Assembly: GCF_011046735.1 (NCBI RefSeq)
Contig: NZ_CP049258.1
Span: 1,218,001-1,282,000, forward strand
Reading direction: 5' to 3'
Length of the DNA stretch: 64,000 bases
Origin: Nordella sp. HKS 07
Lineage (GTDB): Bacteria; Pseudomonadota; Alphaproteobacteria; Rhizobiales; Aestuariivirgaceae
Positions 1 to 64,000 of this stretch are shown piece after piece. The position numbers and the translations under genes were made by a program. Below the pieces are notes generated by a model, which saw only the letters and a list, made by a program, of their open reading frames with translations, ran no database searches and had not been told where the DNA came from. The number at the start of each line of letters is the position of its first letter. Positions within the stretch are counted from its first letter, which is position 1.

Positions 1-1261
1 AATCGAAACGATCGCGCGGGATGAACACGAAAGCCGAGACGAAGCGGTCGAACTTGTCGCGCCGCACGAAGAGGCGCGTGCGCGGCCGCTCCTCGAGACG
101 CAATATGCCTTGCGCCATGTCGGAGAGGACGTCGGCGTCGATCTGGAACAGCTCATCGCGCGGGAAGCCTTCGAGCACCGCGACCAGCGCCTTGCCGGAA
201 TGGCCGGAAGGCGAGAAGCCCGACGCCTGCACGACCTGCTGCAATTTCTTGCGCAGCAACGGGATCTCGTTGGGATTTTGCGTATAGGCGGACGAGGTGA
301 AGAGCCCGATGGCGCGCAATTCGCCGCACAGATCGCCCTCGGCGTCGAAGAGCTTGACGCCGATATAGTCCATGGCCGCACGGCGATGGACGTTGGCCCG
401 CATGTCGGATTTGGTGATGATGAGCGCCGCCGGCTGCATCAGGAACTCGCGGATCTGCGGCGATATCGTAACCGCTTCGCTGCCGCGTTTGAGCACTTCG
501 ATCTCCGGCTGGCGCAATATGCCGAGGCCCGTATCGGCGATCGGCTCGAGCACGCCTTTCTTGGCGCCACCTTCGAACTTGTATTCGCGCATGCCGAGGA
601 AGGTGAAGTGATTGTCGAGAAGCCACTGGAGGAAGGCGATAGATTCGGTCAGCTCCTCGATCGGCAGCGGCGGCGGATTCTTCTGATAGCTCGCGATCGC
701 CTCGCGCAGGCGCTGCTGCATGGCGCGCCAGTCGAAGACCGCGACGCGCACGTCGGCGAAGACGGCCTTGAGATCTTCCTCCAGCGCCCAGGCTTCATCA
801 GCGTTGATGCGCGACAGGTGGATATGCATGAAGCTTTCGCGCATGGCGTGCGCGTCGGAACCAGGCTTTGCCTCGAGAGCCGTGAGCTTACCCGATCCGT
901 CGCGCTTCACCGACAGAACCGGATGCAGGGCCAGGCGCACGTCATAACCGCGTTCGGTCAGGAGGCCGATGGTCGAATCGACCAGAAACGGCATGTCGTC
1001 ATTAAGGATGTCGACCATCGTGACGGCCCCGAAGGGCGCTTCCGGATTGCTCACCGCAATCTTGGTGCGGCCGGGCTTACGCTCGGCCAGGAAGGCCATG
1101 CGGTCCGACACCAGATGCCCCAGATCGGCGGCCGGATAATCCTGGAGGTCTTCGGGCGGCGCCTTCTCGAGCAGCAGCCGCGTCAACAGCTTTTCCCGCT
1201 CGCCTTTAACCTTCCCCTCCGTCGTGCGTATCAGGGCGACCAGGGGATCATGCGGCGACAT
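1..1261 (-). CDS. gdhZ: NAD-specific glutamate dehydrogenase, 180-kDa class (N-terminal part, cut by window edge)
   Basis: About 420 codons are open on the minus strand from an ATG at 1261 (GGAG seven bases upstream) to the left edge of the window, so only the N-terminal quarter of a roughly 1,600-residue enzyme is present. The translation contains WLLDNHFTFLGMREY, YTQNPNEIPLLRKKLQQV and VRRDKFDRFVSAFVFIPRDR, all typical of the ACT-like N-terminal region of the large NAD-dependent glutamate dehydrogenases. The family interconverts glutamate and 2-oxoglutarate in the cytoplasm, usually in the catabolic direction, which fits a chromosome segment rich in amino-acid degradation. An alternative in-frame ATG at 1297 has a poorer ribosome-binding site. 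The catalytic domain is outside the window and could not be checked. Confidence 0.9.
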   Translation of the reverse strand, partial: MSPHDPLVALIRTTEGKVKGEREKLLTRLLLEKAPPEDLQDYPAADLGHLVSDRMAFLAERKPGRTKIAVSNPEAPFGAVTMVDILNDDMPFLVDSTIGLLTERGYDVRLALHPVLSVKRDGSGKLTALEAKPGSDAHAMRESFMHIHLSRINADEAWALEEDLKAVFADVRVAVFDWRAMQQRLREAIASYQKNPPPLPIEELTESIAFLQWLLDNHFTFLGMREYKFEGGAKKGVLEPIADTGLGILRQPEIEVLKRGSEAVTISPQIREFLMQPAALIITKSDMRANVHRRAAMDYIGVKLFDAEGDLCGELRAIGLFTSSAYTQNPNEIPLLRKKLQQVVQASGFSPSGHSGKALVAVLEGFPRDELFQIDADVLSDMAQGILRLEERPRTRLFVRRDKFDRFVSAFVFIPRDRFD

Positions 1262-1460
1262 CGCGAAACTCCATCGAAAAGCGTTTTTCGACGCCATCCT
1301 TTAGAAGCATTGCGACAGAAGAGCTACAGGAATAAGGCGCGGCTTAAAGTGCCATCCGCCTTGGTCAAGTCTTTCGATAGACTTGGCAAATGGCTCAAAG
1401 CGCAATTTCTTCGGCGCCCGGCCTTATCGCCTGAAGCGAGCAACTTGGGCGGCGAGCGGT

Positions 1461-1931
1461 TCAGTCAAGCGTGCCCGGCTTGAGATCGGGATTTTTCTGG
1501 TAACCGGGCCCCACGACCAAAGGCTGGTCCGGCAAGCTCGACTGGTCGATATCCGAATGGAAATCTTGTTCATAGCGGGCGATTTCCTTCCCCTGGACGT
1601 CAAGCAGACGCATGACCGCCTTGTAGGGGCGCTTGGCCTTGATCCCGGTGAGATTGGGTGACTGGAACGCATATCGGATTTGACCCGTGACGACCTTTTC
1701 CGTCACCGTCGCTGGCTCGGCGCTGCCCGGCACCTCGAACTGAGCCTCGATCGCACCACCTTCCGGCAGGGTCCTGAGCGGCTTGGCGACGAAGCCGTAG
1801 AATGCCTCGGCATTGCGGTAGTTGAAGACGAAGCCACCGCCGGCGAAGCTCAGATAGGGGCTGTTCGGGTCCTCGCCGCAGCCGGCGAGCAGGACAGCAA
1901 AGGCTAGAGGAAGGAGCCTGCGCGACATCAT
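1461..1931 (-). CDS. Small predicted lipoprotein, function unknown
   Basis: 156 residues. The N-terminus MMSRRLLPLAFAVLLAGCGE is a classic type II signal peptide with lipobox LLAGC, so the mature protein should be a lipid-anchored periplasmic protein starting at Cys18. GAGGTG lies five bases before the ATG at 1931. The rest contains no family I recognise; the end is rich in Pro, Gly and Asp. It starts nine bases after the LivH-type permease stop codon, so the two are probably co-transcribed. That raises the possibility of a function at the transporter, but nothing in the protein resembles a periplasmic solute-binding protein, which would be more than twice as long. Confidence 0.75.
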   Translation of the reverse strand: MMSRRLLPLAFAVLLAGCGEDPNSPYLSFAGGGFVFNYRNAEAFYGFVAKPLRTLPEGGAIEAQFEVPGSAEPATVTEKVVTGQIRYAFQSPNLTGIKAKRPYKAVMRLLDVQGKEIARYEQDFHSDIDQSSLPDQPLVVGPGYQKNPDLKPGTLD

Positions 1932-1940
1932 GGAAACACC

Positions 1941-2957
1941 TCACGCTTCGCTGTCGCGTCTGAGATCGACGCCCAACAGCCCATCGGGTTTGATCACGAA
2001 TACCAGAATGACGAAGAGGAACACCGCGACGTCGCGATAGACGATCGGAAAATAGGCGCTCCACAAGGTTTCGATGCCGGCAAGCAGGAAGCCGCCCGCT
2101 ATCGCGCCGCCGATCGTGCCAAAGCCGCCGATGATCGTGGCGAACAGCGCCTTCAGGCCGAGCACCAGCCCCATATAGAAGCTCACGCCACCATAACCGA
2201 TGGCGATGATCCAGCCGGAGACGGCGGCGAATCCGCCTGCCGCCGCGGCGGTCCAGGTGAGAACCCTGTTGGTGTCGATGCCGCAAAGCTGGGCCAGCGC
2301 CAGATTCTGCGAGCAGGCCCGCCATAGCCTCCCCGCCCGGCTCAGCGTCAATACCAGGGTGAGTCCGATGAGAAGAGCCGCCGCTATGCTGAGGATGAGA
2401 ATATGCATTCCGGTGATATGCACGTTGAACCCGTCGAAATCGGCATTGACCAGAGGACTGGCGAAAATAGGCGGCAGCCATTGCTCGCGCCCGCCGGACT
2501 GGACGCGCAGGCTCTCCTGCAGCGCGATCGAGATGCCGATGGAGGCGATCATGATCGCCTGGGTGGGCGAACGCACCAGAGGCGTAAACACCGACTTTTG
2601 CACCATGGCGCTGAGCGCAGCGGCGGACGTGGTGGCGATCAGGAAGACGATGCCGATGGCGAGCCCCGCCTGCCAGCCGGAAGCCAGCATCAGCAGCATC
2701 ATGTAGATCGTGCCGAAGGCGCCGAAGGTCGCGAAATCGCCGAAGGACAGCACGATCCGGTTGGTGATCCCGTGGAGCAGCGCATAGGCGACCGCGAGCA
2801 GGCTGTAGAGTGCGCCGACCAGACAGGCATTCACGAGCTGCTGGATCGCATAGCCGAGTGACCTGACGGTGCTGTCGGCGAAAGCCGGCTCGGCGAAGAG
2901 GATGGACGCTCCTGCTCCGGCAAGGAAACTGACAATCCATTTTGACGAGCTAACCAT
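1941..2957 (-). CDS. livH: Branched-chain amino acid-type ABC transporter permease (LivH family)
   Basis: 338 residues, hydrophobic throughout, with the LivH family pattern: a first core helix LVNACLVGALYSLLAVAYALLHG, then NRIVLSFGDFATFGAF, and later RACSQNLALAQLCGIDTNRVLTWTAAAAGGFAAVSGWI followed by LGLKALFATIIGGFGTIGGAIAGG. LivH forms the inner-membrane channel with LivM and is powered by LivG/LivF ATPases. The first 28 residues look like a cleavable signal (ending AEPAFADS), an N-terminal extension seen in some Liv-type permeases fused to a leader. No LivM, LivG, LivF or binding protein is in the window on this side, so it is an orphan permease here and its substrate cannot be told. It is divergent from the CGNR gene, with 49 bp between the starts. 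Confidence 0.85.
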   Translation of the reverse strand: MVSSSKWIVSFLAGAGASILFAEPAFADSTVRSLGYAIQQLVNACLVGALYSLLAVAYALLHGITNRIVLSFGDFATFGAFGTIYMMLLMLASGWQAGLAIGIVFLIATTSAAALSAMVQKSVFTPLVRSPTQAIMIASIGISIALQESLRVQSGGREQWLPPIFASPLVNADFDGFNVHITGMHILILSIAAALLIGLTLVLTLSRAGRLWRACSQNLALAQLCGIDTNRVLTWTAAAAGGFAAVSGWIIAIGYGGVSFYMGLVLGLKALFATIIGGFGTIGGAIAGGFLLAGIETLWSAYFPIVYRDVAVFLFVILVFVIKPDGLLGVDLRRDSEA

Positions 2958-3006
2958 GGTTTGCTAGTAAGAATGACGCGATGCCCCTATTCTGTCAATT
3001 GGAACG

Positions 3007-3504
3007 ATGACAGCCTTCCACTGGCACGACCATCATTTCATCAACCGCCAGGCGGCACTCGATTTCGCCAATATGGTGGTCTGGCGCGGCCAGTCCGGCC
3101 GCGAGCAGGACCGCGGCCGGTCGCCTGAGAATCTCGCGGCATGGGCAGCTTTCGGCGACCTGCCCTCTCCGGTTTCGTCAGTTGATCGCTGTGTGGAGGT
3201 GCGCGAGGCGATCGACGGTTTCTTTCGCGCCGGGACCGGCTGGCCATTGCTGGTATCCCTCTACGCCGAGACTTTGAACCGCGACCGCGATCCTTTTCTG
3301 TCCACCATCCTGCATCAGGCGATGGCGCTCGCCTTCTCGCCCGACGCCAAGCGCGTGCGGGTCTGCGGTAATTGCGGCTGGCTGTTCATTGACCGCACCC
3401 GCAATGCCAACAAGCGCTGGTGCATCGCCGGCCTCTGTGGCAGCCGCACCAAGGCGCGGCGCTATTATGCGCGCAAGAAGCAGCAGCTCAGCGCATCGAC
3501 TTGA
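3007..3504 (+). CDS. CGNR zinc-finger (ABATE-type) putative transcriptional regulator
   Basis: 165 residues. The C-terminal segment VRVCGNCGWLFIDRTRNANKRWCIAGLCGSRTKARRYYARKK is a CGNR zinc finger: four cysteines (CxxC, then C-x4-C) with CGSR in place of the eponymous CGNR. The N-terminal part, with DHHFINRQAALDFANM and the GREQDRGRSPENLAAW stretch, corresponds to the ABATE-like stress domain usual in this family, but it is short. Family members are presumed DNA-binding stress regulators; function is inferred. The gene overlaps the convergent WYL-regulator gene by 17 bases at the 3' ends and is divergent from livH. Confidence 0.8.
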   Translation: MTAFHWHDHHFINRQAALDFANMVVWRGQSGREQDRGRSPENLAAWAAFGDLPSPVSSVDRCVEVREAIDGFFRAGTGWPLLVSLYAETLNRDRDPFLSTILHQAMALAFSPDAKRVRVCGNCGWLFIDRTRNANKRWCIAGLCGSRTKARRYYARKKQQLSAST

Positions 3505-4168
3505 GATAGTCCTCGAAGCGCTTGCCGCGCTCGGGGCGGAAGCGCTTGCCTGTCGCCTCGAAGGAGAGAAGCCGGTCGACGCGGAAATTGCGGAAATCGG
3601 CGCGTGCCTCGCACCATGCCGTGAGCACCCAGACATCATCGAAGGCGACGAGCCCCAGAGGCCGGCACAGTCTCAGGCTTTCCCGCTCCTTGAGATCGAC
3701 ATAGCGCAGCATGACGAACATCCGCTCGCGCAAGGCCTGCCGGAGTCCGCTGAGATGCGCCTCGCTTTTGCGGTTTTCCGCGCTGCCGCGTGTGACGGCA
3801 AGAAGCGGTGAATTGGCGAAACGCTCGCTCTGATCGCTGCTGAGCACGGCTCCGATCTTGGCGGCGACGCGCCGGCTGGCTTCGGCGAGTTGACCGTCGC
3901 CTTTCGCGGCGATGAGGCGCATGCCGAGAGTGATGGCGTCGAGCTCATCGGGGTCGAAGCTGAGCGGCGGCAGGAAAAAGCCCTTCTCGATCTGATAGCC
4001 GATGCCCGATTCGCCGCGTACCGGCGCCCCCATGGCCTGAAGGCTCGCCATGTCGCGATAGATGGTGCGCAAAGAGACATCGAGCTCGCGCGCCAGTGCT
4101 TCGGCCGCGATGGGATCGCGGCTGGCGCGAAGGCGGTCGAGAAGGGAGAACAGGCGAAGGGTGCGCAT
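3488..4168 (-). CDS. YafY-family HTH-WYL transcriptional regulator
   Basis: 226 residues. Residues 1-60 form a DeoR/HTH_11-type winged helix (LFSLLDRLRASRDPIAAEALARELDVSLRTIYRDMASLQAMGAPVRGESGIGYQI), and residues about 130-205 form a WYL-type sensor domain (LRYVDLKERESLRLCRPLGLVAFDDVWVLTAWCEARADFRNFRVDRLLS). YafY-type regulators commonly repress a divergently transcribed small enzyme gene. Here the divergent neighbour is the ABM-like gene at 4249, and the 80-bp gap holds a perfect inverted repeat at 4189-4209. The start at 4168 gives the full HTH domain. Confidence 0.88.
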   Translation of the reverse strand: MRTLRLFSLLDRLRASRDPIAAEALARELDVSLRTIYRDMASLQAMGAPVRGESGIGYQIEKGFFLPPLSFDPDELDAITLGMRLIAAKGDGQLAEASRRVAAKIGAVLSSDQSERFANSPLLAVTRGSAENRKSEAHLSGLRQALRERMFVMLRYVDLKERESLRLCRPLGLVAFDDVWVLTAWCEARADFRNFRVDRLLSFEATGKRFRPERGKRFEDYLKSMR

Positions 4169-4188
4169 GCCTCATCCCTAAGCCGCGA

Positions 4189-4209
4189 CCCTGACGAAAA
4201 CTGTCAGGG
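4189..4209. promoter_or_regulatory. Inverted repeat, probable operator of the YafY/WYL regulator
   Basis: CCCTGAC-N7-GTCAGGG, a perfect 7+7 inverted repeat 20 bp before the regulator start and 39 bp before the divergent gene start. Position and symmetry suggest an operator controlling both; binding is inferred. Confidence 0.5.
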
Positions 4210-4248
4210 GCGAAGCGCTATCGGGAGGTATCACTGAAGGAACTCGCA

Positions 4249-4845
4249 ATGTCCCATCTTCATTATGAGATCGTCACTTATCGCGTCACCGGCCCGCGCG
4301 CGGCGGACGCGGCGCGCAGCGAAGCGCGCAAGCGCCTGGAAACCTTTTCGGGATTCATCGCCTGGCAGGCCTTCCACGGGACTGCCGATCCGGCGCAGAG
4401 AGTCGATCTCCTCATCTGGCGCAGCCTAGAGGAGGCGCGGGCCGCGGCGGACAAGGTCGGCACCGCAGACGAATTTGCCGGCTTCTGCGCCTCGATCGAA
4501 AGCCTGTCCGGGATGGATCATTATTTGATGGACGAGGCCCAGCCGCAACCGATCTTCACCGGCAATGGCATCGAATTGGGCCGCTTCCGGCTGAAGCCCG
4601 GCGTCAGCGAAGAGGCGATGCGCGCCGCGCATCTGGCGATGGTGGACTTCTATCTCGCCCGGAAGTCCGGCTGGCGGCGCCAGCATCTCGTCAAACTTGA
4701 TGACGGCCTGTTCATGGATCTCGCCTTCGCCGAGAGCGGCGAGCGTGCCAAGGCCATATGCGCCAGCTGGCATGACAGTGATCTGTGCAAGGCCTTCCTC
4801 GCTTTGATCGAGCCCGAAGACATGAGCTTTGGCACATTGCTCTAG
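4249..4845 (+). CDS. Two-domain ABM/dimeric alpha-beta-barrel-like protein, function unknown
   Basis: 198 residues starting at an ATG with GAAGGA seven bases upstream. Each half looks like a dimeric alpha-beta-barrel domain: residues 1-95 (YEIVTYRVTGPRAADAARSEARKRLETFSGFIAWQAFHG then VDLLIWRSLEEARAAADKV) and residues 105-198 (IELGRFRLKPGVSEEAMRAAHLAMVDFYLARKSGWRRQHLVKLDDGLFMDLAF). Such proteins are often monooxygenase-like or stress-associated small-molecule binders. It is divergent from the WYL regulator and overlaps the convergent FAD-oxidase gene by 4 bp. Assignment rests on fold-like pattern, not on catalytic residues; the substrate is unknown. Confidence 0.7.
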   Translation: MSHLHYEIVTYRVTGPRAADAARSEARKRLETFSGFIAWQAFHGTADPAQRVDLLIWRSLEEARAAADKVGTADEFAGFCASIESLSGMDHYLMDEAQPQPIFTGNGIELGRFRLKPGVSEEAMRAAHLAMVDFYLARKSGWRRQHLVKLDDGLFMDLAFAESGERAKAICASWHDSDLCKAFLALIEPEDMSFGTLL

Positions 4846-6182
4846 CCCGGCGTGATATTCTGGTTCAGGCGGAACAGATTGGCCGGATCATAAAATGACT
4901 TAAGCTTCGCGAGTCGCTTGTATTTTTCCTCGCCATAGGCCTGTTTCACGAATGACACGCCGGTGTCCGACTGTTCATTGACATAGTTGCGGCTTGCCGA
5001 GAAACCGGCGAGCCGCCGCGCCGCGTCGCGTCCCCAGGACAGGCAGTCTTTGTCGTCCGCCATGTCGTCCCAGATAGCCTGCACCAGCCAATAGTAGGCG
5101 CCTGAGCGGCCGGAATAGGCCGTATCCGCCTCATTTATGTCCGCGACCGCGCCGCCGAGCTGCAGCACGTAGACCTCCGAATCGCGGGTTGGAGCGCTGC
5201 CGACGTAGTCTCCGATGCAGTCGATAACAGCATTATCGAGCGTGTTCAGGAACCCGCCCTTGACATAATAGCGCCTGCCCCAGCTCACATGATTGTCGTT
5301 GCGCGATTGCAGGTCGAGATAGGTCGTACCTCCCATGCTGCCCTCGCTTCCGGAAGCAAGGGCGCCGAAACGGGCGATCGCGGCTTCGGCGCCATCGAGC
5401 TCGCCGGACCAGAAGGCCGTGACCCCCAAGCTCGCGGATGTCGCGGCGAAGCTCGTGCTCAACTGGCGCGGGGCAGACGCCGCGAGTTCGCCATAGCGCT
5501 GGAGCGCGGTGCGCATCTGCTGTGCGGGATATTCCCAGCGGCCAACAAGCACGTCGCCGAGCCGATGCAGCCGGAAGATGAAGTTGGTGACGACGCCGAA
5601 ATTTCCCCCGCCGCCGCGCAGCGCCCAGAAGAGATCGGGTTCGATCTCGGCGCTCGCACGGATCATGCGTCCATCCGCGAGGCAGACATCGGCCGCAACC
5701 AGGCTGTCGATCGTCAGACCGAAGCGCCGGCTGAGCCAGCCCATGCCGCCGCCCAAGGTCAGTCCGGCGACGCCCGTATGCGAAATGACACCGGCCGGCG
5801 TCACGAGCCCGTGCGGATAGGCCGCTCGATCGAGATCGCTGAGCAATGCTCCGCCCTCGACCCCGGCCATGCGGTCGGCCGCATTGATCGAGACGCGGTT
5901 CATGGGTGAGAGATCGAGCACGATTCCATCATCGCAGGTTGAAAAGCCGGGAATGCTGTGGCCTCCGCAGCGTACCGCCAGAGGGTAGTGGCGTTCCCGG
6001 GCAAGACCGATGGCGGCTTTGACATCGGCGACGCTCCGGGCGCGCAGAATGAGCGCGGGCCGTTTGTCGACAGTGCCGTTCCAGACCTTCCGAAACTTGT
6101 CATAGGTCTCGTGGCCCGGCTCGATGACATCGCCGCCAGGCGAGGAGTCATCGTCGTCCCGCGTGAGAAGATTGACCGGCAT
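4842..6182 (-). CDS. FAD-binding oxidoreductase, BBE (berberine-bridge-like) family
   Basis: 446 residues. An FAD-binding PCMH domain occupies about 40-215, with VRCGGHSIPG holding the His (about residue 75) expected to carry the 8-alpha-linked flavin, and GLTLGGGMGWLSRRFGLTIDSLV later. The C-terminal end YVNEQSDTGVSFVKQAYGEEKYKRLAKLKSFYDPANLFRLNQNI is the BBE domain. At the place where bicovalent family members carry the second flavin-linking Cys, this protein reads ISHTGVAG, so it is probably monocovalent. No signal peptide is apparent. Family members oxidise alcohols, sugars or alkaloid-like substrates with O2; the substrate here is unknown. LuxR-HTH and TetR genes lie upstream on the same strand. 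Confidence 0.88.
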   Translation of the reverse strand: MPVNLLTRDDDDSSPGGDVIEPGHETYDKFRKVWNGTVDKRPALILRARSVADVKAAIGLARERHYPLAVRCGGHSIPGFSTCDDGIVLDLSPMNRVSINAADRMAGVEGGALLSDLDRAAYPHGLVTPAGVISHTGVAGLTLGGGMGWLSRRFGLTIDSLVAADVCLADGRMIRASAEIEPDLFWALRGGGGNFGVVTNFIFRLHRLGDVLVGRWEYPAQQMRTALQRYGELAASAPRQLSTSFAATSASLGVTAFWSGELDGAEAAIARFGALASGSEGSMGGTTYLDLQSRNDNHVSWGRRYYVKGGFLNTLDNAVIDCIGDYVGSAPTRDSEVYVLQLGGAVADINEADTAYSGRSGAYYWLVQAIWDDMADDKDCLSWGRDAARRLAGFSASRNYVNEQSDTGVSFVKQAYGEEKYKRLAKLKSFYDPANLFRLNQNITPG

Positions 6183-6249
6183 TAGAAAAGTCCCCGAGCG
6201 CCCTCTTCTCTCCTCGGCTATAATTTACGCAAAGTCAATATTGGGGGCG

Positions 6250-6570
6250 TTACTCACCCCCGAGCAGCCTGCCTTCGAAGATATAGCGGCAGAGCTGGGT
6301 GCGGCGCTTCAGGTTGAGGCTGCGCAAGGCGGCGCTGATATGCGCCTTCACCGTCGTTTCCGAAATGTCGGCGAGATAGGCGATCTCCTTGTTGGCGAGG
6401 CCAAGCGCGGTCAGCTGAGCGATCAGCAGTTGCTGGCCGGTGAGCTTGGCCTCCGTGGGACGATAGCCATAGGAGCGAATCTCGCTTAAGCGGCGACGCA
6501 GCCTCGGCATCGCATGATAGCCATCCGGCGCCGGGATGGCATGGTGTGCCTCCGTTATCGAGTGATCCAT
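6250..6570 (-). CDS. Small LuxR-type HTH protein
   Basis: 106 residues from the ATG at 6570, chosen because GAGGAGG sits five bases upstream; an in-frame ATG at 6591 lies one base after the TetR stop codon but has no such site. Residues about 45-100 are a LuxR/GerE helix-turn-helix (LTGQQLLIAQLTALGLANKEIAYLADISETTVKAHISAALRSLNLKRRTQLCRYI). There is no receiver or autoinducer-binding domain, only a 40-residue leader, so it is an HTH-only regulator. It follows the TetR gene in the same direction with a 22-bp gap, and probably forms a transcription unit with it and perhaps with the FAD oxidase gene 67 bp downstream. Confidence 0.82.
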   Translation of the reverse strand: MDHSITEAHHAIPAPDGYHAMPRLRRRLSEIRSYGYRPTEAKLTGQQLLIAQLTALGLANKEIAYLADISETTVKAHISAALRSLNLKRRTQLCRYIFEGRLLGGE

Positions 6571-6592
6571 GCTGGCCTCCTCATTCTTCATC

Positions 6593-7231
6593 TCAGTTGC
6601 GTTCCGCTGAAAGCGGGATGATCTTGGCTTCGCCGCGTGCTGTGCCGGAAAGACCGCCGAGCACCAGCCGCTTGTGAATGGCGATGATCTCGTCGGCCGC
6701 AAGCCTGCCCTTCGGGCTGTACCAGAAGCACACGCCGGTCAGCATCGAGATGATCGCGTTGGTGGCGATGCCGCTGTCGGTTGGCGCGAACACTCCCTGC
6801 TCTATGCCGACCTCGACAATGGACCGCAGCTCGCATTCATAGGTCTTGCGCAAGGCCACACAGGCGCGGCGCGCGTCCGGCGTCAGGCTGCGCAATTCGA
6901 GATTGGCGATGACCACTTCCTTCTGCCGCTCGAAATGATAGCGGATATGGAAATCGACGAAGCCTTCGAGCCTGAGGCGCGGATTGGCGTCGGGCCGGTC
7001 GGCCGCACGCCAGGCGGCGATGAGCGCTTCCATATGCTCCGCCATGATGTCGACGAGCATCTGATCCTTGGTGGCGATATAGCGGTAGATCGAGCCGGGC
7101 TGGAGCCCGACATGCTCGGCGAGATCGCGCAGGGTCATGGCTTCAAAGCCATGCTTGGCGATCAGTTCGACGGCGGCCTTGCGGATGGCCTTCTCGGTTT
7201 CGGCGCCGACGGATCCACGGGTCCGAGCCAT
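6593..7231 (-). CDS. TetR/AcrR-family transcriptional regulator
   Basis: 212 residues from the ATG at 7231 (GGAGA upstream; a GTG 12 bases earlier is also in frame). Residues 10-60 form the TetR HTH (IRKAAVELIAKHGFEAMTLRDLAEHVGLQPGSIYRYIATKDQMLVDIM), followed by an all-helical ligand domain with LRLEGFVDFHIRYHFERQKEVVIANLELRSLTPDARRACVALRKTYE. That pattern resembles the TetR group that controls acyl-CoA or related catabolism, but the ligand is unknown. It is divergent from the YgiN-like gene, with a perfect operator-like palindrome between them. Confidence 0.9.
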   Translation of the reverse strand: MARTRGSVGAETEKAIRKAAVELIAKHGFEAMTLRDLAEHVGLQPGSIYRYIATKDQMLVDIMAEHMEALIAAWRAADRPDANPRLRLEGFVDFHIRYHFERQKEVVIANLELRSLTPDARRACVALRKTYECELRSIVEVGIEQGVFAPTDSGIATNAIISMLTGVCFWYSPKGRLAADEIIAIHKRLVLGGLSGTARGEAKIIPLSAERN

Positions 7232-7294
7232 GCATTCTCCCACGCTGGGCTGAGGGCTTTGCCTTCTCCGCGGCCGACACTAGCATAGTCGATT

Positions 7295-7314
7295 AAACAA
7301 ACAAGCGTTTGTTT
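7295..7314. promoter_or_regulatory. TetR-type operator palindrome
   Basis: AAACAAAC-N4-GTTTGTTT with perfect 8-bp arms, in the gap between the divergent TetR gene (start 7231) and the YgiN-like gene (start 7381). The A/C-rich arms are typical of TetR-family operators. Autoregulation and control of both directions are inferred. Confidence 0.6.
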
Positions 7315-7380
7315 CTTAATGTGACAGTGGGCTCGACAGACACCCATCGCCCGGACATGATCGCCGGAAAGGAGCCGCTC

Positions 7381-7683
7381 ATGTATGGTCTGATCGGAAA
7401 GATGCGGGCAAAGCCCGGCCAGCGCGCTGACCTCCTCGCCATACTGCTTGACGGTATCGACTCGATGCCTGGATGCCTCAGCTATGTCGTGGCCAAGGAT
7501 CCCGCCGATGCCGACGCGATCTGGATCACCGAAGTGTGGGACAATGAGGCGAGCCATAAATCCTCCTTGAGCCTTCCGCAGGTGCGCGCCGCCATCAACA
7601 AGGCCATGCCAATGATCGCCGGCTTCGACAGTTCAATCCCGACCTTGCCCGTCGGCGGCCCGGGGCTGCCGCGCATGGATTAG
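7381..7683 (+). CDS. Antibiotic-biosynthesis-monooxygenase (YgiN-like) domain protein
   Basis: 100 residues from the ATG at 7381, six bases after AAAGGAG; upstream in-frame ATGs lack a site and would put the operator inside the gene. MYGLIGKMRAKPGQRADLLAILLDGIDSMPGCLSYVVAKDPADADAIWITEVWDNEASHKSSL matches the ABM single-domain dimeric alpha-beta barrel found in quinol monooxygenase YgiN and heme-degrading relatives. The family oxidises quinols or related aromatics without a cofactor, but many members are uncharacterised. It is controlled in all likelihood by the divergent TetR. Confidence 0.85.
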   Translation: MYGLIGKMRAKPGQRADLLAILLDGIDSMPGCLSYVVAKDPADADAIWITEVWDNEASHKSSLSLPQVRAAINKAMPMIAGFDSSIPTLPVGGPGLPRMD

Positions 7684-7936
7684 CGCGACCTGCCCTCCGG
7701 TAGACATGCTTCTGCATTTGCTTTGTAAGCCTTGTGCGGCGGGTATATCTTTGAGCTCTCGCTGCACATAGCAAACATACTTGGTTATTGGCATGGACCT
7801 GAATGTGCGTTCCGATCGCTTCGGCTGTCGCGGAATTCAACTCGCTGCTCTGCCCAAACGAAAGCTACCGACCGCGTCAGGAGTTTCGACATTTCACTGA
7901 GCAAATCGAACGATTTGCCTCCTCTGAGAGGTGTTC

Positions 7937-9203
7937 ATGCCTACCAACGGCCAGAAATACACCATCGGAAAATCAACCGTCACTTTGAGGATCGGCGACA
8001 TCATCGACTCCGAGGCTGATGTTCTGGTCAGCTCGGACGATGATCATTTCTCGATGCGTAGTGGCGTATCCAAGGCCATCAGGCAGGCGGCCGGCGACGG
8101 AATTAGCACCGAGTTGGCCGGCAAGGTTGGCAAGCACAAACTGGGCAGCGTCGTCGTAACATCGGCGGGAGAACTCAAGAAACAGGCCCACATATTTCAC
8201 GGCGTCACCCGCCTCCGCGAATTCGATAGCCTTGCTGGACAAGATGGAACTCAATTCGATTGCCTTCCCCGCGCTGGGCACGGGCTTCGCAAAATTTGAT
8301 CCAAAAGAAGTCGCCGTAATCATGGCAAAAGTCCTCACCGAACAATTGCACGCCCTGAGCAAGCCGCTGGATGTCGAAGTGGTCCTGCATGCCGATAGCC
8401 TCAAAGAGAATCTCGACTTCGTCGATTTCTTTCGTCAGTTCGACAATGCCAGCGGCTGGGTGCAGCATGTCATACGCGATCACGTCGTGATCTTTGTTCA
8501 CGGAATTCGAACTGAGGCGGCGTGGTTCTCTGAGGCGGAACGAATATTCAGATCGCATGATCACACCCTCAACCCCGTGGCGGCAGGTTTCGGTTTTTTC
8601 GATTTCCCTCGCTTTCTCATGCCTTTCGAATTCGCCAAGCGATCGGCACTGAGGCGCGTGGAATCAAAGATCAGGATAGTCAGCGCTGACCCGACGACGA
8701 CACGCGTGTCTGTCATCGCACACAGTTTTGGCACTCACCTGGTTGGGCAAGTTCTCAAGAGAAACCCTGATATCAGATTGCATCGCCTGATACTGTGCGG
8801 TGCTGTCCTGACGCAGGATTTCGACTGGCAGTCGGTTCGCGAGCAGCTTCCACCGATCGACAGCGCCGAGTATCCGCTTCAACGCGTCGTCAACGATTGC
8901 GGCTGGCGTGACATCTGGCCAATCTTCGCTCACGCGAGCACCTGGGGTTATGGCAGCAGCGGTCGCTTCGGCTTCCAGTCCCCGCTTGTTGTCGACCGCT
9001 ATCACGACAGAAGTCACAGCGAATTCTTCGACGAGGAATTTGTATGCAACTACTGGTGCAACTTCATTTCCAAAGGCGAGGTTGCGATATCGCCGGAGAA
9101 GCGGCCACCGACCAGTTGGCTTCTGCAGGTGATCACAGTTCTGAAGCTGCCTTACATCGTACTCGCGGCGTTTGTCATATACGTCGCGAGCTTCGCTTTC
9201 TGA
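7937..9203 (+). pseudogene. Frameshifted macro-domain + alpha/beta-hydrolase + membrane-anchor gene
   Basis: The first part (7937-about 8210, GAGAGG before the ATG) encodes the N-terminal half of a macro domain: VTLRIGDIIDSEADVLVSS, GVSKAIRQAAG and VVVTSAGELKKQAHIFHGVT. Reading continues in another frame from about 8215: ANSIALLDKMELNSIAFPALGTGFAKF is the C-terminal half of the same macro domain. Roughly 20 or more residues that normally lie between the halves are missing, so a deletion not divisible by three has occurred. After it come VVIFVHGIRTEAAWF (oxyanion-type HG) and SVIAHSFGTHLVGQ (nucleophile Ser in HSFG), an alpha/beta hydrolase, and a C-terminal helix LPYIVLAAFVIYVASFAF. The downstream part (8232-9203, possible TTG start) is still open and could be translated alone. 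Bases 7684-7936 before it hold nothing I recognise. Confidence 0.65.
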
Positions 9204-9240
9204 GGCAGGATCGACAGACATCGAGGCTGCGGGCGCCCCC

Positions 9241-9269
9241 TTGACATCTGCAGGTCAAAAAAGTATTTA
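9241..9269 (+). promoter_or_regulatory. Sigma-70-type promoter of the arsR-SRPBCC unit
   Basis: TTGACA (9241-9246), 17-base spacer, TATTTA (9264-9269), about 35 bp before the ArsR ATG. The start of the operator palindrome overlaps the -10 element, so repressor binding would block it. The -35/spacer also contains TTGAC-N8-GTCAA. Confidence 0.6.
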
Positions 9270-9296
9270 ACCAAATGATTAATTAACTTATTGGTT
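9269..9296. promoter_or_regulatory. ArsR-type operator palindrome
   Basis: A 28-bp symmetrical site: AACCAA (9269-9274), central TTAATTAA (9279-9286) and TTGGTT (9291-9296), all centred on 9282.5. It lies over the -10 box and just before the ArsR start at 9305, the usual place for autorepression. Confidence 0.6.
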
Positions 9297-9304
9297 CAGT
9301 ACAA

Positions 9305-9640
9305 ATGACTGACCGCCTCAGCAATGCTTTTGCTGCCCTCGCCGATCCGACCCGGCGCGCCATCCTGGCCCGGCTCGCTTTGGGGGATGCCTCGGTGACC
9401 GAGCTTGCCGAGCCCTTCGAGATGAGCCTGCCGGCGATTTCCAAGCACCTCAAAGTGCTGGAGAAGGCCGGCATGATCGCGCAGAGCCGCGAAAAACAAT
9501 GGCGGCCGCGCCGCCTCGAGCCGGGCCCGCTCAAGGAGGCGGCCGAATGGCTCGAGCATTATCGCCGCTTCTGGGAAGGCAGCTTCGACCGCCTCGAGAG
9601 CTATCTGCAGGAAGTTCAGTCCAAGGGAGGGACGTCATGA
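9305..9640 (+). CDS. ArsR/SmtB-family transcriptional regulator
   Basis: 111 residues: a compact winged helix (NAFAALADPTRRAILARLALGDASVTELAEPFEMSLPAISKHLKVLEKAGMIAQSREKQWRPRRLEPGPLKEAAEWL). The metal-binding ELCVC-type cysteines of classic ArsR/SmtB are absent, so it belongs to the non-metal group usually paired with an AHSA1/SRPBCC gene, as here: its stop overlaps the next start in ATGA. Autoregulation through the palindrome at 9269-9296 is likely. Confidence 0.92.
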   Translation: MTDRLSNAFAALADPTRRAILARLALGDASVTELAEPFEMSLPAISKHLKVLEKAGMIAQSREKQWRPRRLEPGPLKEAAEWLEHYRRFWEGSFDRLESYLQEVQSKGGTS

Positions 9641-10110
9641 ATCTGGCGAACAGCAAGGATGTGAGGCAGAACCGGCTCGAACTCGTGATCACGCGCGTGC
9701 TCGATGCGCCGCCGATGCTGGTCTACAAAGTGTGGACTGAGCCTGAGCATATGGCCCGCTGGATGGGACCCAAGGGCTTCACCGCCCCGTCGGTGAAGCT
9801 GGATGTGCGCGAGGGCGGGCGCTACCGCGCGCTGATCCGCTCCGCCGAAGGCAAGGACTACTGGTTCCAAGGCGTCTATCGCGAAGTGGTCGAGAATAAG
9901 CGCCTCGTCTTCACCTTTGCCTGGGAGGACGAAGGCAGCCAGGAGAATCTCGTCACCATCACCTTTGCCGAGGAGAACGGCAAGACCCGCATGACCTTCA
10001 CGCAGGCGCCCTTCCCGACCGCCGAGGACCGCGATGGTCATGAAGGCGGCTGGAGTGAGGCTTTCGACAAGCTCGCCGCTTACGTCGTCACAGCTGAAAA
10101 TGACGCATGA
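9637..10110 (+). CDS. SRPBCC (AHSA1-type) domain protein
   Basis: 157 residues from the ATG that overlaps the ArsR stop codon (ATGA). The fold signature is clear: LVITRVLDAPPMLVYKVWTEPEHMARWMGPKGFTAPSVKLDVREGGRYRALIRSAEGKDYWFQGVYREVVENKRLVFTFAWEDEG and TRMTFTQAPFPTAEDRDGHEGGWSEAFDKLAAYV. SRPBCC domains form a hydrophobic ligand cavity; AHSA1-like bacterial members fused transcriptionally to ArsR are mostly uncharacterised and are thought to bind small lipophilic molecules. Cytoplasmic. It ends four bases before the convergent MarR gene. Confidence 0.9.
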   Translation: MNLANSKDVRQNRLELVITRVLDAPPMLVYKVWTEPEHMARWMGPKGFTAPSVKLDVREGGRYRALIRSAEGKDYWFQGVYREVVENKRLVFTFAWEDEGSQENLVTITFAEENGKTRMTFTQAPFPTAEDRDGHEGGWSEAFDKLAAYVVTAENDA

Positions 10111-10114
10111 AAAT

Positions 10115-10561
10115 CTAGGCCAGGAGATTGAGCACGCCGCGCAGATTCTCGACCTTCTGTTCGGCAAGCAGGAGGTCGACCTCGGCATGAGCTTTCTTCC
10201 AGATCGGCAACGCCTCGTACAGCAGGCGGCGTCCGGCATTGGTCAGCGTCAATCGCCGGCTACGCCGGTCCTCCTCATCGACCGCGACCTGGAGAAGTCC
10301 GCGCTTTTCGAGCGGCTTGAGATTGGCGGTGAGCGTGGTGCGGTCCATCGCCAGGAACGCAGAGACACTGCCGATCGTCGGCGGATCGGGACGGTTGAGC
10401 GACATCAGCAGCGAGAACTGTCCCTGATTGATGCCGAGCGGCCGCAAGGCGACATCGAACCGCCGCGCCAGCGCCCGCGCCGCCCTTTGCACATGAAGGC
10501 ACAGGCAATGGTCGCGGACGTGCAGCGTTTCTTCGCGAGAAGGTCCCAGCCGAATTGACAT
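10115..10561 (-). CDS. MarR-family transcriptional regulator
   Basis: 148 residues: central winged helix TIGSVSAFLAMDRTTLTANLKPLEKRGLLQVAVDEEDRRSRRLTLTNAGRRLLYEALPIW with the MarR wing (DEEDRRSRRLTLT). The N-terminal CLCLHVQRAARALARRFD contains two cysteines close together, which might be redox-sensitive; that is inference. Divergent from the DUF899 gene, with two inverted repeats in the gap directly before its start, so the DUF899 protein is its probable target. Confidence 0.9.
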   Translation of the reverse strand: MSIRLGPSREETLHVRDHCLCLHVQRAARALARRFDVALRPLGINQGQFSLLMSLNRPDPPTIGSVSAFLAMDRTTLTANLKPLEKRGLLQVAVDEEDRRSRRLTLTNAGRRLLYEALPIWKKAHAEVDLLLAEQKVENLRGVLNLLA

Positions 10562-10572
10562 ATGCTAATTCT

Positions 10573-10605
10573 GTTGATATCAACCTAATTGTCAAGATAA
10601 TTGAC
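10573..10605. promoter_or_regulatory. Paired inverted repeats between marR-like gene and DUF899 gene
   Basis: GTTGATATCAAC (10573-10584) is a perfect 12-bp palindrome 12 bp before the MarR start, and GTCAA-N5-TTGAC (10591-10605) follows. AT-rich palindromes of this kind are typical MarR operators. Two adjacent sites suggest two dimers. Confidence 0.5.
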
Positions 10606-10698
10606 CCGCGCGATCGGGGACGCATCGCCGCATCGATTATGTCGGACGTAATGGCCCGGCGGGCATGAGCCCACTAACCGGGAACGAGGGAGGTTCGT

Positions 10699-11382
10699 AT
10701 GCTTGATTCACCCAAAACGCTTCCGAAGGTCGTATCGCGCTCCGATTGGCTCATCGCCCGCAGGGCCCTGCTCGAGACTGAAAAGCGCCTGACGCGCGAG
10801 CGCGATGCGCTCAATGAAGAGCGTCGGCGGCTGCCCATGGTCAGGATCGACAAGCACTATGTCTTCGAAGGTCCGGAGGCAAAGACCTCCCTGCTCGACC
10901 TCTTCGACGGCCGCCGCCAGCTCATCGTCTATCACTTCATGTTCGATCCCGACTGGGAGAAGGCCTGTCCCGGCTGCACCGGTTTCGTGGAAGACCTTCC
11001 CCGCATGAAGGGGCTCCATGAGCGTGACACCTCTTTCGCTCTCATCTCGCGCGCCCCCCAGGCCAAGCTTCGGGACTACGCCCAGACGATGGGCTGGGAC
11101 ATTCCGCTCTATTCGTCCTTCGGCAGCGATTTCAACTACGACTTCCACGCGACGACGGACGAGAAAGTGGCGCCATCGGAATACAACTATCGTTCCCGTG
11201 CCGACCACATCGCCAATAACGAGGCATGGTTCGCCGATGGCGAGCATCACGGCATCAGCGTCTTCCTGCGCGAGGGCGATGAGATATTCCACACCTATTC
11301 GACTTACGCGCGCGGCGTGGAACCCCTCGTCCCGGTCCTGCATTATCTCGATATGACACCTCTCGGGCGACAAGGAGCCTGA
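10699..11382 (+). CDS. DUF899 thioredoxin-like protein
   Basis: 227 residues matching the DUF899 family throughout: an N-terminal helix (SRSDWLIARRALLETEKRLTRERDALNEERRRLP), then a thioredoxin-like fold with QLIVYHFMFDPDWEKACPGCTGFVEDLPRM, where CPGC is the likely redox motif, and a C-terminal part SVFLREGDEIFHTYSTYARGVEPLVPVLHYLDMTPLGR. The family is uncharacterised but is expected to be a thiol oxidoreductase. GGGAGG lies shortly before the ATG. It is divergent from the MarR gene and followed by the DGPF/sigma-factor group on the same strand. Confidence 0.88.
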   Translation: MLDSPKTLPKVVSRSDWLIARRALLETEKRLTRERDALNEERRRLPMVRIDKHYVFEGPEAKTSLLDLFDGRRQLIVYHFMFDPDWEKACPGCTGFVEDLPRMKGLHERDTSFALISRAPQAKLRDYAQTMGWDIPLYSSFGSDFNYDFHATTDEKVAPSEYNYRSRADHIANNEAWFADGEHHGISVFLREGDEIFHTYSTYARGVEPLVPVLHYLDMTPLGRQGA

Positions 11383-11438
11383 ATATTCAAGGCCTTCCGC
11401 AGGGTTAGAAAAATTTCTCGATATTTTTTTCGCCCGCT

Positions 11439-11465
11439 TGTCGATTTCGCCATGGCCCGTTCGTC
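11439..11465 (+). promoter_or_regulatory. Putative ECF42-type promoter before the DGPF genes
   Basis: TGTCGA (11439-11444) and CGTC (11462-11465) separated by 17 bases, about 50 bp before the first DGPF gene. From memory, ECF42 target promoters are described with TGTCGA at -35 and CG(A/T)C at -10. The match and its place fit control by the sigma factor at 12959. Confidence 0.45.
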
Positions 11466-11515
11466 GTGGTGACAGAGCCCTCCGAGGCTCCCCACCAGAC
11501 CAGGAGAATTGCCCC

Positions 11516-11929
11516 ATGCGTTTCATGATCATCGTCAAGGCCAGCAAGGATTCGGAAGCCGGCGTCATGCCCGGTGAAGAGATCCTGACCGCCATGGCGG
11601 CTTACCACGAGGAACTGGCCAAGGCCGGAATTCTGCTCGACGGCAACGGCCTGCAGCCGAGCTCGAAGGGCTTCCGTATCAAATATGAGGGCGGCAAGCG
11701 CCGGGTCGTCGACGGCCCCTTCACCGAGACCAAGGAACTCGTTGCCGGCTACACCCTCATTCAGGTGAAATCACGCGAGGAAGCGCTCGAATGGGCGCGC
11801 CGCTTCCCCAATCCGCACAGTGAGGACGGCGAGATCGAAGTCCGCCAACTATTCGAGCTTGAGGACTTCGCCCAGGGCGAAGCGATCGAGCGCTTCCGCG
11901 AGATGGAAATGAGCGGCGCCAAGAGCTAG
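11516..11929 (+). CDS. YCII/DGPF-domain protein (copy 1)
   Basis: 137 residues from the ATG with AGGAGA nine bases upstream. MRFMIIVKASKDSEAGVMPGEEILTAMAAYHEELAKAGILLDGNGLQPSSKGFRIKY and VVDGPFTETKELVAGYTLIQVKSREEALEWARRFP are the YCII-related DGPF family signature, including the DGPF tetrapeptide. The family is a dimeric alpha-beta barrel of unknown reaction and is the hallmark neighbour and target of ECF42 sigma factors. First gene of a run with the VOC gene 38 bp later and a second DGPF gene; 65% or so of its positions look shared with that copy by eye. Confidence 0.92.
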   Translation: MRFMIIVKASKDSEAGVMPGEEILTAMAAYHEELAKAGILLDGNGLQPSSKGFRIKYEGGKRRVVDGPFTETKELVAGYTLIQVKSREEALEWARRFPNPHSEDGEIEVRQLFELEDFAQGEAIERFREMEMSGAKS

Positions 11930-11967
11930 CGCGCCCGCGACCGGATTTTTTCACGTAGCAGAGGAGT

Positions 11968-12411
11968 ATGAAGATGCAAGTCCAACCTTATTTGTCTTTC
12001 GAGGGCCGCGCCGAAGAGGCGTTGGATTTCTACGCCAAGGCGATCGGCGCCAAGGTCGGCGTGAAGATGCGTTTCAAGGAAGCGCCGCCCATGGAGATGT
12101 CGGGCAATGGCTGCGCCGATATGGGCGCTCCGCCGGCCCATTCCGCCGAGAAGATCATGCATTCGGAGTTCAAGGTCGGCGATTCGTTGATCATGGCCAC
12201 CGACGGCATGTGTTCGGGCAACACCAACTTCACCGGCATTTCGCTGGCCCTTCAGGCCAAAGACGACGCGGAGGCGAAAAAGATCTTCGACGCCCTGAGC
12301 CAAGGCGGCAAGGTCCAGCAGCCGCTGATCAAGACCTTCTTCGCCTCGAGCTTCGGCATGGTCGCCGACAAGTTCGGTGTGGGCTGGATGGTCGTCACCG
12401 CGCAGGCTTGA
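11968..12411 (+). CDS. VOC-family (PhnB-like glyoxalase-fold) protein
   Basis: 147 residues in the PhnB/3-demethylubiquinone-methyltransferase-like VOC subgroup: VQPYLSFEGRAEEALDFYAKAIGAKV, MRFKEAP, MHSEFKVGDSLIMATDG, GISLALQAKDDAEAKKIFDALSQGGKVQQPLIKTFFASSFGMVADKFGVGWMV. The fold is used by glyoxalases, dioxygenases and resistance proteins; the metal ligands of true glyoxalase I are not obvious, so activity is open. It lies between the two DGPF genes and is probably part of the same sigma-factor regulon. Confidence 0.9.
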   Translation: MKMQVQPYLSFEGRAEEALDFYAKAIGAKVGVKMRFKEAPPMEMSGNGCADMGAPPAHSAEKIMHSEFKVGDSLIMATDGMCSGNTNFTGISLALQAKDDAEAKKIFDALSQGGKVQQPLIKTFFASSFGMVADKFGVGWMVVTAQA

Positions 12412-12428
12412 AAACAGGAGCGTACGCT

Positions 12429-12854
12429 ATGAGAGTGATGGTGATCGTCAAGGCCAACAAGGAAACGGAAGCCGGCGTCATGCCGTCGACCGAGCTCCTG
12501 GCCGCGATGGGCAACTACAATGAAGAGCTCGTCAAGGCGGGTATCATGCTGGCCGGCGACGGTCTCCACCCCAGTTCCAAGGGCAAGCGGGTGAAATTCA
12601 CCAAGGCGCAGCCCAAGGTGACCGACGGCCCCTTCGCCGAAACCAAGGAGCTCATCGCCGGTTTCTGGATGTGGAAGGTGAAGTCGATGGAGCAAGCCGT
12701 CGAATGGGTGAAACGCTGTCCTATGGCGGAAGGCGACGAGCTCGAGATCCGGCAGGTCTTCGAGGCCGAGGATTTCGGCGAGGCCTTCACGCCTGAGCTC
12801 AGGGCCCAGGAGGAGAGACTCCTGGCCGAAGCCCAGAAGTTGACAAGGGCCTGA
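12429..12854 (+). CDS. YCII/DGPF-domain protein (copy 2)
   Basis: 141 residues from the ATG at 12429 with CAGGAG upstream, 17 bp after the VOC stop codon. MRVMVIVKANKETEAGVMPSTELLAAMGNYNEELVKAGIMLAGDGLHPSSKGKRVKF and VTDGPFAETKELIAGFWMWKVKSMEQAVEWVKRCP show the same DGPF family as 11516-11929; the two are paralogues of a tandem duplication around the VOC gene. The longer C-terminal tail (FGEAFTPELRAQEERLLAEAQKL) is helical. Function unknown; linked to the ECF42-like sigma gene that follows. Confidence 0.92.
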   Translation: MRVMVIVKANKETEAGVMPSTELLAAMGNYNEELVKAGIMLAGDGLHPSSKGKRVKFTKAQPKVTDGPFAETKELIAGFWMWKVKSMEQAVEWVKRCPMAEGDELEIRQVFEAEDFGEAFTPELRAQEERLLAEAQKLTRA

Positions 12855-12862
12855 CAAGCTTT

Positions 12863-12884
12863 GCCCGCGACCCCAGTCGCGGGC
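12863..12884 (+). terminator. Strong hairpin between DGPF copy 2 and the sigma gene
   Basis: GCCCGCGA-N6-TCGCGGGC, perfect 8-bp GC-rich arms, nine bases after the DGPF stop codon. No U tract follows, so it may pause or protect the 3' end rather than be a full intrinsic terminator. Confidence 0.45.
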
Positions 12885-12958
12885 GATATCATCTCAAGGG
12901 CTTTGGCGCATGAAGCAAATCTTGCGATATCGATGCGAAAGTGGTTCTTACGGGCGGC

Positions 12959-14218
12959 ATGTCCGAGACTCATCACGCGATCGACGCCATCTGGAGGATC
13001 GAGCAGGCGAAGCTTATCGCCGGCCTGACACGCTTCACCCGCGATATTGGCCAGGCCGAGGAGCTGGCTCAGGAAGCCTTGTTGACGGCCCTCGAGCAAT
13101 GGCCGAAATCGGGCATTCCGGAAAAGCCCGGCGCCTGGCTCATGGCGGCGGCGAAGAACCGCGCCATCGACAGAATTCGCAAGGCGAAGCTCGCGGAGAC
13201 GAAGCATGCGGAGATCGGCCGCGCGCGCGACGCCGAGCAAGAGGAAGCGCTCCAGGAACTCGAAGCCGCGCTCGACGATCCCGTCGGCGACGATCTTCTC
13301 CGCCTCATTTTCATTTCCTGCCACCCGGTGCTGACCAGCGACGCGCGCACCGCCTTGACCTTGCGCCTCATCGGCGGCCTCACCACGGACGAAATCGCCC
13401 GCGCCTATCTGCAGACGGAAGCGACCGTCGCGCAGCGCATCGTGCGCGCCAAGCGCACGTTGGCGGACAGGAAGGTCCCCTTCGAGTTGCCGCGCGGCGC
13501 CGAGCTCATGGCCAGGCGCGATTCGGTTATCGAGGTCCTCTATCTCATATTCAACGAAGGCTACTCGGCCACCAACGGCGAGGACTGGATGCGTCCGCAG
13601 CTTTGCGAAGAGGCCTTGCGGCTCAGCCGGATCCTCGCCGGGCTGATGCCTGGCGAAGCCGAAGTGCATGGCCTCGTGGCGCTGATGGAGATCCAGGCAT
13701 CGCGCTTGCACGCACGCACCGGACCCGACGGCGAGCCCATATTGTTGCTCGAGCAGAACCGCGCGCTGTGGGATCAACTCCTCATCCGCCGCGGGCTTGC
13801 CGCTTTGGCGCAAGCCGAGGCCCTGACCTCGGCGCCTGGCCGCTATGGAATTCAGGCGGCGATCGCCGCCTGCCACGCGCGTGCCGCCCGGGCGGCCGAT
13901 ACCGACTGGAATCGCATCGCCGCGCTCTACGACCTTCTGGCGGCGCGCGAGGACTCGCCTGTGGTGGAACTCAACCGCGCCGTCGCGCATTCCATGAAGA
14001 GTGGTCCGCAAACCGGGCTCGACCTCCTCGACGCCTTGCTCGGAGAGGAAGCGCTGAAGGCTTATTATCTTCTGCCCAGCGTCAGGGGCGATTTTCTCGT
14101 CAAGTTGGGCCGGCATGCCGAGGCCGAGACCGAGTTCCGTCGGGCCGCGGCTTTGACGCAGAATGCCCGCGAGCGCTCGCTTCTGCTGCAGCGCGCCGAC
14201 GCCTGCCGGCAGTCATAA
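12959..14218 (+). CDS. ECF sigma factor, ECF42-like, with long C-terminal extension
   Basis: 419 residues from the ATG at 12959; a GTG at 12941 is in frame. Residues about 10-80 are sigma region 2 (LIAGLTRFTRDIGQAEELAQEALLTALEQWP, then AWLMAAAKNRAIDRIRK), and about 105-165 region 4 (TALTLRLIGGLTTDEIARAYLQTEATVAQRIVRAKRTL). The remaining 230 residues are a helical extension (VIEVLYLIFNEGYSATNGEDW; LCEEALRLSRILAGLMPGEAEVHGLVALMEIQASR; later TPR-like helices), as in the anti-sigma-independent ECF42 group. That group sits beside DGPF genes, as here. It probably activates the DGPF/VOC unit and, with 32-bp spacing, is co-transcribed with the DUF1428, SDR and MFS genes downstream. Confidence 0.93.
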   Translation: MSETHHAIDAIWRIEQAKLIAGLTRFTRDIGQAEELAQEALLTALEQWPKSGIPEKPGAWLMAAAKNRAIDRIRKAKLAETKHAEIGRARDAEQEEALQELEAALDDPVGDDLLRLIFISCHPVLTSDARTALTLRLIGGLTTDEIARAYLQTEATVAQRIVRAKRTLADRKVPFELPRGAELMARRDSVIEVLYLIFNEGYSATNGEDWMRPQLCEEALRLSRILAGLMPGEAEVHGLVALMEIQASRLHARTGPDGEPILLLEQNRALWDQLLIRRGLAALAQAEALTSAPGRYGIQAAIAACHARAARAADTDWNRIAALYDLLAAREDSPVVELNRAVAHSMKSGPQTGLDLLDALLGEEALKAYYLLPSVRGDFLVKLGRHAEAETEFRRAAALTQNARERSLLLQRADACRQS

Positions 14219-14250
14219 TCAAGCACGAACCAATCTGAAGGAGAACGAGC

Positions 14251-14604
14251 ATGGCCTATGTCGATGGATTTATCGTTGCTGTTCCGAAGAAGAATATGGC
14301 GCAGTACCGCAAGATGGCGAGGCGCGCCGGCAAGGTCTGGCGCGAGCATGGCGCCACCAGCTACGTGGAATGCGTCGCCGATGATGTGCAGATGGGCAAG
14401 CTCACCTCCTTCCCGCGCAGCGTGAAGCAGAAGCCCGACGAGACGGTGATTTTCTCCTGGGTGACCTACAAGTCGCGGGCCGAGCGTAATCGCATCCTCA
14501 AGAAGGTGATGGCCGATCCGCGCTTGCAGATGGACAACAAGAACATGCCCTTCGACGGCAAGCGCATGATCTATGGCGGCTTCAAGGTCTTTCTCAGTAT
14601 CTAG
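14251..14604 (+). CDS. DUF1428 family protein
   Basis: 117 residues, start with GAAGGAGA seven bases upstream. MAYVDGFIVAVPKKNMAQYRKMARRAGKVWREHGATSYVECVADDV, ETVIFSWVTYKSRAERNRILKKVMADPRL and MPFDGKRMIYGGFKVFL are the DUF1428 pattern, a YbaA-like dimeric alpha-beta barrel. The function is unknown; many DUF1428 genes sit next to DGPF/ECF42 clusters. It lies 32 bp after the sigma gene and 30 bp before the SDR, so it is probably in one operon. Confidence 0.92.
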   Translation: MAYVDGFIVAVPKKNMAQYRKMARRAGKVWREHGATSYVECVADDVQMGKLTSFPRSVKQKPDETVIFSWVTYKSRAERNRILKKVMADPRLQMDNKNMPFDGKRMIYGGFKVFLSI

Positions 14605-14634
14605 ACGAACAAAGAAAGCAGAGAGGGAAATCCC

Positions 14635-15426
14635 ATGCTTAAAGGCAAAACCGCCATCATCTATGGCGGCGGCGGCGCGGTGGGCGGCGCGGTAGCTCGT
14701 GCCTTTGCCGGGGAAGGAGCGCGCCTCTTTATCGCCGGCCGCAGCCTCGCCAAGCTCGAGAAGGTGGCGGACGACATATCCGCTGCGGGAGGCACAGCCG
14801 AGATTGCCGAACTCGATGTCATGGATGAGGAAGCGGTCAAGGCCCATGCCGACGATGTGGCAGCCAAGATGGGCGGGATCGACATCGCGCTCAATGCGGT
14901 CGGCCTGTTCCATGTTCAGGGCAAGGGCTTCGCCCATCTCTCGCTCGATGATTTCGCCTTCCCGATCACGGCTTACGCGCAGATGAACTTCATCACCGCC
15001 AAGGCCGTCGCCTGGCATATGGCGAAGCGGCGGTCCGGCGTCATCCTCACTTTGTCGACACCCGGCGGCCGTCTGCCGGGCACCGGCTATCTGGGGTTCG
15101 GTACGGCCTGCGCCGCGGTGGAGGGCTTCTCGCGCCTGCTCGCCTGTGAATTGGCGCCATCCGGCATCCGTGTCATCTGCCTCAGGCCGCATGCTCTGCC
15201 AGAGGCTCTCGCCTTGCAGTCGCATGCCCGCGCCGTGTTCCAGCCGGCCGCCGCTCAGGCCGGCATAAGCGTGGACGAGATGCTTGCGGGCCCCGCCGAA
15301 ACGTTGCTGAAGCGCTATCCGACACTCGCCGAAGTGGCGCAGACGGCCGCGTTCATGGCATCCGACAAAGCCGGCGCTATGACAGGCACCATCGCCAATC
15401 TCACCTGCGGTGCGCTGGTGGATTGA
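14635..15426 (+). CDS. SDR-fold protein lacking the canonical YxxxK active site
   Basis: 263 residues with a Rossmann start MLKGKTAIIYGGGGAVGGAVARAFAGEGARLFIAGRS (Gly-rich dinucleotide motif) and the SDR helix pattern, so it should bind NAD(P). At the normal YSASKAALE position it reads FGTACAAVEGFSRLLACELAPSGIRV: both Tyr and Lys are replaced (F and C). The usual NNAG is LNAVG and the upstream Ser is in TLSTPGG. It may bind a nucleotide without classic dehydrogenase chemistry or use other residues. Good spacing (GAGAGGG before the ATG) and context place it in the sigma-factor operon between DUF1428 and the MFS exporter. Confidence 0.88.
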   Translation: MLKGKTAIIYGGGGAVGGAVARAFAGEGARLFIAGRSLAKLEKVADDISAAGGTAEIAELDVMDEEAVKAHADDVAAKMGGIDIALNAVGLFHVQGKGFAHLSLDDFAFPITAYAQMNFITAKAVAWHMAKRRSGVILTLSTPGGRLPGTGYLGFGTACAAVEGFSRLLACELAPSGIRVICLRPHALPEALALQSHARAVFQPAAAQAGISVDEMLAGPAETLLKRYPTLAEVAQTAAFMASDKAGAMTGTIANLTCGALVD

Positions 15427-15454
15427 TAATCCAACATCCGACTGGGAATATCTT

Positions 15455-16987
15455 ATGACGACGACCGATGCGCCGGCCAAAGCCGGAAACCGCGAATGGA
15501 TCGGCCTCGCCGTGCTGGCGCTGCCTTGTCTCATCTATTCGATGGACCTCACCGTTCTCAATCTGGCCGTGCCGCAATTGAGCGAGGAACTCAAGCCGTC
15601 GGCGTCGCAGCTTCTGTGGATCATCGACATATATGGCTTCTTCGTCGCCGGCTCGCTCATCATCATGGGCAATCTCGGCGACCGCATAGGCCGGCGCAAA
15701 CTCTTGATGATCGGCGCGGCCGCTTTCGGCATCGCCTCCATCTTCGCCGCCTTCGCCTCGAATGCGGTGATGCTGATCGCGGCCCGGGCGGCGCTGGGCG
15801 TCGCCGGAGCGACGCTCGCCCCCTCGACGCTTTCCCTCATCCGCAACATGTTCCACGACCCGCGCGAGCGTACTACGGCGATCGGCGTCTGGGTCGCCTC
15901 CTTCTCCGTCGGTGGCGCCATCGGTCCGATCTTCGGCGGCGTGCTGCTCGAGCATTTCTGGTGGGGATCGGTCTTTCTCGTGAATGTGCCGATCATGATC
16001 CTGCTGCTTATTGCGGCGCCGCTCCTTCTGCCGGAATTCCGCGACGAGGCGGCGACGCCGCTCGACACCGCCAGCGCCGCCATGTCGCTCATCGCCGTCC
16101 TGGCGCTCATCTACGGGCTCAAGCAGTTCGCCGAGTATGGCATGGGCTGGCAGCCGGTCCTGTCAGTGGCGATCGGCATCGTCGTCGCTTTCGTCTTCGC
16201 GAGAAGGCAGAAGCAGCTCAGCCATCCCTTGATCGACCTCAGCCTCTTTCGCAAGCCGGCCTTCAGCGCCTCGCTCGCCGTTTATATGCTGGGCGTACTG
16301 GTCGCCTTCGGCTTCTTCCTCTTCATCTCGCAATATCTTCAACTCGTCCTCGGCATGCGGCCGCTCGAGGCGAGCCTGTGGATGCTGCCCTCGGGCCTAT
16401 CCTTCATTCTGGGCTCGATGCTGGCGCCGAAGATCGTGCGCAGCTTCCACCCGGCCTATGTGATGGCCGGCGGCCTCGCAATCGCCGGCCTCGCCTGCCT
16501 GATGCTCACCCAGATCGACACTTCCCATGGTCTGGCGATATTGATCGTGGGCTTCATCCTGATGTCGCTTGGCCTCGCCCCTGCTTTCACCCTCACCACC
16601 GATCTCGTGGTGAACGCGGCGCCGCCCGAACGCGCCGGCGCCGCAGCCGCGATCTCCGAGACCAGCGCCGAATTCGGTGGCGCGCTCGGCATCGCGGTGC
16701 TGGGCAGCGTCATGACGGCGCTCTATCGCGGCGCCATGAGCAAGGTGATCCCGGCCGACATGCCGCAGGACGCGGCGGAAGCGGTACAAGGCACACTCGG
16801 TGGCGCGATCGCTGTGGCGTCGGAACTGCCGGCGGATGCGGCCGCGGTCATCGTCGCCGCAGCGCGTACCGCCTTCACTGATGCGCTGGTGATGACGGCC
16901 GTGATCTGCACGGTGATCGCGCTCGCCGCGGCACTCCTCGCCGCTTTCCTGCTGAGGCGGGTTGAACCCGCGGCGCATCATGCCTGA
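15455..16987 (+). CDS. MFS transporter, DHA2-type multidrug exporter (14 TM)
   Basis: 510 residues from the ATG at 15455. The protein is hydrophobic with about 14 membrane segments and the family motifs: MDLTVLNLAVPQLSEELKPSASQLLWIIDIYGFFVAGSLIIMGNLGDRIGRRKLLMIG (motif A, GDRIGRRK) and later ERAGAAAAISETSAEFGGALGIAVLGSV. DHA2 proteins export cationic drugs or biocides using the proton gradient. The strongest resemblance is to the SmvA/QacA group. It closes the sigma-DUF1428-SDR-MFS unit 28 bp after the SDR and overlaps the convergent HxlR gene by 10 bp. Confidence 0.92.
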   Translation: MTTTDAPAKAGNREWIGLAVLALPCLIYSMDLTVLNLAVPQLSEELKPSASQLLWIIDIYGFFVAGSLIIMGNLGDRIGRRKLLMIGAAAFGIASIFAAFASNAVMLIAARAALGVAGATLAPSTLSLIRNMFHDPRERTTAIGVWVASFSVGGAIGPIFGGVLLEHFWWGSVFLVNVPIMILLLIAAPLLLPEFRDEAATPLDTASAAMSLIAVLALIYGLKQFAEYGMGWQPVLSVAIGIVVAFVFARRQKQLSHPLIDLSLFRKPAFSASLAVYMLGVLVAFGFFLFISQYLQLVLGMRPLEASLWMLPSGLSFILGSMLAPKIVRSFHPAYVMAGGLAIAGLACLMLTQIDTSHGLAILIVGFILMSLGLAPAFTLTTDLVVNAAPPERAGAAAAISETSAEFGGALGIAVLGSVMTALYRGAMSKVIPADMPQDAAEAVQGTLGGAIAVASELPADAAAVIVAAARTAFTDALVMTAVICTVIALAAALLAAFLLRRVEPAAHHA

Positions 16988-17502
16988 CCGGGCTTGCGCG
17001 CTCTGTTGCGGGCGACCACGGCCTCATAGGCCGCCTGCAGGCGTGCGCCGACCGGAACATAACCGGACGGCGCCTTGAAGAGGATGCCCAGATGACGCTC
17101 GCGCAATTCCTTCATGAAATCGGCCCACAGATCGGGCCCGCCTTCGTCAAGGAGTTGGGCCCTGATGCTGAGTTCGTCGCTGACCGGCAGATGCTTGCGG
17201 CCCCAGACCGCCATCTGGGCCAGCACCGGCAGGAGCTCGATACCCTTTTCAGTGAGACTGTAGACGGTTTTCTGCTTATGGCTGGGATCGTTGGCTCTGG
17301 TGAGCACACCCTCCTCGACCAGCCGCTTGAGCCGGTCGGCCAGAATATTCGAAGCGATGCCCTCTTCCGATCGGGTCAGCAATTCGCGGAAATGACGCCG
17401 GTCACCGAAGATGATGTCGCGGATGATCAGCAGGCTCCATTTGTCCCCCAGAATTTCGAGAGTGAGATTGATGGGACAGCCCGACCGGTGCTCAGCATTC
17501 AT
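16978..17502 (-). CDS. HxlR-family transcriptional regulator
   Basis: 174 residues from the ATG at 17502, nine bases after GGAGG; an in-frame ATG at 17529 would add nine residues. GCPINLTLEILGDKWSLLIIRDIIFGDRRHFRELLTRSEEGIASNILADRLKRLVEEGVLTR and KQKTVYSLTEKGIELLPVLAQMAVWG form the HxlR winged helix, with the conserved early Cys (GCPI) that senses aldehydes or oxidants in some members. The C-terminal 60 residues are an extra helical tail with no family I know. It is divergent from the GST gene, its likely target. Confidence 0.9.
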   Translation of the reverse strand: MNAEHRSGCPINLTLEILGDKWSLLIIRDIIFGDRRHFRELLTRSEEGIASNILADRLKRLVEEGVLTRANDPSHKQKTVYSLTEKGIELLPVLAQMAVWGRKHLPVSDELSIRAQLLDEGGPDLWADFMKELRERHLGILFKAPSGYVPVGARLQAAYEAVVARNRARKPGQA

Positions 17503-17522
17503 GGAAGAGAACCTCCATACCG

Positions 17523-17547
17523 GTTGCATTATCTCATCAGTCGCAAC
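17523..17547. promoter_or_regulatory. Possible HxlR site
   Basis: GTTGC and GCAAC separated by 15 bases, between the divergent HxlR and GST genes. Only 5-bp arms, so this is weak and offered because of its position. Confidence 0.25.
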
Positions 17548-17588
17548 TTTGGCAAATCGCCGTCCAATGACTTCAATGGAGGAACGAC

Positions 17589-18206
17589 ATGAAGCTCTAT
17601 CTGGGCCCCGGCCCGAATTCAGACCGCGTCCGCATCTTCCTGGCCGAGAAAGGCCTCGACCTGCCGGTCGTGCCGATCGACTTCGGCAAGCGGGAGCATA
17701 AATCGGCGGAATTCCTCAAGCTCAATTCCCTGGGCCAGGTGCCAGTGCTGCAGCTTGACGACGGCGAAGTCATCACCGAAAGCGTCGCCATCTGCCGCTA
17801 TGTGGAAGCGATCCATCCTTCACCGCCATTGTTCGGCTCGGACGCGCCGCACCAGGGCAAGGCCGAGATGTGGAACCGGCGCATGGAGCAGGAGGTTTTC
17901 GGCACGATCGGAAATGTCGTCCTCCACACCGATGAGTTTTTCAAGGAACGGCACACCCAGGTTCCGGAATTCGCCGAGGCGCAGCGCCGGGCCATACCGA
18001 GCAAATGGATGTGGCTCGACCGCGAGATAAGCGACGGCCGTCCCTATCTTGCCGGTGACGAGTTCTCGATCGCCGATATCTGCGGCATGGTCACCTTGAT
18101 GGTTTCAAGATTCTTCGGTTACGAGATGCCGGCGGAGATCCCCAATGTGCAGCGCTGGGCCGAGCGACTGCGCCAGCGCCCGAGCTGGCAGGCCATGACG
18201 AATTGA
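17589..18206 (+). CDS. Glutathione S-transferase
   Basis: 205 residues, ATG four bases after GGAGGAACGAC. N-terminal thioredoxin-like domain (MKLYLGPGPNSDRVRIFLAEKGLDLPVVPID; FLKLNSLGQVPVLQLDDGEVITESVAICRYVE, with the cis-Pro VPVL and ESVA glutathione-binding turn) and an all-helical C-terminal domain (YLAGDEFSIADICGMVTLMVSRFFG; NVQRWAERLRQRPSW). Conjugates glutathione to electrophiles in the cytoplasm; the substrate is not predictable. Divergent from HxlR, a common pairing for electrophile response. It ends two bases before the convergent mmsB gene. Confidence 0.92.
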   Translation: MKLYLGPGPNSDRVRIFLAEKGLDLPVVPIDFGKREHKSAEFLKLNSLGQVPVLQLDDGEVITESVAICRYVEAIHPSPPLFGSDAPHQGKAEMWNRRMEQEVFGTIGNVVLHTDEFFKERHTQVPEFAEAQRRAIPSKWMWLDREISDGRPYLAGDEFSIADICGMVTLMVSRFFGYEMPAEIPNVQRWAERLRQRPSWQAMTN

Positions 18207-18207
18207 G

Positions 18208-19092
18208 CTAATCGCGCGGCGTCTCGGCGAGATAGCGGATGATGGCGGAGAAATCCTTCTCCGCACCGCCCGCCGCGATGAAGCTGCGATAGAGCTGTTC
18301 GGCATGGGCGCCGAGCGGCGTCGCGGCACCGGCCGCGGCAGCCGCCTGCTGGGCGAGCGCCAGATCCTTCAGCATCAGCGCCGCAGCGAAGCCGGATCTG
18401 TAGTCATTGTCGGCGGGTGAGGCCGGGCCGACGCCCGGCACCGGACAATAGCTCGTCAGCGACCAGCATTGACCCGACGCGGCGGAGGCGACGTCATAGA
18501 GCGCCGTGGCCTCCAGGCCGAGCTTTTCGGCCAGCACGAAAGCTTCCGACACCGCGATCATCGAAACGCCGAGGATCATGTTGTTGCAGATCTTGGCGGC
18601 TTGCCCGGCTCCGGCGCCGCCGCAATGGACGATCCGCTTGCCCATCGCCGAAAGTACGGGATGAGCACGTTCGAAGGCCTCGGCGTCGCCACCTGCCATA
18701 AAGGTGAGCGTTGCCCCGGCCGCTCCCGCCGTGCCGCCCGAGACCGGCGCATCGAGACTTTGCATGCCGGCCCCTTGCGCCATGGCATGGGCTTCGCGGG
18801 CACTCGCCACATCGATGGTCGAGCAGTCGATGAACAGCGTCCCGCGCCGCGCCGGCAACAGGATGGTGCGGTAGAGATCGAGCACATGCTGGCCCGCCGG
18901 CACCATGGTGATCACGATGTCGGCATCCTTCACCGCGGAAACGGCGCTGCGCGCCGCCACCACGCCCCGCTCGGCGGCCTTGTCGAGATTGGCCGCGACA
19001 ATGTCGAAGCCCTTCACGACGAAGCCCTTGGCGACGAGATTGGTCGCCATGGGCCCGCCCATATTGCCGAGGCCGATGAAGGCAATTTTCAT
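18208..19092 (-). CDS. mmsB: 3-hydroxyisobutyrate dehydrogenase
   Basis: 294 residues. NAD-binding MKIAFIGLGNMGGPMATNLVAKG, substrate motif LDAPVSGGTAGAAGATLTFMAGG and catalytic Lys in GGAGAGQAAKICNNMILG followed by SEAFVLAEKLGL identify a beta-hydroxyacid dehydrogenase of the 3-hydroxyisobutyrate type. It oxidises 3-hydroxyisobutyrate to methylmalonate semialdehyde in valine degradation. Last gene of the operon running from 28189; it starts 24 bp after the 3-hydroxyisobutyryl-CoA hydrolase-like gene, which makes its substrate. The next enzyme (MmsA) is not in the window. Confidence 0.93.
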   Translation of the reverse strand: MKIAFIGLGNMGGPMATNLVAKGFVVKGFDIVAANLDKAAERGVVAARSAVSAVKDADIVITMVPAGQHVLDLYRTILLPARRGTLFIDCSTIDVASAREAHAMAQGAGMQSLDAPVSGGTAGAAGATLTFMAGGDAEAFERAHPVLSAMGKRIVHCGGAGAGQAAKICNNMILGVSMIAVSEAFVLAEKLGLEATALYDVASAASGQCWSLTSYCPVPGVGPASPADNDYRSGFAAALMLKDLALAQQAAAAAGAATPLGAHAEQLYRSFIAAGGAEKDFSAIIRYLAETPRD

Positions 19093-19116
19093 GGCGGAAC
19101 TCCTTCAGATCACGCG

Positions 19117-20154
19117 CTAAGCCAGCGTCAATTCATGGCTTCCGATCGGCGCGAACAGCGCCTCGGCATCCTGCGCTGAAACCTCGGCAATACTTGACGG
19201 CAGCCATTGCGGCTTGCCGTCCTTGTCGACGATCAGCGCCCTGATGCCTTCGCGGAAATCATGCAGGTCGACAGCGCGATAAGCATAGCGATATTCGTGA
19301 GCGAGGGCTTCCTCGATCGTCTTGAAATGCCGCACCTGGCGCACGGAAATATGCGCCGCCGCCAGAGCGGTTGGCGAATGCATGGCGATCTTTCCGAGCG
19401 TCTCCTGCTCCCAGGCCTCCGGACTCTCCTCGAGACGCCGGACCGCGTCCTGGATTGTCGCCGCACCGAAGGCGCGATCGATGCGGGCCTGCCGGGCGGC
19501 GAGGTCGCTCAGCCCGGAGAACAGGGCGAATTGCCCGACCGCGTCATCGGCACTACGTCCTTCGCACAGTTGGGCGACGAGGGCCGCCCGGTTCTCACCA
19601 GTGATCATCGTGTCGGCGAAACCGGCATAGATCGCGTCGGCGGCGTTCATGCGATAGGCGGTCGCCGCCATATATTCTCCCGCATGGCCGGGTGCCCGGG
19701 CGAGCAGCAGCGAGCCGCCGACATCGGGCGTGAAGCCGATCGCCGTTTCCGGCATGCCGACCACCGAGCGCTCGGTGACGATACGATGCGAGCCATGGCC
19801 GGAGAGCCCGACGCCGCCGCCCAGGCAGAAGCCGTCCATCAGCGCGACATAGGGCTTGGGATAGCGCGCGATCATCGCGTTGAGCTCATACTCCTCGCGC
19901 CAGAATTGCCGCGCCGCATCGGGCGCGGTCGGTATCATGTCATAGACAGCGCGGATATCGCCACCGGCGCAGAAGGCGCGCTCGCCTTCACCGTCGATGA
20001 CAACATGCCTGACCCGGTCGTCGTCGCGCCATTCGGCGAGCGCCGCTTTGATGGCGCGTACCATGGGATGATTGAGGGCATTGAGAGCCTTCGGCCGATT
20101 GAGAGTGATGCGCCCGGCTGAGCCGTCGACCCGCGCAATGATATCCGCTGTCAT
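19117..20154 (-). CDS. 3-hydroxyisobutyryl-CoA hydrolase (ECH/HIBCH family)
   Basis: 345 residues of crotonase fold: VIDGEGERAFCAGGDIRAVYD, ALMDGFCLGGGVGLSGHGSHRIVTERSVVGMPETAIGFTPDVGGSLLLARAPGHAGEYMAATAYRM. The oxyanion-hole Gly, the conserved Glu in MPET and Asp in PDVGG fit the HIBCH subgroup, which hydrolyses 3-hydroxyisobutyryl-CoA in valine catabolism. Length and the C-terminal helical domain agree with that subgroup rather than with a simple enoyl-CoA hydratase. Six bases separate it from the upstream acyl-CoA dehydrogenase and mmsB follows. It could in principle cover a hydratase step too, but the sequence does not show this. Confidence 0.9.
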   Translation of the reverse strand: MTADIIARVDGSAGRITLNRPKALNALNHPMVRAIKAALAEWRDDDRVRHVVIDGEGERAFCAGGDIRAVYDMIPTAPDAARQFWREEYELNAMIARYPKPYVALMDGFCLGGGVGLSGHGSHRIVTERSVVGMPETAIGFTPDVGGSLLLARAPGHAGEYMAATAYRMNAADAIYAGFADTMITGENRAALVAQLCEGRSADDAVGQFALFSGLSDLAARQARIDRAFGAATIQDAVRRLEESPEAWEQETLGKIAMHSPTALAAAHISVRQVRHFKTIEEALAHEYRYAYRAVDLHDFREGIRALIVDKDGKPQWLPSSIAEVSAQDAEALFAPIGSHELTLA

Positions 20155-20160
20155 CGCTGG

Positions 20161-21306
20161 CTAATCACCGCCCAGCATGTCGCGCGCAACGATAAGCCGC
20201 ATGATTTCATTGGTGCCCTCGAGGATTTGATGAACGCGCAGGTCGCGCACGATCTTTTCGATGCCGAAATCGGCAAGATAGCCATAGCCGCCATGGATCT
20301 GCAACGCCTCATTGGCGACGCGAAAGCCCGTGTCGGTGACGAAACGCTTCGCCATGGCGCAGAATTTCCGCGCATCGGGTGCATTGGTGCTGAGTTTCCA
20401 GGCCGCATGATAGAGAAAGACGCGCGCCGCCTGCAATTCCGTCTCCATGTCGGCGATTTTAAACTGCAGCGCCTGGAACTGCGCCAGCTGGCGTCCGAAG
20501 GCCTTGCGCTCCTTCATATAAGCGGCGGCCTTGTCGAGGGCGTTTTGCGCGGCGCCGAGGCTGCAGGCGGCGATATTGAGCCTTCCGCCATTGAGCCCGC
20601 TCATCGCAATCGAGAAGCCCTGGCCCTCTGCCCCGATCAGGTTCTCCGCCGGCACCCGCGCCTGGTCGAGATTGACCATGGCGGTCGCCTGGGCGTGCCA
20701 GCCCATCTTCTTCTCATTGGCGCCAAAACTCAGGCCATCCGTGTCTTTTTCGACCAGAATGCAGGAAATGCCCTTGGGCCCCTCCTCACCCGTGCGGCAG
20801 ATCACCAGATAGAGATCGGAGTAGCCCCCGCCCGAAATGAAGGCCTTGGCGCCCGTCAGACGATAGTGGCTGTTGCCGTCCTTGACCGCTTTGGTCTTGA
20901 GCGCCGCCGCATCCGATCCGGAACCCGGCTCGGTCAGGCAATAGCTCGCTACCACATCCATGGCGCAGAATTTCGGCAGCCAGGCCTTGCGTTGCTCGGC
21001 ATTGCCGTAGGTATCGAGCATCCAGGCGCACATATTGTGGATGGAGAGGAAGCTCGCCACCACCGGGTCGGCATAGGAAAGTTCCTCGAAGATGAGGACG
21101 GACTCGACCCGCGACAGGCCGGAGCCGCCGCTTTCTTCCCTGACCGTGATAGCGGCCAGGCCAAGTCCCGCCGCTTCCTTGAGGATCTGGCGCGGAATGG
21201 CCTTTTCACTCTCCCATTGCGCGGCGTAAGGAGCGATCTTCTCAGCCGCGAAGCCGCGTACCATGTCCCTGATTTGAGTCTGTTCGTCTGTCAGCGCAAA
21301 ATCCAT
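20161..21306 (-). CDS. Acyl-CoA dehydrogenase, isobutyryl-CoA type
   Basis: 381 residues, a full acyl-CoA dehydrogenase: YCLTEPGSGSDAAALKTKAVKDG, ISGGGYSDLYLVICRTG and the C-terminal QIHGGYGYLADFGIEKIVRDLRVHQILEGTNEIMRLIVARDML. The Glu in ILEGTNE is the catalytic base in the short/medium-chain position. Its setting between the mcc genes and HIBCH/mmsB points to isobutyryl-CoA, the valine branch. FAD-dependent, passing electrons to ETF. The start gives DFALTDEQTQIRDMVRGFAAEKI at the N-terminus, as in the family. Confidence 0.88.
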   Translation of the reverse strand: MDFALTDEQTQIRDMVRGFAAEKIAPYAAQWESEKAIPRQILKEAAGLGLAAITVREESGGSGLSRVESVLIFEELSYADPVVASFLSIHNMCAWMLDTYGNAEQRKAWLPKFCAMDVVASYCLTEPGSGSDAAALKTKAVKDGNSHYRLTGAKAFISGGGYSDLYLVICRTGEEGPKGISCILVEKDTDGLSFGANEKKMGWHAQATAMVNLDQARVPAENLIGAEGQGFSIAMSGLNGGRLNIAACSLGAAQNALDKAAAYMKERKAFGRQLAQFQALQFKIADMETELQAARVFLYHAAWKLSTNAPDARKFCAMAKRFVTDTGFRVANEALQIHGGYGYLADFGIEKIVRDLRVHQILEGTNEIMRLIVARDMLGGD

Positions 21307-21325
21307 GCACTGACTTTAGACGGAT

Positions 21326-23308
21326 TCAGCCCGGGGCCGCAAAGCGTAAAAGCTCCTGGCCTTCCCGAATCTGATCGCCCGGCTTGCAGCCGACATGCTC
21401 GATCGTACCGGAATGACCGGCCTTCAGCACATGTTCCATCTTCATCGCCTCCAGAACGGCGAGAGGGGCGCCTTTTTCGACCTGTGTGCCTTCTGCCACA
21501 TGGACGGCGATGATCCGGCCCGGCATCGGCGCGATGATCCTGAGCGCCGCCGCTTCAGCCCCTTCGTCTTCCATCGCGATGGGCGCCTGCCTCATGCGGT
21601 AGCTCGCGCCGTCGAGGAACAGGGTGACGTCGTCGCCGCTCTTGGCGAAGCCCGCCCAAACCCGGCGTCCGCCGAGTTCGGCGCCGAGCCGGCCCTCGGA
21701 CGACAGGGTGGCCGTCACCAGCATAGTGGATTTCTTGAGATGGAAGACGAAACCGCCCTTGGCATAGTCGAAGACGATTCTGTGGATCGCCTGGCCGCCG
21801 CTGATATCGATCAGGGACAGGTGATCCTGGCCACCGCCATAAAGTCGCCAGCCATCGGCCACCGACCACGGATCGTCCTCGGCCACTGAACGGCCGCTCA
21901 GCAGAAGGCCAGTGGCCGCCAGCAATAAAGCCTCATCGCCGGCCGCTGGCACGCTGGGCAGAAGCTCCTTCTCATGCCTGCCGATGAAACCGGTATCGAG
22001 ATCCGCCTTGGCGAAGGCCTTGTTGCCGGCGAGCTTCGCCAGGAAGGCGGTGTTGGTGACGAGACCGGAGATTTCGGTTTCGGCAAGCGCCCGGCGCAGC
22101 TGCGCCAGCGCGGCGCCGCGGTCGCGGTCCCACACGACGAGCTTGGCGATCATCGGATCATAATAGGTGCTGATCGCCTTGCCCTCTGTGATACCGGTGT
22201 CGACCCGCACATGCGCGGTTTCGGCCGGGAAACGCAGATGCGTGATGCGCCCGGTCTGCGGCAGGAAATCGCGGTCGGGATCCTCGGCATAGATCCGGAC
22301 TTCGAGCGCATGACCATTGAGAACGAGCTGGTCCTGGGCAAGCGGCAGCTTTTCGCCCGCGGCGACTCGCAACTGCCATTCGACGAGATCGAGGCCGGTG
22401 ATGAACTCGGTCACCGGATGCTCGACCTGGAGGCGCGTATTCATCTCCATGAAATAGAAGGAGCCGTCCGCGTCGAGCAGGAACTCAACCGTGCCGGCGC
22501 CGACATAGCCGATCGACTTCGCCGCGGTGACCGCCGCTTCGCCCATGCGCTGGCGCAGGGCCACCGTCATGCCGGGGGCCGGCGCCTCCTCGATCACCTT
22601 TTGATGTCGGCGCTGGATCGAACAGTCGCGCTCGAAGAGATAGACGCAGTTGCCGTGCGTATCGGCGAAGACCTGGATCTCGACATGGCGCGGCCGGGTC
22701 AGATATTTTTCGATCAGCATCCGGTCGTCACTGAAGGAGTTCTGCGCCTCGCGCTTGGCCGAAGCGAGTTGGTCGCGGAATTCACTCTTCTTCTGGGCAA
22801 CCTTCATGCCTTTGCCGCCGCCACCGGCGGAAGCCTTGATGAGCACGGGATAGCCGATCTCGTCGGCTGACTTTTCGAGCCTGGCCGGATCCTGGTCGTC
22901 GCCGTGATAGCCCGGCACCAGCGGCACGCCGGCCTTCGCCATCAGCGCCTTGGCTTCGCTCTTGCCGCCCATGGCGCGAATGGCGGAAGCCGGCGGCCCG
23001 ACAAAGACGATCTTCGCCTCGGCGCAGGCTTGGGCGAAGCCGGCATTCTCGGAGAGGAAGCCATAGCCGGGGTGAATGGCTTCGGCCCCTGTCTGCTTCG
23101 CCGCCGCGATGACCGCGTCCATCTTGAGATAGCTGTCGCGCGCAAAGGGCCCGCCGATGCGCACGGCCTCGTCGGCCATGGCGACATGCAGCGCATCCGC
23201 GTCGGCGTCCGAATAGACGGCGATGGTGCGCAAGCCCAGACGCCTCGCCGTCTTGATGACCCGGCAGGCGATCTCGCCGCGATTGGCAATGAGAACTGAC
23301 TTCAGCAT
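21326..23308 (-). CDS. mccA: Methylcrotonyl-CoA carboxylase biotin-carrying subunit alpha
   Basis: 660 residues from the ATG at 23308 (MLKSVLIANRGEIACRVIKTA); TTG at 23326 and ATG at 23317 are alternatives. Residues 1-450 are a biotin carboxylase (SAGGGGKGMKVAQ glycine loop, RDCSIQRRHQKVIEEAPAPG, EMNTRLQVEHPVTE). The C-terminal biotinyl domain has EAMKMEH, the biotinylated Lys being near residue 623. With MccB it converts 3-methylcrotonyl-CoA to 3-methylglutaconyl-CoA in leucine breakdown. The upstream gap to mccB holds a palindromic repeat (23330-23482). Acetyl/propionyl/geranyl carboxylases share this architecture, but the neighbours Ivd and MccB favour methylcrotonyl. Confidence 0.92.
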   Translation of the reverse strand: MLKSVLIANRGEIACRVIKTARRLGLRTIAVYSDADADALHVAMADEAVRIGGPFARDSYLKMDAVIAAAKQTGAEAIHPGYGFLSENAGFAQACAEAKIVFVGPPASAIRAMGGKSEAKALMAKAGVPLVPGYHGDDQDPARLEKSADEIGYPVLIKASAGGGGKGMKVAQKKSEFRDQLASAKREAQNSFSDDRMLIEKYLTRPRHVEIQVFADTHGNCVYLFERDCSIQRRHQKVIEEAPAPGMTVALRQRMGEAAVTAAKSIGYVGAGTVEFLLDADGSFYFMEMNTRLQVEHPVTEFITGLDLVEWQLRVAAGEKLPLAQDQLVLNGHALEVRIYAEDPDRDFLPQTGRITHLRFPAETAHVRVDTGITEGKAISTYYDPMIAKLVVWDRDRGAALAQLRRALAETEISGLVTNTAFLAKLAGNKAFAKADLDTGFIGRHEKELLPSVPAAGDEALLLAATGLLLSGRSVAEDDPWSVADGWRLYGGGQDHLSLIDISGGQAIHRIVFDYAKGGFVFHLKKSTMLVTATLSSEGRLGAELGGRRVWAGFAKSGDDVTLFLDGASYRMRQAPIAMEDEGAEAAALRIIAPMPGRIIAVHVAEGTQVEKGAPLAVLEAMKMEHVLKAGHSGTIEHVGCKPGDQIREGQELLRFAAPG

Positions 23309-23329
23309 GATGAGCATTGCTCGCAATAA

Positions 23330-23482
23330 CCCTCTCCCCGCTTCAGCGGGGAGAGGGGAGGGCCCCGCCGCGAAGCGGTGGGAGGGGTGAGGGGCCCGTC
23401 AGACGTAATCGGCATGCCCCTCACCCTTCTCATTGCTGCGCAATGGGCCCCTACCCTCTCCCCGCTGAAGCGGGGCGAGGGG
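23330..23482. repeat. GC-rich palindromic intergenic element, family 1 (copy 1)
   Basis: About 150 bp between mccB and mccA, containing CCCCGCTTCAGCGGGG and CCCCGCTGAAGCGGGG hairpins and internal CCCCTCACCC-type strands. Two half elements face each other. It resembles the copies at 25147-25306 and 55261-55424. Transcribed within the operon, it could act as an RNA-processing or stability element. Confidence 0.8.
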
Positions 23483-23517
23483 TTCTCGGCGATCGCTGGA
23501 GAGATAAATGCCATCAC

Positions 23518-25125
23518 TCACATCCTGAATATGCCGAAGCGGGTTTCGGGGATCGGCGCGTTGAGGGCGGCCGACAGGCTCAGGGAGATCACACGGCGCG
23601 TCTCGGCCGGATCGATGACGCCGTCATCCCACAAGCGCGCCGAGGCGAAATAGGGATGGCCCTGATGCTCATATTGCTCGCGGATCGGCGCCTTGAAGGC
23701 CTCCTCGTCTTCAGCACTCCAGCTCTCGCCCTTCGCCGTGAGACCGTCGCGCTTGACGGTGGCGAGCACATTGGCCGCCTGATCGCCGCCCATCACCGAG
23801 ATGCGGGCATTGGGCCACATCCACAGGAAACGCGGCGAATAGGCCCTGCCGCACATGCCGTAATTGCCGGCGCCGAAGCTGCCGCCGATAATCACCGTGA
23901 TCTTCGGCACTTGCGCTGTCGCCACCGCCGTGACGAGCTTGGCGCCGTGCTTGGCGATGCCTTCATTCTCATATTTGCGCCCGACCATGAAGCCGGTGAT
24001 GTTCTGCAGGAAGAGCAGCGGGATGCGCTGCTGGCAGCAGATCTCGATGAAATGCGCCCCCTTCACCGCCGATTCCGAGAATAATATGCCGTCATTGGCG
24101 AGGATGCCGACCGGCATGCCAGCGATATGAGCGAAGCCGCAGACCAGTGTCTTGCCGTAGAGCGCCTTGAACTCGTCGAACTCGCTGCCGTCGACGATGC
24201 GGGCGATCACCTCGCGCACATCGAAGGGCTCGCGCGAGGTTGGGGGCATGACGCCATAGAGCTCGGCCGGATCGTGTTGCGGCGGTTTTGCGTCGCGCAG
24301 AACGAGATCGCCGGGCTTCCTGATCTGCAGATGCGCGATGGCGCGCCGCGCCAGCGCCAGCGCGTGCTCGTCATTCTGCGCCAGGTGATCGGCCACGCCC
24401 GAAAGCCGAGTGTGGACATCGGCGCCGCCCAGATCTTCCGCACTTACGACTTCGCCGGTCGCCGCTTTCACCAGCGGCGGGCCGCCGAGGAAGATCGTGC
24501 CCTGCTCGCGCACGATGATGCTCTGATCCGCCATGGCCGGCACATAGGCGCCGCCCGCCGTGCAGGAGCCCATCACCACCGCGATCTGGTGGATGCCCTT
24601 GGCCGACATATTGGCCTGGTTGAAGAAGATGCGCCCGAAATGGTCGCGGTCGGGGAACACCTCGTCCTGATTGGGCAGATTGGCGCCACCTGAATCGACC
24701 AGATAGACGCAGGTGAGCCGGTTCTGCTCGGCGATCTCCTGGGCGCGTAAGTGCTTCTTGACGGTGAGGGGAAAATAGGTGCCGCCTTTCACCGTCGCGT
24801 CGTTGCAGACGATCATGCATTCGCGGCCGGAGACGCGCCCGATGCCGGCGATGAGGCCGGCCGCGGGCACCTCGCCGTGATACATCTTATGCGCGGCAAG
24901 ATGGCCGATTTCGAGAAAGGGCGAGCCGCGATCGAGCAGGCGCAGGACGCGTTCACGCGGCAGCAGTTTTCCCCGCGCTTCATGCTTGTCGCGCGATGCC
25001 TTGGGCCCACCCTGCATGATGGCGCCGGAGACCTTGCGCAGATCATCGACGAGCCCGCGCATATGCTCTTCATTGCGCCTGAACTTGTCGGAGCCGGGAT
25101 CGATATCGCTCTTGAGAGTGGTCAT
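23518..25125 (-). CDS. mccB: Methylcrotonyl-CoA carboxylase carboxyltransferase subunit beta
   Basis: 535 residues with the paired carboxyltransferase crotonase folds: [172 protein letters not shown]. It transfers CO2 from carboxybiotin on MccA to 3-methylcrotonyl-CoA. Ivd is upstream on the same strand, separated by repeat copy 2. Confidence 0.95.
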
Positions 25126-25146
25126 GGGGCGCGGACTCGCGCTTTA

Positions 25147-25306
25147 CCCTCGCCCCGCGAAGCGGGGAGAGGGAGGGACCCATTGCGCAGCAATGGGAGG
25201 GTGAGGGGCCTCTGGGACGGATGCGGAAATGCCTGCAAGAAGCCCCTCACCCTTCCCGCCGCTTTGCGGCGGGCCCCTACCCTCTCCCCTCTTTGAGGGG
25301 CGAGGG
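25147..25306. repeat. GC-rich palindromic intergenic element, family 1 (copy 2)
   Basis: About 160 bp between ivd and mccB with CCCCGCGAAGCGGGG and CCGCCGCTTTGCGGCGG hairpins and CATTGCGCAGCAATG in the middle; same layout as copy 1. Confidence 0.8.
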
Positions 25307-25343
25307 TGACATGCGCCGATTGCGTCATTCGGAATCCCATCCC

Positions 25344-26513
25344 CTACACCGACTTCTCGAAGAGCTCTCGCCCGATCAGCATGCGGCGGATCTCGCTGGT
25401 GCCGGCGCCGATCTCGTAGAGCTTGGCGTCGCGCAGCAGGCGCCCGGTCGGGAAGTCGTTGATATAGCCGTTGCCACCAAGCAGCTGGATGGCGTCGAGC
25501 GCCACCTGCGTCGCCTTCTCGGCGGCGAAGAGGATGGCGCCCGCCGCATCCTCGCGGGTGACGCGGCCCTGGTCGCAGGCCTTGCACACCGTATAGACAT
25601 AGGAGCGCGCCGCGTTCATCAGCACATACATGTCGGCGAGCTTGCCCTGCACCAGCTGGAAGGTGCCGATCGGCTGGCCGAACTGCTTGCGGTCGTGCAC
25701 ATAGGGCAACACGACGTCGAGCGCCGTGCGCATGATGCCGACGGCGCCGGCGGCGAGCACGGCGCGCTCATAATCGAGCCCCGACATCAGCACTCGCACA
25801 CCCTTGTTGACGTCGCCGACGACATTCTCTTCCGGCACCTCGCAATCCTCGAAGATGAGCTCGCCCGTGTCGGAGCCACGCATGCCGAGCTTGTCGAGCT
25901 TCTGCGCGGTGCGGAAACCCTTGAAGCCCTTCTCGATCAGAAAGCTGGTGATACCCTTCGGCCCCGCGGCAGGGTCCGTCTTGGCATAGACGAACAGCGT
26001 GTCGGCGATCGGACCATTGGTGATCCACATCTTGTTGCCGTTGAGGATGTATTTGGAGCCCTTCTTTTCGGCCTTGGTGCGCATTGACACGACGTCCGAG
26101 CCCGAGCCCGGCTCCGACATGGCGAGTGCGCCCACATGCTCGCCCGAAATGAGCTTCGGCAGATAACGGCGCTTCTGCTCATCCGAACCGTTGCGGCGGA
26201 TCTGGTTAATGCACAGATTGGAATGGGCGCCATAGGAGAGCGCCACCGACGCCGAGGCGCGGCTCACCTCCTCCATCGCCACGGCATGGTCGAGATAGCC
26301 GAGGCCCAGCCCGCCGAATTCCTCCTCGACCGTGATGCCGTGCAGGCCGAGTTCGCCCAGCCTGGGCCACAGATCGCGCGGGAACTCATTGCTCTTGTCG
26401 ATCTCCTGGGCACGCGGTGCGATCTCGGCCTGAGCGAAGGTCGAAACCGTGTCGCGGATCATCTCGGCGGTTTCGCCGAGGTCGAAATCGAGGCCGAAAT
26501 TGCTCTGTGCCAT
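25344..26513 (-). CDS. ivd: Isovaleryl-CoA dehydrogenase
   Basis: 389 residues, acyl-CoA dehydrogenase fold. Two features mark the isovaleryl type: the catalytic Glu is in [21 protein letters not shown] (family position 254), and the canonical C-terminal Glu position is replaced ([19 protein letters not shown]). Other motifs: [63 protein letters not shown]. It converts isovaleryl-CoA to 3-methylcrotonyl-CoA, the substrate of MccAB, and feeds electrons to ETF. It starts 17 bp after the acyl-CoA synthetase stop codon and is followed by a repeat and mccB. Confidence 0.95.
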
Positions 26514-26530
26514 GCCTCACTTAGCTCCCA

Positions 26531-28189
26531 TCATGCCGTCTTCTCTTCCTCGAGGCCGAGCTCCTGGCGAGCCTGCTCGCGCATCAGATATTTCTGGATC
26601 TTGCCGGTCACCGTCATCGGGAAGGCGTCGACGAATTTCACATAACGCGGGATCTTGTAATGGGCGATCTGGCCCTGGCAGAAGCCGCGTATCTCCTCAT
26701 CCGTGCAGACGACGCCGGCCTTGAGCTTGACCCAGGCGCACAGTTCCTCGCCATATTTCTGGTCGGGCACGCCGATCACCTGTACGTCCTGCACTTTCGG
26801 ATGCCGGTACAGAAACTCCTCGATCTCGCGCGGATAGATATTCTCGCCGCCTCGGATGACCATGTCCTTGATGCGCCCGACGATGTTGCAATAGCCCTCC
26901 TCGTCGAGCGTGGCGAGATCGCCGGTATGCATCCAGCGCGCCGGATCGATGGCTTCCGCCGTCTTTTCCTTATCGTCCCAATAGCCGCGCATCACCGAAT
27001 AGCCGCGTGTGCACAATTCGCCCGCGACACCTGGCGGCACGATGCGGCCTTCGGCGTCGACGATCTTGACCTCGACATGCGGATGGATGCGCCCGACCGA
27101 GCCGACGCGCTTTTCGAGCGGATCGTCGGGCGAGGTCTGGAAGCTCACCGGGCTCGTCTCCGTCATGCCGTAGCAGATGGTGACGTCGTTCATATGCATC
27201 TCGCTCACCACCCGCTTCATCACCTCGATCGGACAGGGCGAGCCCGCCATGATCCCGGTGCGTAAAGAGGAGAGATCGAATTTCTTGAAATCGGCATGGC
27301 CGAGCTCGGCGATGAACATGGTCGGCACGCCATAGAGGCCGGTGCATCGCTTCGCAGCGACGGTCTCCAGCACGGCCAGCGGATCGAAGCCCTCGCCCGG
27401 ATAGACCATGGCCGAGCCATGGGTGATGCAAGCCATGTTGCCGAGCACCATGCCGAAGCAGTGATAGAGCGGCACCGGGATGCAGATGCGGTCTTTCTCG
27501 GTGAGCTTCATCGTCTCGCCGATGAAGAACCCGTTATTGAGGATATTGTGATGGGTGAGCGTGGCGCCCTTGGGATACCCGGTGGTGCCGCTGGTGAACT
27601 GGATATTGATCGGCTCGTCGAACTGGAGCTCACCCGCAAGATCCGCCAGCCGTTTGTGGTGTTCGGGCTTGGCGAGACCGGCGATATCGTCGAAGCCCAG
27701 CATGCCGGGTACAGCGCCGCCGATCCGGATGACCGTCTCGAGATGCGGCAATCGCCCGTCGGCCTGGAGCTGATTGAGCATGCCGACATAGTCGCTGGTC
27801 TTGAACTGGCTGGCGGTGACGAGCGCCTTGCAGGCGACCTTGTTGAGGGCGTAGTCGGCTTCCGCGAGCCGGTAGGCCGGGTTGATATTGACCAGGATCA
27901 GGCCGGCCTTGGCGGTGGCGAATTGGGTGATCACCCATTCGGCATTGTTTGGCGACCAGATGCCGACCCGGTCGCCGGGAACGAGACCCAGCGCCAGCAG
28001 GCCGGCGGCGAAGTCATCGACCCTTTGCTTCAGCTCCGCATAGGTCCAGCGCACCTTCTGATGGCGCACGATCAGCGCGTCGCTTGTCGCCCAGCGCCGG
28101 GCCGCGTCGTCGAAAAAGGCGCCGACCGTCTGGCCGATCAGCGGGGTATCGCCGACCCCGTGTACATAGCTCTGTGTCAGCCTGGCCAT
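26531..28189 (-). CDS. AMP-forming acyl-CoA synthetase
   Basis: 552 residues from the ATG at 28189 (GGAGG six bases upstream; the longer reading frame begins at 28267). ANL-superfamily motifs: [20 protein letters not shown] (nucleotide-binding loop), [44 protein letters not shown], and catalytic Lys in [12 protein letters not shown]. It activates a carboxylic acid to its CoA ester in the cytoplasm. As first gene of the leucine/valine operon, the likely substrate is a branched short-chain acid such as isovalerate or isobutyrate, or a related fatty acid; this is inference from position. Upstream 28190-28688 holds its promoter region and repeat copy 3. Confidence 0.9.
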
Positions 28190-28424
28190 ACCGGTCCTCC
28201 AATAGTTACCAAATAGGAATATGGCCCGGTTTTCAACCGCGACGACCGAAAGTCTAAACTTGTGCACGGCCTGCTACCTAGCGCGCGGCTCGGCGGCATG
28301 CATAGGCTCTGAGCCATGACCGAGATCAAGATGATCACCATCACGCACAAGGCCGGAGCATCGAAATATAGATTGCCGAGGCGGCTGGGCTGCGGTGACG
28401 GTCGACGCGGCGCTGCCAAGTATT

Positions 28425-28574
28425 CCCCCTCTCCCGCTCGCGGGAGAGGGTGCCCGACAGGGCGGGTGAGGGTGTTGGCTCGGGCGGCGCGCTCTATGAG
28501 GCTCTATTCACTTTCACCAAAGAACACCCTCATCCGGCCTTCGGCCACCTTCTCCCGCAAGCGGGAGAAGGGGA
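28425..28574. repeat. GC-rich palindromic intergenic element, family 1b (copy 3)
   Basis: In the 499-bp gap 28190-28688, CTCTCCCGCTCGCGGGAGAG and TTCTCCCGCAAGCGGGAGAA hairpins face each other about 110 bp apart, with CACCCTCATCCGGCCTTCGG between. This is the subtype also seen at 58796-58978, with which it shares over 50 contiguous bases. The rest of the gap shows no gene. Confidence 0.8.
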
Positions 28575-28688
28575 AAACCCGGGGACAGTGGCACGCGGCG
28601 CCAGGTCGCGGCTGCCGTGTGGGACCCTTGCCTATCCAGGCTCATCGTGCCACCTGTGGGCCGAAGTCCAGCCTGTATGAGGTGTAAA

Positions 28689-29642
28689 GTGACACGTACG
28701 TTGAATCAGCCCTTGGGCGGCAATCAGATGCCGCGCTTCGGTGGCCCAGCCACCATGATGCGCCTGCCGACGCAGGTCGGCACCGAGGGCCTCGATGCCT
28801 GCTTCGTCGGTATCCCGATGGATATCGGCGCCTCCAACCGCGCCGGCACGCGTTATGGCCCGCGCCAGGTGCGCGCCGAATCCTGCCTCATCCGCCCCTA
28901 TAACATGGCGACGCGCGCCGCCCCCTTCGACAGCCTGATGGTGGCCGATATCGGCGATGTGGCGATCGACACCTTCAACCTGCCGAAGAACATGGACATC
29001 ATCACCGATGCCTATCGCGGCATCATCGCCAAGGGGTGCAAGCCCTTGACGATCGGCGGCGACCACACGCTGACCTATCCTATCCTGCGCGCCATGGCGG
29101 AGAAATACGGCCCCGTCGGCCTCATCCATGTCGATGCCCATGCCGACATCAACGAGAACATGTTCGGCGAGAAGATTGCCCATGGCACGCCCTTCCGCCG
29201 CGCGGTGGAGGATACGCTGCTCGACACCAGGCGCTGCGTCCAGATCGGTCTGCGCGCCACCGGCTATGCGGCCGATGATTTCGACTGGCCGCGCCAGCAG
29301 GGCTTCCGCGTCGTCCAGGCCGAGGAATGCTGGCACAAGTCGCTGAGCCCGCTCATGGATGAAGTGCGCCAGCAGATGGGCAAGGGCCCGGTCTATCTGA
29401 GCTTCGACATCGACAGCCTGGATCCCGCCTTCGCGCCGGGCACGGGCACGCCCGAGATCGGCGGCCTCACCACCATTCAGGGCCTCGAGATCATCCGCGG
29501 CTGCTGGGGTCTCAACCTCGTCGGCTGCGACCTCGTCGAAGTGTCGCCGCCTTACGATCCAAGCGGCAACACCGCCCTCACCGGCGCCAATCTCCTCTTC
29601 GAGATGCTTTGCGTGCTGCCGGGCGTGAAGCGCCGCGCCTGA
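28689..29642 (+). CDS. Ureohydrolase (agmatinase/guanidinobutyrase family)
   Basis: 317 residues from the GTG at 28689 (GAGGTG upstream), giving the usual start TRTLNQPLGGNQMPRFGG; ATGs at 28677 and 28728 are in frame. Mn-binding motifs are complete: TIGGDHTLTYP, HVDAHADIN and LSFDIDSLDPAFAPGTGTPEIGGL. The enzyme splits a guanidino compound into urea and an amine. The N-terminal QPLGGN..PRFGG region is more like guanidinobutyrase and guanidinopropionase than the short agmatinases, so the substrate may be 4-guanidinobutyrate. Cytoplasmic. It has no operon partner on either side. Confidence 0.9.
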   Translation: MTRTLNQPLGGNQMPRFGGPATMMRLPTQVGTEGLDACFVGIPMDIGASNRAGTRYGPRQVRAESCLIRPYNMATRAAPFDSLMVADIGDVAIDTFNLPKNMDIITDAYRGIIAKGCKPLTIGGDHTLTYPILRAMAEKYGPVGLIHVDAHADINENMFGEKIAHGTPFRRAVEDTLLDTRRCVQIGLRATGYAADDFDWPRQQGFRVVQAEECWHKSLSPLMDEVRQQMGKGPVYLSFDIDSLDPAFAPGTGTPEIGGLTTIQGLEIIRGCWGLNLVGCDLVEVSPPYDPSGNTALTGANLLFEMLCVLPGVKRRA

Positions 29643-29825
29643 CGTTCCGCTCATACTACCCTGTACTTTGCAGGGGAATTAACTGGGGATTTACAGGGAT
29701 CTACAGCGATTTTTGGCCTCGCCGCGAAAGCAGCGGGGCCATATCGAATTTGCCGCGCCGCCTTGACTTCGCGGGCTTATAGGGAACACAAGCCCACGAA
29801 GTGAAGTGAAATTCGGAGGCGTGCG

Positions 29826-30284
29826 ATGAACGACGGCAAGACATCCTCTTCAAGCGTTGGCTATGGCCGCCCGCCGGTCGGGAGGCGTTTCCGGAAAGGC
29901 CAGTCGGGAAATCCGGACGGACGGCCGAAAGGCAGCCGAAACCGGCCGAAATCGGCGGCGCGCGACCTACAGGCGCTCATCCTCGAAGAAGCCTTTCGCC
30001 TCACCAAGATGACTGTGGATGACGAGGAAATCAGCATGCCTGTCGCGCTCAGCGTGATCAGGGCGTTGACCGCCGCCGCGGCCAAGGGCGATCTGCGCGC
30101 GCAGGCAGCCTTCCTGAAGATGGTGATCGATAGCGAGGATAGAGTGGCGGCCCAGGCCCGGTTGAGCGACGGCGACACGCCTGGAGCGAGTGAGGAAGTG
30201 GATTTTGAAATCGTGATCGTCGATCCTAAACCGCACACTCAGGATCAAGGTGGGCGGCCACAACTCCAGACCAGCTCGGTATAA
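29826..30284 (+). CDS. DUF5681-domain protein
   Basis: 152 residues, ATG with GGAGG six bases upstream. The N-terminal VGYGRPPVGRRFRKGQSGNPDGRPKGSRN is the DUF5681 signature, a basic motif found next to phage terminase-like or hypothetical genes. The middle is helical with ILEEAFRLTKMTVDDEEISMPVALSVIRALTAAAAKGDLRAQAAFLKMVID, and the tail is acidic then loose. Function unknown. It stands alone, with no phage structural genes near, and may be a relic or a resident small DNA-associated protein. Confidence 0.8.
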   Translation: MNDGKTSSSSVGYGRPPVGRRFRKGQSGNPDGRPKGSRNRPKSAARDLQALILEEAFRLTKMTVDDEEISMPVALSVIRALTAAAAKGDLRAQAAFLKMVIDSEDRVAAQARLSDGDTPGASEEVDFEIVIVDPKPHTQDQGGRPQLQTSSV

Positions 30285-30285
30285 A

Positions 30286-30326
30286 GTCCGAGCCGGCCCG
30301 CCGTCTTGTCGCTGTCACGAAACAAA
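30286..30326. repeat. Imperfect 41-bp direct repeat, copy A
   Basis: 41-bp stretch beginning GTCCGAGCCGGCCC and ending GTCACGAAACAAA; four or so mismatches to copy B at 30541-30581. Lies two bases after the DUF5681 stop codon, in the 324-bp gap to the first autotransporter. Confidence 0.7.
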
Positions 30327-30384
30327 TTCCACACACTGCGCCGTTAGAGCGTGATGACTCAAGAAGGAAAGGCTTTTCTCAAAA

Positions 30385-30494
30385 CACCCTCATGCTGAGG
30401 TGCGACCCCGGCCTTGAGCCGGGGGAGCCTCGAAGCATCCGTCAGGATGAAGCGATCCTTCGAGGGCCGCATCGCGGCCACCTCAGGATGAGGA
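30385..30494. repeat. GC-rich intergenic repeat, family 3 (copy 1)
   Basis: Stem-like stretch running from CACCCTCATGCTGAGG to GCGGCCACCTCAGGATGAGG, with the core TTCGAGGGCCGCATCGCGGCC that also occurs at 37885-37942 and 42051-42092. It lies between the two copies of the 41-bp direct repeat. Confidence 0.7.
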
Positions 30495-30540
30495 TGATAG
30501 GTCTAACAGCAGGCACGACTCCGGGCCGGCTCGGCACATG

Positions 30541-30581
30541 GTCCGAACCGGCCCATCGTCTTGTCGCCGTCACGAAACAAA
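30541..30581. repeat. Imperfect 41-bp direct repeat, copy B
   Basis: Second copy (GTCCGAACCGGCCC to GTCACGAAACAAA) 27 bp after the end of the first autotransporter on the opposite strand. The rest of 30285-30608 shows no gene. Confidence 0.7.
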
Positions 30582-30608
30582 AATCAACGGTAGAACACAA
30601 GCCGTCGC

Positions 30609-33600
30609 CTACCAGGCGACTCGCACCCCGGCATTGCCGGCGAAAGCCTCGTAGTCGTCGGCGAACTGGTAGTTGCCACGCAGGAAGCCCGACCAGCCTT
30701 CCGGCGCCGTGGCACTGAAGCCGAGCGACACATCGCCATAGGTCTGGGCCGGATCGTCCGCCACGCCGAAGGCCGGGATCAGCGGGTCGATGATCGTCGC
30801 GCCGTTCTCGCCCGAGAAGTTCTGCCACACGCTCGCCGTCACATCCGACGAATAGACCACCGCATTGCTCGCCGCGTGGTCATAACCGAGCCTGAGGCCG
30901 AGACGGCCGCGCAGGCTCGTCTCGTCGTCGAACTCGACCGTGCCGCCGAAGATATCGACATCGTCGATCGAGGTGTGGAGCAACGCCAAGGTGGCCTGCG
31001 GTTCGAAGAAGGCGCCGACGCCGGCGCCGAACTTGTAGCCGGCATCGATCATGGCGCCGATATTGAGGCCGTCGGTGTCGGACTCATCCGCCGCCTGCGC
31101 CAGATCCTCGGGGTCGATGGAGATATTGAGGAAGTCCGCCTTGACGGTCGCATCGGCATAGAAGGCGCCATTGAGATAGCTCGCATAGACACCAAGCGAC
31201 GGGCCACTATAGCTCCATTCGGTGTTGGTATCCTTGAAGTCGAGATCGGAGCCGAGATAGCCGCCGAACAGGCCGAACATCAGCGCATCGCCCTGGCCGC
31301 CGACATTCTCCAGGCCGAAGTCGAAGCCCGCCATGCCGCCGAGCACCGTCTGCTTGCGGTCCAGCGTGAAACCGTTCTGCTCGTCGTCGCGCTCGAGCCA
31401 GGCGCCCACACCCCTCATCCAGAAGCCCGGCAGGAGCCTGGCGACCGGCGTCGCCTCGACCGGCTCGGTGAAGTCGGCGACCGGGGTGACCAGCATGCCG
31501 GCGATGACCGATCTCAGATCGGCCTGGCGCTGCAGCAGCACGCCGGTCGACTGGAACCACATGTCCTGCGCGGCGGTGATGCCGGCGGCGAACTCGTAAG
31601 CCCCGACGCCGATGCCGGAGCTGTAGAGCTCATGCACATTGTTTTCGGCATCGTATCTCAGATCCCAGGCGTAGAAGCCGGCATTGAGCGGACCCGCGAG
31701 CTGGAAATCACCCTCGACGGTGTTACCGGTCGACACTCCCACCACCGGAATGCCGACGACATTGGCGCCCAGCGCATCGAGGACATTGACCGAGATCCAG
31801 GTCGTTCCGTCCTCGCCGACGCTGCCGTCGATCTCCAGCATGTCGGCTTCGCCGCCAGCTCCGCCGCCGAGCACGGCATCGACCGCGAGCCGGCCCTCGC
31901 TGGCGAAATAGGTCGAGTTCCCCTCGCCATCCCCGCGAAGTTCGAGCCGATCGCCGATCGCCCCGTCGGCGAGCGAGATCAAGCCGTCGGAATTGGTGAA
32001 CGTTCCAGACCGAAGAGGCGCGTTCTCTCAACCTGCGTCGCATCATTGGCGGCCAGCAGCGTGCCGGAATTGGTGACCACGTCGTCGCCGCCCCCGAACA
32101 GGTTCGCGCCGCCGGCGGTGTTCCAGAAGCCGGCATTGTCGAGACGGTCATCGTTGAATTGTCCGGATTCTCCACCGATGCCGAGGTTCACGATGCCGAT
32201 GAGATTGCCATTGTTCGTGATCTCTGTCTCGCCGCCATCGGTCTCGATGGCGAGGTAGTCCGAACGGCCGGACAGATTGCGCACCAGACCATCATTGATG
32301 ATCGAGATGTCCTGGCCGTCATCCGAATAGGCATCGATGGCGCTGCCGGCGCCTTCGACGAGACCGCTGGCGCCGATGACGATCCTTGTGTCGCCGGTTC
32401 CATAATTCTCGCTATCAATTCCGTAATCGCTAGAACCGGTCACCCTTCCATAGATGACGATCGTAAGATCGCCGTCGCCATATTGCTCGGCATCGATGCC
32501 GTCATCGTCTCCCTCGACAACGCTTCCAACATTAGTGGTGATCTTGAGGCTGGTGCCGGAATCTGAATTTTCTGCTTCAATGCCGCTGTTCCTGGTGCCG
32601 ATAACCGTGCCATTGACGGTGATCTCGAGCTTGCCACGGCCGTTGTTCTCCGCGTCGATGCCATCGTCACTTCCGGTAACCTTGCTTTGCGCACCGGTGG
32701 TGACAGTCAGATCGGCGCCATCATTGCTGTCCCAGTTGCCATTCCCGGCAAATATGCCGTCACCGTCCTCGCCCTCGACACGGCCATTGACCGTGATGGC
32801 GAGATTGCCTTCGCCGTAGTTGCGTGCATCGATGCCATGACCGGGGCCTTCGTCATACTCTCTATAGGCCAGCCCCTTTCCGATGATCACACTCCCGACA
32901 CCGGTGGTGATCGTGAGATTGGTACCCTCGTTTCTGGCATAGAGGCCGCTATAGCCTTCCCCGGTCACCTGGCCGTACACGTTGACATCCAGATCCCCAT
33001 CACCCTGATTATCGGCGATGATCCCAGTATCCCCGCCCGCGATGGCGCCTTGCGCGCCGACGGTGATCTCGAGATTCGAACCCCGATTGACGGCCAGCAG
33101 TCCATAATTCCTACCGGCCACCTCGCCTTCGGCCGTGACGGTGAGTTCGCCTATCCCCTCATTGAAGGCCTCGATACCTTCATCGCGACCAGAGATGACG
33201 CTACCCTCGCCGGCGGTGATCGTCAGGTCATTACCATCGTTGCGCGCATGGATGCCGTCCGAATTTTCCCCCTCTACAGCGCCATCGGCCGTAACCGAGA
33301 GGTCGCCGTTCCCGTAATTGCGGGTGTAGATGCCATAGGTGGCACCCCTGATATTGCCGTTGGTCTCGATCGTCACCCCGCCACTCATCTCGTCATTGCC
33401 AGTCGAGATGACAGCAAGCCCGGCCGAGTCGGTGCTCCTGATGGAGGAGGCGTTGGTGTCGATGAAGGTCAGTTGACCGTCGCCGGTGATGACGATGCCG
33501 CTGCCTGCGTCGGTATATACGCTGAAGCCCGCCACCGTCGTGACAGTGGCATTGTCGGCAGTGATGGTCTGCCTCCCGCTGTCGCCGCTGCAGATATAGG

Positions 33601-33763
33601 TCGACGGGTCTGTCGGGTCGCAGGCGGCGAAGGCCTGACGGCCATAGCCGATGAAGGGCACAACGGTGAGGACGGTCGTCAAAGCCAGCCGGCTGCGAAA
33701 GACACGGCCCACGCGCCGTGTGAGCGATACAGCCTGAGTTGCCGCCTTGATATGCCGTTCCAT
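30609..33763 (-). pseudogene. Autotransporter AT1 (type Va, beta-helix repeat passenger), single-base frameshift
   Basis: Two overlapping frames make one gene of about 1,051 codons. The first (33763-31979) holds a long signal region (RSRLALTTVLTVVPFIGYGRQAFAA) and a repeat passenger of GI-A-N-G-GDLTIT-G-VTG rungs. The second (about 31982-30609) holds the hinge ISLADGAIGDRLEL, AAQDMWFQSTGVLLQRQADLR, the barrel and the C-terminal W (NAGVRVAW). Near 32000 the reading frame passes from GLERSP... to (F)TNSDGLISLADG: paralogues read GLERF here, so one T has been lost from a TTT. The result would be a secreted passenger without a barrel. It may be a true pseudogene or a sequencing error. Its promoter and box are intact (33810-33891). 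Confidence 0.8.
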
Positions 33764-33809
33764 GTGCCCCCCACTTCATGCGGACCGGCCTCGGGCCGCA
33801 GATGGGCGA

Positions 33810-33837
33810 AAACTAGACTGACATTAAGTCACTGCAA
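33810..33837 (-). promoter_or_regulatory. Predicted promoter of AT1
   Basis: On the minus strand TTGCAG (33837-33832), 16 bases, TAGTTT (33815-33810), about 45 bp before the start codon. Conserved with the AT2 and AT3 promoters. Confidence 0.5.
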
Positions 33838-33875
33838 CAGGAACTTTTCCCAGCGCGCGCAAATATCGGCGCGCC

Positions 33876-33891
33876 GTGGCTTTTCTGCCAC
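33876..33891. promoter_or_regulatory. Shared autotransporter box, copy 1 (AT1)
   Basis: GTGGC-TTTTCT-GCCAC, perfect 5-bp arms. Centre about 80 bp before the predicted start of transcription. Same sequence, with 6-bp spacer, before AT2. Confidence 0.55.
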
Positions 33892-34046
33892 GAGCGAAGT
33901 CGACTTCTCGCGCCCTGGATGAACAAAAAAGCGGCGTCACACGAGGAACGTGTACGCCGCTGCAATTTTTCGTTGAACTACGCCAGGCAAGCAGCCTGTC
34001 ATTGCGACAGGCTGCCCGCGTGATTCGATCCGCTCCGTCTCCTCGC

Positions 34047-37000
34047 CTACCAGGAGTATCGCACCCCGGCATTGCCGGTGATGGCATCGAAATCCTCGGC
34101 GAACTGGTAGCTGCCGCGCAGGAAGCCCGACCAGCCTTCGGCCGCCGTGACACTGAAGCCGAGCGAGATGTCGCCGAGCGTCCCGATCGTGTCATCCGAC
34201 ACGCCGAAATCGGTGAGGCCCGTCGCCGAGATCGACGCGTCATTGCTGCCGTTGAACTCCTGCCAGACGCTCGCCGTCAGGTCCGACGAATAGACCATGG
34301 CGTTGCTGGCGATGTGATCATAGCCGAGCTTCAGACCGAGCCGGCCCTTGATGCTGGTCTCGCTGTCGAAGTCGACATCGCCGCCACCGACCTCGGTATC
34401 GTCGATATCGGTGTTGAGCACGGCCAGAGTTGCCTGCGGCTCGAAGAACACGCCTTCACCAACGCCACCGATCTTGTAGCCGGCATCGATACGGCCGCCG
34501 AGATTGATGCCGTCGGTGTCGCTGTCATCGGCACCCAGGTCGTCCTGCTCGATGTCGATCGACAGGAAGTCGGCCTTGACTGTCACATCGGCATAGAATG
34601 AACCGCTCAGATAGGTGGCATAGGCGCCAACCGTCGGGCCGTCATAGGTCCATTCGCTGTTGGTCTCGCTAAATTTCAGCGTCGAGCTGAGATAGCCGCC
34701 GAACAGGCCGAACAGCCAGGTGTCGCCGCCCGTTGCATCCGTCGCGAAGTCGAAGCCGGCGAGGCCGCCATAGATCGACTGCTTGCGGTCGAGCGTGACG
34801 CCGTCGGTTTCGGCGTCGCGGTCGAGCCAGCCGCCGACCGCGTTGAACCAGAAGCCCGGGCCGACACGGCCCGCGGCTGTCGGCGCGACCGGCTCGGTGA
34901 AGTCGGCGACCGGCGTGACCTGCGTGCCGTTGAGCAGCGGGCGCAGATCGGCCTGGCGCTGCGCCAGCGTGCCGGTCGTCTGGTGCCAGATCTCCTGGGC
35001 GCCGGTGAGACCGGCCGCCATCTCATAACCGCCGATACCGACACCCGAGGTGAAGAGCTCGTACCAGTTCTCTCCTTCGTCGAAGCGCAGATCCCAGGCG
35101 AAGAGGCCGGCATTGACCGGGCCCGCGAGGCTGAAATTATCGGGGCCGGTCTCGCCATTGATGACCTTGACCACCGGGATGCCGAGCACATTGACGCCCG
35201 ACACACCGACGACATTCACCGCGATGGTGGTCGTGCTCGCTTCATCGACATTGCCGTGGATTTCGAGAGTGTCCGATTTGCCGGCGTCTCCGGCGCCGAG
35301 CACGGCGTCGACCGCCAGGCGGCCATTCGTGGCGGAATAGGTCAGGCTTGGGTTATGGTCGAACAGCATGGAATCGCCGAACGGCAGGAACATTTCGTTG
35401 ACCAGCACGAGGGTATCGCCGACAGCCCCGTCGACGAGCGTTATCTGGCCGCCGTCATTGTCGAACCTCTCCAGACCACCGAGGAGCGTCTCTTCATTCT
35501 CCGTCGCGTCATTGGCCGCCCGCAGAACGCCAGAATTGGTGACCTCGTCCTCACCACCACCGAAGTCGTTCCAGCCGTCGGACGTGTCCCAGAAACCGGC
35601 ATTGTTGAGGCGACTATCGGTGAAGTCTTCAAAGTCTCCGAGGTCCACGGTGCCGATGAGATTGCCATAGTTCTTGATCGTGGTGTCGCCGTCGTCAGTC
35701 TCGATGGCGCGATCGCTTGATGAGCCCGACCGGTTGCGCACCGTACCCAAATTGGTGATCGAGATGTCCTGGCCGTAATCCGAATCGGCGTCGATGGCGG
35801 AATCATTGCCCTCGACGATGCCGCTCGCACCTATGGTGATAATCGTCTCGCCAGAACCATCATTTTCCGTCTCGATGCCATCGTTGTAGTAACCGGTTAC
35901 CTTGCCATTGACGATGATGGTGAGATCGCCATCACCATTCTGTTCGGCATAGATACCGTCATCGTATCCCCAGACCACGCTTCCGACACCTGTGGTGATC
36001 GTGAGACCGGTGCCGTTGGATGAATTTTCCGCGTAGATACCGTCGTCGCTACGCCCGGTCACTGCGCCGTTGACGGTGATCTCGAGCTTGCCACGACCAT
36101 CGTTCTCCGCGTAGATGCCATAGTCTTCTCCGATGACCTCGCTCTGCGCGCCGGTGCTGACGGTCAGATCGACGCCGTTATCATCGTTGTCGGCATATAT
36201 GCCGTCACCGTCCAAGCCCTCGACAAGGCCGTTGACCGTGATGTCAAGATTACCTTCACCGTAGTTTTCGGCGTAAATGCCGTCGCGAGAGCCGGTTATC
36301 GCACTCTGCGCGCCAGTGGTGATCGCCAGATTGATGCCGTTTGACGAGTTCCGGGCATAGATACCAGCGCCGTCCAGACCAGTGACCTGACCATTGGCGG
36401 TAATATCGAGATCCCCGGAGCCATCGTTGCGGGCATAGATGCCATGACCGGGGCCAGGGCCTGCGTCAAACACTTCGCTATCTGCGCCATGGCCGATGAT
36501 CACGCTCTCGGCACCCGTGGTGATGATGAGGTTTGTTCCGTAGCTTGAATTTTCGGCGCGAATGCCGCTGCCACCGTATCCCTGCACCGTACCGTCGGCG
36601 AAGATCTCAAGCTCGCCGTAACCATCGTTGTCCGCGAAGATACCATCACGCTCTCCAGTGACCTCGCTTTGCGTGCCGGTTCTCACCGTCAGATCGTCGC
36701 CGACAGGATGCTCGTTCACCGGGTGAAAGAAGCCGTTCCTGGCAACAATGCCGGCACCGCTCCACCCGGTCACATTTCCATTAACGGTAATGTCGAGATC
36801 GCCTTCACCATGGTTGCGGGCCTCGATGCCGTCATTGCCGCCGGAGATGTCGCTGTCCTCGCCAGTGGTGATTGTCAGATCGTTGCCATAGTTGAGCGCG
36901 GAGATGCCGTCGCCGGTCCTCCCCGTTACCGCGCCACCAACCGTCACCGAGACATCGCCGGCGCCGTCATTGCGGGCGTCGATGCCGGTGGCGCCGGTGA

Positions 37001-37433
37001 TATTGCCGTTCGTGTCGATTATGACCCCACCTGCCTCGGTGACTTCATCCTCGATATTGCCGGTCGCATGAACAAGGAGGCCGGTGCCGTTTTCGCTCGT
37101 GATCGGCGAGGCGTTGGTGTCGATATAGCTCAACCGGCCGTCGCCAGTGATGGTGATGCCGTTGTCGGCGCCGGCCGCGGTCACGGAAAAGCCCGCGACC
37201 GTCGCGACGCTGGCGCTATCGATATTGATCGTCTCCCCCGCGCTGGCGCCGCCGCAGGAATAGGTCGAAGGGCCCGTCGGGACGCAGGCCGAGGCGGCCA
37301 CAGCCTGGCGGCCATAGCTGATGAACGGCACGACGGTAAGGACGGTTGTCAAGGCCAGCCGGCTGCGAAAGGCAGTGCCCACGCGCCGCTTGTTCGATAC
37401 ATCCTGAGTTGCTGCCTTGATATGCCGTTCCAT
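34047..37433 (-). CDS. Autotransporter AT2, type Va, repeat passenger
   Basis: 1,128 residues. N-terminus MERHIKAATQDVSNKRRVGTAFRSRLALTTVLTVVPFISYGRQAVAA is a signal peptide with a long basic leader. Passenger about 50-650: alternating units of about 33 and 23 residues (GAQSEVIGEDYGIYAENDGRGKLEITVNGAVTG then RSDDGIYAENSSNGTGLTITT), the pattern of a parallel beta-helix. Hinge NSGVLRAANDATENEETLLGGLERFDNDGGQITLVDG. The barrel begins near VGPGFWFNAVGGWLDRDAETDGVTLDRKQSIYGGLAGFDF, and the protein ends YSW, the aromatic C-terminal BAM signal. Likely surface-displayed adhesin-like protein; ligand unknown. Intact. Confidence 0.92.
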   Translation of the reverse strand: MERHIKAATQDVSNKRRVGTAFRSRLALTTVLTVVPFISYGRQAVAASACVPTGPSTYSCGGASAGETINIDSASVATVAGFSVTAAGADNGITITGDGRLSYIDTNASPITSENGTGLLVHATGNIEDEVTEAGGVIIDTNGNITGATGIDARNDGAGDVSVTVGGAVTGRTGDGISALNYGNDLTITTGEDSDISGGNDGIEARNHGEGDLDITVNGNVTGWSGAGIVARNGFFHPVNEHPVGDDLTVRTGTQSEVTGERDGIFADNDGYGELEIFADGTVQGYGGSGIRAENSSYGTNLIITTGAESVIIGHGADSEVFDAGPGPGHGIYARNDGSGDLDITANGQVTGLDGAGIYARNSSNGINLAITTGAQSAITGSRDGIYAENYGEGNLDITVNGLVEGLDGDGIYADNDDNGVDLTVSTGAQSEVIGEDYGIYAENDGRGKLEITVNGAVTGRSDDGIYAENSSNGTGLTITTGVGSVVWGYDDGIYAEQNGDGDLTIIVNGKVTGYYNDGIETENDGSGETIITIGASGIVEGNDSAIDADSDYGQDISITNLGTVRNRSGSSSDRAIETDDGDTTIKNYGNLIGTVDLGDFEDFTDSRLNNAGFWDTSDGWNDFGGGEDEVTNSGVLRAANDATENEETLLGGLERFDNDGGQITLVDGAVGDTLVLVNEMFLPFGDSMLFDHNPSLTYSATNGRLAVDAVLGAGDAGKSDTLEIHGNVDEASTTTIAVNVVGVSGVNVLGIPVVKVINGETGPDNFSLAGPVNAGLFAWDLRFDEGENWYELFTSGVGIGGYEMAAGLTGAQEIWHQTTGTLAQRQADLRPLLNGTQVTPVADFTEPVAPTAAGRVGPGFWFNAVGGWLDRDAETDGVTLDRKQSIYGGLAGFDFATDATGGDTWLFGLFGGYLSSTLKFSETNSEWTYDGPTVGAYATYLSGSFYADVTVKADFLSIDIEQDDLGADDSDTDGINLGGRIDAGYKIGGVGEGVFFEPQATLAVLNTDIDDTEVGGGDVDFDSETSIKGRLGLKLGYDHIASNAMVYSSDLTASVWQEFNGSNDASISATGLTDFGVSDDTIGTLGDISLGFSVTAAEGWSGFLRGSYQFAEDFDAITGNAGVRYSW

Positions 37434-37486
37434 GTGCCCTCCCGAAAATGTGTGCGGGTCCGGATTCGGAGCCGCAGATGGGCGGG

Positions 37487-37514
37487 AAATTAGACTGACA
37501 TAAAGTCACTGCAA
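37487..37514 (-). promoter_or_regulatory. Predicted promoter of AT2
   Basis: Minus strand TTGCAG (37514-37509), 16 bases, TAATTT (37492-37487), about 50 bp before the AT2 start codon. Confidence 0.55.
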
Positions 37515-37551
37515 CAGGAATTTTTCCCCGACCGCGCAAAATCGATGTGAC

Positions 37552-37567
37552 GTGGCTTTTCTGCCAC
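37552..37567. promoter_or_regulatory. Shared autotransporter box, copy 2 (AT2)
   Basis: GTGGC-TTTTCT-GCCAC, perfect. Identical arms and spacer to copy 1; centre about 80 bp before the predicted transcription start. Confidence 0.55.
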
Positions 37568-37884
37568 AGACGCGGCGGACTTCTTCGCGCACTGGATGAG
37601 CTAGATCGCGGCGTCACACCGAGAGCGTGCGAAATATATCGTTGAGCAATCTCGATTTGATATCTCGTAAGTGCGTCGGATCTCGAAGTGATTCGGTCCG
37701 CTCCCCGGCGGCGGCTTCTCCCTCCGCCATGCGAAGCGCGGAGAGTGTGTCCGCCCACGGGCGGACGGGTGTGGTGTCTCCAGCGCTCATCAATGGGCGT
37801 GAGTAGCTCTTGCGGGGACGCAGAGCGCGACGAGTTCGGTTCTACCTATCGCTGCCGGACGTTGAAGGAAGTGTTGCAACAAAC

Positions 37885-37942
37885 TCACCCCATCCTAGTG
37901 GGCGCTTCGAGGGCCGCTTCGCGGCCACCTCAGCGTGAGGTT
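37885..37942. repeat. GC-rich intergenic repeat, family 3 (copy 2)
   Basis: Core CTTCGAGGGCCGCTTCGCGG followed by CCACCTCAGCGTGAGG, shared with 30385-30494 and 42051-42092. Confidence 0.7.
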
Positions 37943-38126
37943 TCTTTGGGAAGGGCGATTCCTTTTAGAGCCATCACGCTCATCGTATTGAGACGGCTAT
38001 TGAACGATCCCCTCGCCCCCGGCGGGAGGGCTGTCCGGGGAAACTTACGACATGCCAGAGAAAATCACGTAAAGAATGGGATTCGTGACACGTCTTGTCT
38101 AACGAGACTCGGAACTCGCCTTCATT

Positions 38127-38310
38127 CCCCTTCTCCCGCAGGCGGGAGAAGGGGAAACCGGGTAAAGGCCTTGCGTACTGCAATGAGCGGGAGTGAGGGC
38201 GAACCAGCGGCACAATCCTGATGCGATGCCGGAACGATTGCCGTCAGTTCCCCCTCACCCTCCCGATGCTTCGCATCGAGTCCCTCCCTCTCCCCCGTTG
38301 GGGGCGAGGG
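38127..38310. repeat. GC-rich palindromic intergenic element, family 1 (copy 4, composite)
   Basis: CTTCTCCCGCAGGCGGGAGA hairpin at one end, CCCTCACCCTCCCGATGCTT and CCCCCGTTGGGGG-type arms at the other, about 180 bp overall. Mixes features of both family-1 subtypes. Confidence 0.7.
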
Positions 38311-38376
38311 TATAAGCGCACCCGACACAAGTTGTGTGAATCGGATAGTCGCCTTCGGCGATGGAGAGAAAATTCC

Positions 38377-41300
38377 CTACCAGGCGTATCGCACGCCGGC
38401 ATTGCCGGTGATCGCCTCGAAATCCTCGGCGAACTGGTAATTGGCCCGGAGGAATCCCGACCAGCCTTCGGGCGCCGTGACGGCGAAGCCCAGCGAAATA
38501 TCGCCGAGCGTCGCGATCGTGTCGTCCGCAACGCCGAAATCATCGAGCCCCGTCACCGCGATCGAGGCGTCGTTGCTGCCGTTGAACTCCTGCCAGACGC
38601 TCGCCGTCACATCCGACGAATAGACGACGGCGTTGCCGGCGGTCTGATCATAACCGAGCCTCAAGCCGAGCCGGCCCTTAACGCTCGTCTCGCTGTCGAA
38701 ATCGACATCGCCGCCATAGATCTCGGTGTCGTCGATATCGCTGTTGACCACGGCGAGCGTGGCCTGCGGCTCGAAGAAGACGCCCTCCGTTCCGCCGATC
38801 TTGTAGCCGGTATCGACGCGGCCGCCGAGATTGACGCCGTCGGTGTCACTGTCGTCGGCCGCCGCCGCCAAGTCTTCCGGGTCGATCGAGATCGAGAGGA
38901 AGTCGGCCTTGACAGTGACGTCGGCATAGAAGGCGTCGTTGAGATAGGTCGCATAGGCACCGACCGTCGGGCCGTCATAGGTCCACTTGGTGTTGGTCTC
39001 ACTGAACTTCAGCGTCGAGCCGAGATAGCCGCCGAAGATGCCAAACAGCCAGGTCTCGCCGCCCGCCGCATCCGTGGCGACGTCGAAGCCGGCAAGGCCG
39101 CCATAGATCGACTGCTTGCGGTCGAGCGTGTAGCCGTCCTGCTCGGCGTCGCGGTCGAGCCAGCCGCCCACCGCATTGAACCAGAAGCCCGGGCCGACGC
39201 GGCCGACGCCGGCCGGCGCCACCGGCTCGGCGAAGTCGGCAACCGGCGTCACCTGCGTGCCGTTGAGCAGCGGGCGCAGATCGGCCTGGCGCTGCGCCAG
39301 CGTGCCGGTGGTCTGGTGCCAGATATCCTGGGCGCCGGTGATGCCGGCGGCGAATTCATAAGCGCCGATGCCTATGCCTGAGCTGTAGAGCTCGTGCCAG
39401 TTCTCGAGCGCATTGTATCTCAGATCCCAGCTGAAGAAGCCGGCCTGGATCGGGCCATCCTGCAGAACAAAATCGCCCTCGCCGGTCTCGCAGTCGATGA
39501 CATCGACCACCGGAATGCCGAGCATATTGGCGCCCAGAACATCGACGACATTGACCGAGATCCTGGTTGTCCCGCCACTGACATTGCCGCCGATGAACAA
39601 CACGTCCGACAGTCCGTCCGAGCCGGCGCCCAGCACCGCATCGACCGCGAGGCGGGCATCCGTCGCGGAATAATCCACCTCGCCGGGTCCTTCCCCGATC
39701 AGCCTGAGGATGTCTCCAGCCCGTCCGTCGACCAGCGAGACCAGCCCGGAGTTCCCGAACCTCTCCAGCCCCTCGAGGACCGTCTCCTCATCCATGGCCT
39801 TATCGTCGGCGGCGAGGAGCGTACCGGAGTTCGTCACCTCATCATCGCCATCGTAAAATTTGCTCGTGCCATTCGCCATGTTCCACAAGCCGGCATTTTC
39901 GACGGTGTCATCGTGGTCGTCGAGATCCACATAACCGATCAGGGTGCCCCGGTTCAGGACATCCGTCTCGGCGCCCCCCGTGTAGATGGCCTGGTCATCA
40001 GATTCGGCCGAGAGATTCCGGACCACGCCGTCATTGGTGATCGCGATGGTCTGTTCGCCGTCGGAAACGGTTTCAATAGCGGCGAAATCACCCTCGACGA
40101 GGCCAGTGCCGCCGATCTTGATGAGGGTGTCGCCACCGCCATCATTTTCGGCTTCTATACCGGACCCAAAGAGATCCTCCTCACCCCGGCCTGTGACACG
40201 ACCGTCGACGGTGATGTCGAGATCGCCGGCGCCATAGTGGTTCGCATCTATGCCGTCGCCGCCGATACCCGTTACCAGGCTGCCGGCGTCGGTGACGATC
40301 TTCAGGTCATCGCCATAGTTGAAATTGTAGGCACCTATGCCGTCGTCTCCCTGGCCGGTGACCGTGCCCCTGACAGTGATCGCAAGAATGCCTGCACCGG
40401 TGTTGCCGACGTCAATGCCGTCGTCGCGGCCGGTGATCACACTGGCGGCTCCCGTGCTGATCGTCATGTTCTGGGCGGCGCCATAATATCTCCGTTGAAC
40501 GGGCGGGATATAACCGCTGTCGCCGTTGAAATTATAGGCGCGGATGCCGTCGCCATCATTGCCGGTGACCAGGCCATTGACGGTGATCGAGAGATCGCCC
40601 GCCCCCCCATTGAACGCCGTGATGCCACTGCGCTCTCCCGTGACCACGCTGCCCGCGCCCGTGGTGATGGTCAGATCCTGACCGGCGCCATTCTTGAAGT
40701 CATAGTCACCCCCACCATAAACCTTGACACCTCCCAAATTATAGGCGCGGATGCCGTCGCCGGAATAGGCGGTGACCTGGCCGTCGGCGATGACCGTGAG
40801 ATCGCCGCCACCATAATTGCGGGCATTGATGCCGTTGTCGTCACCGCTGATCACGCTGGTCGATTCGGTGGCGACCGTCAGGTTGGCGCCGTTTTCGGAA
40901 TTGTAGGCATAGACGCCGGCGCGCTCTTCGCCGGTGACGATGCCTCTGGCAGTGACGATGAGGTCGCCTTTGCCGAAATTGTTGGCGTTGATGCCGTTCT
41001 CGCGGCCAAAGACGCTGCTCTGCGTGCCGGTGGTGATCGTCAGATCGAGGCCAGTGCCCATGCCGAGATTACTCACGGCACGAATGCCGTCGCCCGCCAA
41101 GCCGGTAACCCGGCCATTGGCCGTAATGTCGAGATTGCCCATGGCTTCACTGTCGGCGAGGATGCCGTCAGCCCCGGTGACGGCACTGCCGATACCGGTG
41201 GTGATCGTCATATCGTCGCCCATATTACTATAGGCGTGGATGCCAGCGCCGCTCTCCCCCGTGACTGTACCATCGGCCGTGATGTCAATATCGCCCTGAC

Positions 41301-41781
41301 CATCAGTGCGGGCGTATATGCCCGCCGCGCTCCCCGTTATGGCGCCATTCGTCTCGATCGTCACCGCGCCATCATCGGTGTTATTGCCCGTCGCTCCGAC
41401 ATAGAGGCCATGGCCATTGGTACTGGTGATGACGGAAGCGGTGCGGTCGATGAAGCTCATGGCGCCGTCACCGGTGATGGTGATGCCGTTGCCGGCGGCG
41501 GTCGTCACGCCAAAACCCGCAACCGTCGTGACAGCGGCATCATTGGAGGTGATGGTCTGCGCCCCGCTGGCGCCGCTGCAGGTATAAGTCGGCGCCACCG
41601 GATCCGGCACGCAGGCGGCTTCGGCCTGGCGGCCATAGCCCATGAACGGCGCCACGGTCAGGACCGTCGTCAGAGCCAATCGATTGCGAAATGCGCGGCT
41701 TGCACGTTGCGCGCGAGAAGCATCCGAAGATGCCGTCCAAGTCTTCCGTATCACGTACCGTCCCCCAGCGATGCGGGGCAA
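38377..41781 (-). CDS. Autotransporter AT3, type Va, repeat passenger
   Basis: 1,134 residues from the ATG at 41781; a GTG at 41754 preceded by GGGGGAC would give a leader the same length as in AT1/AT2. Signal region RNRLALTTVLTVAPFMGYGRQAEAA, repeat passenger of the same 33+23-residue units (GIHAYSNMGDDMTITTGIGSAVTG...GDLTVIADGQVTA), hinge NSGTLLAADDKAMDEETVLEGLERFGNSGLVSLVDGRAGDILRLIGEG, then AQDIWHQTTGTLAQRQADLRPLLNG, and a barrel ending NAGVRYAW. The passenger has looser units around the tandem insertion GVKVYGGGDYDFKNGAGQDL. Function: predicted surface adhesin or structural passenger. Intact, with its own promoter. Confidence 0.92.
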   Translation of the reverse strand: MPRIAGGRYVIRKTWTASSDASRAQRASRAFRNRLALTTVLTVAPFMGYGRQAEAACVPDPVAPTYTCSGASGAQTITSNDAAVTTVAGFGVTTAAGNGITITGDGAMSFIDRTASVITSTNGHGLYVGATGNNTDDGAVTIETNGAITGSAAGIYARTDGQGDIDITADGTVTGESGAGIHAYSNMGDDMTITTGIGSAVTGADGILADSEAMGNLDITANGRVTGLAGDGIRAVSNLGMGTGLDLTITTGTQSSVFGRENGINANNFGKGDLIVTARGIVTGEERAGVYAYNSENGANLTVATESTSVISGDDNGINARNYGGGDLTVIADGQVTAYSGDGIRAYNLGGVKVYGGGDYDFKNGAGQDLTITTGAGSVVTGERSGITAFNGGAGDLSITVNGLVTGNDGDGIRAYNFNGDSGYIPPVQRRYYGAAQNMTISTGAASVITGRDDGIDVGNTGAGILAITVRGTVTGQGDDGIGAYNFNYGDDLKIVTDAGSLVTGIGGDGIDANHYGAGDLDITVDGRVTGRGEEDLFGSGIEAENDGGGDTLIKIGGTGLVEGDFAAIETVSDGEQTIAITNDGVVRNLSAESDDQAIYTGGAETDVLNRGTLIGYVDLDDHDDTVENAGLWNMANGTSKFYDGDDEVTNSGTLLAADDKAMDEETVLEGLERFGNSGLVSLVDGRAGDILRLIGEGPGEVDYSATDARLAVDAVLGAGSDGLSDVLFIGGNVSGGTTRISVNVVDVLGANMLGIPVVDVIDCETGEGDFVLQDGPIQAGFFSWDLRYNALENWHELYSSGIGIGAYEFAAGITGAQDIWHQTTGTLAQRQADLRPLLNGTQVTPVADFAEPVAPAGVGRVGPGFWFNAVGGWLDRDAEQDGYTLDRKQSIYGGLAGFDVATDAAGGETWLFGIFGGYLGSTLKFSETNTKWTYDGPTVGAYATYLNDAFYADVTVKADFLSISIDPEDLAAAADDSDTDGVNLGGRVDTGYKIGGTEGVFFEPQATLAVVNSDIDDTEIYGGDVDFDSETSVKGRLGLRLGYDQTAGNAVVYSSDVTASVWQEFNGSNDASIAVTGLDDFGVADDTIATLGDISLGFAVTAPEGWSGFLRANYQFAEDFEAITGNAGVRYAW

Positions 41782-41802
41782 ATCGGCACCCGTTGGCGGA
41801 CA

Positions 41803-41830
41803 GGATTAAGCTGACATCGGGTAATCGCAA
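41803..41830 (-). promoter_or_regulatory. Predicted promoter of AT3
   Basis: Minus strand TTGCGA (41830-41825), 16 bases, TAATCC (41808-41803). Same arrangement as at AT1/AT2. Confidence 0.45.
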
Positions 41831-41868
41831 CAGAATATTTTACTTAATCAGCACGAAATCGATAGACC

Positions 41869-41884
41869 GTGGCTCTGCTGACAC
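41869..41884. promoter_or_regulatory. Shared autotransporter box, copy 3 (AT3)
   Basis: GTGGC-TCTGCT-GACAC, one mismatch to the perfect arm. Centre about 80 bp before the predicted AT3 transcription start, the same distance as copies 1 and 2. Within the 357-bp gap 41782-42138, which has no gene. Confidence 0.5.
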
Positions 41885-42050
41885 AACCGCAGCGGACCTC
41901 ATCTCGCATTGGATGAGTCAAGGCTCCGCACTGCAGCGAGAACGTGCGTTCGCCGCAACGTCTCGTTGAGCAAATCCGGAATCGACACATCGTCATCGAG
42001 CCGGATCTCAAGGTGACTCAATCCACCTCGAAGGTGTATTGCAGCACGCT

Positions 42051-42092
42051 CGCTTCGAGGGCCGCTTCGCGGCCACCTCAGCGTGAGGTTTC
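42051..42092. repeat. GC-rich intergenic repeat, family 3 (copy 3)
   Basis: Short copy with the core CTTCGAGGGCCGCTTCGCGG and CCACCTCAGCGTGAGG, between AT4 and AT3. Confidence 0.7.
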
Positions 42093-42138
42093 TCCTGCGC
42101 GCCACTCTCGCCGCCTTCGGCGGTGGCGGGAGAATTCT

Positions 42139-45100
42139 CTACCACGCGTATCGCAACCCGGCATGGCCGGTGACAGCATCGAGGTCCTCGGCGAACTGGT
42201 AATGGCCGCGCAGGAAACCCGACAAACCGTCGGGGGCGATCACGCTGAAGCCGACCGAGACATCACCGATCGTCTGGCCAGGATCGTCGGCCACACCCGT
42301 CGTGGGGAAAAGCGGCGCCGTGATGGTGGCGTCATTGTCGCCCGAGAAATCCTGCCAGACGCTCGCCGTGACATCGGAGGAATAGATGACAGCATTGCCG
42401 GCGATCAGCTCGTGACCGAGTCTCAGTCCCAGCCGACCGCGCAGGCTCGTCTCGTCGTCGAAGGAGACGGCGCCGCCGAAGACACCGACATCATCGATCT
42501 CGGTATGGATAAGCGCCAGCGAGGCCTGCGGTTCGGCGAACAGGCCATGATCGAGGCCGAGCCTGTAGCCGAGATCGATCTGGCCGCCGAGATTGAAGGC
42601 GTCAGTCTCGGCATCATCCGCCGCCGGCGCCAGATCCTCGGGATCGATATCGACATCGAGGAAGTCAGCCTTGACGACCGCATCGGCATAGAAGGCGCCG
42701 GCGACATAGGTCGCATAGACGCCGAGCGTCGGGCCTTCATAAGTCCATTTGGTGTTAGTCTCGCTGAATTTGAGATCGGATGTCACATAGCCGCCGAACA
42801 GGCCGAGCAGCATGGCATCGCCGATCCCGTCGACAGCGATGTCGAAGCCGGCGAGACCGCCGAACACCGTCTGCTTGCGGTCGAGCGTGAAGCCATCTTC
42901 CTCGCCGTCGCGGTCGAGATAGCCGCCGACCGCCTTGAACCAGAAGCCTGGACCCACACGGCCGGCTGCCGCGGGCGCGACCGGCTCACTGAAATCGGCA
43001 ACCGGTGTCACCTGCGTCGAGGTGAGCAACGGACGCAGATCGGCCTGGCGCTGCAGCAGCGTGCCGGTCGTCTGCTGCCAGATGTCCTGCGCAGCCGTAA
43101 TACCGGCCGCGAATTCATGAGCACCGGCGCCGAGGCCTGAGGTGTAAAGCTCATGCGTGTCGCCATCGAGCCTCAGATCCCAGGCGAAGAAGCCGGCATT
43201 GAGCACGCCGCCTTCGACGTCGAAATGAGATGCGTCCGTGCTTCCGCCCACGAAGATTACCGGCAGGCCAACATAATTCGGCGTGCTGCCGGCCGGGTTT
43301 GTCAGATTGACGACAAGACGCGTGGTTCCGCTCGTGTCGCTATCGACGACAAGCTTATCGGTGGCGCCGTCTTCCGACAGAAAGCCATCTATCGCCAGAC
43401 GGCCGCCATGACCGACAAATTCCGTCGCACCGCTGAGGCGCAGCGTGTCTCCGTCATGCCCGTCGATCAACGAGACGACGCCGGAATTGTTGAAGGTCTC
43501 GAGATTCAGCAGCTCCGTGAACTCGCTGTCCTCGCCGTCATGCGCGGCGCGCAGAGCACCGGTATTGTCCACGACGTCGTCGCCGTCGCCGAAATCGCTC
43601 GCCGACGGTCCCACGCCGCCGACTTCCCACAGGCCACTGTTGTTGAGCGTATCGCCGAAAGCGCCGAGCGAGACCGTGCCGACCAACTGATTGTCGTTGC
43701 TGATCGTCGCGGCGCCGCCGGTGGTCGTGATGGCCCGGCCATCCGCCTCACCGGAGAGATTGCGCACGGTCCCGTGATTGGCAATCGAAATGGCCTGCTC
43801 GTTCAGTGAACGGGCCCAGATGCCGGATTCGTCGCCCTGGACGAGACCTCCGCCCGCCACTCTGAGGTCGGTGGTCGCATCGCCGGTATTGACGGCTCTT
43901 ATGCCGTAGGACTCCGTGCCGGTGACCGCGCCCTTCACGGTGACTTGGAACGCACCGCTGGTCTCGTGGCGGACGTCGATGCCGTCATTCGCGCCGCTGA
44001 CGACGCTTCCCGCTTCGGTGGTGATCGCCAGATCGGCGCCCTCGTTCTCGGCATAGATCCCGTCGTCGCCGCGCCCCTCGACGATCCCGTTGACGGTGAT
44101 GGTGAGATTGCCGGCGCCATCGTTCTCGGCATAGATCCCGTCGTCCCCAGCCGAGATGAAGCTTCCGGCGCCTGTGGTGATCGTAAGGTTGCGGCCGTTA
44201 TTTTCGGCGCCGATGCCGTTGCCGCCCGTATGCAGGGTCGTGATCGCGCCATTCGCGGTGATGGTGAGATCGCCTGTCCCGTCATTCTGGGCGTCGATGC
44301 CCTCGTAGTTGGCATTGATGGCGCTGCCCGCTTCGGCGGTGATCGTGAGATTCACGCCCGAATTCGAGGCATCGATGCCATCGCTGGTCTTGGCGGTCAC
44401 TGTCCCGCCGATCGTGATGAAGAGATCGCCAGTGCCGTCATTATCGGCATCGATACCATCCGCCTCACCGGTGATGTTGCTCCGGGCGCCGGTCGTGATG
44501 GTCAGATTCCGACCAGAGACAGCTTCCGCATGTATGCCATCGCCATCTTCGCCCGTGACCAGGCCATCCGCCGCGATCACGAGATCTTGGGCGCCATTGG
44601 CCATGCGGGCGTCGATGCCGTCAGTGGCGCTTTGACGTTGCTCCCGGCCCCCGTGATAATTGTGAGTTGAGCATCGTTGTCGAAGTTGCGGGCATATATG
44701 CCGTCGAAATTCGTGCCGGTGACGTCGCCATCGACGGTGATGGTGAGAGCGCCGCGGCCGCTGTTCTGGGCGGCGATGCCGTTGAACCCCTTGACGGCGC
44801 TTCCCGCGCCGGTCTCGATCGTCAGGGCGTCACCCGCCGCATAATTAACCGCCATTATGCCATTGCCAGTTGTCCCGGTGGCGGCGCCATCGACCGTGAT
44901 GGCGAGCGTGCCACTGCCGGAATTGCGGGCTTCGATGGCATCGGTGCTTCCCTTGACGTCGCTTCCTGCTCCGGTGGTGATCGTCAGATTGGCGCTGTTG
45001 GCGCTGTTCTGGGCGCGGATGCCGTAGCCATCGAGGCCTGTGACATCACCAAGTGCCACAATCTCAAGATCCTCTTGCCCGGAATTCGTGGCATAGATCC

Positions 45101-46946
45101 CATGGGTTCCCCCGGTGACCGCGCTTGCCGCACCGGTGGTGATCTTGAGATTCTTGCCGTTGTTGGAATTGAAGGCGGTGATGCCGGCACGGGTCGTTCC
45201 CTCGACGCTGCCATTGGCCGTGATAGTGAGATCGCCGCTGCCGGAATTATTGGCGTTGATTCCATTTGCATCGCCGGTGATCACGCTCGCAGCCCCGGTG
45301 GTCACCGTCAGACTGACGGCCGGCGACCGGTTGTCCGCTACTATGCCGTCGCCGTGCTCTCCAGTGACCTCCCCGTCGGCGGTAATGACGAGATCGCCGC
45401 CGCTGCCATAGTTCTTGCCGCGGATGCCGTGGAGCTTGCCGGTGATGTCGCTTCCCGCCGTCGTCGTGATGGTCAGGTCGCCGCCATTGGACGAGTTGAA
45501 AGCCTCGATGCCATAACGGGTTTCGCCCGTCACATTGCCATGGGCAATGATATCGAGATCGCCATCCCCGTTATTCCGGGCGAGGATGCCATTTCGATAT
45601 CCGGTGATATTGCTGCCCGATCCGGCGGTGATCTTCAGGGCGCCGGCACCGGGCGTGTTCAGGGCATATATGCCGTCGCGCTCCGTCCCCGTGACCTCGC
45701 CATCGGCGGTGATGGTGAAATCGCCCCTGTCGTTTCGGCCGGCAATACCATCATAACCCGTGACGTTGCTCTCAGCCCCGGTCTTTACCGTCGCGCTGGC
45801 GCCGGAATAGTTGACGACCCATATGCCTCTGCCGACTGTGCCCGTGACCTCGCCATAAGCTGCCACCAGGAGCGCGCCATGGCCGAGGCTTCGCGCCTCG
45901 ATGCCGTCATAGCCGCCCGTGACGACGCTTCCGGCGGCGGCGGTGACCGTCAGATCGCCGCTGCCGGGAAGATTGAGGGCATAGATCCCTTCCCGCTCTG
46001 TCCCGGCGACCTCGCCATGAGCGCTAATCGTAAGGTCTCCACTGCCTCCGTTGACGCCGCGGATGCCCATGAAATTGCCGGTGATCTCGCTCGCCGCGCC
46101 GGTCGTTATCGTCAGATTTTCACCAGCTGCCGAAGTGCTGGCGAAGATGCCATGCGCTTGGCCTTCCATTCCCGTGACCTTGCCATTGGCGGTGATGGTG
46201 AGATCGCCGGAGCCCAAGCTGCGGGCGTCGATCCCGTCGCCATATCCCGAGACCTCGCTCTCCGCGCCGGTGGTTATCGTCAGGTTCCGGCCACTCGAGC
46301 CGACAGAGGCGGATATGCCATCGACCCGTGCTCCGGTGACCTTGCCATCCGCCGTGATCTCGAGATCGCCCGTGCCCGCATTATCGGCCTTGATGCCGTG
46401 CGTATAACCGGAGACGGTGCTCCCTGCCCCGGTGCGGATGGTCACATCGCCACCGATCGCGGTGTTGCCGGCGTTTATGCCGTCATAAGCGAGCCCCGTG
46501 ACACTGCCGTTGGCGGTGATGTTGATATCTCCGCCGCCGTCATTCCGGGCATGGATGCCGTTGTCGCCGCCGGTGATGGTGCTGTTCCCGGTGATCGTGA
46601 TCGCCCCTTGCGTGGCTCCGGCGTCGCCCGTCACCCGCATATCGAGGCCGTTGTCATCACCAGTTATTATCGATGCGTTGCCGTCGACGAACTGCAGATG
46701 ACCATCGCCGGTGATGCTGATGCCATGGCCGGCGGGCGCGTTCACGCTGAAGCCCGGAACCGTCGATACATTCGCATTGTCGGCGGTGATGGCCTGCGTC
46801 ACGATATTGGCGCCGCCGCATAAGAAGGTGGGAGACGGTGACGGATCGCAGGCGGCAGAGGCCTGGCGGCCATAGCCGAAGAAAGGCGCAACGGTGAGGA
46901 TCGTCGTCAATGCCAGACGGCGGCGAAACAGGCGGCTCGACCCCAT
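42139..46946 (-). pseudogene. Autotransporter AT4 (largest paralogue), single-base frameshift
   Basis: A gene of about 1,602 codons in two frames. The start is well supported (GAGGGA before ATG 46946; MGSSRLFRRRLALTTILTVAPFFGYGRQASAA). The passenger carries many 33+23-residue beta-helix rungs, e.g. GAESEVSGYGDGIDARSLGSGDLTITANGKVTG. At about 44630 the frame changes: the first frame runs on as SNVKAPLTASTPAW, while shifting by one gives SNVKGATDGIDARMANGAQDLVIAADGLVTG, the next proper rung. One G of an expected GG appears lost. The second frame continues through the hinge (LLNLETFNNSGVVSLIDG) and barrel to LRYAW. Translation would stop in the passenger, leaving no barrel. Real decay or sequencing error cannot be told apart here. 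Confidence 0.8.
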
Positions 46947-47054
46947 AATTCCCTCAGCGGAAATCCGAATGTTTCAAAGTGATAACGCGAGGCAGGCTTC
47001 GCGCTCAATAAGAAACCGACGCTAAGTCAGAGAAGCGCACGGAAATTTGATGGT

Positions 47055-47070
47055 GTGGCCATTTAGCCAC
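47055..47070. promoter_or_regulatory. Shared autotransporter box, copy 4 (AT4)
   Basis: GTGGC-CATTTA-GCCAC, perfect (TGTGGC..GCCACA over 18 bp), centred about 115 bp before the AT4 start codon. The -35/-10 pair is less clear here and, by alignment with AT1, would be about 23 bp closer to the box. Confidence 0.5.
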
Positions 47071-47156
47071 AACCCGCCATGGCCCCGGATATCTCCGGTC
47101 GTAAACTACGCCGGCAACATTCAACTTGTAGCTGTCCCAAAACGGCGCCAGCCGCC

Positions 47157-48290
47157 TCAGGACACGGTTTCAGGCGTCAAAGGATCATGGGTGATAAGGG
47201 ACTTGATCTCATTGGACGCGAAGTCCAGCGACATCGGACAGGCGATGCCGGGCAGCACGGCGACGTCATAGATCTCCGCCACCGCCCCGTCGATGCGGAA
47301 CCATTCGACACAGGTCTTCTTGTCGAGATCGATCACCTGGATGCCGCACCAGGGCTCGGAATCGGCTGCTTTCAGCCGCTCATCCAGCTTCAGTCCCTCG
47401 AAGCGCTTGTAGCGCGGCTTCGACAGGCCGACGAAGGCATGCCGGCCCCGGATCGCGAGGCCGCGGCCGAAGCCCGGACAGAACATATGGGGGCGGAAAG
47501 ACTTCGTCGCGAGATCGACCTCACCCAGTTCGCCGGTGCCGGAATTCAACAGCCACAGGCGCCCGTCGACCAGGCGCGGCGAATGCGGCATGGACAGGCC
47601 CGAGCAGACGATCTCGCCCGTCTCCACATCGATGACGATGCCGCCATCGGCGCGCCGGTCGCGCCAGCCGTCGATCGTATCCGAGCGCGAGACGGCGGTC
47701 ACATAGCGCGGCCTGCCCGCCTCCATCGCCAGCCCGTTCAAGTGGCAGCGATCCTCATTGACGAGGGCGGAAATAAAGGGCGGCATCCAGATCGGAGTGA
47801 AACTGTGGCGTTCGGACGGCACCGCCAGACAATTATAGGCTGTGTTGACGAAGACGATCCGGCCGTCGGCCATCAGCCCTATGTCATGCGCGTCGAGTAT
47901 GCCGGTCGTATAGGTGAGGCGCGGCACATAGCAGGCGTCCTGCGTGTGATTGATCGCCTGGCCCTTGTCGAGCACATTCTCGAAGCGCTGGATCTGGAAC
48001 AAGGTGGCGAGCGCCAGCGTGTGGCCTTCGACACAAAGGCCCATCGCCTTGGGAAACAGCCGCTCATCCACCATCAGCCCGCCCTTGGGATTGCGGCCGA
48101 GGAGATAGAGCTTGCCGGACTGATAGGAGGTGAAGCCCGCCGAGACGTCGAGACGGGCGAGCAGGCGCGGAAAGCCATTCGACATCGAATAGGTGACGGC
48201 GGGGGCCTTGTCGGCGGCTTGGTTTGGCTGAGCTTTGTCCTCGGCGGGTGCCGGAGCTTCGATTGATGGCGATGAGTCGGACGGAGACAA
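47157..48290 (-). CDS. TIGR03032/DUF4915-like conserved protein
   Basis: 377 residues. After a low-complexity acidic leader (SPSIEAPAPAEDKAQPNQAADKAP), the sequence follows the TIGR03032 pattern: FTSYQSGKLYLLGRNPKGGLMVDERLFPKAMGLCVEGHTLALATLFQIQRFEN, LTYTTGILDAHDIGLMADGRIVFVNTAYNCLAVP, HLNGLAMEAGRPRYVTAVSRSDTIDGWRDRRADGGIVIDVETGEIVCSGLSMPHSPRLVDGRLWLLNSGTGELG, PGFGRGLAIRGRHAFVGLSKPRY. Repeated short strands suggest a beta-propeller. No signal peptide is evident. The family has no known biochemical role to my knowledge. It sits between autotransporters AT4 and AT5 on the same strand with 210- and 146-bp gaps. Confidence 0.8.
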   Translation of the reverse strand: MSPSDSSPSIEAPAPAEDKAQPNQAADKAPAVTYSMSNGFPRLLARLDVSAGFTSYQSGKLYLLGRNPKGGLMVDERLFPKAMGLCVEGHTLALATLFQIQRFENVLDKGQAINHTQDACYVPRLTYTTGILDAHDIGLMADGRIVFVNTAYNCLAVPSERHSFTPIWMPPFISALVNEDRCHLNGLAMEAGRPRYVTAVSRSDTIDGWRDRRADGGIVIDVETGEIVCSGLSMPHSPRLVDGRLWLLNSGTGELGEVDLATKSFRPHMFCPGFGRGLAIRGRHAFVGLSKPRYKRFEGLKLDERLKAADSEPWCGIQVIDLDKKTCVEWFRIDGAVAEIYDVAVLPGIACPMSLDFASNEIKSLITHDPLTPETVS

Positions 48291-48436
48291 GGCGGATTCC
48301 CTACTGAAACGAATGCGATGAGCGGCAAGACCTAGCGCGCTTCATGACGTCCGATCAACTTCCATCTGGAAGCGGGCTCGACTATTCGACGCGATGGCCG
48401 ATCAGTTTGTCTCCCGCAGCGCCGTCACGCGCTGAC

Positions 48437-51400
48437 CTACCAGGCATATCTGATGCCGGCATTGCCGCTATAGGCGTCATAATCGCTGGCGAATTGATAG
48501 TTCCCGCGCAGGAAGCCCGACCAGCCTTCCGGGCTCGCGACGGCGAAGCCGAGCGAGACATCGCCCATGGTGGCGCCCGGATCATCCGACACGCCGAGAT
48601 CCGGCAATCCCGGGGTGGCGATGGTGGCATTGTTGTCGCCCGAGAAGTCTTCCCAGACGCTGGCGATCACATCGCCCGAATAGATCATGGCGTCGCTGGC
48701 GGTATGATCGAAGCCGAGCCTGAGACCCAGCCTGCCCATGACGCTGGTCTCGTCATCGAAAGCGACCGTGCCGCCGAAGACATCGACATCGTCGATCTCG
48801 CTATGCACCGCGGCGAGCGAGGCCTGCGGTTCGACGAACAGGCCTTCGCCGAATTTGTAGCCGGTGTCGATCCGGCCGCCGATATTCAGAGCGTCGGTGT
48901 CGCCGTCATCGGCAGCGGGTGCCAAGTCTTCCGGATCGATCCCGATGTCGAGGAAGTCGACCTTGAGCGTCGCATCGACAAAGAAGGCGCGGTCGAGATA
49001 GGTCGCATAGACGCCGACCGAGGGGCCTTCATAAGTCCATTCGGTATTGGTCTCGTCGAATTTGAGCGTGGAGGTGAGATAGCCGCCGAAGACGCCGAAC
49101 AAAAGCGCGTCGCCGACATCCTGGGTGCCGAAATCGAAGCCCGCGAGACCGCCCCAGATCGTCTGCTTGCGGTCGAGGATGAAGCCATCCTGCTCGTCGT
49201 CGCGCTCGAGATAGGCGCCGACGCCTGAGAACCAGAAGCCGGGCGTGACGCGTGCAACGGGTGTCGGGGCGACCGGCTCGCCGAAATCGGCGACCGGGGT
49301 GACGCCGGTGCCGCCGAGCAAAGACTTGAGATCCATCTGCCGGCCGAGCAGCGTTCCGAGCGACTGGAACCACATATCCTGGGCGCCGGTCATGCCGCCG
49401 GCGAATTCCTCGGCGCCGATGCCGATGCCGGAGGTGAACAGTTCATGCACGTTTTCAGCTGCGTTGAAGCGCATGTCCCAGCTGTAGAAGCCGGCATAAA
49501 GCGGCCCGTCGAGGACAAAGTCGCCAGCGCCGGTGATGCCGCTGAAAACGCGGATGACCGGTATACCCTCGCTGGCGCCCGTGGCATCGACGACATTGAC
49601 GTGGACCTTCGTCACGCCCGTGACATTGCCTTCAATGTGGAGCTCGTCCGCTTTGCCCTCGGGCCCGAGGATGGCGTCGACCGACAAATGGCCGTCTTCG
49701 CTCAGATAGTCGGTATCGCCGGCGAACACGCTACGGATCACCAGGCTGTCGCCCGCCTGGCCGTCGACCAACGAAACCAGCCCTGAATTGTTGAAGCGCT
49801 CGAGACCGGCGAGGATCGATGTCTCGGGCGCGCCGGGATCGGCTGCGGCGAACAACACACCGCGGTTGTTAACCTCATCGTCTCCGCCGTCGTCGAAGTT
49901 GTTTTCACCGGTGGTCGACCACAGGCCGTCATTGTTGAACGTATCATCGGATGTGCTGAGCTGCACCGTGCCGATGATCGCGCCGGTATTGTTGATCTCG
50001 GTCGCGCCGCCGGTCGCCACGATCGCGTAGGCATCGGACAGCGCCGACAGATTGCGCACGATGCCGTCATTGGTGATGGTGATCGACTGATCGTCCCGCG
50101 ACTTTGCATAGATGCCGGAGGCCCTGCCCTGCACCAGGCCCGCGCCGCCGATCTCGATCTCGGTGCTGTCGCCACGATTATTGTCGGCGTAGATGCCGAA
50201 GCCGGGATTGCAGATGCAGTTCGCGGTGACATTACCATCCTCGCCCAGGCCGGTGATCGTGCCATTGACCGTGATCTTGAAGGCGCCGCCCGCGCCGTCT
50301 TGCGTGGCGTCGATGCCGTCATCCCCGCCTGTCACCACGCTTCCCGGCCCGGTGATGATCGTCAGGTCGTTGTCATCGCTGTCCGGATTGCTTATCGCAT
50401 AAATGCCGTCCTCATAGGCGCCGGTGACCTGGCCATTGACCTCGATTTTCAGGTTGCCGGAGCCGTAATTGCGCGCATGGATGCCGTGTCGGTCGCCGCC
50501 GACGATGCTGCCCGCGCCGGTGATGATGGTGAAGTCGCCGCCGATTTCGGTCAAACCTTCGCTGCCGTCGAGGCCAAATATGCCATCACCCGTCTGGCCT
50601 GTGACCTGGCCATTGGCGGTGATCAGGAACTCGCCGTCGCCGCTGTCCTCGGCATAGATGCCATAATATCTGCCGGTCACCTTGCTGGCGCTCTCCGTGG
50701 CGATGGTAAGGCCGAGCGCCCTGCCCTCGACAAATCCACCTGAATCGCCTCCCACCCACAACTCGCTATAGACATTGCGGGCGAAAATGCCGGCGCCATT
50801 TTTGCCGGTGACTTCGCCTCGGGTAGTGATCGTCAGGCTCCCGGCGCCGTAGTTGCGCGCATCGATGCCGTCCGCGACGCCTCTGATCGTACTGGCGGCG
50901 CCCGTGGTGATACTCATATTCTTGGTGAGATCGGGATTGTAAACCGGGGCATAGATGTCGACGTCGCGATTGACGGCATGGATTCCGTCGCCATTCTGAG
51001 CGTAGCCGCCCACCAGGCCATTGGCTGTGATTTCAAGCCTGCCGATGCCGCTATTATAGGCGCCGATGCCGTTGCCGCCGCCCTGGATCAGGCTTTGCTC
51101 GCCCGTCTGGACGATGAGGTCCGTGCCATAATTCTTGGCAAAGATGGCGTCATTGATATTGCCGAACACGACGCCGTCGGCGGTGATCTTGAGATAGCCG
51201 GAGCCTTTGTTCAGCGCATCGATGCCATTGGAGTCCTGGATTGGATTTAGCGGATTCACCGGCGCCTCGCCGCGGATCACGCTCGAGGCGCCGGCGGCGA
51301 TGATGAGATTCTGCCCTTCGTTGACGGCCTGTATGCCGTCGCGGTTGCGACCGGTCACCGCGCCGTCGACGGTGATCGACAGATCGCCGGTGCCGTAATT

Positions 51401-52219
51401 CTGCGCGTGGATACCACGGAAGTTGCCGTCGACAACAGCCTGCGCGCCGATGGTGATCTTCAGATCGTCAGCCTCGGGCGCGTTGTCATAGATGCTGCCG
51501 TTGCGGGCAAAGATGCCATCAAAATCGTTGCTCCTGGCCCGGCCCTGGATGTCGATGCTGAGATTGCCGGTGCCGTAATTGCGTGCCTCGATGGCGTTGT
51601 CGTCGCCGGTGATTACGCTCCGGGCGCCGGTGGTGATCGTGAGATCCCGCCCTGTGTTGAAGGCATATATGCCGTCGCTGGCGATCTCCGGATCATCCGG
51701 GTCCAGTCCGGTCACCTCGCCATTCACGGTGATGGCGAGATTGCCGCTGCTCAAATTCTTGGCGAATATGCCGTTCTTGGTGCCCGTGATGATGCTGTTA
51801 CCGGTGATCGTCAGCGAGCCATCGATTTCCTCCGATACATCGTCATCAGAAACGACGAAAAGCCCGGTGCCATCCTCATTCGTGATGGAAGACGCATTGT
51901 CGTCCGTGAAGCTGATATTGCCGTCACCCGTGATGGTGAGGCCGCCGGTCTCGACCACGAAGGGCGGGCTGGCGAGCGTCGATACTTGCGCATTGTCCTC
52001 GTTGATCGTGATGCCGTCGGTATCCGTGCCGCTGCATTGATAGCTGGGCGCCGACGAGGCGGTACAATCGGCATGGGCCGGACGGCCATAAGAAAGGAAC
52101 GGCGACATTGCCAGGATGGTGGTGAGCGTCAGGCGATTGCGCAGGATGCGGCTGGCTCTGCCGGCGGGAGCACCCGAATTCATCCTGATCAGCGGCCTAG
52201 CCATGTCCCGACGTCCCAT
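48437..52219 (-). CDS. Autotransporter AT5, type Va, repeat passenger (fecR-linked)
   Basis: 1,260 residues. M1 is at 52219; the ATG at 52204 gives a leader aligned with AT1 (MARPLIRMNSGAPAGRASRILRNRLTLTTILAMSPFLSYGRPAHA). Passenger of beta-helix units as in the paralogues but with longer inserts (PEADDLKITIGAQAVV; PVNPLNPIQDSNGIDALNKGS; NVTANCICNPGFGIYADNNRG, which carries two Cys). Hinge LAGLERFNNSGLVSLVDGQAGDSLVIR, then GAQDMWFQSLGTLLGRQMDLKSLLGG, a barrel and NAGIRYAW. Starts 11 bp after the fecR stop codon, so the two form an operon. Predicted outer-membrane surface protein; intact. Confidence 0.92.
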   Translation of the reverse strand: MGRRDMARPLIRMNSGAPAGRASRILRNRLTLTTILAMSPFLSYGRPAHADCTASSAPSYQCSGTDTDGITINEDNAQVSTLASPPFVVETGGLTITGDGNISFTDDNASSITNEDGTGLFVVSDDDVSEEIDGSLTITGNSIITGTKNGIFAKNLSSGNLAITVNGEVTGLDPDDPEIASDGIYAFNTGRDLTITTGARSVITGDDNAIEARNYGTGNLSIDIQGRARSNDFDGIFARNGSIYDNAPEADDLKITIGAQAVVDGNFRGIHAQNYGTGDLSITVDGAVTGRNRDGIQAVNEGQNLIIAAGASSVIRGEAPVNPLNPIQDSNGIDALNKGSGYLKITADGVVFGNINDAIFAKNYGTDLIVQTGEQSLIQGGGNGIGAYNSGIGRLEITANGLVGGYAQNGDGIHAVNRDVDIYAPVYNPDLTKNMSITTGAASTIRGVADGIDARNYGAGSLTITTRGEVTGKNGAGIFARNVYSELWVGGDSGGFVEGRALGLTIATESASKVTGRYYGIYAEDSGDGEFLITANGQVTGQTGDGIFGLDGSEGLTEIGGDFTIITGAGSIVGGDRHGIHARNYGSGNLKIEVNGQVTGAYEDGIYAISNPDSDDNDLTIITGPGSVVTGGDDGIDATQDGAGGAFKITVNGTITGLGEDGNVTANCICNPGFGIYADNNRGDSTEIEIGGAGLVQGRASGIYAKSRDDQSITITNDGIVRNLSALSDAYAIVATGGATEINNTGAIIGTVQLSTSDDTFNNDGLWSTTGENNFDDGGDDEVNNRGVLFAAADPGAPETSILAGLERFNNSGLVSLVDGQAGDSLVIRSVFAGDTDYLSEDGHLSVDAILGPEGKADELHIEGNVTGVTKVHVNVVDATGASEGIPVIRVFSGITGAGDFVLDGPLYAGFYSWDMRFNAAENVHELFTSGIGIGAEEFAGGMTGAQDMWFQSLGTLLGRQMDLKSLLGGTGVTPVADFGEPVAPTPVARVTPGFWFSGVGAYLERDDEQDGFILDRKQTIWGGLAGFDFGTQDVGDALLFGVFGGYLTSTLKFDETNTEWTYEGPSVGVYATYLDRAFFVDATLKVDFLDIGIDPEDLAPAADDGDTDALNIGGRIDTGYKFGEGLFVEPQASLAAVHSEIDDVDVFGGTVAFDDETSVMGRLGLRLGFDHTASDAMIYSGDVIASVWEDFSGDNNATIATPGLPDLGVSDDPGATMGDVSLGFAVASPEGWSGFLRGNYQFASDYDAYSGNAGIRYAW

Positions 52220-52230
52220 CGTTCAAATCA

Positions 52231-53079
52231 CTAATTGCCGCCCTGGCCGGGTCCGCTGCCCTCATTGCCGCCACCGCCGCCCGCCGATCCGCCACCCGGG
52301 GCGCCAGCGCCGCCGCCCGGATTGCCGCCGCCAGGGCCGCCGGGCGATCCGCCGCCGCCCGAGCTTCCGCCAGGCCCCGATCCTTGCGGGCCGCCGCCTT
52401 GATTGCCATCCGGAGTATTCAGGATCAGGCCGAGGCTCGAGCGGCAGGAGCGCGTATTCAGCCGGAAAGACCGGGCCAGCGTTCCCTGATTGACGATGTA
52501 AGGCAGCGCCCTGAGCGCCTGGCCCTTGGCGCGGCCGCCCAGCTGATCGACATCGTTGCGCCGCGCCCGTCCGACCCCGCAATTGTCGGGGATCGTTTCG
52601 CAGCGCCCGGAGACGCAGAGCCTTACCCCGCCCTCGAGCACGGCGATCAGCGTATCGCCATCCGAAGAGAAGTCGAACGCCGTGCCGCGGATGCCAATCG
52701 TGGCATTCGCGGTCTTGATGTCATAGGCGTTCTTGGCCGATCTGCCGCTGATGAAGCGGAAGGTGCCGCGAAGCGCGTCGACGGAAAATTTCTGCGCGCG
52801 GTTGCCGCCGCGCATCAGGAAGCGATCGATCACCAGCGTGGAATTGGGCCCGACCACCAGCTTGGTATCGTCCACGAAGAGGATCTGGACATTGCCTTTG
52901 CCGGTGACAATCTCGTCGTTCTCGAATATCGCGGTCCCGGCGCTCAGGGCGCGGCCGGAGCCGGTCGGCGCGCCGGCAACGGCGACAACTTTGCCAATGG
53001 GCGTTGCGGCGCCTGCGAAAGCCGAAAATGAATACAGACCTATCGCAGCCGCAAGCAACAGTCGGGCAGTAAGCGCCAT
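52231..53079 (-). CDS. Secreted FecR-domain protein with Gly-rich tail
   Basis: 282 residues: signal peptide MALTARLLLAAAIGLYSFSAFAGA, FecR domain about 28-150 (IGKVVAVAGAPTGSGRALSAGTAIFENDEIVTGKGNVQILFVDDTKLVVGPNSTLVIDRFLM, DALRGTFRFISGRSAKNAYDIKTANATIGIRGTAFDF), then CVSGRCETIPDNCG with three Cys, and about 65 residues of Gly/Pro/Ser repeats. Unlike sigma-regulator FecR it has no transmembrane helix or N-terminal cytoplasmic arm; the domain is secreted. Such FecR-only proteins often accompany surface proteins, and here it is transcribed directly before AT5. A role in assembly or signalling at the cell surface is inferred. Confidence 0.9.
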   Translation of the reverse strand: MALTARLLLAAAIGLYSFSAFAGAATPIGKVVAVAGAPTGSGRALSAGTAIFENDEIVTGKGNVQILFVDDTKLVVGPNSTLVIDRFLMRGGNRAQKFSVDALRGTFRFISGRSAKNAYDIKTANATIGIRGTAFDFSSDGDTLIAVLEGGVRLCVSGRCETIPDNCGVGRARRNDVDQLGGRAKGQALRALPYIVNQGTLARSFRLNTRSCRSSLGLILNTPDGNQGGGPQGSGPGGSSGGGGSPGGPGGGNPGGGAGAPGGGSAGGGGGNEGSGPGQGGN

Positions 53080-53155
53080 CCCGTGGAAATCCCCAGCCGT
53101 CTCCCCCTGAGTAATGAAGTGTGACGGGTTTCCACGCGAAAGACAATCGGCTTCC

Positions 53156-53171
53156 GTCGCTGTACTGCTAC
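53156..53171. promoter_or_regulatory. Degenerate autotransporter-type box before fecR-AT5
   Basis: GTCGC-TGTACT-GCTAC with GTCGC in place of GTGGC, followed by AAAC as copies 2-4 are followed by A. The box is 77-92 bp before the fecR start, so the spacing differs from copies 1-3. Weak. Confidence 0.25.
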
Positions 53172-53215
53172 AAACCTTCGGTTGCAGAACGATCGGACAA
53201 ATTCGGGATTCTCGA

Positions 53216-54127
53216 TCACACGGCCGCGGCGCCGCTGAAAGTCATGCTCATGAAATCATGAAAGACGCGGGTCGCGGGGTCTTGCTGCACCGCCCGGTTC
53301 CAGGCGAGCCCCACATCCATGCTCGGGATATCGCCGATCACATTGCGCGTCTCGATGCGCTGGCCCTCGAGCGACCAGGGCCGGTAGACCATGTCGGAGA
53401 GCACGGTGACCCCCATGCCGGCGGCAACCATGCTGCGCACCGCCTCGACCGACGAGGTTATCACCAGCATGCGCGGCTCGAGACCCGCCTTGGCCCAGTA
53501 TTTCCCCGCCGTATCCATGGCCTCATCGACGGTGAGCATCACATAGGGCTCTCTCGCCACATCGGCGAGCGTGATGTTCTCGCTGTTGAGAAGCGGATGC
53601 TCGACCGGCAGCCACAGCCGACGCCTGGAGCGCAGCAGTGTCTCCGACGCGATGCGCGCCGTGTCGGCGAGGTTGGAAACCAGCATCACCGCGATATCGA
53701 GGGTGCGGTCGACGAGCCCGCGCTCGATCGCTTCGCGCGGCAATTCGCGCAGCTCGACGCTGATACGCGGATAGTTGCGCAGGAAGCGGGCATAGTGGCG
53801 CGGCATGAAATAGCCGGCCACCGTATAGGTGACGCCGACCCTGATATGGCCGGCATGCGCCATGTCCTCCGTCAAAGGCGCGCTGATCGCCTCGTTCACC
53901 GCCGCCATGATGATGCGCGCATGCTGCAGGAAACGCGTGCCTTCGGCGGTCAGCGCCACGCCGGTCGGCAGGCGCACGAACAGGCGCACGGAGAGATCCT
54001 CCTCGAGCTGCTTGATCGCCGCCGTTACCGCCGATTGCGAGACATTGAGCTCGATGGCCGCCTGGCTCACCTGCCCGGCATTGGCGGCGGCGAGGAAATA
54101 GCGCACTTGCTTGATCGACAGGGCCAT
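53216..54127 (-). CDS. LysR-family transcriptional regulator
   Basis: 303 residues from the ATG at 54127 (MALSIKQVRYFLAAANAGQVSQAAIELNVSQSAVTAAIKQLEEDLSVRLFVRLPTGVALTAEG, winged helix 1-60), with the substrate-binding domain at about 90-295. It diverges from pxpA; the 118-bp gap holds two direct TTTTCCGAT repeats 22 bp apart, with an inverted TTTGC-N4-GCAAA closer to pxpA. LysR proteins usually activate the divergent operon with a metabolite; here probably the pxpA-accBC-pxpBC unit, perhaps responding to 5-oxoproline or a similar amide. Confidence 0.92.
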   Translation of the reverse strand: MALSIKQVRYFLAAANAGQVSQAAIELNVSQSAVTAAIKQLEEDLSVRLFVRLPTGVALTAEGTRFLQHARIIMAAVNEAISAPLTEDMAHAGHIRVGVTYTVAGYFMPRHYARFLRNYPRISVELRELPREAIERGLVDRTLDIAVMLVSNLADTARIASETLLRSRRRLWLPVEHPLLNSENITLADVAREPYVMLTVDEAMDTAGKYWAKAGLEPRMLVITSSVEAVRSMVAAGMGVTVLSDMVYRPWSLEGQRIETRNVIGDIPSMDVGLAWNRAVQQDPATRVFHDFMSMTFSGAAAV

Positions 54128-54133
54128 ATCTGA

Positions 54134-54206
54134 TTTTCCGATAGTCGAGCACAGTTTTTCCGATTTTACAATATCAGCTTCCCAACTCAATATTTGCATC
54201 CGCAAA
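54134..54206. promoter_or_regulatory. LysR-pxpA intergenic regulatory sites
   Basis: Direct repeats TTTTCCGAT at 54134-54142 and 54156-54164, exactly 22 bp apart (two helical turns), and TTTGC-N4-GCAAA at 54193-54206. Their place between divergent lysR and pxpA suggests LysR binding; not proven. Confidence 0.5.
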
Positions 54207-54245
54207 CAAGAGCCGCGACGGCCGGACCTATCGGGAGGAGTGAGT

Positions 54246-54980
54246 GTGACAGCTATCAACTGTGACATGGGCGAGGCATTCGGCCTCTATAGAATGGGCG
54301 ACGATGCCGGCCTGATGCCGCTGATCGATGTCGCCAATGTCGCCTGCGGCTTCCACGGCTCGGACTTCAACCATATGCGCATCACCGTCGAGCTCGCGAA
54401 GAAACACGGCGTCAAGGTCGGCGCCCATCCCTCGCTGCCCGACCTCCAGGGTTTCGGCCGGCGCGAGATGAAGATGCCGCGCGAGGAGCTCACCAACTGC
54501 CTCATCTATCAGATCGGCGCGTTGAAGGGCTTTCTCGATGCCGCCGGCATGAAACTCAACCACATCAAGCCGCATGGCGCGCTTTATGGCATGGCGGCCC
54601 GCCAGGAGGATATGGCGCATGCGGTCTGCGACGCCGCCGATATCTTCAAGGTGCCGCTCTTCGGCATGGTCAACACGCTGCATGAGACGGTCTACAAAGC
54701 GCGCGGCCACACCTTCGTCCCGGAATTTTACGCGGATCTCGACTATCGCGACGACGGCAGCCTGATCATCACCCGCGAGCACGAGGCCAAGGACCCCGAC
54801 GAGGCGGCAGCCAAATGTGTGCGGGCCATCAAGGAGAGCAAGGTCAGAAGCGTCGGCGGCAAGGACGTCACCGTCGGCTCGGCGACCATCTGCATCCATT
54901 CCGACACGCCCAACGCCGTCGCCATCGCGGCCGCCGTGCGCAAAGCCGTCGCCCCCTATCTCGATGCCGCCAGACACTGA
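54246..54980 (+). CDS. pxpA: 5-oxoprolinase subunit A (LamB/YcsF family)
   Basis: 244 residues from the GTG at 54246, five bases after GGAGGAG. Motifs of the family are intact: TAINCDMGEAFG, VACGFHGSD, GAHPSLPDLQGFGRREMKMP, NHIKPHGALYGM, EFYADLDYRDDGSLIITREH, SATICIHSDTPNA. PxpA with PxpB and PxpC forms the ATP-dependent bacterial 5-oxoprolinase, opening 5-oxo-L-proline to glutamate. First gene of an operon, 11 bp before the biotin-carrier gene. Cytoplasmic. LysR-controlled in all likelihood. Confidence 0.93.
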   Translation: MTAINCDMGEAFGLYRMGDDAGLMPLIDVANVACGFHGSDFNHMRITVELAKKHGVKVGAHPSLPDLQGFGRREMKMPREELTNCLIYQIGALKGFLDAAGMKLNHIKPHGALYGMAARQEDMAHAVCDAADIFKVPLFGMVNTLHETVYKARGHTFVPEFYADLDYRDDGSLIITREHEAKDPDEAAAKCVRAIKESKVRSVGGKDVTVGSATICIHSDTPNAVAIAAAVRKAVAPYLDAARH

Positions 54981-54991
54981 AGAGAGCGCCC

Positions 54992-55228
54992 ATGTCCAAC
55001 CAGCTTCTTTCGCCGCTTCCCGGAACCTTCTATCGCCGTCCTTCCCCCGACAAGCCGATGTACAAGAATGAGGGCGACGAGGTCGCGGTCGGCGACGTCA
55101 TCGGCCTGATCGAGGTGATGAAGTCCTTCAACGAGGTGAAGGCGGAGGTCGCCGGCAAAATCGTGAAGTTCCTCGCCGACAATGAGGAGCCGGTAATGGC
55201 CGGCCAGCCCCTGGCGGAAATCGCGTGA
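54992..55228 (+). CDS. accB: Biotin carboxyl carrier protein, single-domain
   Basis: 78 residues, only a biotinyl domain: LSPLPGTFYRRPSPDKPMYKNEGDEVAVGDVIGLIEVMKSFNEVKAEVAGKIVKFLADNEEPVMAGQPL, with the biotinylated Lys about residue 44 (VMK, not the usual AMK). Standard AccB proteins have a further N-terminal half; this is a compact carrier as found in biotin-dependent urea- and amide-type carboxylases. It lies between pxpA and accC, so it probably serves the pxp system rather than fatty-acid synthesis. Repeat copy 5 separates it from accC. Confidence 0.9.
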   Translation: MSNQLLSPLPGTFYRRPSPDKPMYKNEGDEVAVGDVIGLIEVMKSFNEVKAEVAGKIVKFLADNEEPVMAGQPLAEIA

Positions 55229-55260
55229 CGATGAAGTTCGACGTGCTCCTCGCCGATGAG

Positions 55261-55424
55261 CCCTCGCCCCGCGTCAGCGGGGAGAGGGAGGGGACCCATT
55301 GCGCAGCAATGGGGAGGGTGAGGGGCCCGCATCAAGATCACACCTTCTCGTTCAACAGGCCCCTCACCCCTCCCGCCGCTTTGCGGCGGGTCCCTCCCCT
55401 CTCCCCGCTGAAGCGGGGCGAGGG
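55261..55424. repeat. GC-rich palindromic intergenic element, family 1 (copy 5)
   Basis: About 165 bp in the 211-bp gap between accB and accC. Same layout as copies 1 and 2: CCGCGTCAGCGG-type and CCCCGCTGAAGCGGGG hairpins at the ends, CCATTGCGCAGCAATGG and CCGCCGCTTTGCGGCGG between. Confidence 0.8.
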
Positions 55425-55439
55425 TTTCACGGCCTCCCC

Positions 55440-56804
55440 ATGCTGAAATCCCTGTTCATCGCCAATCGCGGCGAGATCGCGGTGCGCATCATCCGCGCGG
55501 CGCGCGAATTGGGAATCCGCACCATCCAGGCACACAGCGCCGCCGATGCCGACTCGCTCGCCGTCAAGATGGCGGACGAGGCCGTCAATATCGGCCCGCC
55601 GCATGCGGCGAAGTCCTATCTCAATATTCCGGTCATCATCGAGGCTGCGAAGAAGGCCGGCGCCGACGCCATCCATCCGGGCTATGGTTTCCTCGCCGAG
55701 AATGCCGGCTTTGCCGACGCGGTCACATCCGCCGGTTTGATCTTCGTCGGCCCGAGTGGCGATGCCATCCGCACCATGGGCGACAAGGTTTCCGCCCGCA
55801 TCGCCGCCGAGAAAGCGGGCGTGCCCGTCGTGCCGGGCAGCGGCGGCCGGATTGACGATCTCGATGAGGCCGCGAGGGTCGCCCACCGCATCGGTTATCC
55901 CATCATGATCAAGGCCGCGGCCGGGGGCGGCGGACGAGGCATCCGCATCGCGCAAACGGCCGGGGAGTTCACGCAACTTCTGCCGCAGGCGCAGGCGGAG
56001 GCCCAGGCGGCCTTTGGCGATGGCGGCCTTTATATAGAGAGGCTCATCCCCGCCGCCCGTCACATCGAAGTGCAGGTGCTGGGCGACGGCGAGCGCGCTA
56101 TCCATTGCTTCGAGCGCGAATGCTCGCTGCAGCGCCGCCGCCAGAAGCTCTGGGAAGAAGCCCCCTCGCCCGTTTTACCCGAGGAGGTGCGCGAGGCGCT
56201 CTGCGCCTCGGCCGTGGCGCTGGCCGAAGCCGTCCACTACAAGGGCGCCGGCACGATCGAATATCTCTATGACGACGAGACGCGGCACTTCTATTTCATC
56301 GAGATGAACACCCGCATACAGGTCGAGCATCCGGTGACCGAATTCGTCACCGGCCTCGATCTCGTCCGCGAGATGATCCTCATCGCCGGCGGCGAGCGCC
56401 TGCGGCATCAGCAGAAGGACATCAAACGCGCCGGCCATGCGATCGAGGTGCGCATCAATGCCGAGGACCCGGCCAAAAACTTCATGCCCTTCCCCGGCAC
56501 CGTCAAGGGATTGCACGTTCCGGGCGGTCCGGGCACGCGCTTCGACACCATGCTTTATGACGGCTATCAGGTGCCGCCCTTCTATGATTCCCTGCTCGGC
56601 AAGCTTATCGTCTGGGACGAGACACGCGGACAGGCGATCGACCGCCTGACGCGGGCGCTTGGCGAACTCGAGATCGGTGGCCTCAAGACGACGAAGCCGC
56701 TGCATCTCCTCCTCGCCGCCGATCCGCAAGTGCGCGAAGGAAAATTCCATACGCGCTGGCTCGAGCCCTGGCTTGAAGCCAACGCATCGAGATTGGCGGA
56801 GTAA
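55440..56804 (+). CDS. accC: Biotin carboxylase
   Basis: 454 residues from the ATG at 55440 (MLKSLFIANRGEIAVRIIRAARELGIRTI). ATP-grasp fold: HPGYGFLAENAGFADAV, MIKAAAGGGGRGIRIAQ, ECSLQRRRQKLWEEAPSPVL, EMNTRIQVEHPVTEFVTGLDLV. It carboxylates biotin on a carrier (here the 78-residue AccB). No carrier domain of its own, and the usual start MFKKILIANRG is replaced by MLKSLFIANRG. Located in the pxp operon, where the carboxyl acceptor would be provided by PxpB/PxpC. It is distinct from the mccA biotin carboxylase domain in the same window. No clear ribosome-binding site precedes it. Confidence 0.92.
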   Translation: MLKSLFIANRGEIAVRIIRAARELGIRTIQAHSAADADSLAVKMADEAVNIGPPHAAKSYLNIPVIIEAAKKAGADAIHPGYGFLAENAGFADAVTSAGLIFVGPSGDAIRTMGDKVSARIAAEKAGVPVVPGSGGRIDDLDEAARVAHRIGYPIMIKAAAGGGGRGIRIAQTAGEFTQLLPQAQAEAQAAFGDGGLYIERLIPAARHIEVQVLGDGERAIHCFERECSLQRRRQKLWEEAPSPVLPEEVREALCASAVALAEAVHYKGAGTIEYLYDDETRHFYFIEMNTRIQVEHPVTEFVTGLDLVREMILIAGGERLRHQQKDIKRAGHAIEVRINAEDPAKNFMPFPGTVKGLHVPGGPGTRFDTMLYDGYQVPPFYDSLLGKLIVWDETRGQAIDRLTRALGELEIGGLKTTKPLHLLLAADPQVREGKFHTRWLEPWLEANASRLAE

Positions 56805-56828
56805 GAGGATGTACTCATCCTCTCCTCC

Positions 56829-56929
56829 GTCATCCCGGCGAAAGCCGGGATCCTTTCAATAGGAGCGATTGCGGCAGCGCCGCTCGTTCTGAACGAATTT
56901 AGTGGATCCCGGCTTTCGCCGGGATGACG
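56829..56929. repeat. Family-2 palindromic element (25-bp inverted repeat)
   Basis: An inverted repeat of about 25 bp, each arm itself folding as a hairpin (CCCGGCGAAAGCCGGG), separated by about 50 bp, in the gap between accC and pxpB. It does not resemble families 1 and 3. Confidence 0.75.
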
Positions 56930-56954
56930 ATAAGACTTGGGAGGTGGCGCTTCG

Positions 56955-57830
56955 ATGAAGACCCGATATTCCTATGGCGGTGACGAGCACATCTTCGCCG
57001 AGATGGACGAGGAGATGTCGCTCGACGCTTTCTTCAAGGCCCTGTTCATCACCAATGCGGTGAGGGACGCGAAGATCAAGGGCGTCGCTGAGATCTGCCC
57101 GGCCAATGCCTCGATGCAGATCAAGTTCGATCCCGATGTGATCAAGCCCGCCGACATGCTCAGCGAACTCAAGAAGTTCGAATCCGTCGCCGAGAAGGCG
57201 GAGCCCGTCATCAAGACGCGCATCATCGAGATCCCGGTCTATTACAACGATCCGTGGACGCATGAGACGCTGATGCGCTTCCGCGAGCGCCACCAGGATC
57301 CGAAATCGACCGACATCGAATATGCCGCGCGCATCAACAATCTCGGCGGGCCGGAGGGTTTCATCAAGGCGCATTCGGGCTCACCCTGGTTCGTGTCGAT
57401 GGTGGGCTTCGTCGCCGGCCTGCCCTTCCTCTATCAGATGGTCGAGCGGCAGCGGCAGATCGAGGCGCCGAAATATCTGCGCCCGCGCACCGACACGCCG
57501 AAGCTCACCGTCGGCCATGGCGGCTGCTTCGGCTGCATCTATTCGGTGAGAGGTGCCGGCGGCTATCAGATGTTCGGCATCACGCCCATGCCGATCTACG
57601 ATCCCAACCAAAAGATCAGCTACCTGCGCGATTTCATGTGCCTGTTCAAACCGGGCGACATCGTGAAATGGAAGCCGATCGACCGCACCCAGTATGATGC
57701 GACGGTGGCCGATGTCGATGCCGGGAAATTCGCGCCGCTGATGCGCGATGTCACCTTCTCGCTGGCCGACTTCCACAAGGACATCGACGCCACGAACCGC
57801 AAGCTCAACGAGGTGCTCCATGGCCATTAA
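56955..57830 (+). CDS. pxpB: 5-oxoprolinase subunit B (KipI/AHS1-like carboxyltransferase part)
   Basis: 291 residues from the ATG at 56955 (GGGAGGTGG upstream). The AHS1/KipI domain is recognisable: SGSPWFVSMVGFVAGLPFLYQMVE and DTPKLTVGHGGCFGCIYSVRGAGGYQMFGITPMPIYDP. It is about 70 residues longer than typical PxpB, with extra sequence at the N-terminus (MDEEMSLDAFFKALFITNAVRDAKIKGVAE...) and in the middle, so the pairing may differ in detail. Overlaps pxpC by 11 bp. Works with PxpC as a heteromeric carboxyltransferase-like unit. Confidence 0.85.
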   Translation: MKTRYSYGGDEHIFAEMDEEMSLDAFFKALFITNAVRDAKIKGVAEICPANASMQIKFDPDVIKPADMLSELKKFESVAEKAEPVIKTRIIEIPVYYNDPWTHETLMRFRERHQDPKSTDIEYAARINNLGGPEGFIKAHSGSPWFVSMVGFVAGLPFLYQMVERQRQIEAPKYLRPRTDTPKLTVGHGGCFGCIYSVRGAGGYQMFGITPMPIYDPNQKISYLRDFMCLFKPGDIVKWKPIDRTQYDATVADVDAGKFAPLMRDVTFSLADFHKDIDATNRKLNEVLHGH

Positions 57831-58791
57831 GGTGATCAAGCCGGGGCTTGCCACGACCGTCCAGGACCTGGGACGGCCCGGCTATTACAATATCGGCATC
57901 CCGCTGTCGGGCGGCATGGACCGCCTCGCGACCCGCGCCGCCAATATGCTAGTCGGCAATGATGAAGGCGCCGCCGTCCTCGAAGCCGTCTTCATGGGCC
58001 CCGAGCTCGAATTCACCGCCGATGCGACGGTCGCCGTCACCGGCGCCGAATTGCCGCCGAAGGTGAATGGCGCCGCCCGCGACACATGGACGACCTTTGC
58101 GGTGAAGAAGGGCCAGGTGCTCTCCTTCGATTACCTGAAGAAGGGGGCGCGCGCCTATATCGCCGTGTCCGGCGGCATCGATGTTCCGGTGGTGCTGGGC
58201 TCGCGCTCGACCTACGCGCTGGGGGCGTTGGGCGGCTTCAAGGGCCGCAAGCTCGAGGCCGGCGATGAGTTACCTGTAGGCGACGGCAAGGGCGCCAAGG
58301 ACGGCCGCGTGCTGCCGGTGAGCTTGCGCCGTGTGCCCGGCAATCCGGCCGAACTGCGCATGGTGCCGGGACTTTATTGGCACCGCATCACCGAAGCCGC
58401 CGGCCAGCATTTCTTCGAGGATACATGGAAGGTGGCACCCGAGGCCGACCGCATCGGCTATCGCTTCAAGGGTGGACGGCCGCTCGATTTCGTGCCGCGC
58501 ACGCCACCCTTCGGCGCCGGTTCAGATCCCTCCAATATCGTCGATGCCTGCTATCCTTACGGCTCGATCCAGGTGCCGGGCGGCACCGAGCCCATCGTGC
58601 TGCATCGCGACGCTGTGTCGGGCGGCGGTTATTTCATGCTCGGCACCGTGATATCGGCCGACATGGATATCATCGGGCAATTGCAGCCGCATACGCCGAC
58701 GAAGTTCGTGGCCGTCGATCTCGAGGCTGCGCTGCAAGCGCGCCATGAGCGCGAAGGCGTGCTCAATAAGGTCAGAGCGACACTCTCATGA
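57820..58791 (+). CDS. pxpC: 5-oxoprolinase subunit C (KipA/AHS2 carboxyltransferase)
   Basis: 323 residues from the ATG at 57820 inside the end of pxpB. AHS2/KipA family: KVIKPGLATTVQDLGRPGYYNIGIPLSGGMDRLATRAANMLVGNDEGAAVLEAVFMGPELEF, KGARAYIAVSGGIDVPVVLGSRSTYALGALGGFKGR, GGRPLDFVPRTPPFGAGSDPSNIVDACYPYGSIQVPGGTEPIVLHRDAVSGGGYFMLGTV. With PxpB it makes the acyl/carboxyl transfer site of the family. The following gap (58792-58999) is filled by repeat copy 6. Confidence 0.92.
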   Translation: MAIKVIKPGLATTVQDLGRPGYYNIGIPLSGGMDRLATRAANMLVGNDEGAAVLEAVFMGPELEFTADATVAVTGAELPPKVNGAARDTWTTFAVKKGQVLSFDYLKKGARAYIAVSGGIDVPVVLGSRSTYALGALGGFKGRKLEAGDELPVGDGKGAKDGRVLPVSLRRVPGNPAELRMVPGLYWHRITEAAGQHFFEDTWKVAPEADRIGYRFKGGRPLDFVPRTPPFGAGSDPSNIVDACYPYGSIQVPGGTEPIVLHRDAVSGGGYFMLGTVISADMDIIGQLQPHTPTKFVAVDLEAALQARHEREGVLNKVRATLS

Positions 58792-58795
58792 TCTT

Positions 58796-58978
58796 TCCCT
58801 TCTCCCGCTTGCGGGAGAAGGTGCCCGACAGGGCGGATGAGGGTGTCGGTCAGACTTGCGGGGGCCTGAAGAAGCTTGCTCGTATGTTACGAATGCGATG
58901 ATGCACACACATATCACATTCAAAGAACACCCTCATCCGGCCTTCGGCCACCTTCTCCCGCAAGCGGGAGAAGGGGAA
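58796..58978. repeat. GC-rich palindromic intergenic element, family 1b (copy 6)
   Basis: TTCTCCCGCTTGCGGGAGAA and TTCTCCCGCAAGCGGGAGAA hairpins about 130 bp apart, CACCCTCATCCGGCCTTCGG between; shares over 50 bases with copy 3. Lies after pxpC and the convergent AraC gene. Confidence 0.8.
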
Positions 58979-58999
58979 GGTTCGGAGAGCGTTCTCGCC

Positions 59000-59968
59000 T
59001 CATGCATCGAGGCGCGCGCGGGCACGCGCCTCGTCGCGATATTCCTTAGGCGACATACCGAAATGAGCCTTGAACGTCCGCGAGAACTGAGCCTGATCGC
59101 CGAAGCCCCAGTGATAGGCGATCTCGCCCACGCTCTGCGTGGCGTTGCGGTCACAGAGCGCCATGCGGCAGGCATCAAGCCGCTGGTCGCGGATCCAGGC
59201 GCTGAGCGTCTGGTTGGTGTCGCGGAAGAGCTCATGCAGATAGCGCAGCGAGATGCCGCAATTGCGCGCGATCATCTCAGGGTCGAGCGCCGGATTGCGC
59301 AGGTTCTTGCGCACGAAGGCCTCGATGCGCATCAGATGCGCCGCCCGCATGGTCGAGCCGCCGGAGGTGAGCGTCCGGTCGTCCGCTTTCAGCGCCAGGA
59401 CGAGAAGATCGATGAGCTGCTGGCCGATCGTGGCGCGCGTCTCGTCGTTCATTTCGTCGAAGCGGTCCGGGATCAGATGCAGCATGTCGGCGAAGAAGCC
59501 GCCGGCGCCATTGGCGGCGTCGAATTGCAGCGAGCAGAAACGGTCAGGCCCGCGCAGGCGTCCGCCGAGCGCTTTCGCCTCGACCTTCATGACCCAGAGA
59601 TCGGACGCTTCGCTGTGGCTGAACTCGTAAGGCTCATGGCTGCGCTCGAGGATGAAGGAGCCTGGCGCGCAATAGACGTCCTTGCCGCACTGCGAGAAGA
59701 ACACCTCGCTGAGCGCCGGCACGGTGATGAGGAAATGCTCGTCGCGCTCGGCGCGGAAATGATGCGGCAATCGGCGATAGCACAGGCCATCGGATGTGAG
59801 CCTGGAGAGCGACACGCCGCCGAGGCTCCAGTCGGTGATTTCGCCCGAAAAGCGCGCCGGATCGCGGAAGCTGAGATCGAGCGGAAAATAGGCTTTGGCG
59901 ATCGTCTCGTGCCAATGCCGGCTGCGCTCGCTGAGCGCGACGCTGTTGGTGGAAATACGCCGTTTCAT
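59000..59968 (-). CDS. AraC-family transcriptional regulator
   Basis: 322 residues. N-terminal sensor of the AraC-binding-like type (SLGGVSLSRLTSDGLCYRRLPHHFRAERDEHFLITVPALSEVFFSQCGKDVYCAPGSFILERSHEPYEFSHSEASDLWVMKVEAKAL) and a C-terminal double HTH (MRIEAFVRKNLRNPALDPEMIARNCGISLRYLHELFRDTNQTLSAWIRDQRLDACRMALCDRNATQSVGEIAYHWGFGDQAQFSRTFKAHFGMSPKEYRDEARAR). It lies divergent from hyuB, so it probably controls hyuBA. The 242-bp gap 59969-60210 has no gene. Confidence 0.92.
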   Translation of the reverse strand: MKRRISTNSVALSERSRHWHETIAKAYFPLDLSFRDPARFSGEITDWSLGGVSLSRLTSDGLCYRRLPHHFRAERDEHFLITVPALSEVFFSQCGKDVYCAPGSFILERSHEPYEFSHSEASDLWVMKVEAKALGGRLRGPDRFCSLQFDAANGAGGFFADMLHLIPDRFDEMNDETRATIGQQLIDLLVLALKADDRTLTSGGSTMRAAHLMRIEAFVRKNLRNPALDPEMIARNCGISLRYLHELFRDTNQTLSAWIRDQRLDACRMALCDRNATQSVGEIAYHWGFGDQAQFSRTFKAHFGMSPKEYRDEARARARLDA

Positions 59969-60210
59969 GCCGCACTCCGCATGCGGAAAATGTTACGGCG
60001 GCAAACGCGCCGGCGCAATGGAAACCGTGCCGACTGCACGGGAAATCAAATCCGCGTTCACCCGCAGCAAAGACCTGAGGCCCAGACGAGGCTTAGGCTC
60101 CCGCTCCGCAATGGTGCGATAGACGCCATGCCGAAGGTGAGGAAAATGAGGCCGGACCGGGATCCGGCCATTTCGGCTTTCGGCGTGGTTCAGCGAGCCG
60201 CGAGGTCCCG

Positions 60211-61974
60211 ATGAAGCCGAAACGCAAATCCAAAGTCGACCCGATCACCCTTTCCGTCGTGCGCGGCGTCCTCGAGACGACCCAGCGCGAAATGACGCTC
60301 ACCCTCGAAAAAACCGCGCGCTCCTCGGTGTTCAACCTGGCGCATGACTATTCGACCGCCCTTTTCAACGCCAAGCCGGAGATGATCCTGCAGGGCCAGG
60401 ACATCCCGATCCATCTGGGCTCGCTCATCCCGGCGATGAAGGCGGTGGCGAAGTTCTTCGGCGACGACATCCATGAAGGCGATCTCATCCTGCACAACGA
60501 CCCGGCCTTCGGCGGCAGCCATGCCATCGACACCTGCATGTACAAGCCGGTCTTCTACAAGGGCAAGCTCGCCTACTGGACCGTGTGCAAGGGCCATTTG
60601 ACCGATATCGGCGGGCCGGTGCCGGCCGGCTACAACCCCAATGCCAAGGAGATCTATGCGGAATGCCTGCGCATCCCGCCGGTCAAGATCTGGGACAAGG
60701 GTAAGCCGCGTCACGACGTGATCAACATGATCCTCACCAATATGCGGGCCAGGCGCGACCAGGAAGGCGATTTCAACGCGCTGATCGGTGCCTGCCAGGT
60801 CGGCGAGCGCAACCTTCTCGCCATGGTCGACAAATATGGCGCCCAGACCGTCGACACCTGCATCAACGAGCTGCTCGACATGGCCGACCGGCATATGCGC
60901 TCGCTCATCAAGACGGTCCCGGACGGTACCTATAGCGGCACCGCTATCCTCGAGGATGCCGGTCACGGGCTCGGTGACTTCGAGATCACCGCGACGGTGA
61001 AGATCAAGGGCGACACCTGCCACATCGCCATCAAGAGTCCGCCGCAGGTGCCCTATTTCATCAATTCATACGAGGGCAACTCGCATTCGGGCGTCTATCT
61101 GGGCCTCATGATGTTCGCGGCCCTGCCGCCGCCCTACAATGAAGGCCTCTATCGCTGCGTGTCGATCGACTTCGGCCCGAAGGGCACGTTGTGCAACGCC
61201 GCCGAGCCGGCGCCGCATATGAACTGCACGACGACGCCGATGGAGACCCTGACCGATGCGGTGCGCCTTGCCTTCGAGAAGGCGATGCCCTCCAAGGTCG
61301 CCGCCTCCTGGGGCCATGCCAACGGCCTCAATATCGCCGGGCGCGATGAGCGCAGTGGCGAGGAATTCGTCACCATGGTGCTCGCCACGATCATCTCAGG
61401 CGGCGGCGCGACACCGCAGCAGGATGGCTGGCATGCCGTCGGCCCCGAATGCTGCTTCGGCGCGCTGACCTCCGGCGACGTCGAGCTTCTCGAATATTCC
61501 TATCCGATCATCATCCACCGCTATTCGCTGATGACCGATTCGGGAGGGGCCGGAAAATACCGCGGCGGCTCCGGCACCGCCTGGGAAGTCGAGCCGCTCT
61601 ACAAGGACATGCTGTGCATCGGCTTCGGCGAAGGACGCCGCATCCCCGCCATGGGGGCGGCCGGCGCCAAGTCCACGCTCATCGACACCAAGGTCGGCCG
61701 CGTCGAGCTGAAGCGCCAGGGCGGCACCGATGTCGAGCGCAAGAACATCCTTGAGACCATCCAGCCCGGCGAGACCATCACCAATATGAATCCGGGTGGC
61801 GGCGGCTATGGCAATCCGCATGAACGGCCGATCGACAAGGTCCTCTGGGACGTGAAGAACGGCCTTGTCTCGGTTCAGGGCGCGCGCCAGGATTACGGCG
61901 TCGTCATCTCCGATGCCGCGAGCCTCACCGTCGACCTTGACGCGACCCGCAGCCTTCGCGGAGGTGCCCAATGA
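60211..61974 (+). CDS. hyuB: Hydantoinase/oxoprolinase subunit B
   Basis: 587 residues, ATG preceded by GAGGT. HyuB family: DPITLSVVRGVLETTQREMTLTLEKTARSSVFNLAHDYSTALFN, LILHNDPAFGGSHAIDTCMYKPVF, KGHLTDIGGPVPAGYNPNAKEIYAECLRIPPVKIWDKG, PQVPYFINSYEGNSHSGVYLGLMMF, RYSLMTDSGGAGKYRGGSGTAWEVEPLYKDM, NMNPGGGGYGNPHERP. With HyuA it hydrolyses a lactam-like ring at the cost of ATP. N-methylhydantoin, 5-oxoproline and related substrates are all possible; the context (pxp operon next door) makes a 5-oxoproline-like compound plausible. Overlaps hyuA in ATGA. Confidence 0.93.
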   Translation: MKPKRKSKVDPITLSVVRGVLETTQREMTLTLEKTARSSVFNLAHDYSTALFNAKPEMILQGQDIPIHLGSLIPAMKAVAKFFGDDIHEGDLILHNDPAFGGSHAIDTCMYKPVFYKGKLAYWTVCKGHLTDIGGPVPAGYNPNAKEIYAECLRIPPVKIWDKGKPRHDVINMILTNMRARRDQEGDFNALIGACQVGERNLLAMVDKYGAQTVDTCINELLDMADRHMRSLIKTVPDGTYSGTAILEDAGHGLGDFEITATVKIKGDTCHIAIKSPPQVPYFINSYEGNSHSGVYLGLMMFAALPPPYNEGLYRCVSIDFGPKGTLCNAAEPAPHMNCTTTPMETLTDAVRLAFEKAMPSKVAASWGHANGLNIAGRDERSGEEFVTMVLATIISGGGATPQQDGWHAVGPECCFGALTSGDVELLEYSYPIIIHRYSLMTDSGGAGKYRGGSGTAWEVEPLYKDMLCIGFGEGRRIPAMGAAGAKSTLIDTKVGRVELKRQGGTDVERKNILETIQPGETITNMNPGGGGYGNPHERPIDKVLWDVKNGLVSVQGARQDYGVVISDAASLTVDLDATRSLRGGAQ

Positions 61975-64000
61975 CCGCGCAATATCGTCTCGGCATCGAC
62001 GCCGGCGGCACCTTCACCGATTTCGTGATCGCCGACCGCAAGTCGGGCGCCATCAAATTGTTCAAGGCGCTCTCCACCCCGGCCAATCCGACCAAGGCCA
62101 TCGAGAACGGCCTCGCCTTGATCGCTGAGAATCTGGGCCAGTCGGCTGAGGAGATCGTCGCCAATTGCGATCTCTGCATCAACGGCACGACGGTGGGCCT
62201 CAATGCCCTCATCACCCATAAAGGCGGCAAGACCGGCCTCATCTGCACCGCCGGCCACGAGGATTCGCTCGAGATCCGCAACGGTCACAAGGAGGACGGC
62301 TACCGCTACGATCCGGAATATCCCGCCGCGACCATGCTGGTGCCGCGCTATCTGCGCAAGGGCGTCAGAGAGCGTGTGCTCGCCGACGGCTCGGTCCGCA
62401 CCCAGATGAACGAGGAGGATGTGCGCGACGCCTGCCGGCTGTTCCTCGAGGAGGGCGTAGAGACCGTCGCCATCTCCTTCGTCTGGTCGGTGCTCAACAC
62501 GGCGCATGAAAAGCGCGCCGCCGAGATCGTCCGCGAGATGATGCCTGATGTAATCCTCACCGTCGGCTGCGAGCTCTATCCGCAGATACGCGAATATACG
62601 CGCAGCTCGACGGCAGTGGCCAATGCCTATCTGGCCCCGGTGATGCGCAAATATGTGAGCGCCGTGGACCAATATTTCCGGCAGTTGGGGGCGAAGCAGC
62701 CGGTACGCTATTTCCAGTCGAATGGCGGCCTCGCCGTTGGCCAAGTCATGACCGACCGTTCCGTCTATGCCATCAATTCGGGCCCGGCCTCGGCACCTCA
62801 GGCGGGCCTCTATGTCTGCGCCCCCTTCAAGAAGAAGAATGTCATCACCGTCGATATGGGCGGCACCTCCTTCGACATCACCTTGACCAAGGACGGCCAG
62901 ACCAATCTCAACAAGAATATCGACTTCCTGCGCTACCGCATCGGCGTGCCGATGATCCAGGTCGAGACCTTGGGCGCCGGCGGCGGTTCGATCGGCTGGA
63001 TCGACTCGCTGGGCCTCCTGCAGGTCGGCCCGCAATCGGCGGGCGCCGATCCGGGGCCTGCCTGCTACGGCCAGGGCGGCATCGAGCCCACCACATCGGA
63101 CGCCAACCTGGTGCTTGGCTATCTTAATCCGGAAGGGCTGCTCGGCGGCAAGCTGCCGCTCGATCTCCACAAGGCCCGCGAGGCCTTGCGCCGGATCGCC
63201 GAGCCGCTCGGCATCAGCCCTGAGCAGGCGGCCTATGGCATGTTCACCATCGTCAACAACAACATGGTGAACGGCATCCGCCGCGTCTCGGTCGAGCGCG
63301 GCTATGACCCGCGCGATTTCGTGCTTGTCGGCGCCGGCGGCGCCACCGCCGCCCATATAACTGCACTGGCGCGCGAGATGGGCATCGACACGATCGTGCT
63401 GCCCAAGCTCGCCTCGGGCCTGTGCGCCTTCGGCCAGACGATCTCCGACGTCAAATATAATTACATGGCGACGGCGCCGGTGCGCCTCGACAATGACGCC
63501 GCCTATAAGCGCATCGACACGCTGTTCAAGGAGGTCGAGCGCAAGGGTATCCAGCATCTGGAGAAGGACGGCTTCACGAAGAAGACCATCGGCGTGAAGC
63601 GCAGCCTCGACATGCGTTATGTCGGCCAGGTGCACGAATGCACCGTCGACATCGGCACATTCGACATCAATGCCAGGAGCATCGAGAAAGTGAAGGAGGC
63701 GTTCCACAAGCGCCATGAGGAGCTCTACACCTATTCGGAGCGCCACAATGCGGTGGAGGTCGTCAATATCGAGTCGACTCTTTACGGCTATATCGACAAG
63801 CCGCGTTTGCCGAAGCTGGCCAAGGGCGCGACCGTCGCCAAGGCCTTGAAGGGTCACCGCAAGGCGATCTTCGACGCCAAGGGCAAGGGCACGAGGACAC
63901 AAGTCTATGACGGCGGCAGGCTCGGCGCCGGCGCCACCATCAAGGGGCCCGCCATCATCGAGGAGGTGACGACCACCATCGTCATCGAGCCGGGCTGGAC
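61971..64000 (+). CDS. hyuA: Hydantoinase/oxoprolinase subunit A (cut by window edge)
   Basis: About 676 codons to the end of the window from the ATG at 61971 (GAGGTGCCC upstream; ATGA overlap with hyuB). ASKHA-type ATPase: YRLGIDAGGTFTDFVIADRKSG (first phosphate loop), NGTTVGLNALITHKGGKTGLI, SGPASAPQAGLYV, VITVDMGGTSFDITLTKDG (second phosphate loop), ETLGAGGGSIGWIDSLGLLQVGPQSAGADPGPACYGQGGIEPTTSDANLVLGYL, VLVGAGGATAAHITALAREMGID. Supplies phosphate chemistry to the ring opening with HyuB. The final residues are outside the window. Confidence 0.95.
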   Translation, partial: MTAQYRLGIDAGGTFTDFVIADRKSGAIKLFKALSTPANPTKAIENGLALIAENLGQSAEEIVANCDLCINGTTVGLNALITHKGGKTGLICTAGHEDSLEIRNGHKEDGYRYDPEYPAATMLVPRYLRKGVRERVLADGSVRTQMNEEDVRDACRLFLEEGVETVAISFVWSVLNTAHEKRAAEIVREMMPDVILTVGCELYPQIREYTRSSTAVANAYLAPVMRKYVSAVDQYFRQLGAKQPVRYFQSNGGLAVGQVMTDRSVYAINSGPASAPQAGLYVCAPFKKKNVITVDMGGTSFDITLTKDGQTNLNKNIDFLRYRIGVPMIQVETLGAGGGSIGWIDSLGLLQVGPQSAGADPGPACYGQGGIEPTTSDANLVLGYLNPEGLLGGKLPLDLHKAREALRRIAEPLGISPEQAAYGMFTIVNNNMVNGIRRVSVERGYDPRDFVLVGAGGATAAHITALAREMGIDTIVLPKLASGLCAFGQTISDVKYNYMATAPVRLDNDAAYKRIDTLFKEVERKGIQHLEKDGFTKKTIGVKRSLDMRYVGQVHECTVDIGTFDINARSIEKVKEAFHKRHEELYTYSERHNAVEVVNIESTLYGYIDKPRLPKLAKGATVAKALKGHRKAIFDAKGKGTRTQVYDGGRLGAGATIKGPAIIEEVTTTIVIEPGW

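Follow-up and report, generated by a model that had tools for sequence, protein, structure and literature searches.

The autotransporter cluster and its upstream boxes

The window (the whole 64,000-nucleotide stretch analysed here) carries a cluster of autotransporter genes, AT1 to AT5, and the features around them are collected in Table 1. A first-pass annotation had described the motif GTGGC-N6-GCCAC as perfect before AT1, AT2 and AT4 and as carrying one mismatch before AT3; each of these sites was recovered, on the minus strand like the genes. It had also described a TTGC-N18-TA(A/G)T promoter at AT1-AT3, which is present and is read here as TTGCNN-N16-TA(A/G)TNN. The spacing between box and promoter is indeed regular in these three genes when counted from the box centre to the first base of TTGC (Table 1); the quoted distance of about 80 bp holds to the start predicted from the -10 element, not to the promoter itself. 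Inspected by eye, the AT4 box has no TTG at the standard distance. The box before the FecR-AT5 operon is weak, and better ones precede the FecR gene in three relatives (L021, L022 and L086).

Table 1. Boxes, proposed promoter elements and genes of the autotransporter cluster (positions in the window)
Feature	Position	Strand	Remarks
AT1 box, 24-bp frame	33872..33895	-	core 33876-33891 perfect, degenerate outer arms; matrix 5.4
AT1 proposed -35, TTGCAG	33832..33837	-	46.5 bp from box centre
AT1 proposed -10, TAGTTT	33810..33815	-	N16 from -35
AT1 autotransporter	30609..33763	-	two overlapping frames: 31979-33763 without Pfam match; 30609-31982 AC_1 and beta domain
AT2 box, 24-bp frame	37548..37571	-	core 37552-37567 perfect; matrix 11.5
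AT2 A/T triad	37539..37541	-	promoter side, 19.5 bp from box centre; proposed alpha-CTD contact
AT2 proposed -35, TTGCAG	37509..37514	-	45.5 bp from box centre
AT2 proposed -10, TAATTT	37487..37492	-	read from sequence
AT2 autotransporter	34047..37433	-	1128 aa, PF03797
AT3 box, 24-bp frame	41865..41888	-	core 41869-41884 with one mismatch; 24-mer with 3 mismatches; matrix 17.1
AT3 proposed -35, TTGCGA	41825..41830	-	46.5 bp from box centre
AT3 proposed -10, TAATCC	41803..41808	-	read from sequence
AT3 autotransporter	38377..41781	-	1134 aa, PF03797; true start may be downstream of 41781
AT4 box, 24-bp frame	47051..47074	-	core 47055-47070 perfect; matrix 16.9
AT4 autotransporter	42139..46946	-	two overlapping frames: 44577-46946 without Pfam match; 42139-44604 AC_1 and beta domain
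AT5 autotransporter	48437..52219	-	1260 aa, PF03797
FecR-domain gene preceding AT5	52231..53079	-	probably one operon with AT5
Weak box upstream of FecR-AT5 operon	53156..53171	-	two mismatches to 16-mer core

Scored with a 24-bp matrix built from sites that include those of AT2, AT3 and AT4, the AT3 and AT4 boxes rank highest, followed by AT2 and then AT1. The window holds eight sites with at most one mismatch to the 16-mer against 3.9 expected, a count that is weak taken alone because eight were also reached in 6 of 100 shuffles. The DNA upstream of AT1 and AT2 is 81% identical across 161 bp and that of AT3 can be aligned to both, so the boxes of AT1-AT3 do not amount to three independent cases; independent support for the box is provided by AT4 and by sites from other genomes.

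A longer palindrome in intergenic DNA

GTGGC-N6-GCCAC is the core of a longer, 24-bp palindrome, RAYTGTGRC-N6-GYCACARTY, and the two behave differently. The 16-mer occurs 20 times in the whole of genome G000, where base composition predicts about 23 copies and the reversed control gives 73, and it is rarer than its reversed control in each of the five genomes analysed from the genus. The first-pass annotation held that a motif equally frequent inside genes, with transcription starts lying elsewhere, would be chance or mere ancestry from duplication; the first of these points applies to the 16-mer, 39 of whose 56 perfect copies in the five genomes lie inside called genes, but not to the 24-bp palindrome. 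Allowing up to three mismatches, the longer pattern has 93 sites in these genomes against 25 for its reversed control, with 45 inside genes and 48 intergenic; the expected intergenic share is about 17% (P about 1e-14; the complementary coding fraction, 83%, comes from 172 kb of fetched loci). All five sites with one mismatch and 14 of the 16 with two are intergenic. A gene facing away from the box begins within 350 bp at 38 of the 48 intergenic sites, and the other 10 have no called gene within that distance.

Beyond the genus, the 24-mer gave 46 matches against 6 control matches in 295 genomes of the order, a stricter pattern gave 3 matches against 2 in 64 genomes of the remaining family, and beyond the order there were 20 matches against 16 in the control. 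The operator proposed below would range over this genus, which is close to Aestuariivirga, and other Hyphomicrobiales. The fetched set comprises 20 sites (18 of the 46 order-level matches, one G045 site from the search of the family and one G000 site); gene calls in other families are less certain, as the caller was trained on this genus, and at L211, L212 and L217 too few genes were called to make the intergenic position of the site sure.

These data bear on the possibility, raised by the first-pass annotation, that the autotransporter genes were duplicated along with their upstream DNA and that the box is functionless. The likeness of the AT1-AT3 upstream regions and the chance-level frequency of the 16-mer agree with it. 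It is nonetheless contradicted by the unrelated genes that the 24-bp palindrome precedes in many genomes, and the flanks of the autotransporter boxes in G002-G004 are unalike by eye; we regard mere ancestry as extremely improbable. An RNA hairpin or terminator was also considered and rejected: by eye, the arms of the palindrome vary singly and without compensation, as in a protein site rather than a hairpin, and no run of T follows the AT boxes. A separate sequence, GTGGCCCCTGGGCCAC, sits between two co-directional genes in four of the five genomes and is probably a terminator.

Genes beside the boxes

Barrels of the outer membrane, autotransporters and secreted proteins predominate at the 38 genus sites with a gene within 350 bp. 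Sorted by hand into neighbour classes, nine of these sites lie at OMP_b-brl-type genes (five confirmed by Pfam, four assigned by likeness), nine at autotransporters or the FecR genes preceding them, six at secreted proteins that Pfam and NCBIfam, where tested, leave unnamed, one at a protein resembling the L208 porin by eye, one at a trypsin-like/Ig-domain pair and two at other genes. Two further locations recur in all five genomes, accounting for five sites each: the gap between an aminotransferase gene and a YkuD transpeptidase locus, and the gap between GH3 and an SbmA-like ABC gene. Among the 20 fetched sites, six precede Pfam-confirmed outer-membrane proteins. We conclude that the box is very probably the operator of an envelope regulon. 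The first-pass annotation had proposed one activator for all the genes; a single regulator is well supported, while its role as an activator is one that we infer.

At the transpeptidase locus, about 510 bp separate the box from the start of the YkuD gene, with a small unnamed frame in between. No MarR-type LdtR gene was seen beside the transpeptidase in the four loci examined, where an unnamed but conserved frame of about 116 aa occupies the gap; the LdtR site is described as A/T-rich in the available part of PMC5481520.

Neighbouring genes gave no lead to the regulator in two further cases. Away from the AT cluster, four GTGGC-NNNAAA-GCCAC sites, taken as a possible mark of one regulator gene, proved to lie inside called genes (three) or before a barrel gene (one). 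In G002 a perfect core site adjoins two regulator genes, one of them GerE by Pfam, that have no homologue in the AT-region loci compared. A LysR-type gene adjoining the cluster (53216-54268) might itself encode the regulator: it is found near FecR-AT5 in four of five genomes at about 91% identity, adjacent in three and separated by about 1.6 kb in G001. It also adjoins a LamB/YcsF gene and a carboxylase-like run, which are its possible targets, and the box is found order-wide. LysR sites have the form T-N11-A, whereas the palindrome gives T-N12-A and T-N16-A, and we consider a LysR operator highly improbable.

Position of the box relative to the promoter

The geometry was analysed on 38 representative sites, picked by hand, as a rule with a single site from each orthologous group; two sites each come from the aminotransferase/YkuD and GH3 loci and three from FecR, and the paralogues AT2 and AT3 are both included. 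The set does not extend to AT1, to further orthologues or to any site in coding DNA; of the intergenic sites it leaves out those of L126, L139, L166 and L198 and, apart from L086:5832, the ones without a called gene (nine of ten). Eleven of the twenty fetched loci were retained, ten from beyond the genus (G045 among them) and L219 from G000, and the other nine were not.

Two features that played no part in finding the sites stand out. First, a class I activator site would have an A/T patch on its promoter side, some 19 bp from the centre, and such a patch is present: an A/T triad lies 19.5 bp from the box centre in 84% of the 38 representatives, against 40% at the mirror position and a downstream mean of 49% (P 6e-15). 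Second, 15 of the 38 have a TTG 45-48 bp from the centre (33-36 bp past the 24-mer) where 3.9 are expected, a count reached in 0 of 20,000 rotations. With the near-duplicates named above removed, the triad remains at 84% and the TTG spacing is found in 13 of 33. The ten representatives that come from beyond the genus show a weaker A/T patch (70%, P 0.017), and TTG stands at the standard distance in one of the ten against 1.5 expected; the activator geometry accordingly depends on the sites of this genus.

On this evidence the regulator may well be an activator acting at -81. A dimer would bind the box centred near -81 and place the C-terminal domain of the RNA polymerase alpha subunit on the A/T patch 19.5 bp downstream, whereby polymerase would be recruited to a sigma-70-type promoter. 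Sigma-54 and LysR frames were also tried, and by eye their spacing does not fit. Alternatively, the box could be a repressor site whose regular spacing comes from a common promoter layout. The boxes before ntrY, described below, start 69 and 46 bp upstream of the coding sequence, a position more usual for repression; in this genus, however, the box often lies 45-48 bp above TTG with the A/T patch on the promoter side only, which is the layout of class I activation, and repression seems unlikely.

Candidate regulators

Taken as a whole, our explanation is that the box serves as operator for a single dimeric regulator of outer-membrane and related envelope genes, activating from near -81; we consider it fairly probable, with NtrX as a less certain candidate for the regulator. 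What the sequence contributes is the site itself, its intergenic enrichment and its neighbours and, in this genus, the geometry with the one-sided A/T patch.

The identification of the regulator as NtrX is tentative, the remaining probability being shared by another HTH_8 protein (such as ActR/RegA or NtrC) and regulators of another sort. A TGT-N12-ACA frame, as bound by Fis-type HTH_8 domains, occurs in 32 of the 38 boxes against 0.1% at random, although it is largely built into the search pattern and is therefore weak. The genome has at least seven HTH_8 matches (150 of 216 candidates scored), and among those found only the ntrC-ntrY region has two four-mismatch boxes (matrix scores 11.5 and 13.0) within 25 bp, the HTH_8 loci L237 and L240 having one such box each. 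The ntrY boxes are imperfect, with four mismatches apiece in G000 and five and five in G001, but they lie inside a 46-bp block, directly downstream of the ntrC gene, that has 97% mean identity in all five genomes against 37% across the preceding 60 bp. Together, the frame and this conserved ntrYX block with its two boxes point to NtrX or a relative. The published NtrX motifs CAA-N2-5-TTG and GCA-N9-TGC are each found in one of 38 boxes, no oftener than by chance (random 2.2% and 2.7%), and are absent from the ntrY block; according to the accessible text of PMC9223101, published NtrX motifs disagree with each other.

An HTH_8 regulator other than NtrX, such as ActR/RegA/PrrA or NtrC, is a rather doubtful alternative. 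In the part of PMC4064962 available, some Bradyrhizobium RegR boxes begin TGCGGC or TGCGAC, one base from the half site TGTGRC; moreover, the genome encodes a 189-aa response regulator with HTH_8 that is RegA-like by eye, and ntrC itself directly adjoins the conserved ntrY block. Against this, RegR half sites are variably spaced while the boxes here were sought and found at N6, the surroundings of the RegA-like gene contain no box with up to four mismatches, and redox genes were not seen among the listed box neighbours.

The OmpR-type envelope regulators of the class, ChvI (BvrR) and CenR, have the same kind of targets as the box neighbours, namely outer-membrane and cell-wall genes, in the accessible parts of PMC9731502, PMC9275681 and PMC10538546. 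Their sites are mostly direct repeats, whereas the box is an inverted repeat. The ChvI motifs TTGC-N3-GCAA and GCC-N8-GCC occur in 0 and 2 of the 38 boxes (random 0.3% and 8.9%), and the CenR motif TGA-N8-TGA in 2 of 38 (random 0.9%), slightly above chance yet outside the conserved positions, so that operators of this type are improbable. The CRP/FNR spacing TGTGA-N6-TCACA occurs in none of the 38 boxes, whose half sites are 2 bp further apart.

Comparison with known systems

The boxes of TyrR and PpsR/CrtJ, which have a Fis-type HTH, share the TGT-N12-ACA frame with six-base half sites and an N6 spacer; the half site here is TGTGRC and the targets differ. Some half sites of the RegR/ActR/PrrA box come within one base of TGTGRC, but its spacing is variable and its redox and denitrification targets are different. 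The ChvI/BvrR regulon belongs to the same class and has similar targets, but its regulator is OmpR-type and its motifs are not enriched in the boxes.

The NtrX regulon of Rhodobacter sphaeroides, Sinorhizobium and Brucella has an NtrC-family regulator, envelope targets and ntrYX autoregulation, features that the system proposed here may share given the two imperfect boxes in the block before ntrY. NtrX of R. sphaeroides controls envelope genes, and the six published sites given in the available text lie at ntrYX, peptidoglycan, polysaccharide and division genes, none at outer-membrane barrels (PMC7240162). No description of the present operator was recognised in the literature searched, which was mostly free of subscription papers. 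The operator is a candidate binding site for NtrX, and it predicts gene lists across genomes of the order. A bolder proposal, for which we found no name in that same literature, is an order-wide Hyphomicrobiales regulon in which NtrX, via RAYTGTGRC-N6-GYCACARTY, would jointly set barrels, autotransporters and L,D-transpeptidases; we think it unlikely as a whole, in view of the TTG spacing being confined to this genus and of the 510 bp between YkuD gene and box.

A further parallel is barrel tethering in Agrobacterium. According to the accessible portion of PMC11527210, which names no shared regulator, Agrobacterium and related species are without Braun's lipoprotein and L,D-transpeptidases fasten barrels to peptidoglycan. 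Similarly, barrels here carry the operator and one transpeptidase locus adjoins a box in all five genomes. An operator common to barrels, autotransporters and a transpeptidase locus offers a direct handle on envelope coordination and, were the order-wide regulon to hold, a single control would govern both the construction and the anchoring of the outer membrane, with L,D-transpeptidases that could fasten the barrels to the wall.

The core box in the autotransporter cluster

The autotransporter genes form a run on the minus strand of the window, which belongs to the 7.18-Mb genome G000. Protein comparison brought up a single named record, Aestuariivirga sp. YIM B02566 (70% identity in the best segment), which places the organism near Aestuariivirga in the Hyphomicrobiales. 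The first-pass annotation had placed a box, GTGGC-N6-GCCAC (the 16-mer), before four of them, and this is borne out: the box is perfect at AT1, AT2 and AT4 and carries one mismatch at AT3. The regular spacing described for AT1-AT3 stands when taken from the box centre to the inferred start (~80 bp), whereas the TTGC hexamer, to which the distance had been assigned, is only 45.5-46.5 bp away. Scored with a 24-bp matrix of box sites, AT3 reaches 17.1, AT4 16.9, AT2 11.5 and AT1 5.4. The AT3 box is the sole one in the window within three mismatches of the extended form GAYTGTGGC-N6-GCCACARTC (the 24-mer); the outer arms at AT1, AT2 and AT4 are more divergent.

The weakest box of the cluster is that of AT1, which, like AT4, is split over two overlapping frames. 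Many homologues in the relatives are single open frames of at least 1000 aa, and the split frames are possibly pseudogenes or sequencing errors. Because a strong terminator-like hairpin with a T run, recognized by eye, separates AT2 from the AT1 box, AT1 probably has its own promoter. The DUF4915 gene inside the cluster has counterparts of ~91% identity in the autotransporter clusters of three relatives and is far more conserved than the autotransporters around it. A LysR-type gene near FecR-AT5 (a FecR-domain gene and AT5) shows ~91% identity in four of the five genomes of the genus (G000-G004); it directly adjoins FecR-AT5 in three, and in G001 an autotransporter remnant intervenes and the distance is ~1.6 kb.

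Coordinates of features in the window and in two other loci
Feature	Position	Remark
AT1	30609-33763	minus strand
Hairpin with T run	33925-33960	minus strand; intrinsic-terminator-like
AT4	42139-46946	minus strand
DUF4915 gene	47157-48290	
LysR-type gene	53216-54268	
Perfect core box between two divergent regulator genes	L022:11307-13839	G002, autotransporter region; one GerE-type by Pfam, the other a regulator by eye
Conserved frame of ~116 aa, no family name	L131:1169-1519	between box and YkuD gene; counterparts L152, L193, L196

From the 16-mer to a 24-bp palindrome

As the mark of a shared activator, which is how it was originally read, the 16-mer on its own means little: G000 holds 20 copies against ~23 from base composition, hence no enrichment, and 39 of the 56 perfect copies in the five genomes lie within called genes. 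The 17 called intergenic comprise three AT boxes of the window, five inside autotransporter clusters or before an autotransporter gene (G002, G003, G004), two in G000 that precede genes for outer-membrane barrels by ~100 bp, four in one conserved terminator-like repeat, and three others, of which two are possibly within genes that the calling missed. The element GTGGCCCCTGGGCCAC, which four genomes (L073, L094, L099, L111) carry between a pair of co-directional genes, is probably a terminator.

A larger motif emerged because the intergenic copies share extra bases, extending to the 24-mer, and two of them precede barrel genes. Allowing up to three mismatches, the five genomes contain 20, 22, 11, 28 and 12 matches to the 24-mer; the reversed pattern, as a control, has 4, 6, 7, 5 and 3. 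All 93 sites were classified with gene calls by codon usage; 48 are intergenic and 45 coding, an intergenic excess (P ~1e-14) over the ~17% non-coding fraction. The coding sites are poor matches (43/45 with three mismatches), and the best sites are nearly all intergenic (5/5 with one mismatch, 14/16 with two). A gene starts within 350 bp, facing away from the box, at 38 of the 48 intergenic sites; the other ten have no called gene within that distance.

Neighbours of the 38 intergenic sites with a gene start in range, sorted by hand
Sites	Neighbour	Basis
9	OMP_b-brl-type genes	Pfam at L080, L147, L151, L166, L195; rest by likeness
9	Autotransporters, or FecR gene before one	
6	Secreted proteins	no Pfam or NCBIfam family where tested
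5	Aminotransferase on one side; small conserved frame, then YkuD transpeptidase, on the other	one per genome
5	Between GH3 gene and SbmA-like ABC gene	one per genome
1	Protein resembling the L208 porin (L197)	by eye
1	Between trypsin-like and Ig-domain genes	
2	Others (L126, L198)	

The YkuD gene starts ~510 bp from the box, and on its other side the barrel site L166 faces, 201 bp off, another transpeptidase, which has a peptidoglycan-binding domain. In Agrobacterium, barrel proteins are described as tied to peptidoglycan by L,D-transpeptidases (PMC11527210). Since one predicted operator is common to barrels and autotransporters and also stands beside a transpeptidase locus, its purpose may plausibly be to coordinate how the outer membrane is built and how it is anchored.

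Promoter geometry

Geometry was analyzed on 38 hand-chosen sites, mostly one per orthologous group, oriented with gene direction; two features without a role in the site search are conspicuous. First, the A/T share at positions 31-33, whose distance from the box centre is 19.5 bp, is 84%, against 40% at the mirror positions and a downstream mean of 49% (P 6e-15, n=38). Second, 15/38 sites have TTG 33-36 bp past the 24-mer, which puts it 45-48 bp from the box centre, versus 3.9 by rotation (0/20,000). With near-duplicates removed, the values are 84% and 13/33 versus 3.4. At the ten sites from other genera, the patch is weaker (70% A/T, P 0.017), and TTG at the standard distance is not enriched (1/10). 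In class I activation in E. coli, the C-terminal domain of the polymerase alpha subunit binds ~19 bp from the activator centre; given this contact distance, the layout in this genus would fit an activator centred near -81. An RNA hairpin is spoken against by the box arms, which vary without compensation.

Reach outside the genus

Beyond the genus, in 295 other genomes of the order, RAYTGTGRC-N6-GYCACARTY with at most one mismatch gives 46 matches in 39 genomes versus 6 in the control. Twenty sites were examined (18 of the 46, plus one each of G045 and G000); none is inside a called gene, though in three loci too few genes are called to be sure. Pfam-confirmed outer-membrane proteins stand at six: OMP_b-brl at L219 (G000), L201 and L218, FadL at L200, BBP2_2 at L206 and DcaP/Porin_2 at L208. 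The genes at L205, L209, L210 and L213 look by eye like outer-membrane or autotransporter genes; those at L213 and L216 have no Pfam match. Counting against a wide reach are the family outside the genus (stricter pattern, 3 matches in 64 genomes versus 2 in the control) and the class outside the order (20 versus 16). At L233, also beyond the order, a perfect site is followed after 104 bp by an OMP_b-brl gene.

Candidate regulator

The box has half sites of six bases separated by N6, with TGT-N12-ACA in 32/38 boxes, largely by construction of the search. The boxes of TyrR and PpsR, proteins bearing a Fis-type helix-turn-helix (HTH_8), share this frame. G000 has at least seven HTH_8 matches (150 of 216 candidates scored), and among those seven only the stretch between ntrC and ntrY carries a pair of four-mismatch boxes, with 23 bp from one to the other; a single such box is present at L237 and at L240. 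The ntrC-ntrY pair, whose right half sites in G000 are GCCACGAT and GCCACAGT, sits in a 46-bp block before ntrY with 97% mean identity over the five genomes (L244, L247, L249, L250, L251), between diverged flanks (60 bp before, 37% identical; 40 bp after, 48%), and its two boxes score 8.5-11.7 and 9.8-13.0 with the matrix over these genomes.

In Rhodobacter sphaeroides, NtrX is described as regulating envelope genes and its own operon (PMC7240162). Against NtrX, two motifs published for it, CAA-N3-5-TTG (PMC9223101) and GCA-N9-TGC, occur at chance frequency in the boxes and are absent from the ntrY block. We regard NtrX as a tentative candidate for the regulator of the box, leaning somewhat against it. 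The published motifs of ChvI and CenR do not fit the box, nor does the published site of LdtR. The half site of the box resembles some of those known for RegR (TGCGGC, TGCGAC).
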